From the NCBI GenBank assembly GCA_963971425.1, contig OZ020521.1:3288501-3352500 (forward strand): 64,000 nucleotides of DNA, read 5' to 3'. Source of the stretch: Bryoerythrophyllum caledonicum (lineage: Eukaryota > Streptophyta > Bryopsida > Pottiales > Pottiaceae). The notes beneath the pieces were generated by a model that saw only the letters and a program-made list of their open reading frames with translations, searched no databases and was not told where the DNA came from. Made by a program: the position numbers and the translations under genes. This document shows positions 1 to 64,000 of this stretch, piece by piece (position 1 is the first letter of the stretch; each line of letters starts with the position of its first letter).

Positions 1-442
1 TTTAGGGTGTCTTTTTGTAGTAGTTAGCTTAAAGATCCAATGGTTGAAATAGTAAAAAATTGTTTGAATAAATCTAATAATATCTCATCTCAAAGTGGCA
101 AATTTGGGGTGGTTTTGGTGAGGCACAATGTCCGGTCCTTTAGGGGTTAAACAATGTTTTCACAAAAATATATAAAAAAATCAAATGATTTCAAACAAAA
201 TATTGTGCCGATTAGGCCGTTGATGGGACAGTGGTATGCTTTGCAGCTGGCTGGTGGACAGGAAGCTGGCGAGGTTGTGCCATATAATCACAACATTGTC
301 ACATATGAGCCCATGTTGTAGGAGCTTTAACGGTTGGCGATTGGGCTTGAACAAAATTGAACATTCAATCTACAATCTATAACAATTTTTGATGTCAGGG
401 GCAAGTCATGGGCTGATTCAAGTTATAAGTTCACCAAGCCTA
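1..442. other. Intergenic stretch left of copia-1, no gene seen
   Basis: I see no reading frame of useful length and no recognisable domain. The stretch ends exactly at the TG terminus of the copia-1 LTR. Near 135-155 a short segment, read on the minus strand, resembles plus-strand sequence at about 33247-33267 (shared core TTTAACCCCTAA). I could not turn this into a defined element. Confidence 0.5.
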
Positions 443-646
443 TGTTGAATTACAAGGTATTTCAAGCAACATTGAAACTATGTGTTTAATTAGATGCATT
501 AAGCGAGACAACACCCCAAATATATACATGAGGCTCAGTTTGCTTTGAGAGGATGTACAAACTAGTCTAAGCGTAACTAACGTCTACAGTGAATGTGTAT
601 GTACAAGTGGCGTACAACAGAGAAGGTCACGGGTAGATATTCAACA
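443..646 (-). repeat. copia-1 3' LTR
   Basis: About 204 bp, starting TGTTGAAT and ending ATTCAACA on the plus strand, so the ends are perfect 8-bp inverted repeats with canonical TG...CA termini. It aligns by eye along its whole length with 6169-6374, with many substitutions, which indicates an old insertion. Confidence 0.85.
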
Positions 647-981
647 CCCTCCCTCATTCGTGACTATTTTCTTTTACACTCTCTTGCGCTTGGTCAAGTG
701 AGGTAGCATGACAATGTCAAGATTTGGAGCCCTTACTTTTGATGTGGCTCGGCTTTTGCGTGGTCAAATTGACAGGCTTTCAGTGGTGAGTACTTTCATT
801 GACTTCAATAGAGATGTCAGTTGCACAAAGTCATAAGAGTTTTGGGATTGCTTTGATATAGAGCAAAAATTTTCTCCTAATAATATGGCTGGTAGGAGTG
901 GTCATGCAACAACTGTGTGATGCATGTTGAATATGTGCTTCTTTTGGTTGACGAAGTCTGGATAAGAGATCAAGGAGGAAG

Positions 982-1279
982 CTATAGGCATTGTTGGAGG
1001 TGTTCATGTGAAAAGTCTTTAGTGAGATAAGTTGCCGGAGGCAGGAAGCTTGATGGAGGTGAATTGAAGGATGTATTTTGAGGACCACTTTCAAATGGTG
1101 GGATATTTCTTGTTTCTAAGTTGAATCCAGAAGCTTCTGACATCAGACATAAGAGAACGTAGGAATATGAGAAATGTAATATTTCTCGAATAAAATGTTT
1201 CAAAATTTTGATATGCTTTGTTCTGGAGTGCATGATGGATCTTATACGAGCTTGATAGAAGATTCACTTGTTTCTTCAA
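982..1279 (-). pseudogene. copia-1 RNase H C-terminal remnant
   Basis: The minus strand encodes HSRTKHIKILKHFIREI, which corresponds to the conserved copia RNase H tail (usual form H.RTKHID.R.HFIRE). The frame breaks on both sides. It lies between the 3' LTR and the reverse-transcriptase remnant, as expected. Nothing here is functional. The family match is good, but it rests on one conserved motif. Confidence 0.65.
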
Positions 1280-1611
1280 TTCTCAAGTTGCAAAGTAATC
1301 TTCTAAGATACAAAATATCTTTGGCTGCATCGGTCAACACAACTAACATCATAACATATGTCTAGACATGTATTGGTTAGATATATTAGGCTTTCAACCA
1401 AAGATCGATAGAGTAGTCAATTTATATTCTTGGTGTTTGTAACATTTTGATGGTGAATGTTGGAGTCCATTGGCACCTTACAAGGATTGCATTTGTGTAG
1501 ATTAAACTTACAAAATAGTTTCTTGATGTGGTTTCTCTACATGCAAAACATACTTTTTGTAGCTGAATTTTGGCTCCCTAATAAATGTCAGCTTCCCTCA
1601 AATTAGACATT

Positions 1612-2079
1612 TCAAGCTCTCCTTGAAGTGCCTTCTTCAATCATCCAATTTTGTCTCAATTGTCTCCAGTAAATAGCAAGTCCTTGACATACAATATGAT
1701 AATGTATGACATGCTTGGCATCTTTTATTGAGTAGTATAAATTGCGGTCGTATTTGCTTTGAGTCATTCCATGTGATATGAGCCATGCGTCTATTCTTTT
1801 GTACCATTCCTTGAGTGTTTGTTTATGACCATATAATGCTTTTCTAACTCTACAGACCTTGGTAAGATCCCTTTCTCCGGGAAATTCATCTGGCATTTCC
1901 ATGATTACCTCTTCATTTAGTTTGCCATTCAAGAAAGCACTAATCACATCTATTTGGTGTTGCGGCCCATTGAACTTTGCAGCAAGAGCTAGATCCGTCC
2001 GTATTGCTGACCACTGCACGACAAGTGCAAAAGACATCTTGATGGTCAATTCCTTCTTTCTGCTAGAAACCTCGTGCAA
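1612..2079 (-). pseudogene. copia-1 reverse transcriptase remnant
   Basis: About 155 codons of the copia-type RVT_2 domain. I recognise QIDVISAFLNGKLNEEV (the copia Q.DV..AFLNG.L.E block), then a VCR..KALYGHKQ..KEWYKR block and SKYDRNLYY. The catalytic YVDD box and the thumb are missing or destroyed, and the end of the frame no longer matches the family. It continues the order from the integrase remnant at 2727-2533. The gene is dead. Confidence 0.85.
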
Positions 2080-2727
2080 CTAAATTTTTTTACGTTTCCT
2101 CCTTGGTTTCCTAAAGGAGTAGAGGTTCTTGTTTGGATCCTTGTGGAATACGTCCCTATGCACTCGTCTTTGTAGGATATTCCCTCATGCCTAGTTCCCT
2201 GCGGGATATCTCCCCAAGCTCTCCCCCTGCCTGTGGGTGTGAGCCCAATAATGACTATTGACGAGGTTGTTGTCCTGGCCTTTGACGACTCCCCGTTTGG
2301 CACCTCCAAAGCCGCGTCACTATTGATAAGATTTCCTTCTTCGATTAGAGACTCAGTAAAATTATGACCCAAGTTCTCACCACTTCCAGTGCGACAAGGG
2401 ACCTTGCATGCGTGTTCCTTGGGGCTACTTGCAGTGCCAAAAAATGGCACGTCGAGAATCTGTTGTAGGCAATCTAGAGAGTGATAGACGACCTCCTCCT
2501 TGTCAAATAAGATGTCTCTACTTAAAATAACCTCAACAAATATGGTCATAAAGTTGATATGCCTTGTTTTTGAGGTCATATTCCAAAAATAAACATCCTT
2601 GTGTTTTACTATCTAATTTCTTTCTATTCTCCTTTAGTACATAAACATGTATAGTGCATCCAAATATTTTGAGCTTTTGTAAGTTTGACGTGGTACCCAA
2701 ATACTTATTCTCTAGTAGAACATCCAA
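2046..2727 (-). pseudogene. copia-1 integrase C-terminal and inter-domain remnant
   Basis: Two overlapping minus-strand frames make up the end of the copia integrase. The upstream part (2727-2533) has LKIFGCTIHV and GCLFLEYDLKNKAYQLYD, close to the usual FGC.AYVH...KGYIFVGY...KAYRL block. The downstream part (from 2579) carries VILSRDILFDKEEV, the classic S.DV.FDE motif between integrase and reverse transcriptase. The shift between the two frames is a frameshift mutation. Downstream of that motif the frame is acidic or low-information linker. Confidence 0.8.
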
Positions 2728-3277
2728 ATTGGAATAGGAATTTCATTAAAATTAAATAAATTGATACCCGGATGATCTTTTTTGGACAAAAAAATTAATT
2801 ATTTTGATGACACTATGGGATATACTACCCTGGATATTTAGAGTTAATCACGGGTATTTAAAGTAATTGATGTGTTTTTATAGTAAATGACAGGTATATG
2901 ATCTTCTTCTTGCTATTTCAAAAATTGGTTTTCTGATTGCACACCAAGATTTTACTAGAAGAAAAGAAGAAGGTGCACAAAAAGACAGTATAGTAGCTTC
3001 ACTGCCAGTGCTTTGCGATGTGCCCATGCTTATGTTGATTCAGGCATTTCCGTTAATGTCAACATTCAAGTTTTAGTTGTTCTTGAAGAAGTTTATTATA
3101 ACTTCCTAAATATGCAACTAAACTTTTTATCCAAATCAAAGTTACATCCTACAAAGATGATGTTTTGGGTGAAATATCACCACTTTAAATAATTTGCAGA
3201 AGAAGAACGAGTCTTAATAAAATAAGGCACATTGTATACACGAATGAAGCAAAAAAGAAGTGACACGCTTTCCATTT

Positions 3278-3553
3278 TTAATTTAATTCTCCAATGACTC
3301 TCCAATTCTTCAATAATTCTCCCTTTGCCTGTAAATTACGACAGGGGTTCCACTCGTTAGTCAATAAAATATTTTGAAATATATTCCCCGGCTTTGTTTG
3401 GTTGTGATACTTTGAATTTGGTCCCTGTTTCATTTCCAAGATAGACTTGAAGATTCGAAACTTGCCCAAAGTTTCACACTTGTATCTCATGAAATAAGTC
3501 CAATTTTCCTTGAAAATCATCTGTAAGAACCAAGACGTAGAATGATTCTCCAA
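3278..3553 (-). pseudogene. copia-1 integrase core remnant
   Basis: The minus frame carries ENWTYFMRYKCETLGKFRIFKS, which follows the copia integrase pattern of R..W.Y.L..K.EVF..F..FK. An ILLTNEW...C segment then sits where the family has its catalytic D-N-G-G region and EF..FC. The catalytic aspartate is not preserved. The position between the Gag-pre-integrase and integrase C-terminus fragments supports the call. Confidence 0.55.
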
Positions 3554-4643
3554 GCGACATTTGATGCATTGGGCCTTACCATCTCACTAAACCTTTTCAC
3601 CAGCTTTGGTTGCTCTAGACTCTAATCTTCAAGGAAAGTGTTTATGATGTTAACGTTCAACTAAGCAACATTTACACATCTTAAAGGAACATTGGACTCC
3701 AACAACGTTCCTTGACTTGGATAAGAACTTTAATTTTGCATAACTTAATGGCCTATTCTCTTATATCAAAGATGCGCAACATCTATTAATTGGGCAAAAT
3801 TTACATGTAGGACCAAGGTGGTATGAAAACCCTTTCACAAAGGCGAATTTGAGGAGGCACAACCGCTCCTTTGCTTTCCTCCTCCAATCTATATTTGATT
3901 TTCAAATTTTAACTGCAAAATGTGATTGCTCACTTGTATGCCACTACAATAATGCAAAAAATATGAAACGGCGCCTCACAGTTTGACTACAATGAGTATT
4001 TTTATATACCACTATATACTTGTCAAATTTTCCAAAATCTTACAAAAATATACTTTTTAGTATAAATTTTGTGCTTAGAATACTATGATTTTTTAGATAC
4101 ACAATAAACGTATAATATTTATGGACGTTATGTTTGAAAATATTCTATCAGGGAGCCCAAGTGACATATATTGAAAGAAAATGGCCTATTTTGTAGATTG
4201 AAAAAGAATTGAGGAGAATGGCGGTTTTTGCCATAGTTTTTTTGCAACCTTATAAAACATACAAAAAATTAAGTGGACCTCTAGGGTGTTCATAAAAACT
4301 CCTTTTTAAACCTTCAAATTCATAAAACCCTAATTTTTCATGTCTTGGCCGATTGTATATATTGTAGATACTGTGTAATATAGTATATACAGTCTGTAGT
4401 ACGCAAATTTACCCAACAGAAATGTGCATGACTAATAAAAAAAATTCACATGTCCTTTCATCACAAAATCCAAGAGATTGGCACCAAATCCAAGATATTT
4501 TGGATTCACCTAACATTCCCATGGCCACAATTTTCTCAGATTTTTTCAATGGACGGTTGCGGTTCATCAAAGATTTTACAAAAGATTGTTTTGAAGATAT
4601 ACTAGACATACTACAATTTTTATCTAAAGTGTATCCCCCCTAG

Positions 4644-4901
4644 CTAACTTCTACCATGTATTGTTTCTTGGAAGCGGTAGAGGCCGTTTGTAGAGTCTAT
4701 GTGTTCAACTATTATAATGCGCATATAATTAGATTTGTCATGAATCCAACAATGAATGTCCAAGACGACAATACTATGACTGGAGTGGATGATATATCCA
4801 AACAATATAAGGTTCTTCTTTATGCTTGGTATGTAGCAAACATTGATTAACTTTATTTCACCTACATTTGTGCGCAATGTAGAAGAATTGATTTCCTTCA
4901 C
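4644..4901 (-). pseudogene. copia-1 Gag-pre-integrase remnant
   Basis: The minus frame has IKLINVCYIPSIKKNLILFG, matching the copia Gag-pre-integrase signature (L.NVLYVP..KKNLISVG). The protease itself, which should lie just upstream, is not readable. It is a short decayed piece in correct order within copia-1. Confidence 0.75.
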
Positions 4902-5765
4902 AAGGTGGGACTCACCCCCCCTAGTCTTGACATCATAGTTACATTTTAATGACCTATGTTGATTATCAAAATTTCGAAGATCAACTATTACATGATCGGA
5001 TGCACCGGTGCCAAAATACCATGTTTCATTGCCATCATAGTAATTGTAATAATACTAACTAGAATATGCGTTGAACATCTCAGCTAACTTGGCGTAGAAC
5101 TTGGTTGGAGGCTGTGCTTAGAAACACAAACAATTGCACGGGATGTGGCTTGGTTGATGGGAGTTGTAGCAGACTTGTTACTACCCTTGTTGGATCTAGT
5201 AGTTGGGCCGCTGGGATGACCGCCCTAATTACGCTCCTTGGTTCGAAGACTAGCCTTGGCCTAGAAATGGTGGTCCATGAACCTGGTAACAGTTGCCCTC
5301 GCCCTTGGAATCTACATCCTCGGGACCACCGCCCTCTTTGACATCCTCTTTATCGTGCTTGGTTGAGCAAAGCTTGTTGATTGAAGATTGCAGACATAGC
5401 TTCTTTAATGTTGCTTGAAGCAACTGATGACATAGTTTGAATGACATCAGTTGCTTACGGTGCTCCCTTCAATAATATTTGAATTAGAGTTCAACACTAA
5501 GCTTTTCAAACAACATGGTTGGATCTAGATAAGATAGAGTTTGAATGGTGCTTTCATATGATCTTAGAAAACCGTTGAGAACGATCTAGTTGACGTTCCT
5601 ATGAGTGAAATTTTCTCCCACGTTGCTAAGGCAGTTTTATATCTAGCCAGCCTTCCTCAAGTTTTCTTCAACCGATCCTCTTTGCATCTTCATGGTTTAA
5701 AGTTGTCCCGTAAGTATAAGAATCTGTGACTAATCGCAAGATTCATATTGATCGTGCAATGCCTT

Positions 5766-5987
5766 CTACTCGCGTGCTAGGTTTGTAAGATCTGTAGCCA
5801 CATCAATAATATTGTCAGCTGCGAATAGTAAAATGAGTTGGCATGCGTTGGCCTTCTTCTTTTTGAGTTGTGCTTTGGTGAGTTGCTCTTCCTCAACTGC
5901 AATTGAAAAGCTAGAAGGTGATTGTACTTCCTTTGTAATAGTCCACAAGCCCTTGATTCTAAGTATTGCCTCATTTTGAAGCTCCAC
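5766..5987 (-). pseudogene. copia-1 Gag N-terminal remnant
   Basis: Two overlapping minus-strand frames carry the start of a copia-type Gag: a W.FKMRQYLES..LW-like block in one frame, and a lysine-rich stretch followed by an IIDVATDLTNLA segment in the other. The piece sits within 200 bp of the primer-binding site, as expected for Gag. The family assignment depends mostly on position. Confidence 0.5.
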
Positions 5988-6160
5988 ACATAATAGATAG
6001 AAAAGCCTTTTAGCTTGTCACCCTGCAGTGTTTGTCATCATTCTTGCTCTTACAAGATTCTCAAGTCTCTTCATTTTTGTCTACTCCTAGATAGGAGCAG
6101 AGCTCTACTATCTCACTAGCGACTAATCTACTCGGATCTGTGCCTAGTGAGCATACTACT

Positions 6161-6168
6161 TGATACCA
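6161..6168 (-). other. copia-1 primer-binding site (tRNA-iMet)
   Basis: Minus-strand TGGTATCA lies immediately internal to the LTR end. This is the standard start of the copia primer site complementary to initiator methionine tRNA. It fixes the element's orientation as minus. Confidence 0.8.
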
Positions 6169-6374
6169 TATTGAATTACAAGGAATTCCGAGCAACACAT
6201 GAGCTTTGTCTCCAATAACATTTATTAAGCGGGGAATTACTCCAAATAGATACATGAGGCTTAGTTCACTGTGAGAAGATTATTAGACTAGTCTAAGCAT
6301 AATTAATGTCAATAGTAAATTTATATATATATATGTGGCGTACAATAAAGAAGGTTACGGGTGGATATTCAACA
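6169..6374 (-). repeat. copia-1 5' LTR
   Basis: About 206 bp, homologous to 443-646. On the minus strand it starts TGTTGAATATCCACCC and ends ATTCAATA, with the terminal CA mutated to TA. A short (TA)n run near 6325 is private to this copy. Confidence 0.85.
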
Positions 6375-6965
6375 TTGCTAATCAAACAAGAATTTCTTTC
6401 TACAACGTAATAAGTATGTGTGCATAGGATTTTTTCTTACATGCCATGAACAACATTATCAAATATGAGAATTCTAGTAGAGATTATTGCAATTGAGATT
6501 GTTAAGACCTTTGTTAGTTGCATGAAGATTATGGCTACTTTGCACAAAGTAGATTGAATCAAATCATAGGGCATGTATATTTGGTAGTCAACCCTCCCAC
6601 ATTAACAAATTTCAAGCTCAAAAACCAATGTTCATTCATTTTGATGTGTTTTTGTGTCAGTCTGTTCATAGTATGATGGATATTTTTGTGTTTTCTTGTT
6701 AATCATAATGCCATTTTATTTAGTTATCACATCAAAGCACCAGTTGATTATTTAAATACCACAGAAATTCACTTAAATTCAAACAAACGCTTTATGATTT
6801 TCTTGTCCTTTTTCTTCTTAGAAAATTTAAAATGTGTTTTGGAACGGCTTATTGAAGCTCAATAGAAGTAGAAAATGGTTGCACAAGCAAATGAAACAAA
6901 TAAGGTATTACAAACAACGCTTGGAGTGAGGTATTTGCCTTCTCTTGAGGCCTTTACTTATAGTA
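6375..6965. other. AT-rich spacer between copia-1 and copia-2, no gene seen
   Basis: No coding domain or clear repeat. Part of it is probably the diverged remainder of the copia-2 3' LTR, whose recognisable portion starts at about 6966, but I could not align it with the other LTR. Confidence 0.4.
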
Positions 6966-7118
6966 CCAATTAGTAACAACCTTTGCCAATACATATGGGA
7001 CTACTACACTGAGTTCCTTTCACCTCTATCCATTTTTTCTCCTTTACTTTCCCCTCTAAATTTACCTCAACTATTTACAATGTTGTCATAACTACAAGCA
7101 ACTCTTAAATTCTAGCTG
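6966..7118 (-). repeat. copia-2 3' LTR, recognisable part
   Basis: Matches 29187-29346, including the shared block ACCAATTAGTAACAACCTTT and a TACCTCAACTAT..ACAA block near the end. The terminal TG seen on the other copy is mutated here. The left boundary could not be fixed. Confidence 0.7.
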
Positions 7119-7199
7119 TCCCACTTTGCAAGTGGCTACTTTCTCAGAATTTCCATTGCCTTTGCTAATCTTCAATGTCGTTCATTCGCAAGCACTTTG

Positions 7200-7853
7200 G
7201 TCAATACATCAGTTTGGTGGATCTCCAAGTCCAAGGCCACTTCAAGTGAAAAAATGCATCAAGTGATGGTGAATGTGGCAATAGGAGCAAACATTTCAAG
7301 GAAGTCCACTCCTGCTACTTGAGAGTATCCTTTGGCTACCAATCTTGCATAGCCGACTCCCACTTGCTTGCAATCTCTAAATGCATAGCCTCATGTATAT
7401 TCAAAGGGTCCTCCAATGATGTCACATTGGCACGCTCCACCTCATGTCAAGGCGAAATGTGGCTCCTCCACCATTCACTAGGCAAGCGGCGCTCCCTTCT
7501 TGAAAACCACGGTTCTTGTAAGCTTCGAAAATCTTCATCGCTAGGAAAAACGCTACACCATCTTCTTTGGCATCAAATTGCTCATCTTTCTTATTATTAC
7601 CATCACAATCATCCAAGGATAGTGGTTTGGAAGATTTGCCCACCAAAACCAATCTAGGGACCTTACTACTCTTACTAAGAGTCATCTTTAAACCATCACC
7701 AAGAATAATACTATCCTCAACAAACAATATATCACGACTCTTTGTTGATGATTGTACCATGTTGGCCGCATCCGCCTCATACACTTTGGTAAAGGTCACT
7801 TGGTACAATTTGCCTTCACGAGGTGCTAGCCCAAAAATATCTCTGTTTGGTGC
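7200..7853 (-). pseudogene. copia-2 polyprotein remnant with internal deletion
   Basis: Reading right to left on the minus strand: APREGKLYQVTFTKV is the end of Gag-pre-integrase, followed almost at once by SRDILFVEDS, the motif that normally comes after integrase, so the integrase core has been deleted. Next come EDPLNIHEAMHLEIASKWESAM (the copia E.P.....A.....W..AM block) and then RLVAKGYSQVAGVDFLEMFA, the start of reverse transcriptase. The reverse transcriptase is itself cut short before the LTR. This is a deletion derivative that could not move on its own. Confidence 0.8.
7849..7853. other. Target-site duplication GGTGC (left)
   Basis: GGTGC directly precedes the gypsy LTR and recurs directly after the right LTR at 27313-27317. 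Five bases is the usual size for Ty3/gypsy integrases. Confidence 0.93.
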
Positions 7854-9841
7854 TGTAGAGCCAAAATGACAAAAATAGATTTTTTCCAAAAATTAAGTGT
7901 AAAAAGGGTTGTAGATATATGGAGAATTAGATAATTAATGATTAAGTTTACACTAAGTAGTTAATTAATTGAAAAGTACCTATTCATATCCAAGAATATG
8001 GAAATAATGGGAAAAGGGTTGAACTCACACCCTTCGGGTAGAGTGTACCTTTTCATGAATGGATATGAAGAGATGTGAAGATTTAGTGGAATTAATCTTA
8101 ATGGTTAATACTACTAGGGAAAACCTCTTTCCAAGAGTTGTACCTCTTGGATGTTGAGTAGAATGACTAGCTTGAATTTTTAGCATTCTTGGCCATTACC
8201 ATAGAAATTCCTTGGAGGAAGATTGGAGTGAGCCCTAGCTTTAGGTGAAAAAGTTAGTTGATGACTCTTAATGTTGTAAGAGTATTTAATTTTATATATG
8301 AATATATAATTGTTATTGAATTTGCATATGTAGAGTCTTGTGACTTGAGTTATATGTATAATTGCAATATTATGTGAACTTCATTGCATAAATTTGACAA
8401 TTGTGTGTTGTAAATGCAAGTGCATGCATTAGGTATTAATTGTGGATAAAATTCTTATGCATGAATGCATTGTATATTTATTCTTCATGGAATAAGTTAG
8501 GGAAATACCCTAACTACTAAGGTCGTGTGTGTGACCTTGTGTGTGTGTTGGAGCAATAATTATAATTGTGAAGATTAATGGAGATAATGTGAAATTAAGT
8601 GACTTAGTGCATAAGGTGTGTGATGCATAAGTACTTAAGAAGATCTCAAGTGTGAGTGAGCATAACTTGAGTATCATAAGAATAAGAGTGGAGTTCTTAT
8701 TTATGTTAATGCAATTTATGCAATAAACATCAAGAGTGACATACCTTGATGCATGGCAAGAGTGTCATATTATGCATACAAAAAATTGGCATTAAGTCTA
8801 TCCTTAATAGAAGGGATTCTCTAAGGTAGACTAAGTTGTGAGTATTTAAGAATCTATCATAAGAGAGAAAATAAAGAACAAATCCCAAAGAAAGACTTAA
8901 GAAGAAAACATAGAAACTTAAGAATCTTAAGTCCAAGTTTGGATACATAAGCTTATGAGGAGTGAGACCTTAAGTACCATGAGACCCTTAAGTTTAAGGG
9001 CTTGGACTTAAAGGTTCGTATGAGTGAGAATACGGGACAATATTGGCATTCAGTGAGATGCACTCCCGGTTCTGGAAGTCTTAAAGACAGAAACTTAAGA
9101 ACACTGTAGGACTGAATTGGTCTAGACAGTGCAGGTTCTTAAAAATCAGTCCTAAGTAAGAAAAGAAGTGCTTAAGAACTCAAGGACAGAAACTGTGTTC
9201 TTAAGAACATGGACCCGACTAAGAGAGAAGCCTTAAGTAAAATTCAGACATCTTAAAGACTAAGTGGTACGAGTAAGTGTGGAACACCGTGGTCTTTAAG
9301 GGATAATTGTGGGTAAGAGAACTTAAGTGGAGACTTAAGAGGTGAACCCTTTAAGACTTAAGTTAACTTGTGTATGGGATTTTTGAGACTAACCATTGTC
9401 TTAAGAACGTGATCACGTGGACCGAGTGGACGGACGTGAAAAGTGGAGCGTTTTTGTATGAGGTAAGAATTTGAATTCTTTAAGATTGTAATTAAAGAAC
9501 CAATGCAATGAGACTTAATGGAAACTTCCATTAGCCCAGTGTGGCAAGTGTTTAGGGATTAGTGGCTTAAGCACAATCTTAAAAGGACTAATGTTCCGTC
9601 TTAAGGCACGAGAGATCCTTGGGGTTTAGACTTTGTTTGTGGATCCCTTAAGAGTAATGCTAACAGCCCTAATTTCCTAGAAATAGATAGATAACCTTAA
9701 GAATTAACCAAAAAGATAGCTTTAACGACACAATTAATCTCCAATTACTTAAAACTAGGCGTATGATCATCCCCGTAACGAATCCTATGAGGTGTGGGTA
9801 CACTTGGGTGTTTTATTAGAGTGGTGAAAAATCACTCCACA
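7854..9841 (+). repeat. gypsy 5' LTR
   Basis: Begins TGTAGAGCC and ends ACTCCACA (TG...CA). By eye it differs from 25325-27312 only at two substitutions near its start (about 7888 and 7943) and has exactly the same length. It contains 18 copies of CTTAAG by my count. AATAAA motifs near 8722 and 8875 could serve as polyadenylation signals, but I cannot place the U3/R/U5 borders. Confidence 0.96.
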
Positions 9842-9847
9842 TTTTTT

Positions 9848-9865
9848 TGGCGACCATGCTGGGGA
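9848..9865 (+). other. gypsy primer-binding site
   Basis: TGGCGACCATGCTGGGGA starts six T residues after the LTR end. It has the TGG start and the length of a tRNA 3'-end complement. The TGGCGAC...GCTGGGGA form resembles primer sites I associate with tRNA-Arg in Ogre-like plant elements. The tRNA identity is inferred, not confirmed. Confidence 0.75.
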
Positions 9866-10037
9866 TGGTACCGTCAAGTTTTTTTAAGTAATTTTAATTA
9901 GGAAAGCTGTCAAACTTAAGTCAATTACTTAAGTAAACTATCATAGCATTTAGTTTTATGTGAAGTTATAAATTTTGAAAAACATTATTTAAAAAATTAA
10001 GAAAATTAAAAAATTAAAAAATTAAAATTTGTAAAGA

Positions 10038-10556
10038 GTGAAGACATGTTGTTACAACATGTCTACTTTTCCATGGGAGGTTTCTGAAGAAACTTTGAGT
10101 GACTTCTTTAGTGGTCCATATTTGTTTAGCGCCCTTTATCGTGTCTATAGAGGTGCGTATTACGGACAAGGATTTCAATTTTATGGGGCTCACCTAAAAA
10201 TTGATCAATCATTTAATGAAAAATTTGAACAACTACCCTTAGAAATTAAACAATTAATTTTAAACAAAGTGTGGAATAAGGGTGAGGGTTTTAATGAAGT
10301 AATTGTCAAGAAAAAGACTTTATATTTAAAATATCAACTACACTACCTTTTTGCTCAATATGGTAGATTGAAACTTCAAACACAACCATTAATTTCTAGA
10401 GGCTTAGGGGCTTGGAACGGATACAAGTTTAATCAAGAAACTTATATCTTTGTTTATAGTAAACAAAACTTAGAGAGCAAAGTATTCTTTCCCGACTTCT
10501 TATCTAAAGATCCAAAAGTTCCCGTGAGTGTAGCCTTTGATTTATTATGTATTTAA
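10038..10556 (+). CDS. gypsy leader ORF a (172 aa, unknown)
   Basis: First ORF after the primer site, 172 codons, AT-rich like its neighbours. I do not recognise a family. An in-frame Met also occurs at residue 8. It is rich in aromatic residues, and its end (VPVSVAFDLLCI) echoes the ends of leader ORFs c and d, where a hydrophobic helix finishes in LC. Otherwise it shows no clear similarity to them. Its stop is only three bases upstream of the ATG of leader ORF b. Being uninterrupted in an element with broken gag-pol suggests it is either conserved or simply short enough to have escaped damage. Confidence 0.55.
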   Translation: MKTCCYNMSTFPWEVSEETLSDFFSGPYLFSALYRVYRGAYYGQGFQFYGAHLKIDQSFNEKFEQLPLEIKQLILNKVWNKGEGFNEVIVKKKTLYLKYQLHYLFAQYGRLKLQTQPLISRGLGAWNGYKFNQETYIFVYSKQNLESKVFFPDFLSKDPKVPVSVAFDLLCI

Positions 10557-10559
10557 AAA

Positions 10560-10868
10560 ATGAGTTCCTCAAATGAAACTTTTAAGGAACAACGGACAAG
10601 GTTGAAAAGATTGTTAATAATTTATTCTAAAATTCAATACAATGAAGGGAAATTATTTAGACTTTTGGGGACAGAAATAGAACGTATTAAAGACAACAAC
10701 CAACATTCCATTAATAGAAAAAAAATCATCAATACTTTCTTACAAAAATTCAATTACCCAAGAGAATTAATAATAGAACCATTGTCACGAGAATTTAAGA
10801 TAGAACCATTTACCCTGACTGATTGGCGTCACTATTGTTACCTCAATGGAGCAAATGAGAAAAATTGA
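10560..10868 (+). CDS. gypsy leader ORF b (102 aa, paralogue of c and d)
   Basis: Starts three bases after the stop of leader ORF a and overlaps the start of leader ORF c by 23 nt. The protein is helical and basic. An LLIIYSKIQYNEGKLFRLLG segment followed by TEIERIK lines up with the same region of leader ORFs c and d, which have LYARIAYYE...ETEIERLI and ICAYHRIGPYDGEY...ESEIDLLI. Then comes a diverged FNYPRELI matching the YP motif of the others. I know no family for it. Tight stop-start coupling suggests expression by reinitiation or leaky scanning from one RNA. Confidence 0.55.
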   Translation: MSSSNETFKEQRTRLKRLLIIYSKIQYNEGKLFRLLGTEIERIKDNNQHSINRKKIINTFLQKFNYPRELIIEPLSREFKIEPFTLTDWRHYCYLNGANEKN

Positions 10869-11127
10869 ACGCCTAAATTCTAAAAGTGAAAGAAATAAGT
10901 CCCTTAAATTCTTATATGCAAGAATAGCTTATTATGAAACTTTCATTAGTCAGGATAGGAAATATTTGGATATAGTAGAAACTGAAATAGAGAGATTGAT
11001 TGAACAAGCAAAAGAATGGTTGAGTGAACTTGAGATAGGGGAATTGTTGGCATATTTAGGTTACCCCATAAATAAAGAGAAGGAATTAAACCTATCCATG
11101 GAGGCTCTCCACCTTTGTTCAAGTTAA
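10846..11127 (+). CDS. gypsy leader ORF c (93 aa, paralogue of b and d)
   Basis: Ninety-three codons in a different frame from leader ORF b, overlapping its last 23 nt. It contains ETEIERLIEQAKEWLSELEIG, then LLAYLGYP, then a C-terminal helix ending ALHLC. This order (a Y.....YL...E.EI..LI..A.EWL.E.E.G segment, then a YP turn, then A..LC) is repeated in leader ORF d, so the two are clearly related. No catalytic or metal-binding motif is visible. A small helical oligomerising or nucleic-acid-binding protein is possible but is only a guess. Confidence 0.6.
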   Translation: MEQMRKIERLNSKSERNKSLKFLYARIAYYETFISQDRKYLDIVETEIERLIEQAKEWLSELEIGELLAYLGYPINKEKELNLSMEALHLCSS

Positions 11128-11175
11128 AATTCTTTATAATTCCTTGAAATACCATACAAGTACCCCAATGACAAA

Positions 11176-11460
11176 ATGAACCGAGAGAGTGATCCTTTAT
11201 GTACCCCAGTTAATGGTGGGAAAATAATTAGGAGATTAATCACTACAATTTGTGCGTATCACCGTATAGGACCTTATGATGGGGAATATTTGAAAATAGC
11301 CGAAAGTGAGATAGACCTTTTAATAGGTATAGCCAGTGAATGGTTGGGAGAAAATGAAATGGGAGCCTTATTAACTATGTATAAGTATCCACGAAACATT
11401 GCATGGGAAGTTGAGGGAATGAAGCTTACGGAGGAAGCAATTTATCTTTGTTTAAATTAA
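11176..11460 (+). CDS. gypsy leader ORF d (94 aa, paralogue of b and c)
   Basis: Ninety-four codons, 48 nt after leader ORF c and 58 nt before gag. It shares with leader ORF c the pattern EYLKIAESEIDLLIGIASEWL, ENEMGALL, a K-YP turn, and a C-terminal helix ending AIYLC. About one residue in three looks shared. The three related ORFs most likely arose by tandem duplication inside the retroelement. No known family recognised. Confidence 0.6.
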   Translation: MNRESDPLCTPVNGGKIIRRLITTICAYHRIGPYDGEYLKIAESEIDLLIGIASEWLGENEMGALLTMYKYPRNIAWEVEGMKLTEEAIYLCLN

Positions 11461-11518
11461 AAATTTAAAAATTAAGTTCAGAATAAGGATAAAAATAAAA
11501 AACCTATGGGGATTACTA

Positions 11519-14500
11519 ATGTCAGGAAAAGACAAAGAGAAAAGAGAGAAACAAAAAGTCGAGAGAGCTCAACGTTATAAGAAAAGGGTAGAGAAGAAAC
11601 AACCAACTATAGTGTTAGGAGTACATAATCCTACCTTTAACACTGTTACAACTCTTTCTCCCTTCAAACTAGATGAGGAAATAGAAATAGCCTTAGAAAA
11701 GGCATTGAGACAAACAAAAAGGGAGACAACATATAAAACACTACCCGATCCTCCAAATTCTCCTCAGTCAGACACAAAGACACCACAATTTACCCCAGAA
11801 GAGTTAGTATTTGCAGCCTTAAAAAATCCTAGGAAGAAATATATAGGAAAAAGAAAAGATAAAAAATATACGAGTCACTCTTGTTGTTCTAGTAGCCCGG
11901 AAGAAGTAAATTGGGAGACCCAAAGTGAGAAGGTTTGGTCTAAATCCTTAGAAAAGGAAGGATCCTCAGAAGAGGAAGAAGTGGATGAAAAACCTAACAT
12001 TCATGATCAACAACTTGATGAGTTAGAACGATTGTTTAGAACCCCCATACCCCATTCTTTAATAAATCGTACATATGAAGTAGGTAACTCCTCAGACCAA
12101 ACAAACTTTGAAACTCCCTATCCAAGTCCTTTTGCCCAAGAATTTGAGTCAATACCAATATTTACTCATAGTGAAGCAAAAGAATCTATTGACCATTTTC
12201 TGAATGATAGACCATTGGAAAATGAAGAAGAAAAGCATAAGTTTCGTAAGGAGTTATTAGAAGCTTTTAGTCAAATTCTTAGACCTACCACTTTAAACTT
12301 TGACATACAAGAAGAGATTGACCAAATTAGTGTAGAAGGAGCGGAATTTAAGTATAATCCTATTAAAGAGGAAAAGTTAGATGTAGGTGAGCAAAGTGAG
12401 CCTAAAGAAGGTGAAAGTTTATTTAATAGTGAAAGTAAAGAAGAAGAGCACTCAGAACCACCAGTGCGAGAAGCGAGTCCAGCTGGACTCCCCTCACATA
12501 CTTCCGGGAGGACTTCTCCTTTTGACTCTTCTTCTGCTAGTTCTACCTCTTGCAGGTCCTCATTATCCTCACCACCTTCAACCCCTCCTACTCCAGACGA
12601 CCCTTTTGTTAATCCCCTTGCTATGGCGCATCATAGGATGCTTAATATAGCTCCATTTTCCATATTCTATGGTGACTTGGGAGAAGATCCAGATTCCTAC
12701 TTGGAAAGATTTCAAGTAGTAGCAATAGCTAATAATTTAGCAATTGATAAGTACATCACTAGTTTTCCTGGTAATTTACTAGGGGAAGCTCAGAGGTGGT
12801 ATGCGGCATTAGATCCTCAACCAATAAACTGGGATGCTTTAAAAGAAGCATTTTTGACCAGGTTCAGACCCCAGTCTTATCATAATACTTTGCAGGATCA
12901 GTTACAAAGTTTTCAAATGTATCCCACAGAAACTATAGCCGGATATTATACTCGGCTTAGAAACTTATTGAATAGATGGCGAGATCATAATATGCCAGAA
13001 GCATGGATCACTAATACCTTTACCAGAGGTTTATTAGATCCTATGTGTATATACCAGGTTAAACTTTCCAACCCGGCAAATTTAAATGCAGCATATGAAG
13101 CTGCTAGAAATTGGGAAGCTGGTATGCAGCGATCTAATATGTTGTTACAAACAAAAAGAATTCCATATCAGGATCCATATCTTTTACCTGTATCTACTCA
13201 ATATGGGATGGATAATAGTGGAAGAGATTATTATCCTAGGTCAATATCCAGTCAACCCCAATTAACTATACAAGGACCACCTCATCCTAGAGAGCAACAA
13301 CTTGCGTTGATGCTTCCTAGTCATGAGGAAAATGAGCTACAAGCCTTACAAAAACAATTTAGAGAATTGTCAGTCCAAGTTAATGAAGGTAGAAATAAGC
13401 GACCTAAGGCTACTAATCAACGAACTAATATTTGGTGTAGTAATTCTAAGGGACATGGACACTTGGCCACCGAGTGTAAATATCCAATAGGAGGAACACC
13501 TAAGCTTAAATGTGCTTATTGCGGTGCTAAGGGCCATGATATAACTACTTGTAGAAATATCAAGGAAGTAAAGGCCCTAGTACAAGAGCAACCTTCTCAA
13601 AATAATAACAAAAAACAACCTTATAGAATTACATCCAAACAACCTTTTACAAGACCAGGAAACAATAATAACCATCCGAGAGGAAATAATGGTTATAGTC
13701 AACACCAAGTTTGGAGAGGACCTAACCAAGATAGAAACAAAGAAGTAGTATGTTATAGATGTGGAGAGCCAGGTCATTATTCTAGGGAATGCACAAATGC
13801 ACGTCAACAAGTTGGTTTTAATCCCTTATGTGGAAGATGCGGGCAAACGGGGCATGTTTCTACCTTTTGCACAGCCATAATTACTGAGTTTCCTAATGTT
13901 AGGAAACAAGTTCAAATTCAAGAAGTAGAGTCTTCTAATACTAGAAATGTAAACTATATGGCAATTGATACACCTCAAGATGTCTTTATCACGAGATCAC
14001 AAGCCAAGAAGGCCCTTGAAAAAGAACCCGTTAGTAGTTCAGAGAGTGATTATAGCAAAGTAAAACTTAATCCTGTGCTTGCTAGAGATATGCCAACTAT
14101 ACTAAAAAGACCAGAAATTCTTAAACCATCACCACAAATAATAGAAATAACAAATAGTGATTCTCAGGAAAATCCTACTCAAGTACCTATAACACCTTCT
14201 TCGCCAGAAAAAATTGTACCTATAATTCCAAATGTGGAAAAACCAAGTACTTCCATGAAACCGTTGGAACAACCTACTTTTTATAAGCCTTCAAAAAAGA
14301 TAATGAAAGAATCATCTATGTCTTTAAAAAAGAGAAAACATAATAGAATTATGAGATTAGCAGTGGATATGCATCCATATGATATTCTCACAGATTTAGA
14401 TAGATTACAACCTCAAATTTCTTTGAGACAATTACTTGCATTGTCACCTTATTGTAAGAATGAGTTAACCTCTTCTCTAATTAGAAAGAGAGCAAAAATA

Positions 14501-14746
14501 CAAGAGGAGGACAATGTAAAAAAAACTAAACAAAAAATAAATAAGGAAACAAGTAAATCTCAACCCGAAATTGTGAACGTTCATGATATCTCTCTAGATC
14601 CAGGTGCACCTACAGTCGATGTAATTATAGATGGAACTTTAATTGATGGAGCCCAAATTGATAGTGGGAGTAGTGTCAACCTTATGAGTGTTGATACTAT
14701 GGAAGAGTTAGGCATAACTACCATAGCACCTACTCCTATTATTTAA
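11519..14746 (+). CDS. gag: gypsy Gag with start of aspartic protease (1,075 aa)
   Basis: Structural protein of the particle. Residues 1-370 are charged and low-complexity, with acidic Ser/Glu blocks and a Pro/Ser-rich stretch near 325-365. The retrotransposon Gag domain lies at about 378-570 (EAQRWYAALDP, then WDALKEAFLTRFRP). Four CCHC-like zinc knuckles follow from about residue 639. The first (CSNSKGHGHLATEC) has Ser in place of its second Cys. The others (CAYCGAKGHDITTC, CYRCGEPGHYSREC, CGRCGQTGHVSTFC) are intact. The retroviral-type protease begins near the C-terminus with its catalytic motif in QIDSGSSVNLMS. The frame then ends at a TAA (14744-14746) inside the protease. The remainder continues in the -1 frame from about 14747, so a one-base loss in the T run at about 14742-14744 is the simplest explanation. 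Confidence 0.9.
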   Translation: MSGKDKEKREKQKVERAQRYKKRVEKKQPTIVLGVHNPTFNTVTTLSPFKLDEEIEIALEKALRQTKRETTYKTLPDPPNSPQSDTKTPQFTPEELVFAALKNPRKKYIGKRKDKKYTSHSCCSSSPEEVNWETQSEKVWSKSLEKEGSSEEEEVDEKPNIHDQQLDELERLFRTPIPHSLINRTYEVGNSSDQTNFETPYPSPFAQEFESIPIFTHSEAKESIDHFLNDRPLENEEEKHKFRKELLEAFSQILRPTTLNFDIQEEIDQISVEGAEFKYNPIKEEKLDVGEQSEPKEGESLFNSESKEEEHSEPPVREASPAGLPSHTSGRTSPFDSSSASSTSCRSSLSSPPSTPPTPDDPFVNPLAMAHHRMLNIAPFSIFYGDLGEDPDSYLERFQVVAIANNLAIDKYITSFPGNLLGEAQRWYAALDPQPINWDALKEAFLTRFRPQSYHNTLQDQLQSFQMYPTETIAGYYTRLRNLLNRWRDHNMPEAWITNTFTRGLLDPMCIYQVKLSNPANLNAAYEAARNWEAGMQRSNMLLQTKRIPYQDPYLLPVSTQYGMDNSGRDYYPRSISSQPQLTIQGPPHPREQQLALMLPSHEENELQALQKQFRELSVQVNEGRNKRPKATNQRTNIWCSNSKGHGHLATECKYPIGGTPKLKCAYCGAKGHDITTCRNIKEVKALVQEQPSQNNNKKQPYRITSKQPFTRPGNNNNHPRGNNGYSQHQVWRGPNQDRNKEVVCYRCGEPGHYSRECTNARQQVGFNPLCGRCGQTGHVSTFCTAIITEFPNVRKQVQIQEVESSNTRNVNYMAIDTPQDVFITRSQAKKALEKEPVSSSESDYSKVKLNPVLARDMPTILKRPEILKPSPQIIEITNSDSQENPTQVPITPSSPEKIVPIIPNVEKPSTSMKPLEQPTFYKPSKKIMKESSMSLKKRKHNRIMRLAVDMHPYDILTDLDRLQPQISLRQLLALSPYCKNELTSSLIRKRAKIQEEDNVKKTKQKINKETSKSQPEIVNVHDISLDPGAPTVDVIIDGTLIDGAQIDSGSSVNLMSVDTMEELGITTIAPTPII

Positions 14747-14748
14747 GA

Positions 14749-17700
14749 ATGGCCGATCAAAGTAGAGTCAAACCTTTGGGAAAATTGATACAATTAAATA
14801 CAATAATTGGTGGAATTGATTATAAAATTGACTATATTGTCTTTAAGGTGAGTGAGTCTATTTCTACATATCCTATTCTCCTTGGCAGACCTTGGTTGTC
14901 ATTAGCTAAAGCCAAGGACGATTGGGGCAAGGGAACTTTGACAATTGGGAAGGGCAAAAGTAAAATTATTCTTCCCATGTTTCCTGCAAACTATCATGGT
15001 GAGACTCAAGATGATGCTTCAGATTGGACTACTGATCCCAACTCAGAATCTGAGCCTGAAGATACTAATGTTATCCAGGACATGCCTACGTTTAAAGGCT
15101 TAGGTCCTGGAGAGTATTTTGTCCCTCCCAGTCAAGTTGATGACTCGGATGCAGCTATTGAAGCATGGCAAAATGCTCCTATTTTTAACATTACTACTGA
15201 GGGAGAGTCAGATAAAGGAATTCCTTATGTGTCAGACTCGGATGAGTTGCTAGGTGATAAGAAAACACCTAATGTTCGACCTTTAGTAAAAAATACTATC
15301 GAAATAAATTTAGACACTACGGAAGATCCTAAGCCTATTAAAATATATGATGAATTAAGTTCTAAAGAATGTGAAGAATGGTTGGAATTCTTTAAGAAGG
15401 AGAAAGACGCCTTTGCTTGGACTTATAAAGACTTGAAAGGCATACCTCCTGATGGTTGTCAACATCGAATTATCCTAGAAGCGGATGCTAAACCTATTAG
15501 GCAAAGGCAATATAGGATGAACCCAAAGTATTCTCTAATGGTTAAAGAGGAAATTGATAAATTACTGGAGTGTAATTTCATTTATCCCGTGCCATTTAGT
15601 GAGTGGGTGTCACCTATTGTCATAGTACCTAAATAGAATGGTAAGATCCGTATTTGTCAGGATTTTCGACAGTTGAATAAAGCCACTAAGAAAGATTTCT
15701 TTCCTTTACCATTTTCTGATGCAGTCCTAGATGGTGTAGCGGGTCATGAATGTTATTCCTTCCTTGATGGATTCTCGGGTTATAATCAAGTGCAGATTGC
15801 CCCAGAAGATAAACCATTGACCACTTTCACTACGGACTGGGGGACTTTTGCATATAATGTCATGCCATTTGGATTGTGCAATGCTCCGGCAACATTCCAA
15901 AGAGTTATGACTCAAGCCTTCACAAAATATCTTAGAAAATTTATGGAGATATTTTTAGATGATTTTTGTGTGTTTGGTTCTAAGAAAGATCATGCACAAA
16001 ATTTAAAGAAATGTTTTGATCAATGTAGAAAGTATGGCATCTCCATAAATGCTGCTAAGTCTGAGTTTGCTACTGTATGTGGTAAATTATTAGGTCATGT
16101 TGTTTCAAAAGAGGGAATATCGGTTGACCCAGACAAAGTAGACATTATTATTAAAATGGAAATTCCCAAACATCTCACGGGACTAAAAGGCTTTCTAGGT
16201 GCAACAGGTTATTATAGAAGATTTATTTATAAGTTTGCTTTTATAGCAGCACCTTTGAATGTCTTAACAAAACAAACTTTACTACCGGGGGTATGGACAG
16301 ATGATTGCACTAAAGCTTTTAACAAGTTAAAACGTCGTCTTAGTAAAGCACCTGTTCTAATTCCCCCAGATTGGACAAAACCCTTTGAAGTATATGTTGA
16401 TGCTTCTAATGTGGCAATTGGAAGTGTGTTAAGCCAGAAAGATTCCAAAGGTCATGATAGACCAATTTACTTTGCAAGTAGACAGTTGAGTGCCCCAGAA
16501 AGGAACTATTCTGTAACTGAAAGAGAAGGTCTTGGCATGATTTTCTCTGTTCAAAAATATAGACATTATTTATTGGGATATAAATTCACTTTTCATATTG
16601 ATCATGATGCCTTGAAGTATATGATCAATAAGCCTCAATTAAGTGGTCGAATTGCAAGGTGGGTTTTGCTATTACAAGAGTTTGATTTTACCATTAATGT
16701 CAGACCGGGGAAAATACATCAAAATGCGGATTTTTTATCAAGACTTAGTGAAACTATAAATCCACAGTCCATAGATGATAACTTTCCAGATGCACACATA
16801 TTTTCTGTTAAAGAGGGTGTGGAGGTACTTGATGTAATTCCTAAAGAATATGCCGACATCATCTACTATTTAACTAAGGCTACTTTTCCTACTGAATACA
16901 CTAGCAAAGATAAAACTAAACTAGTCCATCAATCTTTGCCTTACACCATGATTAGTGGTGTTCTCTATAAGCGAGGCAAAGATGATGTACTTCGACGATG
17001 TGTAAATCCTAGTGAAGTATCTATGATTTTAGTAGGATGTCATGATGATGTCTGCGGAGGGCATTTTGCGGGTTGGGCTACTGCTCAAAAAGCATTGCGA
17101 GCAGGCTATTGGTGGCCCACACTTTTTGCCGATGCCACTAATTATGTTAAAAAATGTGATCCTTGTCAGCGAGTTGGTAAACCGACAGCCACTAAGGCTA
17201 TGCCATTAACACCAATTTTAGCACAAATTCCTTTTGAAAAATGGGGAATTGACTTTGTAGGTCCTATTAAACCACCTAGTCGTGAGGGTCAAAAACGCTA
17301 TATCTTGGTTGCAACCGAATATGTGACTAAGTGGGTAGAGGCCCTTGCCACTAGAACTGATGACGCAGACACTGTGGCAAAATTCATTTATGAACATATC
17401 ATCACTAGATTTGGGTGTCCGAAAGAAATTGTAAGTGATAGAGGGACTCATTTCATCAATGATACTATTGAGAAAATGTTGCAAAAGTAATTTATTAAGC
17501 ACCGTAAGTCGTCACCCTATCACCCTAGAGCTAATGGACAAACTGAGAAGTCTAATGGTATTCTCTGCAAGATTATCACTAAGACATTACAAGGCAATGC
17601 ATCTAATTGGGATTATGAGTTGAATAATGCATTATGGGCATATAGATGTACAATAAAAACTACAACTAAAGCAACCCCTTTCCAATTAGTATATGGATTG

Positions 17701-18096
17701 GAAGCTATGCTCCCGATAGAAGTGGCATTACCTTCTCTACGCGTGGCAATTTCTAAAAGATTAGATGATGAACAATCTCTAAGAGAAAGATTAGATAATC
17801 TAGAACGTCTAGATGAAATTAGAGGTCAAGCCTACATGAATATGGAAGCTATAAAAAAACAAAGGAAAACTTATTATGATAGTAAATTACAACCAAAAAC
17901 TCTAAAAGAAAATGATTTAGTCTTACTCTATGACAGTCGATTCCAGAAATTTCCAGGAAAATTTAAAATGAGATGGTTTGGACCATACAAAATACTTAAA
18001 TCTTATCCTAATGGTTCTATGGAATTACAAGATTTTGCAGGTAATGTGCATGCAACACGCTATAATGGCTACAGGCTCAAAAAGTACGTCACTTGA
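14749..18096 (+). pseudogene. pol: gypsy Pol: protease end, RT, RNase H, integrase, with two in-frame stops
   Basis: A single frame of 1,115 codons with a TAG at 15634-15636 in the reverse transcriptase and a TAA at 17488-17490 in the integrase. Domains in order: protease C-terminus (ILLGRPWLS); RT with PIRQRQYRMNP, the stop just after SPIVIVPK, then ICQDFRQLNK, MPFGLCNAPATFQR and the catalytic FLDDF box; RNase H with DASNVAIGSVLSQ and TEREGLG; integrase with an H/C zinc region ending CDPCQR, the DDE core (WGIDFVGP, IVSDRGTHF, and the third acid in NGQTEK), and a C-terminal GPYKI...G..ELQD segment. No chromodomain is present. Both stops can be read as C-to-T changes of Gln codons, but other origins are equally possible for the RT one (Lys to stop) and the integrase one. 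Confidence 0.92.
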
Positions 18097-19620
18097 GGGC
18101 AAGTTACCTTTTAAAAGAGGGGGGCTACACCCCTACTTAAAGGAAATTTTAAGAAAATCTTAAGAAAGAATTTTTAAGTAGTCCGGAACGACACTAAACT
18201 ACCAAAGGGAAAGTGTAAAATTTTGTGTTTTAAGTCATAGTTAATTTATGATCATTCATAAAAAATATTCACAAAAAACTTTCTTGAGAGAAACCTTGTC
18301 ATAAGGTATTATTGAAAAAAATAAAATTCAAAAATAAAAATTCTTAAGAGCTAAATCATTTTGCATAAAGGAACAGTACTTAAGAAGTCATCTCAAGTTA
18401 AGTCACAGAATTAAGATCATAAGTGTAATGTCATGCCAGTTGTCTTAAGAACTTAAGTGCTCTTAAAGACAGAGTTGTCTTAAAGAACTTAAGCTGTCTT
18501 AAAACACTCAAGAGACGTCAGATCTGCAGTCGCCTTAAGAACTCAAAATAGTCTTAAAGACACAAGTGACTTAAGAACTTGAGTTGTCTTATCAAATTTG
18601 AGAAGATGTCAGAACTCCAGAACTTGAGTAGACACCTTAAGACAGTAAGTCTAGGGTTGTCCCTGAAGTTCATCTTAAAAAGTAAAGTTGGGAAACAACA
18701 ATAAACTTAAGCAAGGAGATGCCTTAAGACAGAAATAAGCCGAAGCAAATTATGGAAAATGGAAAAACTTAAGAAAATAAAAATGATGATTAAGTTGGTA
18801 GGAAATCTGTGAGAAGCGACCTTGTCATAAAGTGGAGAAATCTCATCATGTTGAAAGATCAAATTAAAGTGCCATGGAAGAGACAAAAGTGGACACTTCA
18901 CTCGAGGGAACAATAATCAATCACGTAAAAAAGATCATTGCCATGACTTGAAAAACGTGATGATAAGGACGAGTGGGGGCGAGACTTAAAACCAAGTGGC
19001 AAACTTGATGAGCCGTTAAGAAAACGAGCTGCCAAACTTGGCTATGGCTCATCAGAGAGAATTCACAAGTGCATTGTTCAGTTGCCGAAGCAGAGTCGAG
19101 AGGTTAGTTTGCATTGTTGAGAGTAAGAGTGTATCGTGAAGAATTGTTGCAAAGCTGTGAGTTTTGTGAGACTCTGCGTCGGGGAAGCGAAGTGTCATCA
19201 AGAGCGAAGGCAGAGGTCGTCACACGTTCTGGTGGTAAGTTCGTCGTTTAAGTCATGCTGAATGTGAGTTCACAGAATTGTTGGATTATGCCATGTCGTT
19301 GTGAATAAGGTTGCTTAAGACAACAGAATTCAACTGATCTTCCTTGCTAAGGTATGAGATTAATGGAATAAAATTTACTAAGAGTAGATAACTATCTACG
19401 AGAGTAAAATCAAAGAGTTTGTTAAAGAAAATCAAGAAACGGAATAACCGTTGTAACCACCTTGCATGTAATCTTAAGACATAAGTCTGCACAGATGATA
19501 GGGAATTCTATGAGTGTAGATGCATGTCTTAAGAGTGTTCGTAGCGTGAAGAAGATTGCAAAAACGAAATAGACATTGTAGGGGAAAGAGCTTTGCTTTG
19601 TTGTTAAAGACAGGTGCAAA
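18097..19620 (+). other. gypsy spacer between pol and accessory ORF
   Basis: No coding sequence recognised. From about 18150 to 19030 the sequence is packed with CTTAAG and near-variants (CTTAAA, TTTAAG), as in the LTRs. From about 19000 the base composition turns GC-richer towards the accessory ORF. The stretch may hold the promoter or splice acceptor that expresses the downstream ORF, but I see no decisive signal. Confidence 0.6.
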
Positions 19621-22600
19621 ATGGTGAATCCAAATTCACAGAGTGGCGTTGGTTGTAAGAGAACAGCAGATAGAGAAATCAAGATGAGCCAGAAACGGAA
19701 AACGAAGAAGGATTTCGAGATCGATCCTTCTCCGCTGAGGGAGTTGCCAAAGAAGGTGTATGAGGGCAACCGCAAGAATTTGGAGAAGGCAGGTCTCCTG
19801 CAATTCATCGAGCAGCAATGGCCGGAGGCGGATCTACCGCGAGTGCTGGCTTTCATGCTGAACTCCAAGCGAGGCGCACAAGACGAATTTTTGATCAACG
19901 GTGAAGTGGTTCGCTTCGACGTCGAGGTCGTCCAGCAGCATTGCCCAAGCTTGCCAAAGACGGGACCTACGCTGGTGGGATTGCCTTTGCTAACCAAGAC
20001 TGAGCTCAGTTGGGTGTTCGAGAAGCCAGACGACGCCAAGGTGGGACGGGGATATTCGATCAGGAAGGCCAAGGCTTCGTGGAAGGAATGGCTGAAATTT
20101 ATCAACCTTCGACTCTTGATGGCTTTCGATGGAACGGAGGTATTATCACCCAGCGCATTGGCTGCAGCGTACAAGAGCTGGAATGGAGAGCGACTCAATT
20201 GGTCCAAGATCATGTACGCGCATCTCCGACTGGAGCTAGCAGGGAAGAATACCCGCCACAACATCTTCTTTCATGGGACCACGTACTTCTCAGCAATCTG
20301 TCCCCCACTGAGGAAGAGCTTGACTGGAGGAGCACAGGAGGTGGATGAAGAATCAGGGAGGAGTTCCAAGAAGAAGAGATTGCGCAAGATGGTGGAGGAA
20401 CCGGAGGAAGAAGAGGAACCGGAAGAGGCTTCTGAAGAAGAAGAAGACGTAGGAGATGAAGACATGACCAGCCCAGCAAGGGAGGACGCAGAAGAGGAGA
20501 TGCCAGGGTCACCTGAAGCCCCTGCACCAGCGAAAGACAAGGGGAAGAAACAATTGGCGGAAGTGCAGAAGAAGAAGGTGAAGCCCCCGATCTCCACTGG
20601 AGGTGTCTTGAGTATCACCTCAGGACAGGAACCACGTCCACCAGCAGCAGCGAAGCTGTCCAAGACACCATCCAAGCAGATTGTTCCGTACGCTGCTCCC
20701 GAGGTTGCCACAATGGAGGACCCTGAAGATGAAGCTCCTCTCAAGCGAACAGAGAAGAGATCGCAGGGGGCAGATAGCACCAAACAGGGTGAGGTTTGGG
20801 AGTTGAACAAGGCGAATCTCGAGCTGATGGTGATCCAGAAGGATGATCTCGTAGCTCAATACCAAGCCACCAACAAGGACATCTTGTTGGCCAAAGATCA
20901 GATGCAGAAGGACTTCCAACGCGAGAAGCTCCGGCTAGAGAAGGCGCTCTTGGAAGCAGAGCGAGCTAAAGAATTGCTGGACAGGGAGCGAGGTGAGCTG
21001 CGAGGGAAGTTGGCCCAAACAACTGAAGAAGTTCAGCGCTGGGAGACCTTGTGCAACGAACAAACCACTAAGGCACAGCGATGCGAGGAGTTGCAGAAGA
21101 AGCTGAGCCACATGGAGCAGGAGTACCATCGCCTCAAGGCGGAGTCGGAGAAGGAAAATTCAGCTCCAACTGGAGACAAGGAAGCATAGGTGCGAGATTG
21201 GCACACGCTGCAAGAAGAGCTCCGGCAAGCTTCCGGGAGTGCTGCCCACTGGAAGGATCTCCACACTGCGAAGGAACGACAAGTTGAAGAATACTTGCTC
21301 GAGATTGAGAGTCTTAAGACTCAACACCAGCTGGTGAAGGAGCAGTATCAGGCTGAGAAGAATCTGGCGAAGGAGTTGGCGACATCGCTAGCACAACAGA
21401 AGAGAGAGGTGCAGGCGAGCAGGGAAGCGTCGACCGTAGCTACGCCCGACTCTTCACAGGTAGCAGAGTGGGAAGAGAAAGTACGAGATGTCACCGAAGC
21501 TAATGCCCGGTTGACTGCACAGACGACCACAGATAGAGGAGTGAAGAGCAAACTCCAAGAGGCAATTTGGCGTCAGGACTTACATAGTCCGCCAACCTTT
21601 GCACTCTTCAGAGCTTACGAGTTGCAAAGGAATGCTTGTTTCAACATGATGTGCTTGAGCGCTGGAGACAAGCTGAGCCGGGCGGAATTCCAAAACCTGT
21701 GGACTGCAGCGGCGAACTTCGCCAACATGCAGAATTTGATCTGCGAAATGATCGTGAGGTAGGACCTTCAACTGGAGGACGCCAGACAGTTGTTGGTGCC
21801 GATTGGTGATATTGGAGCCAGAGTGCTACTATATTATTGGCACTTGGAGGGGCAGCTGCAGATGTGGAGGCAGTATGATCAACCAGATGTAGCTCAACAA
21901 ATGGTAGTCATTCCTGAGGTTGATCTTAAGACCATTCCCCTCTCCTCGGACTACCTGGGAGAATGGAAGAACCAGATGGAGAAGCTGACGAAGCTATTAC
22001 AAAATGAGCAGAGCTTTGTGGGATGCATGACTCAAGTCCAGGAGCGCGAGGACTTGGCTCAGCGAGGTGAGATCACCATGGGGCAGTATCTCTACGCCAA
22101 GGTCCGAGCTCACCACCGACTTAAGCGTGCGATCGAGGGAGCAAAGAAGAAAACGGTGGATGTGGCAGATGCGGTTCAGATGGCCACTTTCATGTCACCC
22201 CCTCCAGATTATAAACACACGATCTGGGGAGGCTTGCCACTACCAGTGACCGGATCGTTGAACAAGCAACGATTTCTCGGAGAATACGAGAATCTGTTTA
22301 ACAGCGAGGAGGAGGTGCCATTTCCCTCATGGCAAGCCATAGATTGGCTGTTGGAGGACTTTGGCTTGTCACCGCAGGTCTGGAGACAGTGGGATCAACT
22401 ATATCCCAAGGTATCCTAGACGTGGTCAACGGTGCCACCAGCAGCAATCACGATGAGCTACCACTAGTGTCCCTTGAAGGGATATCGGCGTTACAAGTGG
22501 GTGCCCTGGAGTAAGCTCGACACAGTGCCTTACAACTGGCCACAGATTCCAGGGAATTTTTCTTCTCCCCAGGAATGCAGTGATTCCTATCGAGCCTTTT

Positions 22601-23040
22601 TTGAGATTCACCGAAGACACACGGACCCTGTGTGTTTTCGAGCTGCAGTATTTTGCAACATCCTATCTCATATGTGTATGCGATACAAGTGCGTGGTGAA
22701 TGTCAACAGATTTGACGAGACCAAGCCCGAGTTTCACCTATGGACGAAGATGCAACAGATGCCAAGTCGCCATATGAGGACTTTGGAATGTATGGTAATT
22801 ACCAACTTCCTCCACGGTGCGAGCTCGGTCTTTGCCTTGGAGAATTCCAGCAAGCGTCAAGAGCAGCTGGTTGCCTGGTTGAGTTACCAGAAGGCACACG
22901 AGACGTATCTCTTCAAGCATGATGAGGATGTTCGTCGTAATGTGGAGATAGCTGAGCTGCAGCTGATTCTCCAGGAGTGTGAGTTCAAGGATGCGTACAA
23001 GCACAAGCGCCCTCGACTCAAAGCCAGACCAAGATCTTGA
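19621..23040 (+). pseudogene. gypsy accessory ORF after pol, interrupted by four TAG codons
   Basis: One frame of 1,140 codons stays open except for stops at 21187, 21760, 22417 and 22465, all TAG. Part 1 (522 aa) has a basic N-terminus and a globular region at about 35-240. An acidic/Pro-rich linker at about 255-330 is followed by a long coiled coil from about 395 (heptad-like runs rich in Glu, Lys, Leu and Gln). Part 2 continues the coiled coil. Parts 3 and 4 look globular, with many Trp and Cys, and end in a basic tail. The N-terminal region resembles the plant mobile-domain or putative-transposon proteins carried by large plant gypsy elements. That is inference from overall character, not from a diagnostic motif. 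It is visibly GC-richer than gag-pol. Each stop fits a mutated CAG (Gln) codon. Confidence 0.75.
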
Positions 23041-25311
23041 GTAGACATGAGGTTTTTTAGGAGAAGCTCTGTGCAGACAATGTAAATATTATGATGGAAT
23101 TTTGTGATTGCAGCTAGAGTTTAGAAGTTTGCAGCTTCGAGAACTTAGGATATGGCTTATTGTAGAAGCCAGGATAATGAGCTGATAGCTGATTTTGAAA
23201 GATTGAACAAAAACCTGTAAAGCTGCAATCTTCTGGAAAAATGAATGACATTAGCTGCATGATACGATGTCATAAGATTATGAACACGAAGAAATGGAGT
23301 CAACAACTAATTAAGAGGAGAAAGTGTCTGGGAATGAAGAATTCTAGGAATGTTCTATGAAAAATTTTTAAAAAAAAATATACAAGTGGAAGTCAGTTGA
23401 AAGGAGGATCGGTGACTTGGGAGTGTACACACAAAGAAGGAAATATTAAGCAGTAAGTTATGAAAAAAAAAAAAAAAAACCATGTTGAACTGCCTGTAAC
23501 TACAGGAGTCAGCACTCTAGTCAAGCGTGGTGGGATAAGCCACGTGTGATGGATACATACCCGGCACTAGCACCCGGAGGTTGCCACGACAATATGTACC
23601 CGCGGCACACGTTAACCGACCACCAAGGCCTGCTAGATGAAGGTATCAGGTCTGTTAGCCTATATATCGTGAGCCTCAGGAGCCTTACCAAACGATATGG
23701 AACAAATGCTGATCCTAGTATGGAGAAAAATAGAAACTTCTATCACTGTTTCCATATCTGGTGAAATGCACAACACATTTTCACAAATTTGCAGTATGAG
23801 GAATAACAAGGATCAAAGATGTATGAAGAACTTAGGAAAGAATGGAAAAAGAAGATTGATTTTCGGAGTCTGTGACTTATAAAAAACCTGTCAATACAGA
23901 CAGAGCTCTGTCTGTACGTGGGTAAGAACATGTTTGGGAAGAAACGAACCAGGTGAATGAACAGATAATTTTCCTAATTAAAAAACCAGTACGTAGTAAG
24001 TTTATACTTTAAAGTCCAACTCCTTAAGTTCAAAATTTTAGAAAAGATCCCTTTAAGTACAAAATTGTAAGAGCCCTTAAAAACACTGTTTTGAGTGAGA
24101 TCAGTTTTTCCTGTGGCTTCAAAGAAGTGAGAGTTTAAGTTATAACCTTGAGCAGACTAGAACCTTAAGAATTAGATAAGCAAGAGAAATTTAGTTCCTT
24201 AAGGAAAAGAACAAATAGAATAGATCCTTATTTTCCTTAAGTAAGTCAGTTCTTTAAAAACTTGCTCTAAGTCAGTTCCCTTAAGAACCAAAGTCAGTTA
24301 CACTTTGGATAAAACAAAAATCTTAAGACTTAGATGTAGTGTGAGAGTTTTTAAGAACATATGGAGGGATAGTGTCTTAATGAAAGAGCAAATTCAATTG
24401 AATTTGTAAAAAAAAATAAAAATTAAAAAAATAAAAAAATAATCTTAAGGCATATAGATGAAAGGAAAAAATAAGAGGGAGAGAACATGATAATTCTAAT
24501 GAGAGAGTATCATGAAAGGAAAAAATAAGAGGGAGAGAACATGATAATTCTAATGAGAGAGTATCATGAAAGGGAAAAATAAGTAAGAACATGATAATAT
24601 TGAGAGATAAAGCAAAAAGGCTATGGAAAACAATGTGAGTCATGTAGATGAGACGATTAGTGGTGAAGTAATACACACACTACTTGAATTGTATGATAGG
24701 GTAGCTCACACAAGTTAGAAAAAATAGAAATAGAAGAGTATGGAAAGAAAATTAGTAATCTAGGATTAGTAATTTGTTGTGAAGATGCACTACTAATTTA
24801 CTAATCAAGAGATGTGAGGACTAATGAGTGCTAATTTTCTAAAAAAATGAAAAAATACATGAAGAAAAAATGATGAATGAAGTAAAAATAAAATTAAAAA
24901 AAATAAAGAATGAGTGCAAGTGAAGAATAAAGGAAGATATGGAAGAAAAAATAAATTGAAAAGAAAAATTTGAAAAGCAATGAAAATTTAAAATGAAGAT
25001 TTAGAAGAAAATGAAAAAATTCAAAGCTAAAATGAAAAATTATGGAAATCTACAAATGGAAGACTTAACTAAAATAGTTAAGTTAAAAAGAGGAACTTGA
25101 AGCCAAGTATGTATGAGACATACTCATTAAAGAGAAGAACAATGGAAAGCAAATAAAGAAAATAAATAATTCTTAGAGAATAAAGACAAGTAAGAAGAAA
25201 TCTATATGGAGCTTAAAGAGCCTACAAGAAAATGATAGAAAGCAAGATGGAGTGTGAAAGATCAAGTTCAAGGACAAAGGTCGTTGAAGTCGACGAGGAC
25301 GTCTCCAAGCT
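23041..25311 (+). other. gypsy 3' spacer before the polypurine tract
   Basis: No coding sequence recognised. It includes an A-run at about 23463-23480 and a CTTAAG-rich block at about 24000-24440. The 24458-24610 tandem repeat follows, and then a strongly purine-rich, A-rich plus strand from about 24700 to 25311. Confidence 0.6.
24458..24610 (+). repeat. 54-bp tandem repeat in gypsy 3' spacer
   Basis: Two adjacent identical-looking 54-bp units (24458-24511 and 24512-24565), each starting ATGAAAGGAAAAAATAAGAG, followed by a third, degenerate partial unit. The unit is purine-rich on the plus strand. Confidence 0.85.
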
Positions 25312-25324
25312 AAGAGGAGGGCTA
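25312..25324 (+). other. gypsy polypurine tract
   Basis: AAGAGGAGGGCTA ends directly at the TG of the 3' LTR. This is the expected place and composition for the plus-strand primer. Confidence 0.85.
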
Positions 25325-27312
25325 TGTAGAGCCAAAATGACAAAAATAGATTTTTTCCGAAAATTAAGTGTAAAAAGGGTTGTAGATATATGGAGAATTA
25401 GATAATTAATGATTTAGTTTACACTAAGTAGTTAATTAATTGAAAAGTACCTATTCATATCCAAGAATATGGAAATAATGGGAAAAGGGTTGAACTCACA
25501 CCCTTCGGGTAGAGTGTACCTTTTCATGAATGGATATGAAGAGATGTGAAGATTTAGTGGAATTAATCTTAATGGTTAATACTACTAGGGAAAACCTCTT
25601 TCCAAGAGTTGTACCTCTTGGATGTTGAGTAGAATGACTAGCTTGAATTTTTAGCATTCTTGGCCATTACCATAGAAATTCCTTGGAGGAAGATTGGAGT
25701 GAGCCCTAGCTTTAGGTGAAAAAGTTAGTTGATGACTCTTAATGTTGTAAGAGTATTTAATTTTATATATGAATATATAATTGTTATTGAATTTGCATAT
25801 GTAGAGTCTTGTGACTTGAGTTATATGTATAATTGCAATATTATGTGAACTTCATTGCATAAATTTGACAATTGTGTGTTGTAAATGCAAGTGCATGCAT
25901 TAGGTATTAATTGTGGATAAAATTCTTATGCATGAATGCATTGTATATTTATTCTTCATGGAATAAGTTAGGGAAATACCCTAACTACTAAGGTCGTGTG
26001 TGTGACCTTGTGTGTGTGTTGGAGCAATAATTATAATTGTGAAGATTAATGGAGATAATGTGAAATTAAGTGACTTAGTGCATAAGGTGTGTGATGCATA
26101 AGTACTTAAGAAGATCTCAAGTGTGAGTGAGCATAACTTGAGTATCATAAGAATAAGAGTGGAGTTCTTATTTATGTTAATGCAATTTATGCAATAAACA
26201 TCAAGAGTGACATACCTTGATGCATGGCAAGAGTGTCATATTATGCATACAAAAAATTGGCATTAAGTCTATCCTTAATAGAAGGGATTCTCTAAGGTAG
26301 ACTAAGTTGTGAGTATTTAAGAATCTATCATAAGAGAGAAAATAAAGAACAAATCCCAAAGAAAGACTTAAGAAGAAAACATAGAAACTTAAGAATCTTA
26401 AGTCCAAGTTTGGATACATAAGCTTATGAGGAGTGAGACCTTAAGTACCATGAGACCCTTAAGTTTAAGGGCTTGGACTTAAAGGTTCGTATGAGTGAGA
26501 ATACGGGACAATATTGGCATTCAGTGAGATGCACTCCCGGTTCTGGAAGTCTTAAAGACAGAAACTTAAGAACACTGTAGGACTGAATTGGTCTAGACAG
26601 TGCAGGTTCTTAAAAATCAGTCCTAAGTAAGAAAAGAAGTGCTTAAGAACTCAAGGACAGAAACTGTGTTCTTAAGAACATGGACCCGACTAAGAGAGAA
26701 GCCTTAAGTAAAATTCAGACATCTTAAAGACTAAGTGGTACGAGTAAGTGTGGAACACCGTGGTCTTTAAGGGATAATTGTGGGTAAGAGAACTTAAGTG
26801 GAGACTTAAGAGGTGAACCCTTTAAGACTTAAGTTAACTTGTGTATGGGATTTTTGAGACTAACCATTGTCTTAAGAACGTGATCACGTGGACCGAGTGG
26901 ACGGACGTGAAAAGTGGAGCGTTTTTGTATGAGGTAAGAATTTGAATTCTTTAAGATTGTAATTAAAGAACCAATGCAATGAGACTTAATGGAAACTTCC
27001 ATTAGCCCAGTGTGGCAAGTGTTTAGGGATTAGTGGCTTAAGCACAATCTTAAAAGGACTAATGTTCCGTCTTAAGGCACGAGAGATCCTTGGGGTTTAG
27101 ACTTTGTTTGTGGATCCCTTAAGAGTAATGCTAACAGCCCTAATTTCCTAGAAATAGATAGATAACCTTAAGAATTAACCAAAAAGATAGCTTTAACGAC
27201 ACAATTAATCTCCAATTACTTAAAACTAGGCGTATGATCATCCCCGTAACGAATCCTATGAGGTGTGGGTACACTTGGGTGTTTTATTAGAGTGGTGAAA
27301 AATCACTCCACA
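25325..27312 (+). repeat. gypsy 3' LTR
   Basis: 1,988 bp, constant offset of 17,471 from the 5' LTR with no indel. Two substitutions were seen (about 25359 and 25414). The rest is identical as far as I could compare by eye, including all 18 CTTAAG sites. Confidence 0.96.
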
Positions 27313-27317
27313 GGTGC

Positions 27318-28495
27318 CCTCAGTACGCACCCATTAACATTAAAGTTCACCTTCATTCCACTTGTCACAAGCTTTGCTCACTGAGAACAAATTTGCTTGC
27401 AACTTGAGCACATAGAGGACGTCCTTGATTCTAACCCTATTTAAACACCCCCTCACAAAAGCTTTGACAACAATGAAATCCATTCCATTGGCTTCTACAA
27501 TACTTTCGTCACCCAAATGTACATTGCGTGAAGCGATTACCTTATACAGTGTCGAATGCCGCCCTGTAAAATGACATATGCTTTGTAGCTCTTAAATCCA
27601 TGATCCACTTGTACATGGACTTTAAATGTGGTCCATCATGAGTTGTAAATGCGTTGTCATTGTCCTTCTTGACATGGTTGACATTCTCCTTCTCCACTTC
27701 TTGGTTTACATTGTCCCGCTCTGACTTCTTGGCTAGCGTTGTCCCACTCCGTCTTCTTTGGATTGAAGCAATTTCGAGCAATGTGGCCCGGTTTGCCTCA
27801 ATTGTAACATACTTTCAGTGCTGTTGTGTGAATATGAGCCACTCCACTTGTTTTGTCTTGACACCAAGGCTGCATCGTCGCGATCGGTATCCTTCTCCTT
27901 GCGCTTAGACATTTCCTGCATCAACCGCGTCGTGACAGACTCCATATTGAGGTCTCTAATATGTAAGGTCTTGAAGGCGGTTATCAAATTTTCAAATGAA
28001 GGCAAGAAGCTCTCAAGCAAGGTTATAACCAGAGCTTCATTTCTCACAGAAATATCAAAACAAGTGAGCTAATCAACAAGTGCCTACACTTGATTGACGT
28101 GATTCAACAAGTCGTCTTCCTCTTGCATATTGATTGTGAAGAACTTGCGACGAATAAGAAAGATGTTGGACAAGTTCTTTGTCCAATAGACATTGCACAA
28201 AATATGCCATGCTTCCACCAATCTTTTGCAATTTTTGAGTGGGCAAGTTGATTGTCCACCAAGTTGAGCCCAATGATTGACATTGCTTTCTTTGCATGTC
28301 AATCATAGTCTTTCTTTCTTGACTTTTGAGTCGCTATCAAAGGGTGGAGGCTCTTCAAAGTCATCCAAAATCTCTCAAAGGTCCATGGAAGCCAACACCA
28401 TCTTCATCTTGAACTTCCAAAAGTTAAAGTTCTCACACTTGAACTTGTCAATGGCTCTAACACTCTCACCATCATATGTTGTCATAATTGCACTC
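27318..28495 (-). pseudogene. copia-2 Gag, protease and Gag-pre-integrase remnant
   Basis: Starting near 28487 on the minus strand, the reading opens MTTYDGESV and a short FNFWKFKMKM segment typical of copia Gag. The UBN2-type Gag block follows: ALVITLLESFLPSFENLITA, then VTTRLMQEMSKRKEK. A degenerate zinc-knuckle area comes next. The protease motif reads WIMDLRATKHMSFYRAAFDT, where the family has W..DSGA.KHM; the catalytic DSG is mutated to DLR. The Gag-pre-integrase part carries RIKDVLYVLKLQANLFSVSK. Several frameshifts and stops separate these pieces. Confidence 0.88.
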
Positions 28496-28514
28496 CAATA
28501 CTAACTCTTAGCTT

Positions 28515-29346
28515 TCAATGTGCACTATTGCACCTCAATCACTCAAATGAGCCATTTTTAGTCTCCAAAGTTCATGTATACACGTCAAACACACACATCA
28601 ATCCTTTCGAAATTGAAGTGTGCTACTTTGCATTTCATTTAAACACTCAAGTCCTACTTCAATATCTTTCACGAGGAAGAAAACTATGCAAAATAAATAA
28701 CTGGTTCTAGGCATTACAAGGTAAATACCCGTCACTAAGAGACAATGTGAGAAAATAAGTCCCAAGACTCAAAGTAAATATCCTTCACGAAGAAAATAAG
28801 TCCGTGGTCTTAGAAAGCTCCAGTGTCAATACCCGTCACCAAGGAAAAAATGTCAGAAATAAGTCTATGGTCTTAAATTCAATACCCGTCACAAAGAAGA
28901 AAGTGTATACATACACCTTTGAACACTTACAAAGTTGAATGTATACCACCAATGCTTTTGGAAACTCATTGGGCCATCCTCAATTACCTCCAACGCATCA
29001 ACAACCTTCAATCAACACTTGTGCACCTCCAATGCACCAACAATCTTGATCAATACTTGTACACCTCCAATGATCCAACAATCTTGAATCAACACTTGTG
29101 CACCTCTAACACTTCAACAATCTTAAATCAACACTTGTGCACCTCTAATGCTCCAAATTGGATTCTCAAGATTCTCAAGATCCTTTATTTATCGTACCAA
29201 TTAGTAACAACCTTTGCCAATACATATGGAATTATTGCACTAAGTTCTTTTCATCTCTCTTCATTTTCTCTCCTTTATTTTCTCTTCTATATCTACCTCA
29301 ACTATCTATAATTGTAATATCTACAAGCAACTCTCAAACTCTAACA
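28515..29346 (-). repeat. copia-2 5' LTR with internal tandem repeats
   Basis: On the minus strand it starts TGTTAGAG at 29346. The inner boundary near 28515 is estimated from the Gag start and a degenerate primer site. It holds two tandem arrays. One has units of roughly 70 bp around the block AATACCCGTCAC (about 28716-28905). The other has units of about 38 bp around CAATCTT...AATCAACACTTGTGCACCTC (about 28990-29155). Only its last 160 bp is recognisable in the other LTR, so the arrays may have arisen after insertion. Confidence 0.65.
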
Positions 29347-30025
29347 TGACCCGCTTGGTCGGACATGATGACATGTAGTGAACATTAAACTTCTTGTTCT
29401 CTTGTTTTGTTTTTGTTTAAAATTATTATTTTTTAATTATCCATCCTACATATATAGAGAGAAACACCTTGTGAAGCCAAATATAATAGTGATAGTGATT
29501 TCACATAAATAAGATAATTAGACTAGTAATGGACATATATTATGATTGCACTTTCTTACAAATGCTAAATATAAATCCTTACGGTTAAATATTTTCTTAT
29601 TCCACTCCATTTGTAGGCCTTTTGAAATTTGTCATGTGTATTGTGAGCACATTTTTCAAGCTCATAGGATTTGCTGATGCGAGAAAGACCTGCCAAACGC
29701 ACATACTTTGAACATAAAGTAGAAGATGTACCACATGGAAGGAGGCTCTCAGATTTGGTATGTTTGGCTATACGGAAACTACCAATATAATAAATACAGC
29801 CATCCTTGACTATGTTTTAATAAAAATAGACATCCTTCTAAGAGTTCATTATCGTAGAGATTGTTAGAAGAGGAACTAGGAAATTTGGCCACAACGCTTT
29901 TCATTGGGTGAAAATATGGAAACAATAGTATACCAACCCGTTGTCTCCAACGGCGCAATATAGCATGTTGTTGTTGCGTTGTGTGGTTAATGGTGATTTG
30001 ACATGTTAATGGTGATTTGACCAGC
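29347..30025. other. AT-rich spacer, no gene seen
   Basis: No domain recognised in either strand. It may contain the upstream part of the Helitron remnant that follows, but I could not identify one. Confidence 0.4.
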
Positions 30026-33000
30026 ATTTGACATGTACTTCAACAAATGAATACATGTTGTGGTACTTGTCGTACGCATTGCATTGGCTAGAGAAGTGCA
30101 TCATCAAAAGGGGCTCAACAAAGGCCAATCTATTACGTATTATATATATTGTGGTCAAGGATAAGCTAAGCTTACTCATCTGATGACGCCTCTTGAGCCG
30201 TTGCAAGAATTGCTTCAAAGAAACACACAAAACAATCAGTTTCCGAGAATTCATCCAAGCATACAATAATATTTTGGCGTTCACATCTCTAGGAGTCGAT
30301 GTTCATCAACATTTTGCCGGAGGCGGAAAATAAACCTTCCAAATTTACAATAAGGTGCGTTGTATTATAGTATGGGCAGCCTCTTGCAAGCAGAAGGAGA
30401 AAATTACAAATTTTGACAGTTGTATATTATTGATAAAAATGTTGTTGTAAGTGGAAAAATGGAAACTTTTGAAAGTTTGAATTGCAATATAATGGAATTG
30501 CTCCAAAACATAATAACAGAGCAGAATCCTTTCGCACAATTTTTTGAAAGTATTTGTTTATGATTAATAGAGCAACTGTCAGTAGACTTGGAATTCCATC
30601 TATTGGCTATACGATCTCAAGATCGACAAAGGTACAACATCCTTACAGTAGATGAGGTTGGCGACCACTATGATGGCAATACCTTAGGCCGGATATTGTT
30701 GTAAAGAAGGTGAATGGGTCTTTTCAATAAATCTAAACTTTAGATTCTGTATAATTTCCATCGCATGAAGTGTTTTCCTTTCTTGACAGGTGTCAATGAT
30801 GGTCTCTGAATATTCCATTGAGAGACTTTAAATTGTAAGGCTCAAAGTTTGTAAAAGAAAATCCAAATGCTAATAGAGGCAATTGTAGGGGCGGATTAAG
30901 GATGGTGACGTAGATGCAATTTTACGTATACATGTTCCACCGGCATATTTGCAACAACTACATATTCTATATCGGTCGCTTGCTACATGAGTACATGGTA
31001 GACGCATGGATGTGCGTTGAACATATGCGATTGAAGTTCATCAAGGACAATGATAAATCCAAAAGAATTGCATTGCAAACTTTTCAACAGAGTGGTGGAT
31101 GCCCTGAATGTTGGTGACCATGATTCGGCACAAATCGACCAAAAGTTTATCTAGTAGTCATATGTTTTAGGAACATGCGTCAAATGAACCAACGCTATCA
31201 AGAAGCCATGGCCATTGTGCGGACGTTTGGACAGCCACACCTATTTGTGACATTCACATGTGGCCCAAAATGGCCTTAGACAATAATATAACTTAAATTT
31301 GGGCAGACATCACAAGATTGGCCAAATTTAGTATTCGACTTGAAATTCCAAGAGCTGATCGAAGATATGAAGGGCCTAAAAATATTTGGCAAGGTGCTGG
31401 AATGCATTTCAATGATTGAATTCTAGAGTAGAGGCGTTCCTTAGATGCACATCATATAAATTCTCGACGAACAGTCATAATTGAGGGCTACAGACATTAT
31501 CGACTGAGTAGTGACCGCCACACTTTTGGATCGAGTCATTTATTCTGATATGTATGAGGGAGGGATACGATGTTTGTTGGACAGGCCTTGCAACACACAA
31601 AATCCAAGCGCTCCTTGCATGGAGGAGGGTAAAAATTTACCAAGAGGTATATTTTAAGACTTGGCCAAAAAAATATGCGTGGACAAAAATGACTATCCTG
31701 TGTACACGATAACTGATGACAATGCTCCTCTATTGACAACAAAACTTATTATGTTAACAAGCATTGGATTGACTCGAACAACTTGTGTTTGAAGACAAAG
31801 TACTATGCGCACATTTATGTCCAGATAAAATTTTCGTATCGCTTATGCATTGTGTGCATTAATGTACAAAACAATTTCCGCTCTTGGCAACAAATATGTT
31901 TATCGATCACCGCTGTGAAGTGCCTTTTTAAATACATGTACAAAGTTGAATTTGTGCAACTGTGGTCTAGGAAAGCACCACCAAGATTCAACAATACATC
32001 AATGCTTGCTACATTTCTGCGTCTAATGCAGTGTGGATGCTATTTGGATTTCCAATGCACAATGGATCTTTAGCAATCCTATATCTACAAGTTCACATAC
32101 CGGATCAACAACGTGTGACATTTAATACAAATAGGAAATTGGCATATATTCTTAACAAGGATCAAGCCGCAAAGTCAACTTTGACAAAATGGTTTGGAGC
32201 AAATCGGACAATTCCGCTTGCCAAGGAGAAATTTTACGTGGACTTTCCTTCTCGCTTCGCATGGCAGTCAAAGAAGGAGTAGACGATAAAAAAGACGTGA
32301 TTTGCAATAGGATGTCTTTACTTTGTCAATCAAATGGCGGGCGAGAGATACTTTCTCCAAACAATTTTGATTGTGGTATAATGCTAGACATCTATTTTGG
32401 ATTTGTGTACTTTTGAAGGCGTTGTCTTTGACACTTTCACAATTGGATGCATTGCATGTGGGCTATACAAAAATGATGAGAAGTAAGAGCAATGTCTTCA
32501 TGAAGATGTAGTGATGTAGTCAGGCACTCAGCTCTATTTGTTGTTTGTAAATATCTTGACGCATAGACCACCGGCAGCCCTACAACAACTATAGAAGTTG
32601 TTTCCTAAAAGTTGATCGAATGACTATAGACATCAGTTACAACACAATGGTGTGGAGCAACCACCAAAGAAACATACTTATAGTCTTGCATTGAACCTGT
32701 TCACTTAATCATTTGCATGACTTGACAAGTCGATGGACAATTTTAATTTGCTACAACATGCGCTTTCCATGTAGGAATTGTAAGCAAATTGACTTATTTT
32801 GGAGCAGCTTAACAATAATGCCACACAATTGAGGAATAATGTTGAGCAATATATTGAAATGTTGAACATGCAGCGGAATCTTAAGGAATAGTCATGCAAC
32901 GAAGCGCATTTGGCATCTTGAAGATTTATTTTATTGATGGACCAGGTGGTATTAGAAAGCCGTACTTGGAGAATTTCATCTTGAAGTTTGCACGTGTGTA

Positions 33001-33235
33001 AGATCAAATTGCTATGGCAGTTTCTTTGTTGGAAATTGATGCATTGTTACTACACAAAGGCAAGACCGTTTATTCAAGATTTACAACTTCAATTGAGTTG
33101 GAATTGTCTTTTGTGTATAGCATCCGTAGACAAAGAGATTTGGTAGAATTGATACGGCATACAAAGTCATTCTTTGGAATTTGGCGCCAATGGTCAACAA
33201 GTTTGAAATTGAAGTTGTCAAAGTACAAGAACTAA
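30026..33235 (+). pseudogene. Helitron Rep/helicase pseudogene
   Basis: Many frame-shifted plus-strand pieces line up in order with the plant Helitron polyprotein. They are ALHWLEK (about 30080); FREFIQAYNNILAFTSLGV (about 30240); RYNILTVDEVG (about 30625); a GRLLHEYMVDAW block (about 30980); RYQEAMAIVRTFGQPHLFVT and CGPKWP (31190-31275); NTQNPSAPCMEEGK (about 31590); FGFPMHNGS and VHIPDQQRVTFN (32045-32130); and KMVWS..WFGANRT (about 32190). The helicase part follows with a P-loop degraded to DGPGGIRKP (about 32937), then KGKTVYSRF and SIRRQRDLVELIRHTKSF. The Rep catalytic H-x-H region reads P-stop-MHII, so both active sites are lost. The reading ends in mid-helicase. I could not identify Helitron termini. 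Confidence 0.85.
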
Positions 33236-34745
33236 GCAAAATGTGTTGTTTAACCCCTAAGGGCCCATTTAACCTTGGGGAGATGTTTTCCATTTTGGGC
33301 AGGTTCCTAAAATTTGGAAAATAATCTTTTCCTTTCAAAAAAATTACACTAGATTGTCTCTAATAAAATCTTTGTGGAATTATTATTTTTCATTTTTTGG
33401 ATACATAATATGAAATTTATCAGCCTTCAAAGTCAATTTGGGGACTCCAAGCAGTTCAAAAAATTTTGCTAGAAGTTTCTATTGACATTGAGATTTTTCA
33501 TACATATAGAGAATATTACCTTCTTTGAAAATATCCAAAAAATTTAGCAACAACATGTGGTAAAAACATTTTTATTGACACTTTGGATTATCATATTTAA
33601 ACAAATTAAAGTTCACAATAAAATTAAACATGAATGTGAAAGTTTTGAACCTCCACTTCTTCCACACTTGTATTGAATATGATACACCCCTTCTTTACCT
33701 TTAAAAATTAGTGCATAAGGAACAAACATCATGCTCAACACAACGGTAAAGGATTTAGACCTTTTCTGGTGCAAAAATTTGACACCAAGTGAAGTCAAAG
33801 TCTGCTAATTCAGTCAACGCAGGGAAGAAATGAACCATTTCATGACTTCAAACGCTATAATCTTCATATCTATGCGATGGATTGTAGCCAAAAAAAATTT
33901 GGTATGTTTATATAGAAGTCTTCTTATAGATCTTCTAAACACTTGTTAATAGTGGCAGTTTTGAAGTCTTGAGGGAAAATGCCTCAGGCTCTTAGGGGTC
34001 AGAGGAATAACTTTTGTGATGTGCGGCAATTTTAGACATGTTCATTCTATTGTTTCAAAGGGCTTGCAACCAAACATTATCCAACATCAATCAAGGAGTT
34101 TTAACTATGGAGCCACATGGAAGTATGCACTTTCCACCAAAATATGAATTCGCTACAATCTCTACAATGCTTGCTAACTTGGAAAATCGGACGTCAGTAG
34201 ATTGGCTTTTGGCACTTGAAAAATGCAAGTTGAACATTGCTGAGGTGTATTATATTTATTGTCCATTTAATATGATATTCTATTAGCAAACTATGAAGGG
34301 CCTATTCGACGCAATTTACCCAAAATTGCTACAAAGTACAGCAAAAAGAATTTTTTTGGCAGTTGTGTTAATCTTGGAGCACACAACAAAGACTTGGTTA
34401 AAATCAAATATGTTGTACTTGGCATAGTGCTGTAGATTTATTTTTTGGTTTTTATGTATGATTTTAGCTTTCAAGTGTAAATAGTCTTATAGAAAAGCTC
34501 AAAAGCCTTAAAATGTGCACTGTTGAGATGAAACTCTACAAAAATCTTAAAGAGACATGGGCATGTGAAGACATTGTATTGTACCACAAATTTTCCAAAA
34601 AAAAAGTTAGTTAGGTAGGAGTGTTAAACTTAGAATAAATAGTTAAGTTTGAGAGTGAATACTAAATAGTGTTAGACTTTCCTAGTTAAGATTAGAGTAA
34701 GTGAAACTAAGGCCTAGTTACAAATCTTTAAAATAAATAAGACTG
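33236..34745. other. AT-rich spacer, no gene seen
   Basis: No recognisable coding domain. Near 33256 (CCCCTAAGGGCCC) and 33990 (inverted, CTCTTAGGGG) there is a weak inverted pair that could mark a decayed DNA element, but the match is too short to claim. Confidence 0.4.
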
Positions 34746-34751
34746 AGCCTT

Positions 34752-34805
34752 AGTCCAAGACCCAAGCCCAAGATCCGAGACCCGAGCCCAAGACCTAAGA
34801 CTTGA
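34752..34805 (+). repeat. Minisatellite, left half (GACCCGAGCCCAA-like)
   Basis: About four imperfect units of 13-14 bp of the form AGACCCGAGCCCA. The same array continues at 42192-42273 on the other side of the Harbinger element, so the element inserted into it. Confidence 0.85.
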
Positions 34806-35362
34806 AGGGTCATTTACACTTGGGGCAGAAGGGGGTGCGGGTACAAGAGGGTTTACTTTTTTTAGTCTCCAAGTTTGTAGGAGGGGGCGGCAAGCACGTG
34901 CAAGAGTAGGTGCGGGTGCAACAAAGTGGGTGCGGTAAGGTTGAGGGGACTCTTATTTACTACTTTCAATGGCAAGATTACTTTAAACTCCATTTCAAAT
35001 TTTTTTAGATTCAATTATAATTTTGACTCTATGAGTTGCAAGTTTAAAAAATACGACTAGAAAATTTGAAAGTTGCCTTAAAGTAAAAAAGACACAATTA
35101 CAACATAAGTCTTATCAAGTTCATATTTTAACAATTTTATAAAATTAAAAATTAAAAGTAAAATTTTTCTACTTTAAGATTAAATGGTCTAAATTAAAAA
35201 TAATCTATTTGAAATTCAAATTTTATAAAGTGAATAGAAATTAAGTATAAAATCGACTTTTTTACTTCTATGACCAATAAAAATATTATGAATGTGCAAT
35301 GTTATATTTGTTATATTCACTAAATATATTGATTTTTATTTTTTTTATTTGAATCTTAAACA

Positions 35363-36727
35363 TTGGCGGCAATGGCAAGAATTAGTACACCTAAATTAAA
35401 ACATTGCAAACAATTAATTAACATATATTTGAGAGGAAGACAAAAAAGAGTCTCAGATGATAATGATGAATTTTATGTGCTCATATTTCTTTTAATTTTA
35501 TCTTCAATCTCATCTATTCCAAAACCACGATATTATCTTCTAAATAGAGCTATGTGGTTGGACTATCCACAAAAAGTATTCTGGGAAGAAATTTGCACAA
35601 AAGAGTGGATGGGTAGAGGGGATCTTTTAGATAGCCGTTGGACAAAAGAGTTTAGAATGACTGATAGGCAATTTTATAAACTTGTCAAAATGTTGTCTCC
35701 ATTCATCACCAAACAAAAGACAGCAATGAGGGACCCAATTCCCAATGATAAAGTTTTGCCTATTGTTTTGCATAGATTGGCATATGGTGGCTCTCTATAC
35801 ATTAGTGGTCATTACTTGGGTGTATCGGCTGCAACCACATCCAAGTTTACCCATAAAATTTGTCAAGTTCTAGTGAACCAATTTTATAATCGTTACATCC
35901 GTATTCCAGAAGGTGATGAATTACAAGACATTATGATGGGTTTTGAAAATTTAACTGGAATACCGTATATGTGGGGAGCAATTGACGGAAGTCATATACG
36001 CTTGGCTAGAAAACCAACTATACAACAAATTCCTGCCGACCATTTTAATCGTTTGAAATTTCACTCGATATTATTACAAGGTGTTTGTGATTATAGGCGG
36101 CGATTTTTATATGTTTGTGTACAAGTACCTGGAGGTTGCCATGTTGCTGCCCACCTTCGATCGTCTTTATTGTGGAAAATGCTTCAAATAGACCAACTTC
36201 CACATAATCAAGTTTACAAAGTAAATGGGAAAAACATCCAACCATATTTGCTTGGAGACTCTGCAAATCCTCTACGGATAGGATTAATGAAATGTTATAA
36301 TACTACTAAAAGTGGAGATTCAAAATAAGATTTATTTGACAGGAAGTGGAGAGTTGGTAGAGTTAAAATTGAAAATACGTTTGGAATTCTTGAAATGAAG
36401 TTTCAAATATTAAAAAATATGAATGTTAAATTAGAATATGCTCCAACAATAGTCACAGCTTGTGGTATACTCCATAACTTCTTAATTGAAGGAGATGTTG
36501 GTAGCGATGACTTTGATAAAGAACTTAATTCTACTAAAGTCATATCCTCAAAATTCATTCTAGAGGTTGAAAAAATATCAGAAAATACTGCTAAGAAAAA
36601 TAGGGAAGTCTTATTTGAGAATTGGCTTATACAAAAATACAAAAGTGAAAGCTTGAAGTTGAAAAGACAATTGGCAAAGAAAAATATAACTAAAAAAAAT
36701 GAAATTGTCACCACTATAACATTGTAA
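35363..36727 (+). pseudogene. PIF/Harbinger transposase (one in-frame stop)
   Basis: One frame runs the whole length except for a TAA at 36326-36328, giving 321 + 132 codons. The N-terminal region has an HTH-like segment (FRMTDRQFYKLVKML; RLAYGGSLYISGHYLGVSAAT). The catalytic domain shows WGAIDGSHI (first Asp), LLGDSANPL (second Asp) and, after the stop, VGRVKIENTFGILEMKF (Glu), followed by ACGILHNFLI. The spacing between the second Asp and the Glu is shorter than the roughly 47 residues typical of PIF, so a small deletion near the stop is likely. The helical region between the first two acids (PGGCHVAAHLRSS) lacks the Asp usually found there. The enzyme would bind the element's ends and cut them, with the Myb-like partner. 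Confidence 0.88.
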
Positions 36728-37099
36728 TCGAGCTCATGGCTCTAGAGATTTTCTCTTAGTTTATTAAGAGATATTAAATATACATTTGTATTGTGATTTT
36801 AGATTATGGGCACCTCAATAATTTTTATGTAAAAGATATTTTAATTTCACATTTCATATTACTTTTATGCAAAAACTATTTTAATTATAATTTTAGATTT
36901 CATTTTACTTTTATGTAAAAGATATTATAATTTTAGATTTCATTTCACTTTTGTTTCAAAATTTTGAAAGTATATAAATGTAAGTATTTTATTTTTTTAT
37001 TTATATAAAAAACATACATGAGATTATATTCTTGGTATAACTTCAATTATAATCGATTACCTATTTATCCACCTATTTTATATATTATTATAATATTTT

Positions 37100-37600
37100 A
37101 TGGCGTCTTCAAAAGATGATAGTGTTAAAGACGGCATCAAAAAAGGCCCTACAGAGGGTCGTAAAAAGTAGGAAAAACTGACATACCTCAAGAAGTCAAT
37201 CTTCTTTTGACATATTATAATGATAAATTTTTAAACTTGAATATGGGAAATTTTTAAAAACGCCATTGGCAAGAATGTTCTATAGTTGTAAATGAAGGTA
37301 GAAATATCATTGATCGTCGGTCGAAAACAGCGGAGCAATGCAAATCAAAATGGAAATCATTGTCACACAGATATGTAGCTGAGCGAAGTGCGGAGAATCA
37401 AACACGGGGTGTGAAATCTTCTTGGGATTTGTTTTCAAGGATAGATGATATTATTGGATCTAATCCTAAAATTATTGGAATACCTGTAGGCAAAGACACT
37501 AGACAATCTTCACCAATGAGATTTCAAAAAATAATGGATTCAAATGAAGAAATGGAAAAAGAAAGTAAAAAAATTGAAATAGAAGGAAAAGATGAAGAAG

Positions 37601-37680
<80 letters not shown>

Positions 37681-38123
37681 AGAGAAGAAGAAGAAGAAAA
37701 AATTGAGGAAATTAATGTTGACGATAGAGAAGTTGGAGATAAAGAAGGTGTGAATGAAAAATCTGAGAGTTCTTCGTCATTGCAAAAGCAAACACGTGGA
37801 ATTATTGGAAAAAAATTGTCTAAAAAAAAAAGGAGAGGAAAAGAAGGTAAACAAATCCAGAGATGTCAGATGATTATTTAAATTCTTTTGTAGCTGCATA
37901 CAAGGAAGTTGCGGCTATCAAAGAAGATTGGGAAGATAAACGAATGCAAAGTTTAATTCATGCATTAAGTGGAATTCCAACAAATAAAGAAGAGACAATT
38001 TTAATGAATGAAGAAGTGCAAATTATTGGAAACAACCTTAAAAAAGAAAAAAACATTGAAGAAAAACATACAAACATTAAAAAAGAGAAAGGTAAAACAT
38101 GTGATAAATCTAATTTTCCATAA
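37100..38123 (+). pseudogene. Harbinger Myb/trihelix-like protein with polyglutamine, frame-broken
   Basis: The reading moves through three frames. An ATG at 37100 opens MASSKDDSVKDG but stops after 23 codons. The trihelix/Myb-like DNA-binding domain then appears as MGNFKKRHWQ, VVNEGR, SKTAEQCKSKWKSLSHRYVAE and SSWDLFSRIDDIIG (about 37240-37460). A pure (CAA)n tract of about 26 codons (37602-37680) follows, flanked by acidic segments. A last frame (37863-38123) gives a DYLNSFVAAYKEVAAIKEDW helical tail. In PIF/Harbinger elements the second gene is a Myb-like protein that helps recruit the transposase to DNA. Frame changes could be introns or mutations; I see no clean splice pair, so I favour mutation. 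Confidence 0.75.
37602..37680 (+). repeat. (CAA)n trinucleotide repeat, about 26 units
   Basis: An uninterrupted CAA run that codes for polyglutamine in the Myb-like reading frame. Perfect purity suggests recent expansion. Confidence 0.95.
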
Positions 38124-38194
38124 TATGTATACATATTGTTTTATATATCTTTCAAATATTAAACATAATGTACTGACGTATGGTCTTACTAAAC

Positions 38195-38591
38195 ATGATT
38201 AACAGGAATTTGGTGGATGGAGCCATTATTTTGACATGGGAAGACCAAGAAATCTTGATGTCAGAAGATAGATGGCTAAGTACTTCAATAATGGATGTTG
38301 CGTTTAAAATATTATATGATGATATTTTAGTACATAGAGGATTACATCCTCATGAAACTCGCTTTGACGGCAACTTGAAGAAGCCAAGACCACCATTGCT
38401 AAAACCATGTCTCCAATTTTTTCATCACAAAGAGTATATGCATTGGATGTTAATATATTTTAATCCCACTAGCGATCTCTTTCATCAATGTCATGTATAT
38501 GACACTTTGGGTAGACACGATAATGATTTAAAATTTTGAAAAGATTTGGTATTCCTGAAAATATAGAATATAAGTACATGCATGTACAGTA
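38195..38591 (+). pseudogene. Ulp1/C48-like SUMO protease, N-terminal part
   Basis: From the ATG at 38195 the reading gives DRWLSTSIMDVAFKILYDDIL, like the W-L-x-D-x-I-I segment that opens the Ulp1 catalytic domain. It continues to EYMHWMLIYFNPTSD and HVYDTLGRHD, which hold the catalytic His (HW) and Asp (YD) of a C48 peptidase. The frame breaks at 38537 and continues in another frame as RFGIPENIEYKYMHVQ up to the Tc1-like insertion. The catalytic Cys lies beyond the insertion at 41372-41566. In its original form the enzyme would cleave SUMO or a SUMO-like protein. Its role in a transposon is unknown. Confidence 0.75.
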
Positions 38592-39174
38592 CAATAGGGT
38601 GACATTCAAATTGGCCGTTTAGTAGTTCCAGGGATAGTGTCCTACACTGCTGCCAACTATGACACCCTCCCCAAAGCTGAGAAATTGTTATTTTACCATG
38701 AAAATTTGGGGACAGCATCATCTTTATGTTGAAAACATGCATACCAAATTTCAAGTCCAGGAGACTCATAAAAAAAAACTTATGCAAGATCTACCAACAT
38801 GGGATAGCTGTGAGAAAAGTGTCACAGCTGCCAACTTTGACACCCTCCCAAGAATTGAGGAATATTTTTTTGCCCATGAAATTTTTGGAGCAAAAACATT
38901 TTTTTGTTGTTTGCATGTGTAGAAAATTTCAAGTCCAAAAGACCCACACAAAAAATAATATTCCAAATCTACCAACATGTGTAGTTTTGAGAAACAAAGG
39001 GAAAAACCATTTTACTACTTCCAACTTTGACGCCCTCCTTAGGATTGAGTTTTTGTTGATACATAGTGAAATTTTTGGCACAAGATCATCTCTACGCTGG
39101 TAACATGTGGGATAAATTTCAAAGCCAAAAGATGTACACAAAAAAGTTATTCCATATCTACCAACGTGTATGTC
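38592..39174. repeat. Tc1-like left terminal inverted repeat with three tandem units
   Basis: The outer 50 bp are followed by three units of about 175-190 bp starting near 38642, 38816 and 39001. Each carries CCAACT(A/T)TGAC(A/G)CCCTCC, then a GAAATTT block and ATTTCAA..CCA, then ATCTACCAAC(A/G)TG. The inverse of the whole block forms the right end. Confidence 0.85.
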
Positions 39175-39288
39175 CTCCATTAGCGTCAATCACTGCTAGT
39201 AACCTAGAGGGCATAGAATGACATAGTTGAAGGAGCTTTGTACCATTGACTAACTTCTACTCTCTTTCAAGAACTACCTTCAACACAT

Positions 39289-40167
39289 CTAAGCTTCTAG
39301 GGCATTGTTGCCATGTTGCACAACATCTTTTAACATCCCCCAAACGTTCTCGATTGGATTGAGATCGGGAGAGTTTGCAGGCCAGTTGAGCTTTTCGAGA
39401 AGGTGGCTTTGTCTCCATTCTTCACATATTTTGCTCCTATGGACGGGTGCCCCATCTTCCATAAGCACTCCTTGTAGAATTTGACCCATGAAATGAACCA
39501 ATTTGGCATTGTAAACCACTTCTATAAAATCCTTAGCAGAACGTTGACCTTTAGGCATAAAGACAAGTACTGACTTTTGTCCTCCGGCAAATGCACCCCA
39601 AATCATTAAAGAAGTCCTTCCACTTTTAAAAGTAGGAGCTAGACAACTTGAAGAATAACGCTCGTATGCACTTCTCCAAACATGAATTTGCCGAAATTTT
39701 TTTCCAATTTCAAAAGTAGATTCATCTGTCCAAACAACACGCTCCCACTCTTTTGCACTCCATCCACGGTACTTCTGAGCAAAAGCTAATCGTTGAGACA
39801 TGTGACGAGGTGTCAAAAAAGGATTTTTGACTGCAATTCGACTAAAAATGCCATTTTTATGTAAGACCCTTTGAATAGTACGTCTACACACTTGAGTAGG
39901 ACATGCATTGGTAATCTCTGAGAGTGAAGAGCAACGATGAATTTTTGAGTAATGCACAATACTACGAACATCTCTATCACTAAGTTTTTTAGCGTGACTT
40001 CCACCGCAAGGTTTGCGCTTGTAGGTTCCATCTTCTCTAAATGTTTTTACTAACCTTGTAACTATTCTAATAGGAACTCCAATAGTAGCTGCAATTTGAA
40101 CTCCTATAAATCCTCCCTCACTCAAACCTATGATGCGAGCACGAATTTCATTTGAAATTGCCATCAT
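39289..40167 (-). CDS. Tc1-like DD34E transposase, catalytic core intact, tail frameshifted
   Basis: 292 codons. Residues 1 to about 115 form the paired-like helix-turn-helix DNA-binding region (VQIAATIGVP; CRRTIQRVLHKNG). The DDE domain follows: Asp148 in VVWTDEST, Asp238 in MEDGAPVHRS, Glu273 in SPDLNPIENVW. There are exactly 34 residues between the last two, so it is DD34E. Family members are usually about 340 aa. Here the frame ends at NNALEA. The missing tail can be read in another frame just downstream (to about 39178), ending SMPSRLLAVIDANGGH, with one extra TAG. It is therefore a recent frameshift outside the catalytic core. The enzyme would excise and reinsert the element at TA sites. 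Confidence 0.9.
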   Translation of the reverse strand: MMAISNEIRARIIGLSEGGFIGVQIAATIGVPIRIVTRLVKTFREDGTYKRKPCGGSHAKKLSDRDVRSIVHYSKIHRCSSLSEITNACPTQVCRRTIQRVLHKNGIFSRIAVKNPFLTPRHMSQRLAFAQKYRGWSAKEWERVVWTDESTFEIGKKFRQIHVWRSAYERYSSSCLAPTFKSGRTSLMIWGAFAGGQKSVLVFMPKGQRSAKDFIEVVYNAKLVHFMGQILQGVLMEDGAPVHRSKICEEWRQSHLLEKLNWPANSPDLNPIENVWGMLKDVVQHGNNALEA

Positions 40168-40197
40168 AAACTTATAGAGTGCGTGATGCTAGCTACA

Positions 40198-40390
40198 GCG
40201 GTAGAGTAGGGGTTAGAGCAGAGCAAGGGGGAGAGAAGGGGGCCAAGGGGCTAGAGCAGAGCAAAGGGGGTTGCAGGATTGACACGTGACAATTGGCAGA
40301 GGAAGGAGAACAGGGCTGGAGCAGAGCAAGGGGGAGAGAAGGGAGCCAAGGCGCTGGAGCAGAGAAGAGAGAGAAGGGTCGCCAAAACAC
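40198..40390. repeat. GC-rich duplicated block upstream of the Tc1-like transposase
   Basis: The sequence GCAAGGGGGAGAGAAGGG and its surroundings occur twice (about 40220 and 40328), with related AGAGCAGAGCAA segments, in otherwise AT-rich DNA. It lies immediately 5' of the transposase start, so it may hold its promoter. That function is inferred from position only. Confidence 0.5.
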
Positions 40391-40784
40391 AAGCCCATAT
40401 GCATACATGAAAAATCGTTTTGCTCTTAATCACTCATCATGTATGCCCAATGTGAATCAACACTCATGCATCCCACAATACAACACTCTCTGTTTTGAGG
40501 ATTGTCTCAACATTCAGTCTATCACAAATCACACACACCATTCCCTTTACATAGTGTTCAATAGATATTTAGAAGAAAAAATTTGTCATGTGTCTAATGC
40601 ACACTTTATGGCCAAGTGGATTCTTCTGCATGGAATACCTCTTTACTTCTTCATTTAGATGTTATTGATCTTTTTGAGAAGCATTTATGTTTGGTGGCTT
40701 ACTCACATGATTGAGTTCAATGAAAAGCATGAGGTGTCAAAGATATTTTGACATTTTCAATATGACCTTCAAATTGTTTATCAT

Positions 40785-41369
40785 AGTTACACATGTTGAT
40801 AGATATGGAATAACTTTTTTTATGTACATCTTTTGGCTTTGAAATTTATCCCACATGTTACCAGTGTAGAGATGATCTTGTGCCAAAAATTTCATTATGT
40901 ATCAACAAAAACTCAATCCTAAGGAGGGCGTCAAAGTTGGAAGTAGTAAAATGGTTTTCCACTTTGTTTCTCAAAACTACACATGTTGGTAGATTTGGAA
41001 TATTATTTTTTGTGTGGGTCTTTTGGACTTGAAATTTTCCACACATGCAAACAACATAAAAATGTTTTTGCTCCAAAACTTTCATGGGCAAAAAAAAATT
41101 CCTCAATTCTTGGGAGGGTGTCAAAGTTGGCAGCTGTGACACTTTTCTCACAGCTATCCCATGTTGGTAGATCTTGCATAAGTTTTTTTGTATAAGTCTC
41201 CTGGACTTGAAATTTGGTATGCATGTTTTCAACATAAAGATGATGCTGTCCCCAAATTTTCATGGTAAAATAACAATTTCTCAGCTTTGGGGAGGGTGTC
41301 AAAGTTGGCAGCAGTGTAGGACACTATCCCTGGAACTACTAAACGGCCAATTTGAATGTCACCCTATTG
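40785..41369. repeat. Tc1-like right terminal inverted repeat
   Basis: Inverse of 38592-39174, with the same three tandem units in reverse order and only scattered differences. Confidence 0.85.
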
Positions 41370-41566
41370 TACAACAACAAGCTGATTTGTCATCTTGTGG
41401 ATTGTATGTCATTGCCTTAGCAGTGGATATAGCATACTTTAATGATTTTAAGAATGCAATTTATGAGTTGTCAAAAATGCATGCGCATTTGTATAGTTGT
41501 ATTTTGAAAAGGAAGATGGCACCATTTCATAAGATTGTATTATGGGATTTAATCAAAAGGCTATAA
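41370..41566 (+). pseudogene. Ulp1/C48-like SUMO protease, C-terminal part
   Basis: Continuation of 38195-38591 after the Tc1-like insertion: QQQADLSSCGLYVIALAVDI, which holds the catalytic Cys. The family usually has Q....DCG; here the residue before Cys is Ser, as in some transposon-borne homologues. It then runs through a helical tail to a stop near 41566. Joining the two sides leaves a frame mismatch, so the gene was already damaged or the boundary is off by a base or two. Confidence 0.75.
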
Positions 41567-42191
41567 AGATGTTGGCCCATTTTATATTTTTAATAAAAAA
41601 TCATCAATATTTTATTTTTGAAATAAGAAACTAGTGTTTCATTTCATATTACTAAAAACTAAAAGAATGATTTTCAACAAAATTTTGTTTTAAAAAGATT
41701 TTTGAAGAAAAATGCATCAACGATGCCATGGTAGTCTTCATTTCACAATTTTCGTGAAATAATTGCATGTTTTTTAAAGAATCATTTCTTTTATTATATA
41801 CTGCATGAATTAATTTCATCCAATATTAATTATCTCCAATTAAAAACACAGTTTTTCTCATTCTAAAAAACATGTTGATAACATATTTTTATAAAATACG
41901 TTGGCTATAAAGGTTTTTTATTTAAGACCCCAAATTCACATATTACAACACACTTATGTTGTTTTAAATATTTCTACTTTCATTTAGAATTTGACCACAA
42001 ACCAAATCTTAATTTTCATATCATTCTTTCAATTTAATCCTATACTCCTTGTTGAAAAACTCACCCTTCCGCCCCTAGTGCGGCTACCTCAATTGTAAAT
42101 GAAAAATGGTTCTTGATACAAGAGTGGAGAGAGCATGGGCAGAAAAATGGGTGGAGAAGTGGGTTCGGCCGCTCCAAGTGTAAATGATCCT
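41567..42191 (+). other. Harbinger 3' subterminal region, no gene
   Basis: Very AT-rich until about 42040, then ends in the terminal inverted repeat. No coding sequence seen. Confidence 0.6.
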
Positions 42192-42273
42192 TGAGACCCG
42201 AGCCCAAGACCCGAACCCAAGACGCGAGACCCAAGCTCAAGATCTGAGCCCAAGACCCGAGACCCGAGCCCTA
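42192..42273 (+). repeat. Minisatellite, right half (GACCCGAGCCCAA-like)
   Basis: Six to seven imperfect 13-bp units such as GACCCGAGCCCAA, continuous with the array at 34752-34805 before the Harbinger insertion. Confidence 0.85.
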
Positions 42274-42274
42274 G

Positions 42275-42440
42275 GGTTGCGAAGGCGAGGGCAACGATCA
42301 CCACCAGGGCGAGGCCGAGGATCACCACTACGGTGAGGGCGAGGATCATCTCGAGGGCAAAGGCGAGGATCACCACTAGGGTAAGGGCGAGGATCATCCC
42401 GAGGGCAAGGGCGCATATCACCACCAGGACCAGGAAAAGG
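42275..42440 (+). repeat. GC-rich minisatellite, about 24-bp unit
   Basis: Imperfect tandem copies of GGCGAGGATCACCACTAGGG / GGCGAGGATCATCCCGAGGG, alternating. In one frame it encodes runs of Arg-Ala-Arg-Ile. It abuts the coding relic at 42470. Confidence 0.8.
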
Positions 42441-42469
42441 ACGACCACGATGACGGCCGAGACAAGAAG

Positions 42470-44475
42470 AATGGCGTTCGGGTCCTCCCCAAACTTGGCA
42501 GTGTCCATATTCAAGGAGATTTTGCCTATCATATCCAAAGATCCTCTCAAACTCACCGAGCTTAAGGAGGATCTCTTACAGATGGGTTGTCTCTCCTTCT
42601 TTGATTTTTATTGGGGTTTTGTGTGGAATCAACCATGCAAGAGAAACGACAAAACCCGTTTTCTGAACCGGAGGGAGATAACATTTGAGCTTGCCCAGAT
42701 CAGTGGACCATGGAAAGATGGCAGCAAGTATATAGTTTTCCACGGCAAGGAGCGGGATGGACAGTTTTGAAGGAGGAGTACGCTATGGGACGCTTCAGCA
42801 CCAAGGACGCTAAGAACGGCTATGCCTTATAGGAGTGTGCCTCAATCTCAAAGCCAAACGGGTCTTTGTATTCTTTTTACCAATCATGTGCCCTGAAAAA
42901 CCTACCTGGCTCACGATCACCCTTGCTAACACCTTGTATTGTTCCTATCTTGGAGAGAGGGTGGTGATCTAGGCAATTATTGTAAAGGATGTGGTGATCA
43001 AATTGAAGAAGAGCGCCAACAGCACCAAGTGCTCGCCAATCTGCCCCTTCCTAATCCACCTTTATCAAGGAGACTACTCCACGATGGCGCATGGAACTCA
43101 ACTTATGATGAAGAAATTTGATGGGACAGAGTTGGAGCTTGAGCCCGGATCGGAGGGAGGAGCAGCTCATTCGAGTCCGAAGAAGTGGCGCCACCACCTC
43201 CCAAGCGCTAGCAACAGGGGCAGGGAAAAACTCCGTCCACCCGGACTCGGGTTGCCGTCCGCACAGCAGCAACTGGACCAGCTCAGCTCGGAGGTAAGAC
43301 TTACCGTGCATCCGAGTTAATAGAGGCTCTTCGTGTATGTATGGACGAGGTGGACAAGACTCTAGGACATGTGAGCAGCCTGGTGGGCAACCCACCTTGC
43401 CAGGGACTGGTCGCCGCGGTCAAGGAGAAGATAGGAGGAGTCGGTGACCTCCGTATCATGGAATAAGTCTCACCGTCGATATGGTAAAGATGAAGAGCCG
43501 AGCACTGGAGGTAGAGAGGAGATGCAAGGAGGCTCTTCTACAAGCCAACGCCTCGGCGGAAGGATTACTCCAATTGGAAGGGGCAGTGAGCTTACCGTCG
43601 GGTGTGGTCATGAAGGCCAAGATGTTCGATGCGAAAATGGAGAGAGAAAACCACATATCAAGCAAGAAAGTCATCGCCTTCATAATGGAGCAAATTGTTA
43701 AGGTTGAAGCAGCCTATGCTAACACAAGAAAGTTGGTAGGCAACCTCACTCACATCCTACCTAAGGTCACGGAGAAATTCGTCGCTCAGAGGAGAACACC
43801 GAATCCAAGATAGAGCCCGAGCAAGAAGAACTAGGCTTAGATGACCAGGTCCTTTGTAGCGGGAACGACATGGTCGACCTGGACAGCCCGGACATTCCAT
43901 CACGGCCTCCAAACTTGGGAGCATCCGCATACCAATCTCCCTCGGAGATTACCACGAAGGAGCAACACAATTGGCATGAAGAGACGGACACCCCAATGGA
44001 GCCTCCACTCACGCGCCGTCCTTGCCAACTCCTTCTGAGGGTTATCGTTTATTCGACATCAAAGAGTCCACCTCTACAGAGTTCACCTCATCCTAGAATA
44101 ACCACCAGTGAGAGTTCCGCTTATGATCACTTTCCGCAGCAAGCAGTGGCTGAGCTTAGGCACGCATCCGAGCAAAGTATCTTTGTAACGATTTCGAGTT
44201 GGGAGCTAGTCTTGCTGGCCCGGGCCAAGCCCCGTCCGAGCCCGACGCCCGAACCACTCCACCCAAGTTGTCTCAAAGCCACATTGACTGAGAGTGAGGC
44301 CCTACCGCTTCCTCTTCAGTCACCTACGTCCCAACCGGTTGCCACATTGCCTTTGGATTTGTTGCCACACCTTGCAACAACCCCAATGGCTACGTCCGAT
44401 CCTACTACAAGCCGAAGCACCAAGAAGTGGAGGAGGAAGGAAGAGAAGAAAAGACTTGAGGAGTTGGCCCAGTAA
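42470..44475 (+). pseudogene. Decayed GC-rich coding relic, family unknown
   Basis: The plus strand holds several frame-shifted coding-like pieces. The first (42470-42770) opens MAFGSSPNLAVSIFKEILP and has a FFDFYWGFVW segment. Around 43481-43801 a segment with long helical, Lys/Glu-rich character (coiled coil) follows. From about 43870 a Pro/Ser/Thr-rich frame runs 200 codons to a Lys/Arg/Glu-rich end at 44475. A globular N-terminus, coiled coil and disordered tail recall the accessory ORF at 19621-23040, and the base composition is similarly GC-rich, but I see no shared motif. It could be the 3' ORF of another retroelement or a dead host gene. Confidence 0.4.
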
Positions 44476-45314
44476 TAGGCACGGAATCTTGGTTTGTAGG
44501 TCATTGTTTATTTTGGGATTAGGCCCCCAGTTTGACTTTGATTTTTACTTGATTTTGCCTTAAGATTTGTGTGACTAGGTGCTTTTTGACTTAGCGTATG
44601 CTAGGATGCTAGGACGGCGGCAAGGTTAGTTAATGCCACCGTTTAAGGCTAAGAAGGTATCTTTTGTTTTGTTGGCGTTTGTGTGTTTCCAAGCAGTATA
44701 AAGGAGGTGTCTCTTGATACCTCTCGGCACTCCTTGTTGTGTGTATTCATTTTTAGTTCAATTTTGAACCTATGCTCTCAAAGCCTTCATGGTTGGGGAG
44801 CTCGGGTTCTATACATAACTGTGAGTGCCATTTCAAGTAGTCCGCTCCTTAGTTCATTCTAACAATCACGTTGTTGTTTCCTTGTTCCATCATTTAGAGT
44901 AATTAGGTAGGGTGGGAATCATAGGTGAGACAACGAGGGTGTTAGGAAGTCATGAATCAAATTTGACCATTTGTGGTTTTATCCTTGTTCCATCACATAG
45001 AACTAATTAAGGTAGGATGGAAATAATAGGTGAGACAACAAGTGTTTAAAGAGGAAGAGGGGGGAGTGATACATGATGAAGGAGTCTTGGTATTTCTTGT
45101 GTGATCTATTGGTGACAGTATGTAGCCGATTGTAAAGGCGGACTTTAGATCCTAGATGCATCCAACCTTTGGTCGGATGGTTCATTCATAGGAGCACAAA
45201 TCTACCTTAGCGTCACATCTAGATTCAGTTCTGTCCTTTGTGCGGATGACCATTGGGAATGACTGAACACAAGTCTATAGGGTAAAGACCGAGTTGGACC
45301 TCGTTTGATCCCTT
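44476..45314. repeat. Non-coding stretch with a 108-bp-spaced direct repeat
   Basis: No gene seen. The segment CCTTGTTCCATCA...TAGGTGAGACAAC occurs at about 44880-44936 and again at about 44990-45041, diverged by roughly one base in six. Confidence 0.6.
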
Positions 45315-46743
45315 GTGCATATGTCTATGTCGATTGAACTAGGAATTGCTCTAACAACCCAAATTACCTTTAGAGAAGGAAGCAGATCTAACCTATCCTT
45401 TGTAAGAATGTCTATTTGGCATGTCCTCAGAGCAGAATTCATGGCCATCCACAAAACACTGGAAATTGTGATAACAAAATACAACAATGAACCAGCGCAC
45501 ACATTCACAGACTGCATTAACGCACTATACTTATTACACACCCAAATAAGACACTGTACCCTCCATAATAGCCACCCAGACCAAATCATACCAGAATCAA
45601 TGGTCCAAATGATACTAAAACAAAGACAAATCACAACCCTCCACAAAGTTCGAGCCCATGCCGGTATTGATGGTAAGGAATAAGCATGTAAACTAGCAAA
45701 AGAGGGTAGAGAAAAATCACACAAAAACGCCGAAGACCCACACTAACACGCCCACGCCACCCCAAACTACTTCCAAAAAGAAGACTGGCCCTCCAAAGAA
45801 GACACCGCCGATAAAGGCCCGGTTAGATTCTTGAACAAATACCTCAAAAAACAAGACCTATATCACAACCTCGACACAATCTCAAATAACTTCCCTAACA
45901 TAGAGAAGTGGACTAGTAACAACAATGTAGACAATGAACTCTCTACAAATTTTTGGAAAAACCCCATCATCCCCGACTCACAAATAACATGCCTTATCAA
46001 ATTCCGTACCGGACAATACATGGGAAATGCCCGAAAACAACTCTTCTTTGGAGTAGAAAGATTTCCATCTATAACATGCCCAATATGCACTTCCACGGAT
46101 CCCGGCACATGGCTACATGTTTTATCTAAATGTCATAAGCACCACATACACTCCCTAATTGTCAAAAGACATAACAAAGCCATATGGGAAATCCGTAAAC
46201 TAATCACCTCCCATAACAAATCAAGATGTTTTATCCTCATGAATGCCGGCACCTTTAATAACAACCCACAAGAAAATACAGTTCCACCATGGCTACTTCC
46301 ATGCACATGTGAAACTCAACAATGTCACTGCAATGCTCAACTCAAACCGGACATACTCTACGTTAGAGGCCTACCATACAATGACCCCTCACCCGACCAC
46401 ATAAACCAAGACTACACCATTCAATTCATAGAATTTACATATTGTAATGACAAATTCTCCCTAGAAACAATCGAAAACAAAATACCAACCCCTTATTGAT
46501 GACATCAGTGCCCTCGGATGGAAAGTGGACCCCCTCATTATAATCACAGCTGGCGCTCGTGCCACCACCTTTATCCCATCTATTAAAACCCTAGAAGATA
46601 CCTTCAAAATTCCTATTGATACAATTACAAATATTTTCAAGAATATTAACATAATTTCCATACAACATGCTATGTCTATCCTTTTACATAAACGCAAAAT
46701 TGAAAACAAACAAGCCCTTCCCGATACACAAGACCCCCCATAA
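45315..46743 (+). pseudogene. 5'-truncated LINE: RNase H, Cys/His motif and possible PD-(D/E)XK domain
   Basis: The reverse transcriptase is absent. The piece starts in a type I RNase H: RAEFMAIHKTLEI (catalytic Glu), FTDCINALYLL (Asp) and TLHKVRAHAGIDGKE, then a stop at 45681 and KLAKEGREKSH in the same frame. A 222-codon frame (45831-46499) carries FRTGQYMGNARKQ followed by CPICTSTDPGTWLHVLSKCHKHH, a zf-RVT-like Cys/His motif. After it comes LKPDILYVRG...IQFIEFTYCND, which has the PD...(hhh)E.T layout of PD-(D/E)XK nucleases. The tail continues in another frame (46525-46743, GWKVDPLII and RKIENKQ). No poly(A) or target duplication was found. Confidence 0.75.
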
Positions 46744-46916
46744 AACATTCCCTTCACTTTATTTTTCTTTTTATTAATCCCTGACATTGCGGAACACACC
46801 CTCCTCTTCATCCCTCCCCATTTTCCATGTTTCCCTCTTCTCTCTCTCCTCCTGCTCCCTCCTTCCTCGATTCTCTTTTGATTGGTTGGTTTTGTGGTTT
46901 TTTTTTGGCTACTTGT

Positions 46917-47081
46917 TACATAGTGTCTACCCTCGACAGGAGGAAGTAGTTCCAGCTCACTAATTCCTTGTCCGGTGGGCATGGTCTTAATAGTGGAACG
47001 AACAAACACTTTATTCACACTGGCCTCTTTCGGAGACCGACGTTCTTCTTCTTCTTCTTCTTCTTCTTCTTCTTCTATTTG
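46917..47081 (+). repeat. Dispersed repeat copy 1, ending in (TTC)n
   Basis: About 165 bp, starting CATAGTGTCTACCCT and ending in about 11 TTC units (47044-47076). It is homologous in the same orientation to 58484-58628, which also ends in CTT repeats. A microsatellite tail on a dispersed unit suggests a SINE or a LINE 3' end, but I could not find convincing tRNA-type A and B boxes. Confidence 0.65.
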
Positions 47082-49500
47082 GCATGAAAAGAAGAATTTC
47101 GTTCTTTGAAGGAAAGGAGAAATGTCAGTTATCCCTTGTGCGGATGTCTATGTGGATAAGTTAGATTGTACTCTTTTAGCCGTCACGGTGTAAAAGAAAA
47201 GACTTAGCAGTTCGGATGGTAGGTGGGCGAGCCACCTACTCACCATAAGAGCTGTGCTAGCCCCAAAGATCTAGGTCATTTTTCTCCTTTTAGAGGGGAT
47301 CTCAATGAAACCATAACCATCCAAGTGAGCAAATAGTAGTAGGAGAGAATGTGAGGAAGAGTCATTATCACCGACACAAACACTAAAAGCTCTTTGAGTC
47401 CGCATGCCATACCTTGTGGTGTTATTTCCCTCCCAAGGTAGTGATGTTACTTGGGATGTCTATAATGTACATATATGGCCATGTAAGTAAATCTATCACA
47501 GTAGAACTAACATGACTAAACTTGGTACAGTCTCTTGAAACCAAGGTAAGAGGTGTAAGCCGTCCACTCAGACCTATACTCCCTACATGCAAGCTGGTTT
47601 AACCCCTACTTGCGGTCCCTCGATCTTATACGGTCCGAGTTGGATTCCAAAGACGGGCTCCTTGTGACCTTGGGTTGGACAGTTGGTTTAAATTTAGCCT
47701 AGATCCCGTAATCTAATCATTTTTTTAGTAAGTGGAGAATACCTAGATGTAGGCATATTGTTATTCTTGCAATTCTTGAGGTTCATGTGGGAAAGAATAT
47801 CTTAGGGTATCTTTTGTGTTGAGATGTGAATTCTTACCAACACGTACTGCGACACATAGACTTGCGCAAAAGGTTGCAAAATTACAACAACACTTATAAC
47901 TGTAAAAAGACGACCTTTGAAGCTGAAGGCTACTTATGGCCAAGATTTTAACATTGTAGCTGCTACACAAAATTATAATTTTTGTAGAGTTTTTTTCCAT
48001 GTGTGTGTCCTAGCTTTAAAGGTCAAGCTAGTAATATTGTAATATAATTATCTAAGTAATCTACGTATAAAATAGAGCAAGATTAAATATAGATTGTTCA
48101 AAAACTACCTGGTTGTAAGGTAGTGAAAATGTAAAACTTTGTTGATTGTTTGAATATGATGAATTGAATGCTAAAATTGCATTTCTGAGAGGAAGGATTT
48201 TATTTTTAATTAATTGTTATATATTAACCTCCATCTTTGTAGTAGGGTGTAACCAATAGACTTTATGAATTAAATGAAATAGACATCAATTAATCTAAAA
48301 TCTAAATTTCTAAAGTCAATCAGGATCTATAGATATTAAGTAGAAATATATGCATTAATATAATCCATGAACTATAGATTGGTAGCATGATGTATGATTG
48401 AAAATCCTATCAACGAAGTTAGATCTGTGAAATCAACCAGAGTCTAAGTCGTTTGATTGCACAAACCTGAGTAACACATTCATAATGTATAATTCAGAGA
48501 GGTTGTAAGATTACAAAATTTTTAATAATAGGACAAGAGCAATAGAATTAAAATGTCATTGTAAGGTAAGGCCTAGAGGATTCAAATAAAATTAGACAAT
48601 CTTTTATTATTGAAAGACTTGAAGACATTGTGAAGTCTAAGAGTTGGACAACATTATCAAGAGCGGAATTTAAAAATTGAAGATGCGGGAGTATAGCTGA
48701 TAAGTTTCCTTTTAACTTGATGAGGTAGTGTGTGGTTTTATGATTGATTGAGAGTAGAATTTACATTGTAAATATAGAATTTATTGTTAGCCTATCTTTA
48801 ATAGATGAAATTATCATACTTCTTAACCCAAATTCAAGATAATCTGAACAAACCCTTACAGTAATTAGATAACTTTTCTTCACTATTTGACCTTAGTCAT
48901 AAATGTTAGACAAAACAACTCTCCTAAAAGAACCATCATACTACAAATTCTTGAGTTTGTTTTGTTCTACAAATTTTCACAATTTTAGGTGCCTATGACA
49001 AGTCAAATTCTCTTAAGCGCTGACAAAGTGGACGCCAATTTTGCGCAATGTTGTTTACATCAAAGCGCTTTAGTAATTGCATTTCTTTTTCAATTTGATT
49101 CACCAAAAACTCTTCAATTTTTTGACAAGTTTACATCACTAAGGATTGCCCTTGCCAATGTAAAAGATAAGAGATAAAGTAGTTAAAAATAAGAGATATT
49201 TAAGAGATATTTAAGAGATAAAGTAGTTAAAAATAAGTCAGCAAAACAATTATCATAATTTTTTAAAATTATCACATAATTTAATATCATAAGTCTGTAC
49301 AAAAATCAGCTATTATGGAGAAAGAACTAGAATTCTCTTGATATGAAGAATATTCACATACAAAAATGTTAAGTAGTATAAAACAAATCCTTCTTTGAAA
49401 TCTAATGATCTTTTTATTACTTTGCAAATATAAAAATGAAAGTTTAGAATTCATACAACTTCAATGTGATGAAATAATGTTGCTTTCAAAACATGGAGTA
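47082..49500. other. Intergenic, no gene seen
   Basis: AT-rich, without domains on either strand. A short tandem duplication containing AGAGATAAAGTAGTTAAAAATAAG lies at about 49168-49237. The part nearest 50 kb is probably the 3' untranslated region or downstream flank of villin. Confidence 0.6.
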
Positions 49501-50215
49501 ACATAACATGATCATCTTCACAGAAAAACCATAATTCAGTTGTTACAAAAATAATCGTTAAGATACTCAGAAGGCGTCTCAACGTAGCTGGTACAGTTCC
49601 AAGTTATTTCATCAGAATCGAAGCAGCGACCTCAAGCTTGAAGAATTTCATAGAAACCATTATGACATGTAAAGGCTACTTCAATTAAAAGAGATAAAAC
49701 AAGTAAAAGCTTCCCGAAAACCCTACACCTAAAACTCGACACCGAAAAACCCTAAACCTGGTGCACATGAATATGAAACACCTCCAGCAGTGATCATGAT
49801 GTGTATTTCAAGTCGAGTACATAGCCACTACCTTTGCTAACCTACGTAGGTTTACCCGAATGACCAAATAATCTAGAGCCTCTCAAATGACAAGTTGAAC
49901 TCAAGCATTTACCGATTTTCCCCCATGAACTTGGGCAGTACTGTGTTTCTAGTAAATATGGATAGCGGAAAAAACTGTACACAAAGTAACGTAACGACAG
50001 ACTTGGGATTCACTACTTTCAAGTGAAAAACGACTGATTTGAAGAGATATGGTACTATCACAGGTTATCAATAATCTTTAGTTTGGGAAATATTCCAAAG
50101 CTTGATTTACATATCGGGTGAGAGAGAGACACACCCTTACTACTGTTATTACATCTTACAGATGAAACAAACATACCTGAGCTCTTCTTCACATGGTACA
50201 CGAATAACGATGACC

Positions 50216-53200
50216 CTAAAAGAGCTGCAAATTGCGTTTGCGTTGGTCCTGTTTCCACTTGGGCATCTCATAAAACTGCGTTCTGGACATTCCGAACAGC
50301 TTCTCAAAATCTTCGGGAGATAAGTACGCCTGCACACGATAGATAGCCAATTAGTTGGGAATCAACAATAGTAACTAAACACGCTTAATTAGTTTTGTAA
50401 AACTCTAAACGAAACATCAATTGATCATATGGTAAATGCCCCGTTATAGTCTAGGAACCACGGTAATCATGTATGGCTTTGTTTAGCATGTACTACCTCC
50501 TTTCTTTTTATGTTGATTTTTGGAGCAGGATCTGTGGACGTTGATTTCAAGCGGTCATAGCTGAAAAATTCTGTGATTTCTTCCCCTTCATCCCCTCCAT
50601 CTTCAGATTTTGAGCTTGTTGTCGATTCTGTGTCTCCGGTTGCTTCTAATTTTGTAAACGGTGAGCTCCCGGCAACCCAATCAGCATCCACTACAAAGAG
50701 CAAAACGAGAATGAAAATGATATAAGTTGAGTACCACGTCTAACAAAAGTTCTTATATCTTGCACTACTATCAATCATCATTAAAATAGTCAAATGTCAC
50801 CCAATCAATCGCACAACAAGTAGAGCCATAGTGTGATGCAACCCAAATACGGTAGTTGCGCTTACCTTTTTCTGTTGAGGCTGATGATGATTTTGTGCCA
50901 AGCATGAAGGATAGAGCTGCCATAGCGGCAGCTCGTTGCGAGTTGGCAGTTGATGGTCGATGAAACTTAGGACTCACTGGAGCCGATGCCGAGTTCTGGT
51001 TGATAACAGCTTGGACAGCCTTGGTCAGCTTTCCTTCTGAAGTCAATTGCGAGGAAAGAGCTGCCATGGCTGCAGCCCTCTGTGTAGACGTATCTTTGGC
51101 GCCAACTGAAGAACTTGGGGTAAGTCGTTTTTGCGGTTTCTGAAACAGTTGGGCAAAATGTCAAAGTCGTACATGAAGATTTTTGAAACCAAAGTTAAAA
51201 TAAGCTAACACTTAAGAAAAAATGTTACCTCTGGAGGAGCACGTCGCCCTTGGATGCTTGCAAGCTTTCGTGCGTATGCGTCTCCATCGACCTGTCAACC
51301 CTCAGATGCTTCAGAAATGTGCCCACTTGTGTACATCTAGATATTTGTAAAAATATTTAACGAATATAAATATTCCGCACTGATTCTGATAAGGAATGCC
51401 TCATACATCTGACAGTGCTATAAAGGATTGAAAAGATGAAACAACAGCTAGTATTATGTATCGAAAAGTAGAGGAAGCAGAGGAAGCTTTGACACTCACA
51501 TTGACTTTGCTGGGATCCCATGAGAAGAAGGTGGTAAAAAACGTCGGCTCGTTGCCTTCTGTAAAGATGAAGATGGGAATATCTGGTAGTCTCCCATCCA
51601 ACTTTACGGCTCGTTCAACATATTTCTGCGTGTAAGAATTGAGATTCACGTCAATGCTAAAATTAGCAACAACTCTTGGAACTGTGCCAAGAACAATAAA
51701 TAATGAAACAGCAGTCTGGGATTTTGAAATTTCATTTGTAAAGAGAATAAGACACACTACCTTCGCAATGTCTAAGGCATGTTCTTTTTCATCCGCGCTC
51801 GTCTTCTGGCCAACCCACTCGTAAATAGCATTATTACAGTCCACGATCATGACTTCGTCAGTCAGAAGATCGTCCTGTGTGAAGTTATGCACTTCGGTTA
51901 CCTGCACAATTCTCGCCTCAGAATACAAATACAAACAAAGCTATCTCGACATAAGACCATAACTTCAGAAGCATGCCAAAATAAGTTTATCTTCAAATAA
52001 AGCTGAAGCAATATTACAAGGAAGAGATATGGGTCATTACCTTCAAATTCCCTGAACGTCGATGATCCACGGACATGCCATCAGAAATATGTAGGGTGAG
52101 AATATTGCACAGTACAGTTTACTAGAACAAACATTTTCATGTTCCGTTTTATGATTGACAAGCTCAATCTACATCACTCCACCAACTAAATTACAACGAG
52201 ACCCCACAGAATGTAATAATGAATAAAGTACAGAAATGGGATAAAGCAGAAAGAGTTGATCTACTGTTAGATACTACAAACCTTATTATGATTGATGCTA
52301 CAATCTTGCAAAGGCCTCACCTTGTGAAAAACTGCATGTATACAACCTTGAATCCTTAGGACCATCCTTTGGATCCCGATGGCCTGCATATTTTCGTTTT
52401 CCCCCAAGAGAACTCCAAAAGAGGGGAGGCTCTAAACTTTCTTTCACAGGCCTTGCTAAAACACCAGGCTGCACAGTCAAATAGAGGTTGAGAAGTTAGG
52501 AAAATATTGAACCATGCTTTTCCATAAAGACACAAGCAGCTATGCTCTTGAGCATGAACCCGAGTTTGAAGTATGAGGATTCTTGCTTCAAATCCTTAAA
52601 TCTAGCATATCTTAGCCCACCTTCAAAACTTCTGCCACACGCAGAACAGCCTTCTGACTCTCAGCAGTACTCAGGTTGCCTGACCAGGCATACAACTTCG
52701 AGTTGGTTTGAAGCAGGAAGCAGTCAGAGGAGTTGAGTGAAGCTGCTAACTGCAAACAAAGGAATAAAATTTTATTCAGAATACCTGGTTCATGAAGTAA
52801 ACACGTCCTCCGTAATGATGAGATAAACGAAGGAAGTATCTCTAAGCTTAAACATCACATTATTTACCGGGTCTACTTGTACAGCCAGCACAATGTGCGG
52901 ACCAGCAGCTCGCACCCGCACCAACATTATTGGATTCTCTTTGTGACCTGTAGTATGATGTTCCTGCCATAGGATGGAAAAGAGCAAACCGTTGGTATGC
53001 GAAAAAGAAGTTCATAATACACGCAAGGCGAATTTCTCATCATGCAAATGTTCTCACCAACCAGTGCCTAGCATACTAGTATATTCAAGAACAATGCTAG
53101 ATAGGTTATGGCAAAACAGTTGACAAACCTTCATTATGCACATGCATTTAAACAGCGCCAAGAACTGAATGGGCTCCTTCCCTTGAGTAATTAAAACCTG

Positions 53201-56200
53201 TCATGGATACAGGCGTTCACGTCACATGCACTGTAGGCACAAATACAAACACAAACACCACACAACTACTAGCACTACTTTTTTCTGAAGTAAGACAAAT
53301 AGCCTTTGAGACGTCACAATCAGAACCAAAAAACAAGCGCAATTTGGACGTCAAACATGCTAAATTGAGAAAAACCATCCCAAAGTATGCGAGTAAACAT
53401 AAAAAAGCTACAATGGATCGAAATAATGACAATTACAGCATCAACTACACTGTATGCTGACAATATTTACACAGTACTTCGCAAGTTCCAAAATTGTTGG
53501 AGCTACGATCAAGTATTATCTATCCAAAAATAAAGAGGTGTTACCTCCACTGCACGTCCTTTAAGTCCTGAATTCATGTCAGTCATGACCTTCAACGACA
53601 AAGCTTTGTCCTCCTGCATATCAGGAATCTACTTAATAACAGTAAAAAAGCTTAGTTCATGTTACACATTCACAAAGCATATACAAATGGTCTGAAGAGC
53701 CTAAAGTTAAGACAGTGATATTCCAGTAAAAACACAGACCTCCACCTTCCATGAAAAGGTCTTAGTCAATTAGGCCATTGATCTTCCAAATCTGCACTTA
53801 CCGGAGAGGCGTGTCGGCTAATCCAATTGCAGAGAAGGTACTCCTCTTTTCGTTCTTCTCCTTGATATGTATAAAGCACAATGTAGCAGCTGCAGTCATA
53901 GAACTTTCCAACGTCCTCAGCAGCAACTTCTTTCTTTACCCCGCCTCCCACCCTCCACACCTGCGAAAGTGGAAACCGTTCAAGTGTGAGCAACTCGAAA
54001 GGACGAGTTTCCAATAAAACCAGCAAAGATATCACATGAAGGGAATCAGAATCGAAGAGTTACTATGAAACTACTAAAAACTTCGAAAATATATTAATGT
54101 AAACCAAACCTCAATGTTGCCACTCAAATTCGGAAGTGGTGGGAGCTCTTCTTTGATAGGTGAACCTTTGAGAATACCCTTTGTATTAAGGCCTTGCTGC
54201 TTCAACAATGCTGTCACAATCACAACATCAGTTCTGTGAGAATGATTGTCCAAGATATCAATATAATTGTACAAATTTTGCATAATTGCAAGCATATGTA
54301 ACATGATAAAAACATATATCTAAAGAATTTTGCACAATTAACTAAAGAAGTGAAGTAATGAAATTAAACGCGGTATTGATTTCTTCGAGTGATACTTGTC
54401 ATGATCCTTAGATGTAACATAATTGGTAAATATGACAGGCAGATCAAAGCAAAAAGGTCGGGGAATTCAGCATACCGGTACCTGCAACTTTGCCTCTTCC
54501 TTCTTCAGAGACAGGGTGCTGTCCATTAAATGACCACTTGTCAAAATATGAACGAAACTCTAATGTTTCAAATCCCTCGATGATCCGGGTGATCTGTGTC
54601 TGCTTCGGCCTTTTTTGATCAGTGATTAAACCCTGCAAATATGGAGTACAAATTTCACACTCTGGTTGGCAAATTCTGTGCACATTGCACATCGATGTTT
54701 CACATTTTAAAATACAAGAAAAACTATAGTACATACCATTCGAACTAGATGCCAAAAAAACTTACCTCGACAGTTGAAACAGCAGACTTTCTTGCATCGA
54801 GCGATGTGTTGCGACCTGCCCATATATATAGCTCAGTACAACAGTCGAGCAGAAAGCACTTGCTGCTGTCCAACATGTCTTTAGAGGTTTCCACCTCCTT
54901 GAAGCTCCCTTCTATAATACTGTAGTACCCAATGCCCACAAACAGCCATCAGTAACAGTCTGCACTGCATACAGGGCTATAAATCGTACACAATCCAAAG
55001 GAAATCTTATCTAAACGAGTTGTAGGAATTAGAAGGCAAGGATGCAATGCAGCATGATTGAATTCAGTGACAGAAAAACGTTCACATACCACGACAGCTT
55101 AGGCTTGGCCAACGCTGGGGCATCATCTGTCACAGCGGCTTTTTTCGTAAGGGGAGCAAAGCCACCAAATAGGACCCAAAACTGACCTGTGTCTGCTTCG
55201 GACCCGAGCGTACCGTCGTCTGCCACAGCATTGCTAAACAAGTGAGGCTCGCATAACTCATATTGTATCTGAGAAAGAAAACATCAAAGGAATTTCTATC
55301 GTCTTCAAACAAAGTATACTACAAAGTATACTACAATCTGATTCACAGCATTTGGGAAGCACAACTCAGCAACTCCAGAGTATTACATGACATTTAGAAT
55401 AGCTCTGATATTCACCTATAATAATGACTTCGCACTTTCCATCATGATATATATCCTTAATATACTGCACAACTTCTAGAGCTTTTCCTCTTTCTTGAAT
55501 GCTGGACGTCTCCCCATTGAACTGGAAGATGGTTGTTTGCGTGTCCAGAACAAAAACGTCGTCATGGTTGAGTGAGGACCGAGAAAAGGGCACCTGTCAT
55601 GGGAAAGGCGGTCGAGAAATGGTTCAGCTCAAAAACTCCACAGCTTAAAATTATAAATCCAGGATGCAACAAATAGAATCGCAAGGCGTAGAATTTCTTG
55701 AGACCTGTGATACTCGAACAGCTCGCCTCCCTTTCACAATGAACAGACGAGGCTCAACCTTCTCAACCTCCACTTCCTTGAATCCGGACGCAACACCGCC
55801 TTCCAAGGGTATGATACATGGCTTGAAATAAGATAGGAAAAGATCTGTCTCGTGTTCCTGAGTTTCCCTGTATTGGACCGCGCGACCACCCAAAGCAGCA
55901 TCTAGCTCAACTGTTTTGATTGCTGCAGTACCAGCCTCATCCTATAAGACAGAACCAACACGTAACTACTTATGTTATGTCAGACGCTGTACTATTTACC
56001 TTTACCTTCTGAATACTTTAGCTTTAGCATCGTAAGGATTTCTTCACGCCACAGCTTTACAGCAATCTAGTAATCACGGTACCTGACTTGTGTCTTTTCC
56101 AAGCCAAAAGTGAATGTCGAAGTGAAATCCTCCACTCTTAAGTGCTGTAGTCTGTTACAAAAGGAGCAACAACTGCTTTAAGAACCACTTTTGATACAAA

Positions 56201-56563
56201 AGTTTGTCACAAAGTTGAGGTCAAAATATCGTGAAAATCACAGGAAGAGTTGTCCTATATAGACAGGAGTAGAACTCAAAGAGAAGCAGAAGTATTACCC
56301 TGAGCACAATGTAAGAATCTCCTGAGTAAAATTTTCCATACGACTCCTTAGGTAGGGGCACTGGTTTGAAATTTTCAACGCGCCATATATCCATTCCTCT
56401 GAGGACAAAGTCAAGGGAAAACGCTTGCCTCGAGGCCAGTGCATTACTATTCCAACTAAAATTCTGCGTACCATTTAGATTAGATTCACGAAAAGAAATT
56501 GCAAGTAATGGTTGGATACGGCTTCTGTCCAGCTCCATGAAAAGCAACGTCGACATTCTTCAT
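50216..56563 (-). CDS. VLN: Villin, actin-bundling protein (22 coding exons, 918 aa)
   Basis: Plant villins cap, sever and bundle actin filaments in the cytoplasm. Coding exons in order: 56563-56520, 56398-56299, 56151-56083, 55941-55705, 55593-55416, 55219-55090, 54919-54766, 54632-54482, 54210-54110, 53960-53802, 53613-53545, 53197-53129, 52963-52868, 52749-52621, 52468-52321, 52051-52041, 51901-51761, 51625-51500, 51291-51229, 51139-50866, 50690-50497, 50329-50216. All junctions are GT-AG, and the 2,757 nt stay in frame from ATG to TAG. Six gelsolin repeats are followed by a headpiece. Landmarks are [86 protein letters not shown], and the headpiece [13 protein letters not shown] / [16 protein letters not shown]. 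The linker repeats [10 protein letters not shown] twice. Start chosen because it leads directly into the conserved N-terminus. Length is normal for the family. Confidence 0.95.
52041..52051 (-). other. 11-nt microexon of villin
   Basis: GGAATTTGAAG lies between a ...TTCAG acceptor and a GTAATG donor. It completes the codons G-N-L-K between SFSQ and VTEVHNF. Without it the frame breaks (148 + 141 nt are not in phase) and a conserved stretch (in other villins roughly G-K-F-E) is missing. Confidence 0.88.
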
Positions 56564-57770
56564 TGACACAGCCATCAGGCCGCTCCTCAAAATCAATATT
56601 AAGTCTTGAAATGGATCTCAAATTAACATGCATAATCGTGTGGCAGGTACTTAGGCTCTCTGCACGCGCACCTGCAAAGGCAAGGAAACATAATTACGAA
56701 ATAACTAGACAGAAATGGATGGAGTGTAGAACATCTACTTAAGCCAAGAATCTCCATTCCTCACCGCAGATTTAAGCGACTCACGCTAATCTCACAAAGA
56801 AAATTAGTTAGCGAGCTTGATCAGTAGACCTCAAATTCAAAGCGGTTCGATCGGAGAGCCTCATCAGCTGAAAATCACTGCGTAATTGCAAGAGAACATA
56901 GTAAAGCGCCAGCACAAAGATAACCTAATCGCACCGAGCAACGAACTCAATGCTACCGAATCAGCGCAAAAGTTTGCCCTAAATGCCGATTAGCATGAGA
57001 AGATGCAACATCGATCCTCGAACAGCACAAAGCAAACTAAGACGTGTGCTAAAATAGTTTAAAACCGCATCAAAACTGCTATTTACGATCTAAAACGGCG
57101 CTAGCAGCAACTTTGTCACCGATGGCAATCCTCGCTCAAAGGATCACGATTATCGAAGGCATCACTCAAGGAGAAGAACGATACAAGGACAAGCCTCTCA
57201 GACCGATCCACTCCTCTCACCAAAAAAAAAAAAGCTGCCTCTCTATACACGAAACGTACCGCAAGTGTGGTCTCCAAACGCGCAAACGCAGATCGCCACC
57301 AATCCAGTGTTGCCTCAAAACCCCGGGCGTGGAGGTACTCGTTGGACGCAGAATCGGAGCGGGACGGACCAGGTCAAGGAGAAGCAGCAAGCGAGTGCGC
57401 GAGAAAGATGCGAGCAGCACGGGACGGAGGCGTGCGAGAGCGCGAGAGTGACGATTTCCAGTCTGGCTGTCCAGCTCCGCAACTTGATGTTGTTTGGTGG
57501 AGTCGTTCGGGCCGGTTGAGTTTACCCGGTGGGCCGTGGGCCCCGCTCCAGCGCAGGGGTTTTGCGGAGCCATCATTGGACGATGGACGGAAGTGTCGGC
57601 TCCGCGCTTCGTTCCTCGTTCCTCGCCCTTCCACGCCTTCGGGTTTCTTTCCTTATCTCTCTCCACTGGTGCTGCTGTAAAATGTAAATGTTGTCTTTTC
57701 CTCTCCGGACCTGACCCTGGCATTTTGTCACCTGCTGTGTCATACCCTGCGCAGCGATCAGTTTCGTACA
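56564..57770 (-). promoter_or_regulatory. Villin upstream region (5' UTR and probable promoter)
   Basis: No other gene was found here. About 57200-57700 is GC- and CpG-rich compared with all its surroundings, as expected for a promoter or first-exon region. A transcription start near 57.2-57.5 kb on the minus strand is an inference from composition. An untranslated first intron is possible between there and the ATG. Confidence 0.45.
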
Positions 57771-57824
57771 TAATTCATTCAAAAACAGAGAATGTCCATA
57801 AAAATTGGAAAGTTCAAGAGATTT

Positions 57825-57955
57825 GTCTAGGTGATACCCATGTAATGTCTAGGTGATACCCATGTAATGTCTAGGTGATACCCATGTAGTGTCAAGGTGC
57901 TACATATGTAATGTCTAGGTGCTACCTATGTAATGTCTAGGTGATATCCATTGTG
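57825..57955 (+). repeat. 22-bp tandem repeat, about six units
   Basis: Unit GTCTAGGTGATACCCATGTA(AT). Units 1-3 are almost identical, units 4-6 have drifted (GTGCTAC, GATATCC). It lies just upstream of the GC-rich villin 5' region. Confidence 0.95.
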
Positions 57956-58483
57956 TCCGAACCACTATGATTTAGAAAAAATAATTTGTTCGGAAGGTAG
58001 TGTCCGAAAGAGACCACTTCATTCGGTACTTTGATGGTGGGATGGGAACCCAAACCATGGCTTTCCTCGGTTTTTTTACTTGATGATTTTTACATAAGAC
58101 ATTTTAGGATATTTTCTTATATCCTTGCTTGTTGATGATTTTTCCATATTGATGTGTAGGTGATACTAGGCGAGGGTGGAATGATCCCCTCGTTGCTCTC
58201 CAAGGGAATGCTTGGAGATGGATGGGGTCATCCCCTCCCCGTTCCCTTGGCCATTCTTGCAACTCAATTTCCATGTCCACTCTCATTGCCCCATTCAAGT
58301 CTAAACCTTAAAATTCACCAATAAACCTTGAACCCTTAAATTTAATCTTTTATTTATGAACCCTAAACCCTAAAATTTAGTCGTTGGGAGAAAGAGAGGG
58401 GATAACTCTCCTCTTATCTCTGTCCATCCCCTTGGAGCAACATAGGGGTCATTCCTCCGAGGCTGTGATATTAGAGTGATACA

Positions 58484-58628
58484 TACAGTGTCTACCCTAG
58501 AGAGGGGGAATAGTTCCATACTACTAAACCTATGTCGGGTGGACACAAATTTAGTGGTGGAACGAATAGACAATTTATAAACTCACTCTGGCATTCTTCG
58601 GGACACAAAGTTCTTCTTCTTCTTCTTT
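58484..58628 (+). repeat. Dispersed repeat copy 2, ending in (CTT)n
   Basis: Homologous to 46917-47081 in the same orientation. Shared blocks include AGTGTCTACCCT, GTGGAACGAA and the CTT-rich end. Roughly one base in four differs. Confidence 0.65.
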
Positions 58629-58790
58629 TGATACATACAGAGGTATTGTTAGGGTTTAAAGAGGCTGAATATGTAAATCTTACATTGGAATTTGGATATT
58701 CTTCGTATCTCTAATATCAGTAATTGGTATTGTTATCTTCTTCTCTACTATCAATTAATAGAATATTGGTGTAAAGTGCCATTGGTTGGA

Positions 58791-59063
58791 GCCAGGGAGA
58801 ATTGACCCCTCGCTCGTCCTTACCCAAGATGGGCCCCGTCTTAATTGCGTGGGGTCATTTTTCTGGCCCTCTTATTTTGGGGGGTTTAGAGGCTTTTTTG
58901 GATTTTTTAAAATAAATTTGGGGTCTACGGGTTTAGTTTACCTTACTAGACCCTCCCTTGGATAAGTAGGGCCCCATCCAAAAACAAAATAGGGGCCAGG
59001 TTTGGCCCCACCACCTCGTGACCACCTCGGGTAAGGACGAGCGAGGGGTTTAGTCTCCCTGGC
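58791..59063. mobile_element. MITE with 11-bp target duplication (Mutator-like)
   Basis: Ends GCCAGGGAGA...TCTCCCTGGC form inverted repeats that extend about 35 bp inward with mismatches and share the block ACCCCTCGCTCGTCCTTACCC. CCATTGGTTGG occurs at 58779-58789 and again at 59064-59074. An 8-11 bp duplication is typical of Mutator-like elements. About 273 bp, no coding capacity. Confidence 0.8.
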
Positions 59064-59074
59064 CCATTGGTTGG

Positions 59075-60466
59075 CATACTCATGGGCCCTCAATTACCAT
59101 CTCTCCACTGATGCAACTACATCCGTTATGGAACAACACCTAGTCTTCAATTTTCTTTGGCCATATGCAAACTTGTTCAACAAAAGCTATTGCATCCCTT
59201 GTTCACTAAGGCATTGGTCCACTTGGTTGAACTGTTCAAACCAAATGCATATTACTGTGACACAGATGGCATTGAACTGTCAATGTATGAGAATAGGGAA
59301 TTGATTTGGGAATATAAATAAGGCCACAATATTAATGGGAAGAAGCTCAGGGGGAAGAGTCAAAGTCTCTAAAAGGGAAGTTTAGTGACCTGGCACAGGC
59401 CCCTGTGCCTTGAGGAAGTCCAATGAGAGGGCTGTGACAGGTTAGATCATGTTTCCTTGTTTCCAATTATTTCATCAGGATAAGAGGTATTTGACTTCAT
59501 GTTTGAAAGTATCAATGTTATACTGGCCTTCTGTCACAACATGCCAACCATGAAAAAGGCTGTACCGCAGTGTCTTCATTTGACATCAAAATAAGGATTT
59601 TGAAGTTTTGTTACACTAACTATGGTTTTATCAGGTGTGGTTTGACATTAACTGCTACTTACTGTACTCTGAATGTAAACTAGATGAAATTCAGAGTGGG
59701 CTATGGAGTGAAGTGAACAGCAACAAATGTCAAGTAGAGCTAGGGAGGTAAAAAAAAAACCTTAGACTAAATTGTACACATGTAATTTTTTTCTACTCCA
59801 ATAATTTACTCCAAAAAGTGTTAGATTTACATTTGGTGTTTCCTACATTTGAGCTATTGTTGACATTTAGTGTGGCCAATAATAAACACCATAGTTAGTG
59901 CTCCTAGTTAATGTATTCTTCGATCATACAAGACCATATTTTCATCCTAAACTACACTAATCATTATCGACAATGAGGGAGAGTAACTACTGAGGGACCT
60001 CCCTCAAATCCTAATCCAAGTTTGTAAAAGTAAGAAAGAGATCCTATAGAAATTGAACGCCTGCAGTAACTGAAAGACACTTTTTTTAAATGTTGAAGTG
60101 TGGCATGATGTTGGTAAGAAAATGGAATATTGGTCCTTTTCAACCATAATGCCTAAATTTAGAAATATTACACATAGGCAAATGGGGAAATGCGTGACAT
60201 GTACATCCCACGTCAATGACAAGATTGTGGCCATTGGAGTACATGATCATGATATATATATTTTTTAGTGTAGATAACTTGTGCCCTGCTATAAAATTCT
60301 ACCAAACGTGCCATTTGTATGGCAGGCAGCAATTTTTCGTGCATGGTCTACGAGCAATGTAGTACATAACAAACTGTCAAGCTCCTAGACTAAGTCCCTC
60401 TTCCATAAAGATAATTTTTCCACAGAGGGCTTGGGACCATGTCATGTCAAGGATCCTTGTATCTAA
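59075..60466. other. Intergenic, no gene seen
   Basis: No domain, no convincing long repeat. It is AT-rich with a short A-run near 59751. Confidence 0.6.
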
Positions 60467-60988
60467 GGGCTGCTTCACACTTGGTGGCCAAGTCAAGTGG
60501 CCATCGATTTCCACCAATGAGATTGTTAGAATTTTAAAGTCCGGACTTTGGGCCGTCACACTTGTCCCCAAATTCCAAAGGCCGTCGTCCTACATGGCAG
60601 CACTTTTGGGTTGTTTTGGCGCCAAAGTGACGGCCTCTCGAGCAAAACTTGGGTCGCCCATTATAGTGGACGCAAGCTACAATCGAGAGTCCGTCGAATT
60701 TATTAATAAAATTATCAAAAACTGATAAGATCTGGACCGTTAGATGAAAGAAGCCAAATCTTTTGGCTGATTTATATTGGTTGATTTTTTGGGCTGATTT
60801 TTTTGGCGTAATGATATGGAGTTTGGAGTTTGGACTTGGCCTTTGGGGCTTCACACCACGAACCGGCCAAACCTTCAATCTCTATTATTTAATGTATTTT
60901 TTTGGCAAAAAAGTTTGGCCTCTCGCCATAGTTTGGCCACTCATTTTGACGGACGGTCACTTGACCTCGGCATAGTGTGAAGCAGCCC
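60467..60988. mobile_element. 522-bp non-autonomous element, Harbinger-like ends
   Basis: GGGCTGCTTCACACT occurs at the left and its exact inverse at the right. Beyond this the ends still share GTCAAGTG. The left flank is TAA, the right flank AAT, so the target duplication is not clean. The terminal pattern GGGC..CTTCACACTTGG resembles the Harbinger element (GGGTCATTTACACTTGG). No protein domain. Confidence 0.65.
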
Positions 60989-61138
60989 AATCTCCAATTG
61001 TATACTTCATGACAGCCATGGATGAGCACACACTACATTCTAGAATTGGTAGATTACAGGTGTGAACAAGTGTTGTAGAGTCTCAGTGAGTGAAATATGC
61101 TTATATTCAATTTGAGATTTGTGTCGATCTTGTTCTAA

Positions 61139-63618
61139 GGCCCGCTTTACACTATAGTGGAGAATTCCACCGGCCAAGAATTCAAGGGAAATGGAGCAAT
61201 ATGATTGGAGAACAATTTGTTCTTCACCGGATTGGGTTTATACTATGGCCAAGACTTGACCGGTGAAGAACTTCAAGCATGGATGAAAAAATGACATGGA
61301 TGCCTATGTGGCAACACTTTTTGGAAGAGGTCTTCTCCTCTTGATTAGTTTCTTGTCCGACCTCAACCCCCCGGACAAGAAATCAATCCACTGGAGAAGA
61401 AGAACTTACTAAAAAAAATCTTTCCCCCTCCAAATTCGTTGAATTTTATTGCACTTCAAGTTCTTGTTTCTCCTTCCATGAATATCAATTTTGAAAACTA
61501 ATTGCTAGGTAAGATGCGCATTTTTTGTCTACTTTAAGTGGTACAAATTTCAAGTCCATTCAATAAGTATTGAGTGAGTTACGTGCATTTTAGTGGAAGG
61601 GGACTTTGCAAACAAATTCAGGGTCAGTTTTGAACACTGCAACTTCGGCATGATGTAACTTCTTGGTGGAAGATTCTTATCCAACACTTGTTTTTCTCAA
61701 AGATGAGCATTTTTGTCTAGTTTATGTCGTACAAATTTCAAGTCCATTCGATAAGTATTCACTGAGTGACGTGTATTTTAGTGGAAGGGGGTTCTGCCAT
61801 AAAATTCAGGATCAGTTTTAAACACTGCTACTTCGGCATGCTGTGACTTCTTGGTAAAAGATCCTTTTACAACAATTGTACACATTGAAGATGCGCATTT
61901 TTGTCTAGTTTATGTGGTATAAATTGCAAGTCCGTTAGATTAGTATTGAGTGTGTTACGTGCATTTTAGTGGAAGGGGGTTCTGCATATTTGCAAATTTT
62001 TATTGCTATTGATTTTCAACTGTTCTTTACTTGTAAATGACATGATTATGGGGCTTGTGTTTCAAGTAGGAGTTTATTGCTTGTTACTTTTTCTTAGATT
62101 TTCAAAGTTGACTGTAACCCAAAAACTCTATGCTAGATTATGTTTTCTAAATAAGAAGTAGAGTTAACCCGGTGTAATAAATGGCTCTCAAAATTACATT
62201 GTATGTTGAATTCATGTGAACTTTTTACTACACAAATTAGACAAGTAGGACCATTTTTTCCAATAGGTTTTACTACATTTTTACACTTGATGTAAATGTA
62301 TAGATTTTGAAAGGTGATTATGGCCAAAAATGCATGGGGGACCTTATAACAATAAATAGATGGGAGATATCCATCCTTTGTTCAAAGAAATCAAATGCTA
62401 ATTTGGAAAATGATTTTTCATCTACAAAGAGTTGGCGCATTGAAGAAATTAAAAGGAAAAGACAAGATGACATTGGCAAAAAGTGGGAAGGAAATTTAAA
62501 AAACAACTTACATTGATGGTACATGTTTTATCTAGAATAGTTGCTTTTGAGTTTGACCTTATATTTGGACATCAATTGTTGTCAAGGTCTATCTTATTTT
62601 TATTTTTATTTTTATAATGACATCTTTTGAGATTTCTTTTACACACTCGTCTAATATGCAAAAATCATTTCATTTCTATTAATTGGGTTAATTATTGTCC
62701 AGACAAAAAAACAATGTTCTAAAGTTTCATACTAACATTTTTTTCAAATTATGTGTTATTTTTCATATTTCATTTTTAAAATTATTGTATTGAAAATATT
62801 TTATACCAACTTCATATTGTCTTTTTACAATATGATTCAAGAAGGATTGAAACAATATTGATTTTATGTCAATATTGATATGGAATGTGATTTATGACCC
62901 ATGTGGAATCAATATGACCATAAGAAACATATATCTCTGATATATTCTACATATTATGAACAAAATTGCCTTCTATTTTCCTGATGTACATTTGGTAAAT
63001 AAATTTTGAACAACCAAATCGATTTTTTTTGTAGTATAAAAATTATAAAGTAGAACCTTCGGTAAGCACATAGATGTGTTGTTACCTAGTTTAATGTCAG
63101 CATCAACAAGCCTTATGTGGTAATTGAAGAAAAGGCAAGCAAACAATTAAAAGGTTTGAAACAAATCAATTATAACATGGTTGTGTGTGCTAACAACATG
63201 TATATTGTATTCATGTTAAATTTTTACCACACAAACTAGACAAGTGGGGGCTTTTTTTCCCAACAACTGTTACCATACTACATTTGGACATTTGATGCAA
63301 AAGATATAAATTTTTGTAGTTCAACGGAGCCCATAATGTTACATAACATGTCCATGGGGACCATTAGATATTGTGGTTTCCATTGGCTAGCATAAACTTT
63401 CTTGGTGGTGAAGTTCACCTGTGGTCTTCACCTTATGAAGTTGGCCGGTGGACTTCACCGTTGGGTGTTTACACTACTAACTGGTCAAGACTTCTTCATG
63501 CATTACTTTATTCTTTTTTTGTCTTGTCCAACATCCACCGCTCGCCTCAAATAACCATGTCTTGGCCGAGACTTCTTGACCGGCCGGTGGAGTTCTCCAC
63601 CATAGTGTAAAACCCCCC
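61139..63618. mobile_element. 2.48-kb non-autonomous element with TAA duplication (PIF/Harbinger-like)
   Basis: The left end GGCCCGCTTTACACTATAGT and right end (inverted) GGGGGGTTTTACACTATGGT continue through GGAGAA(T/C)TCCACCGGCC, so inverted repeats are about 37 bp. TAA flanks both sides (61136-61138, 63619-63621), as in PIF/Harbinger. The inside holds three tandem units of about 185 bp (61508 to about 61985) and a separate direct repeat (about 62205-62310 and 63200-63320). No transposase was found. Confidence 0.75.
61508..61985. repeat. Three tandem units of about 185 bp inside the 2.48-kb element
   Basis: Units start at AAGATG(C/A)GCATTTTTGTCTA near 61510, 61702 and 61889. Each includes AATTTCAAGTCC or a variant, TAAGTATTGAGTG and TTTTAGTGGAAGGGG. 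The third unit is truncated. Confidence 0.8.
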
Positions 63619-63621
63619 TAA

Positions 63622-64000
63622 GTGTATGCTAAATGTCGGACACTGCTGTAGCACAATTGCAGGGTCATTTATAAAAAATTCAATAAAAATTGGAATATAC
63701 ATGAGTCAACAAAAAAATATGAAACCAAAAGTAAAAAAATTGGTGGAGGTTTCTCTTTATAAAATATTTGGCCCATTTCCAAATAATTTGCTTCTTTTCT
63801 GAAATTTTAATGTCACTTTTGAGTGATAGAAATTGTAAATTCCGAAAAAAAGTACTAGTCTCAGGAGGGACAACCTTGGTATGGTGCTACAGTAGCAACA
63901 CAATTTAATACAAGGGAAGTTGTGAATTTTTTTAAATGATTTCTGCAAGCAAACCTTTGAATTTGTATTTAAAAGGGAATAAATGCGATTATTGCATTAC
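63622..64000. other. AT-rich right end of the window, no gene seen
   Basis: No reading frame or repeat that I can support. Confidence 0.6.

What the first reader, a model, noticed from the sequence alone, without database searches (positions are those of the whole stretch)
10038..11460. Array of small ORFs, three of them paralogous, between primer site and gag of a gypsy element
Seen: four ORFs (172, 102, 93, 94 codons) are packed into 1.4 kb. Stop-start spacing is 3 nt between a and b, b and c overlap by 23 nt, and c and d are 48 nt apart. ORFs b, c and d share a helical layout with E-x-E-I-x-x-L-I, a YP turn and, in c and d, an A-x-x-L-C ending, so they look like tandem duplicates. Known: most plant gypsy elements go straight from primer site to gag; Ogre-type elements have one extra ORF there. 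Inference: a retroelement with a duplicated small-protein family expressed from a polycistronic leader, by reinitiation or leaky scanning. All four are intact while gag-pol is broken. I know of no described system like this.
Basis: partly seen in the sequence, partly recalled or inferred. Interest (0 to 1): 0.85.

Follow-up and report, generated by a model that had tools for sequence, protein, structure and literature searches.

The report
Four-gene leader block in plant retrotransposon
A family of plant jumping genes carries, ahead of its usual genes, a row of small unknown proteins that natural selection has kept working, which suggests they help the element in its host.

Summary
A young Ty3/gypsy element (LTRs 7854-9841 and 25325-27312, 2 differences in 1988; TSD GGTGC) has four non-chance ORFs between primer site and gag. 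ORF a starts at ATG 10059 (165 codons). c and d are clear paralogs; b is a distant one (profile P 1.3e-6; four reversed controls 0.24-0.82); a is unrelated.

The window's own assembly (437 Mb) gave 150 scored matches to c (capped). In intact copies among 81 leaders all four frames show purifying selection (pN/pS 0.22, 0.27, 0.42, 0.29; dN<dS in all of 18, 20, 28, 32 disjoint pairs). Six subfamilies were read: a-b-c/d-gag is the common core; one (single locus) lacks c/d, one has duplicated a, the window's has duplicated c/d. The a-b gap is 3 nt in 21 of 25 window-type and 11 of 11 other junctions measured. No Pfam match above cut-off, no PDB or fold match.

So this is a conserved accessory block, probably translated polycistronically. 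Mechanism and function are inferred; plain leaky scanning down to gag is unlikely. 'Intact ORFs, broken gag-pol' is not evidence: it is decay of this copy. Eight library searches found no such block in print. New variant of a known kind.

The parts
7854..9841 (+). 5' LTR (TGTAGAG...CTCCACA)
   Evidence: 99.9% identical to 25325-27312; 2 mismatches
25325..27312 (+). 3' LTR
7849..7853 (.). target site duplication GGTGC, left copy (right copy 27313-27317)
   Evidence: flanks printed
9848..9865 (+). primer binding site TGGCGACCATGCTGGGGA
   Evidence: 9848-9866 mean identity to the window 0.98 over 21 rows (window included) against 0.76 for 9867-10058
10043..10063 (+). palindrome/hairpin that holds the start codon of ORF a and an out-of-frame ATG (10046) opening a 13-codon uORF that overlaps the a start
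   Evidence: exact 21-nt form in 47 of 81 leaders
10059..10556 (+). ORF a, 165 codons, no Pfam/PDB match, most constrained
   Evidence: 36 protein relatives; pN/pS 0.22 in 18 disjoint pairs
10560..10868 (+). ORF b, 102 codons, basic here (pI 9.7), distant paralog of c/d
10846..11127 (+). ORF c, 93 codons, overlaps b by 23 nt
   Evidence: overlap 23 nt in 35 of 35 copies with both ORFs intact; pN/pS 0.42
11176..11460 (+). ORF d, 94 codons, paralog of c
11519..14746 (+). gag with zinc knuckles and start of protease; a similar MS.. start follows the block in the other subfamilies where gag was reached
   Evidence: Pfam Retrotrans_gag and zf-CCHC
14749..18096 (+). rest of protease, RT, RNase H, integrase; interrupted in this copy at 15634 and 17488
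19582..23040 (+). long frame after integrase, interrupted by four TAG codons in this copy; its four ORF pieces have no Pfam match above cut-off

Best explanation
Shown: the ORFs are the 5' accessory gene block of a recently active plant Ty3/gypsy family. The block encodes protein a (about 165 aa) and, in most subfamilies, two or three small proteins of a second family (b, and c/d), in the order a-b-(c/d)-gag wherever it could be read, and selection keeps the proteins. c and d are a tandem duplicate seen only in the window's subfamily. Inferred: all are read from the full-length RNA. A short uORF and hairpin at the a start send some ribosomes past a; the 3-nt stop-start gap (a to b) and the short overlap (b to c/d) let terminating ribosomes start again on the next ORF; gag is reached last or from a spliced RNA. 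Inferred further: the proteins act early on the element's RNA or particle, most likely protecting or handling the RNA (silencing suppression or a Gag helper).
For: Number: 150 scored matches each for c and d, the cap of the list. Selection: median pairwise dN/dS 0.15, 0.18, 0.24, 0.18 at dS 0.25-0.6; dN<dS in 18 of 18, 20 of 20, 28 of 28, 32 of 32 disjoint pairs; Gag N-terminal part 0.38-0.57 in 16 pairs of 10 copies. ORFs 0.90-0.95 identical to the window over 21 rows, non-coding leader 0.76. Six subfamilies with the same order. a-b gap 3 nt in 21 of 25 window-type copies with both ORFs intact (4 nt in 3, 6 nt in 1) and in 11 of 11 junctions measured in other subfamilies. b-c overlap 23 nt in 35 of 35; -32, -26, -4 and +4 nt elsewhere. 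65 of 72 pol matches have a c or d match 4.2-5.7 kb away on the gag side, same strand. In-frame Met is rare inside a (2 of 39 intact window-type copies have one) and b (1 of 42).
Against: No expression, translation or protein data. All-frame ATGs are not depleted: 6 on average between the a and b starts, 33 before the gag ATG. Met is not absent from b in subfamilies II and IV (up to 2) or from a in VI (2). The hairpin: the a AUG is paired above controls in I and III, not in II (0.31 and 0.96 of controls reach it) or VI, doubtful in IV and V; its 5' arm is no more conserved than 6.5% of non-coding 9-mers. L127, left out of the junction count, has a 2-nt gap. Reinitiation after long ORFs in pararetroviruses relies on a viral helper (PMC5902531, passages). 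c gives P 0.14 in the codon-position site test. No homology tells the function; both fold models are of middling confidence (mean pLDDT 68.6 and 66.1). b is acidic in V and VI and c/d basic in VI, so a fixed basic b/acidic c-d pairing does not hold.
Confidence: 0.6

Rival explanations
1. Each ORF is translated from its own spliced RNA: a donor in the LTR (GAG|GTAAGA at 9463) joins to acceptors before b, c, d or gag, as in retroviruses and CaMV.
Against: No conserved acceptor was seen just before gag: TTCAG is changed in other copies; acceptors before b, c and d were scored in the window only. Fixed stop-start spacings would be unexplained.
Confidence: 0.25
2. Badnavirus/tungrovirus-like strict leaky scanning through ORFs free of AUGs.
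For: In-frame Met nearly absent in database relatives of a and b (15 of 5629 and 0 of 851 residues) and in window-type copies; ORFs in tandem with short gaps or overlaps.
Against: ATGs of any frame in a are as many as shuffles give (6 against 6.4); d is rich in Met; the gag start has a poor context by the recalled rule and 33 ATGs before it.
Confidence: 0.12
3. The frames are passive leftovers, open only because the copies are young.
For: LTRs of this copy differ at 2 of 1988 sites.
Against: Purifying selection within the family and intact ORFs at 24-82% amino-acid identity between subfamilies; a relatives of like length at 45-85% identity; simulated neutral drift of ORF a to 50% and 46% identity left it open in 0.000 and 0.003 of 400 runs.
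Confidence: 0.02
4. ORF a is the displaced archaeal-type RNase H that some moss and clubmoss Tat elements carry in an ORF upstream of gag.
For: Same place in the element (PMC10508981, passages).
Against: 0 of 37 a-family members match any Pfam family at E 0.1; no PDB sequence match at E 1; no fold match. The element's own RNase H matches Pfam over the whole profile.
Confidence: 0.03

Closest known systems
Ogre elements (Ty3/gypsy, Tat)
   Same: An extra ORF of unknown function between LTR and gag (550 codons; PMC1142308, passages); 1-2 extra ORFs in the internal region (PMC6431247, passages); long LTRs. Ogre PBS is antisense to tRNA-Arg (PMC9289625, passages); the tRNA type here was judged from memory only.
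   Different: Here three or four ORFs of 93-165 codons with paralogs; no second RNase H found by Pfam in the pieces scanned; gag-pol seems to be one frame in other copies.
Retrosat2/RIRE3/RIRE8 ORF0 (rice)
   Same: ORF0 of unknown function upstream of gag-pol (PMC3485330, passages).
   Different: One ORF, evolving faster than ORF1; here several ORFs, more constrained than the Gag N-terminal part.
Badnaviruses and rice tungro bacilliform virus
   Same: Small ORFs in tandem with short gaps or overlaps before the polyprotein (PMC5902531, passages).
   Different: Those are pararetroviruses without LTRs (recalled). RTBV ORFs I and II lack internal AUGs, badnaviruses mostly so; here only in-frame Met is rare.
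Extra ORFs (eORFs) of plant LTR retrotransposons, survey of Neumann et al. 2019
   Same: Same kind of feature.
   Different: That survey counted eORFs of at least 250 codons (PMC6317226, passages), so these would not appear in it.

Membership tests
Ty3/gypsy LTR retrotransposon | LTRs, TSD, PBS, gag, and RT-RNase H-integrase order | tested here: met
Tat/Ogre lineage | additional archaeal-type RNase H (aRH) | tested here: inconclusive
   No RVT_3-type match in three pol pieces at E 0.01, in gag and four post-integrase ORFs at E 1, or in 37 a-family proteins at E 0.1. Not scanned: 15637-15672, 17491-17619, 18097-19620, 23041-25324. So far it speaks against Tat.
Tat/Ogre lineage | position in an RT tree | not tested
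   no named reference sequences at hand
Athila lineage | Athila ORF-1 domain (PF03078) or RT tree position | tested here: inconclusive
   no PF03078 match at E 1 in four post-integrase ORFs, but it was found in only 16% of Athila elements (PMC6317226, passages); no tree
Chromovirus | chromodomain after integrase | tested here: inconclusive
   no Pfam match at E 0.01 in 17620-18093
Badnavirus-type leaky scanning | upstream ORFs free of AUG codons | tested here: not met
   5 to 7 ATGs of any frame between the a and b starts in each of 20 leaders with all four ORFs intact
b/c/d as one protein family | significant profile match between members | tested here: met
   c-d P 1.5e-15, b-c/d P 1.3e-6, four reversed controls 0.24-0.82

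The most novel reading that the evidence does not exclude
A lineage of plant LTR retroelements has evolved a virus-like multi-protein accessory operon at its 5' end, translated by coupled termination and reinitiation on one RNA, in which one of the leader proteins itself helps ribosomes to start again (a TAV-like role) or blocks host silencing. Members of the block are gained, lost and duplicated between subfamilies while order and the a-b junction stay fixed, and the block is combined with diverged Gag types.
Probability: 0.3. Interest if true: 0.85.

Novelty: new variant of a known kind. Interest (0 to 1): 0.68.

Why it matters
Extra ORFs of plant retrotransposons are mostly described as single, highly divergent and of doubtful function (PMC6317226, passages). 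Here several small proteins without known relatives are kept by selection in at least 150 copies and in six subfamilies of one genome, with fixed order. That makes two open questions testable in one place: whether plant retrotransposons carry true accessory genes, and whether an LTR retrotransposon RNA can be translated as a plant pararetrovirus RNA is. It also shows that a 250-codon cut-off misses such genes.

Tried and rejected

Limits of the counts: the 80 leaders were chosen by me from the 150 rows to span c identity, so c is over-represented as intact; dN/dS used only ORFs judged intact (39 a, 42 b, 61 c, 64 d). Of the 20 outside-subfamily loci seven were left out: L117, L121, L124, L127 and L128, which lack one or more ORFs, and L110 and L126. 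Subfamilies were grouped by eye. In one search, 10 of 21 copies were used.

Full report
WHAT IS THERE. The window holds one nearly fresh LTR element. The LTRs (7854-9841, 25325-27312) differ at 2 of 1988 sites; the flanks show the 5-bp duplication GGTGC and the ends TGTAGAG...CCACA. A primer site starts at 9848. Pfam finds gag and zinc knuckles in 11519-14746, and RT, RNase H and integrase in 15673-17490. Between primer site and gag lie ORFs a (10059-10556 from its first ATG), b (10560-10868), c (10846-11127) and d (11176-11460). In 2000 Markov-shuffled leaders none had a fourth ORF of 93 codons or more.

RELATIVES IN DATABASES. Protein a has 36 relatives at E 0.001, 45-85% identical, 26 of them 159-174 aa long. 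For b, c and d two profile searches listed 15 proteins each, 20 different ones in all, b-like ones being most frequent. Hosts are not given; one b-like protein sits in a bacterial MAG (Segetibacter), presumably as plant contamination (inference). No member of the a family matches Pfam at E 0.1 (0 of 37); b/c/d members have only sub-cut-off matches; neither family matches a PDB sequence at E 1.

COPIES IN THE SAME GENOME. I fetched 80 leaders chosen to span c identity 73-100%. Counting the window, 20 of 81 have all four ORFs intact; the rest have lost one or more in various ways. b and c overlap by 23 nt in 35 of 35 copies with both intact. The a-b gap is 3 nt in 21 of 25 copies with both intact, 4 nt in 3 and 6 nt in 1.

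SELECTION. Pairwise dN/dS falls with divergence, as expected if the master lineage is constrained and dead copies drift: at dS 0.25-0.6 the medians are 0.15 (a), 0.18 (b), 0.24 (c), 0.18 (d). To avoid counting the same lineage twice I took disjoint pairs with dS of at least 0.1: pN/pS 0.22, 0.27, 0.42, 0.29, with dN<dS in 18 of 18, 20 of 20, 28 of 28 and 32 of 32 pairs. Informative sites by codon position reject equal thirds for a (P 6e-14), b (0.012) and d (0.0004), not for c (0.14). For the Gag N-terminal part 16 pairs of 10 copies give medians of 0.38-0.57 by dS class. In 21 longer rows the ORFs are 0.90-0.95 identical to the window, the non-coding leader 0.76, the Gag N-terminal part 0.74, the last because two Gag types occur with related leaders; that suggests exchange of the block between elements (inference).

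SUBFAMILIES. Searching with distant a proteins and reading 20 further loci showed five more arrangements, grouped by eye: II a-b-c/d-gag (L109, L110, L112, L113); III a-a-b-c/d(-gag), the second a intact in L111, broken in L120 and L126, not seen as an ORF in L119; IV a-b-c/d-gag with a 4-nt b-c/d overlap (L114-L116, L122); V a-b-gag without c/d (L118 only; L127 is cut short); VI a-b-c/d-gag with very diverged c/d (L123, L125). Amino-acid identity between subfamily representatives, the window's among them, is 47-82% for a, 34-66% for b and 24-48% for c/d, with d standing for the window. The a-b gap is 3 nt in all 11 loci where it was measured (in L119 and L120 it was not measured); L127, left out, has 2 nt. 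So the common core is a-b-c/d, and the c/d doublet was seen only in the window's subfamily.

PARALOGY. With these relatives, b against single-copy c/d proteins gives P 1.3e-6 (probability 91%), c against d 1.5e-15. Seven control comparisons, with reversed profiles or with a, give 0.06 to 0.82, the four reversed b-c/d ones 0.24 to 0.82.

POL AND DECAY. The breaks in this copy are not a family trait: of 72 pol matches 13 are listed with no stop inside the match and an open frame above 2000 codons. Three more rows have such long frames but a stop inside the match, so that column may not mean quite what I take it for. 65 of the 72 have a c or d match on the gag side and the same strand, 4.2-5.7 kb away; 7 do not (checked). 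Intact leader ORFs in a broken copy are thus no argument for special retention.

HOW IT MAY WORK. Tandem ORFs with short gaps and overlaps are what the pararetrovirus literature describes for polycistronic RNAs (PMC5902531, passages). At the a start a palindrome (10043-10063) holds the ATG and opens an out-of-frame uORF overlapping it: the exact 21-nt form is in 47 of 81 leaders, the upstream ATG in 65 of 81, and 8 of the others show a different inverted repeat at the same place (list read by eye). The support is mixed: pairing of the a AUG is above upstream-shuffled controls in I and III (fractions of controls reaching it 0.000 and 0.040), doubtful in IV (0.105, 0.065) and V (0.100, 0.695), absent in II (0.960, 0.310; though the fold is stable, 0.050) and VI (0.655); and the 5' arm does not stand out strongly in conservation (6.5% of non-coding 9-mers are as conserved, with a window shifted by one base). 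An out-of-frame ATG 13-23 nt upstream exists in the loci of I, II, III, IV and VI tested. In-frame Met is nearly absent from a and b of the window's type but not from d; b of II and IV has up to 2 and a of VI has 2; ATGs in all frames are not depleted. I read this as ribosome sorting plus reinitiation rather than pure leaky scanning. The splicing rival has one good, mostly conserved donor at 9463 but no conserved acceptor before gag. All of this is inference from sequence.

FUNCTION. No similarity tells it. AlphaFold models are of middling confidence (a: mean pLDDT 68.6, mixed alpha/beta; c: 66.1, helical) and match nothing. Constraint, early position and duplication make an accessory role in handling or protecting the element's RNA the likeliest, at modest confidence.

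NOVELTY. Eight library searches listed no paper whose title or abstract start describes several conserved small ORFs, with paralogs, upstream of gag in a plant LTR element. Closest are single upstream ORFs (Ogre; Retrosat2 ORF0) and an RNase H ORF upstream of gag in moss and clubmoss Tat elements (passages read). The large survey counted eORFs of at least 250 codons (passages). Steinbauerova et al. 2011 and Macas and Neumann 2007, known here from reference lists, are not held, so prior notice cannot be excluded. The host is a plant by the look of the window (recalled), its species unknown to me.

Noticed in passing
window 15634, 21187, 21760, 22417, 22465 (and TAA at 17488): Five of the six internal stops in the pol and post-integrase frames of this copy are TAG, with only 2 LTR differences; so many stops in so young a copy suggest an already broken template or assembly errors.
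   Followed up: partly
L093-L098, L105-L107 against L089-L092, L099-L104, L108: Two diverged Gag N-terminal types (MSDR.. or alike, and MSGK.. or alike) follow related leaders, as if the leader block had been exchanged between elements.
   Followed up: partly
window 9460-9468: GAG|GTAAGA splice-donor-like site in the LTR; GAGGTAA exact in 18 of 21 rows.
   Followed up: partly
window 38589-41372: Tc1/mariner-like transposase ORF (39289-40167, minus; name from its look) between 97% identical inverted repeats of about 580 bp.
   Followed up: no
window 51401-51934, minus strand: Stretch that looks like part of a plant villin gene (recalled motif, no search).
   Followed up: no
window 35363-36328 and 45831-46499: Harbinger-like transposase ORF and LINE-like ORF (by look only).
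   Followed up: no
G000 C8 near 59541, 77117, 94693: Three c matches with equal scores at 17,576-base steps, which looks like a tandem array of elements sharing LTRs.
   Followed up: no
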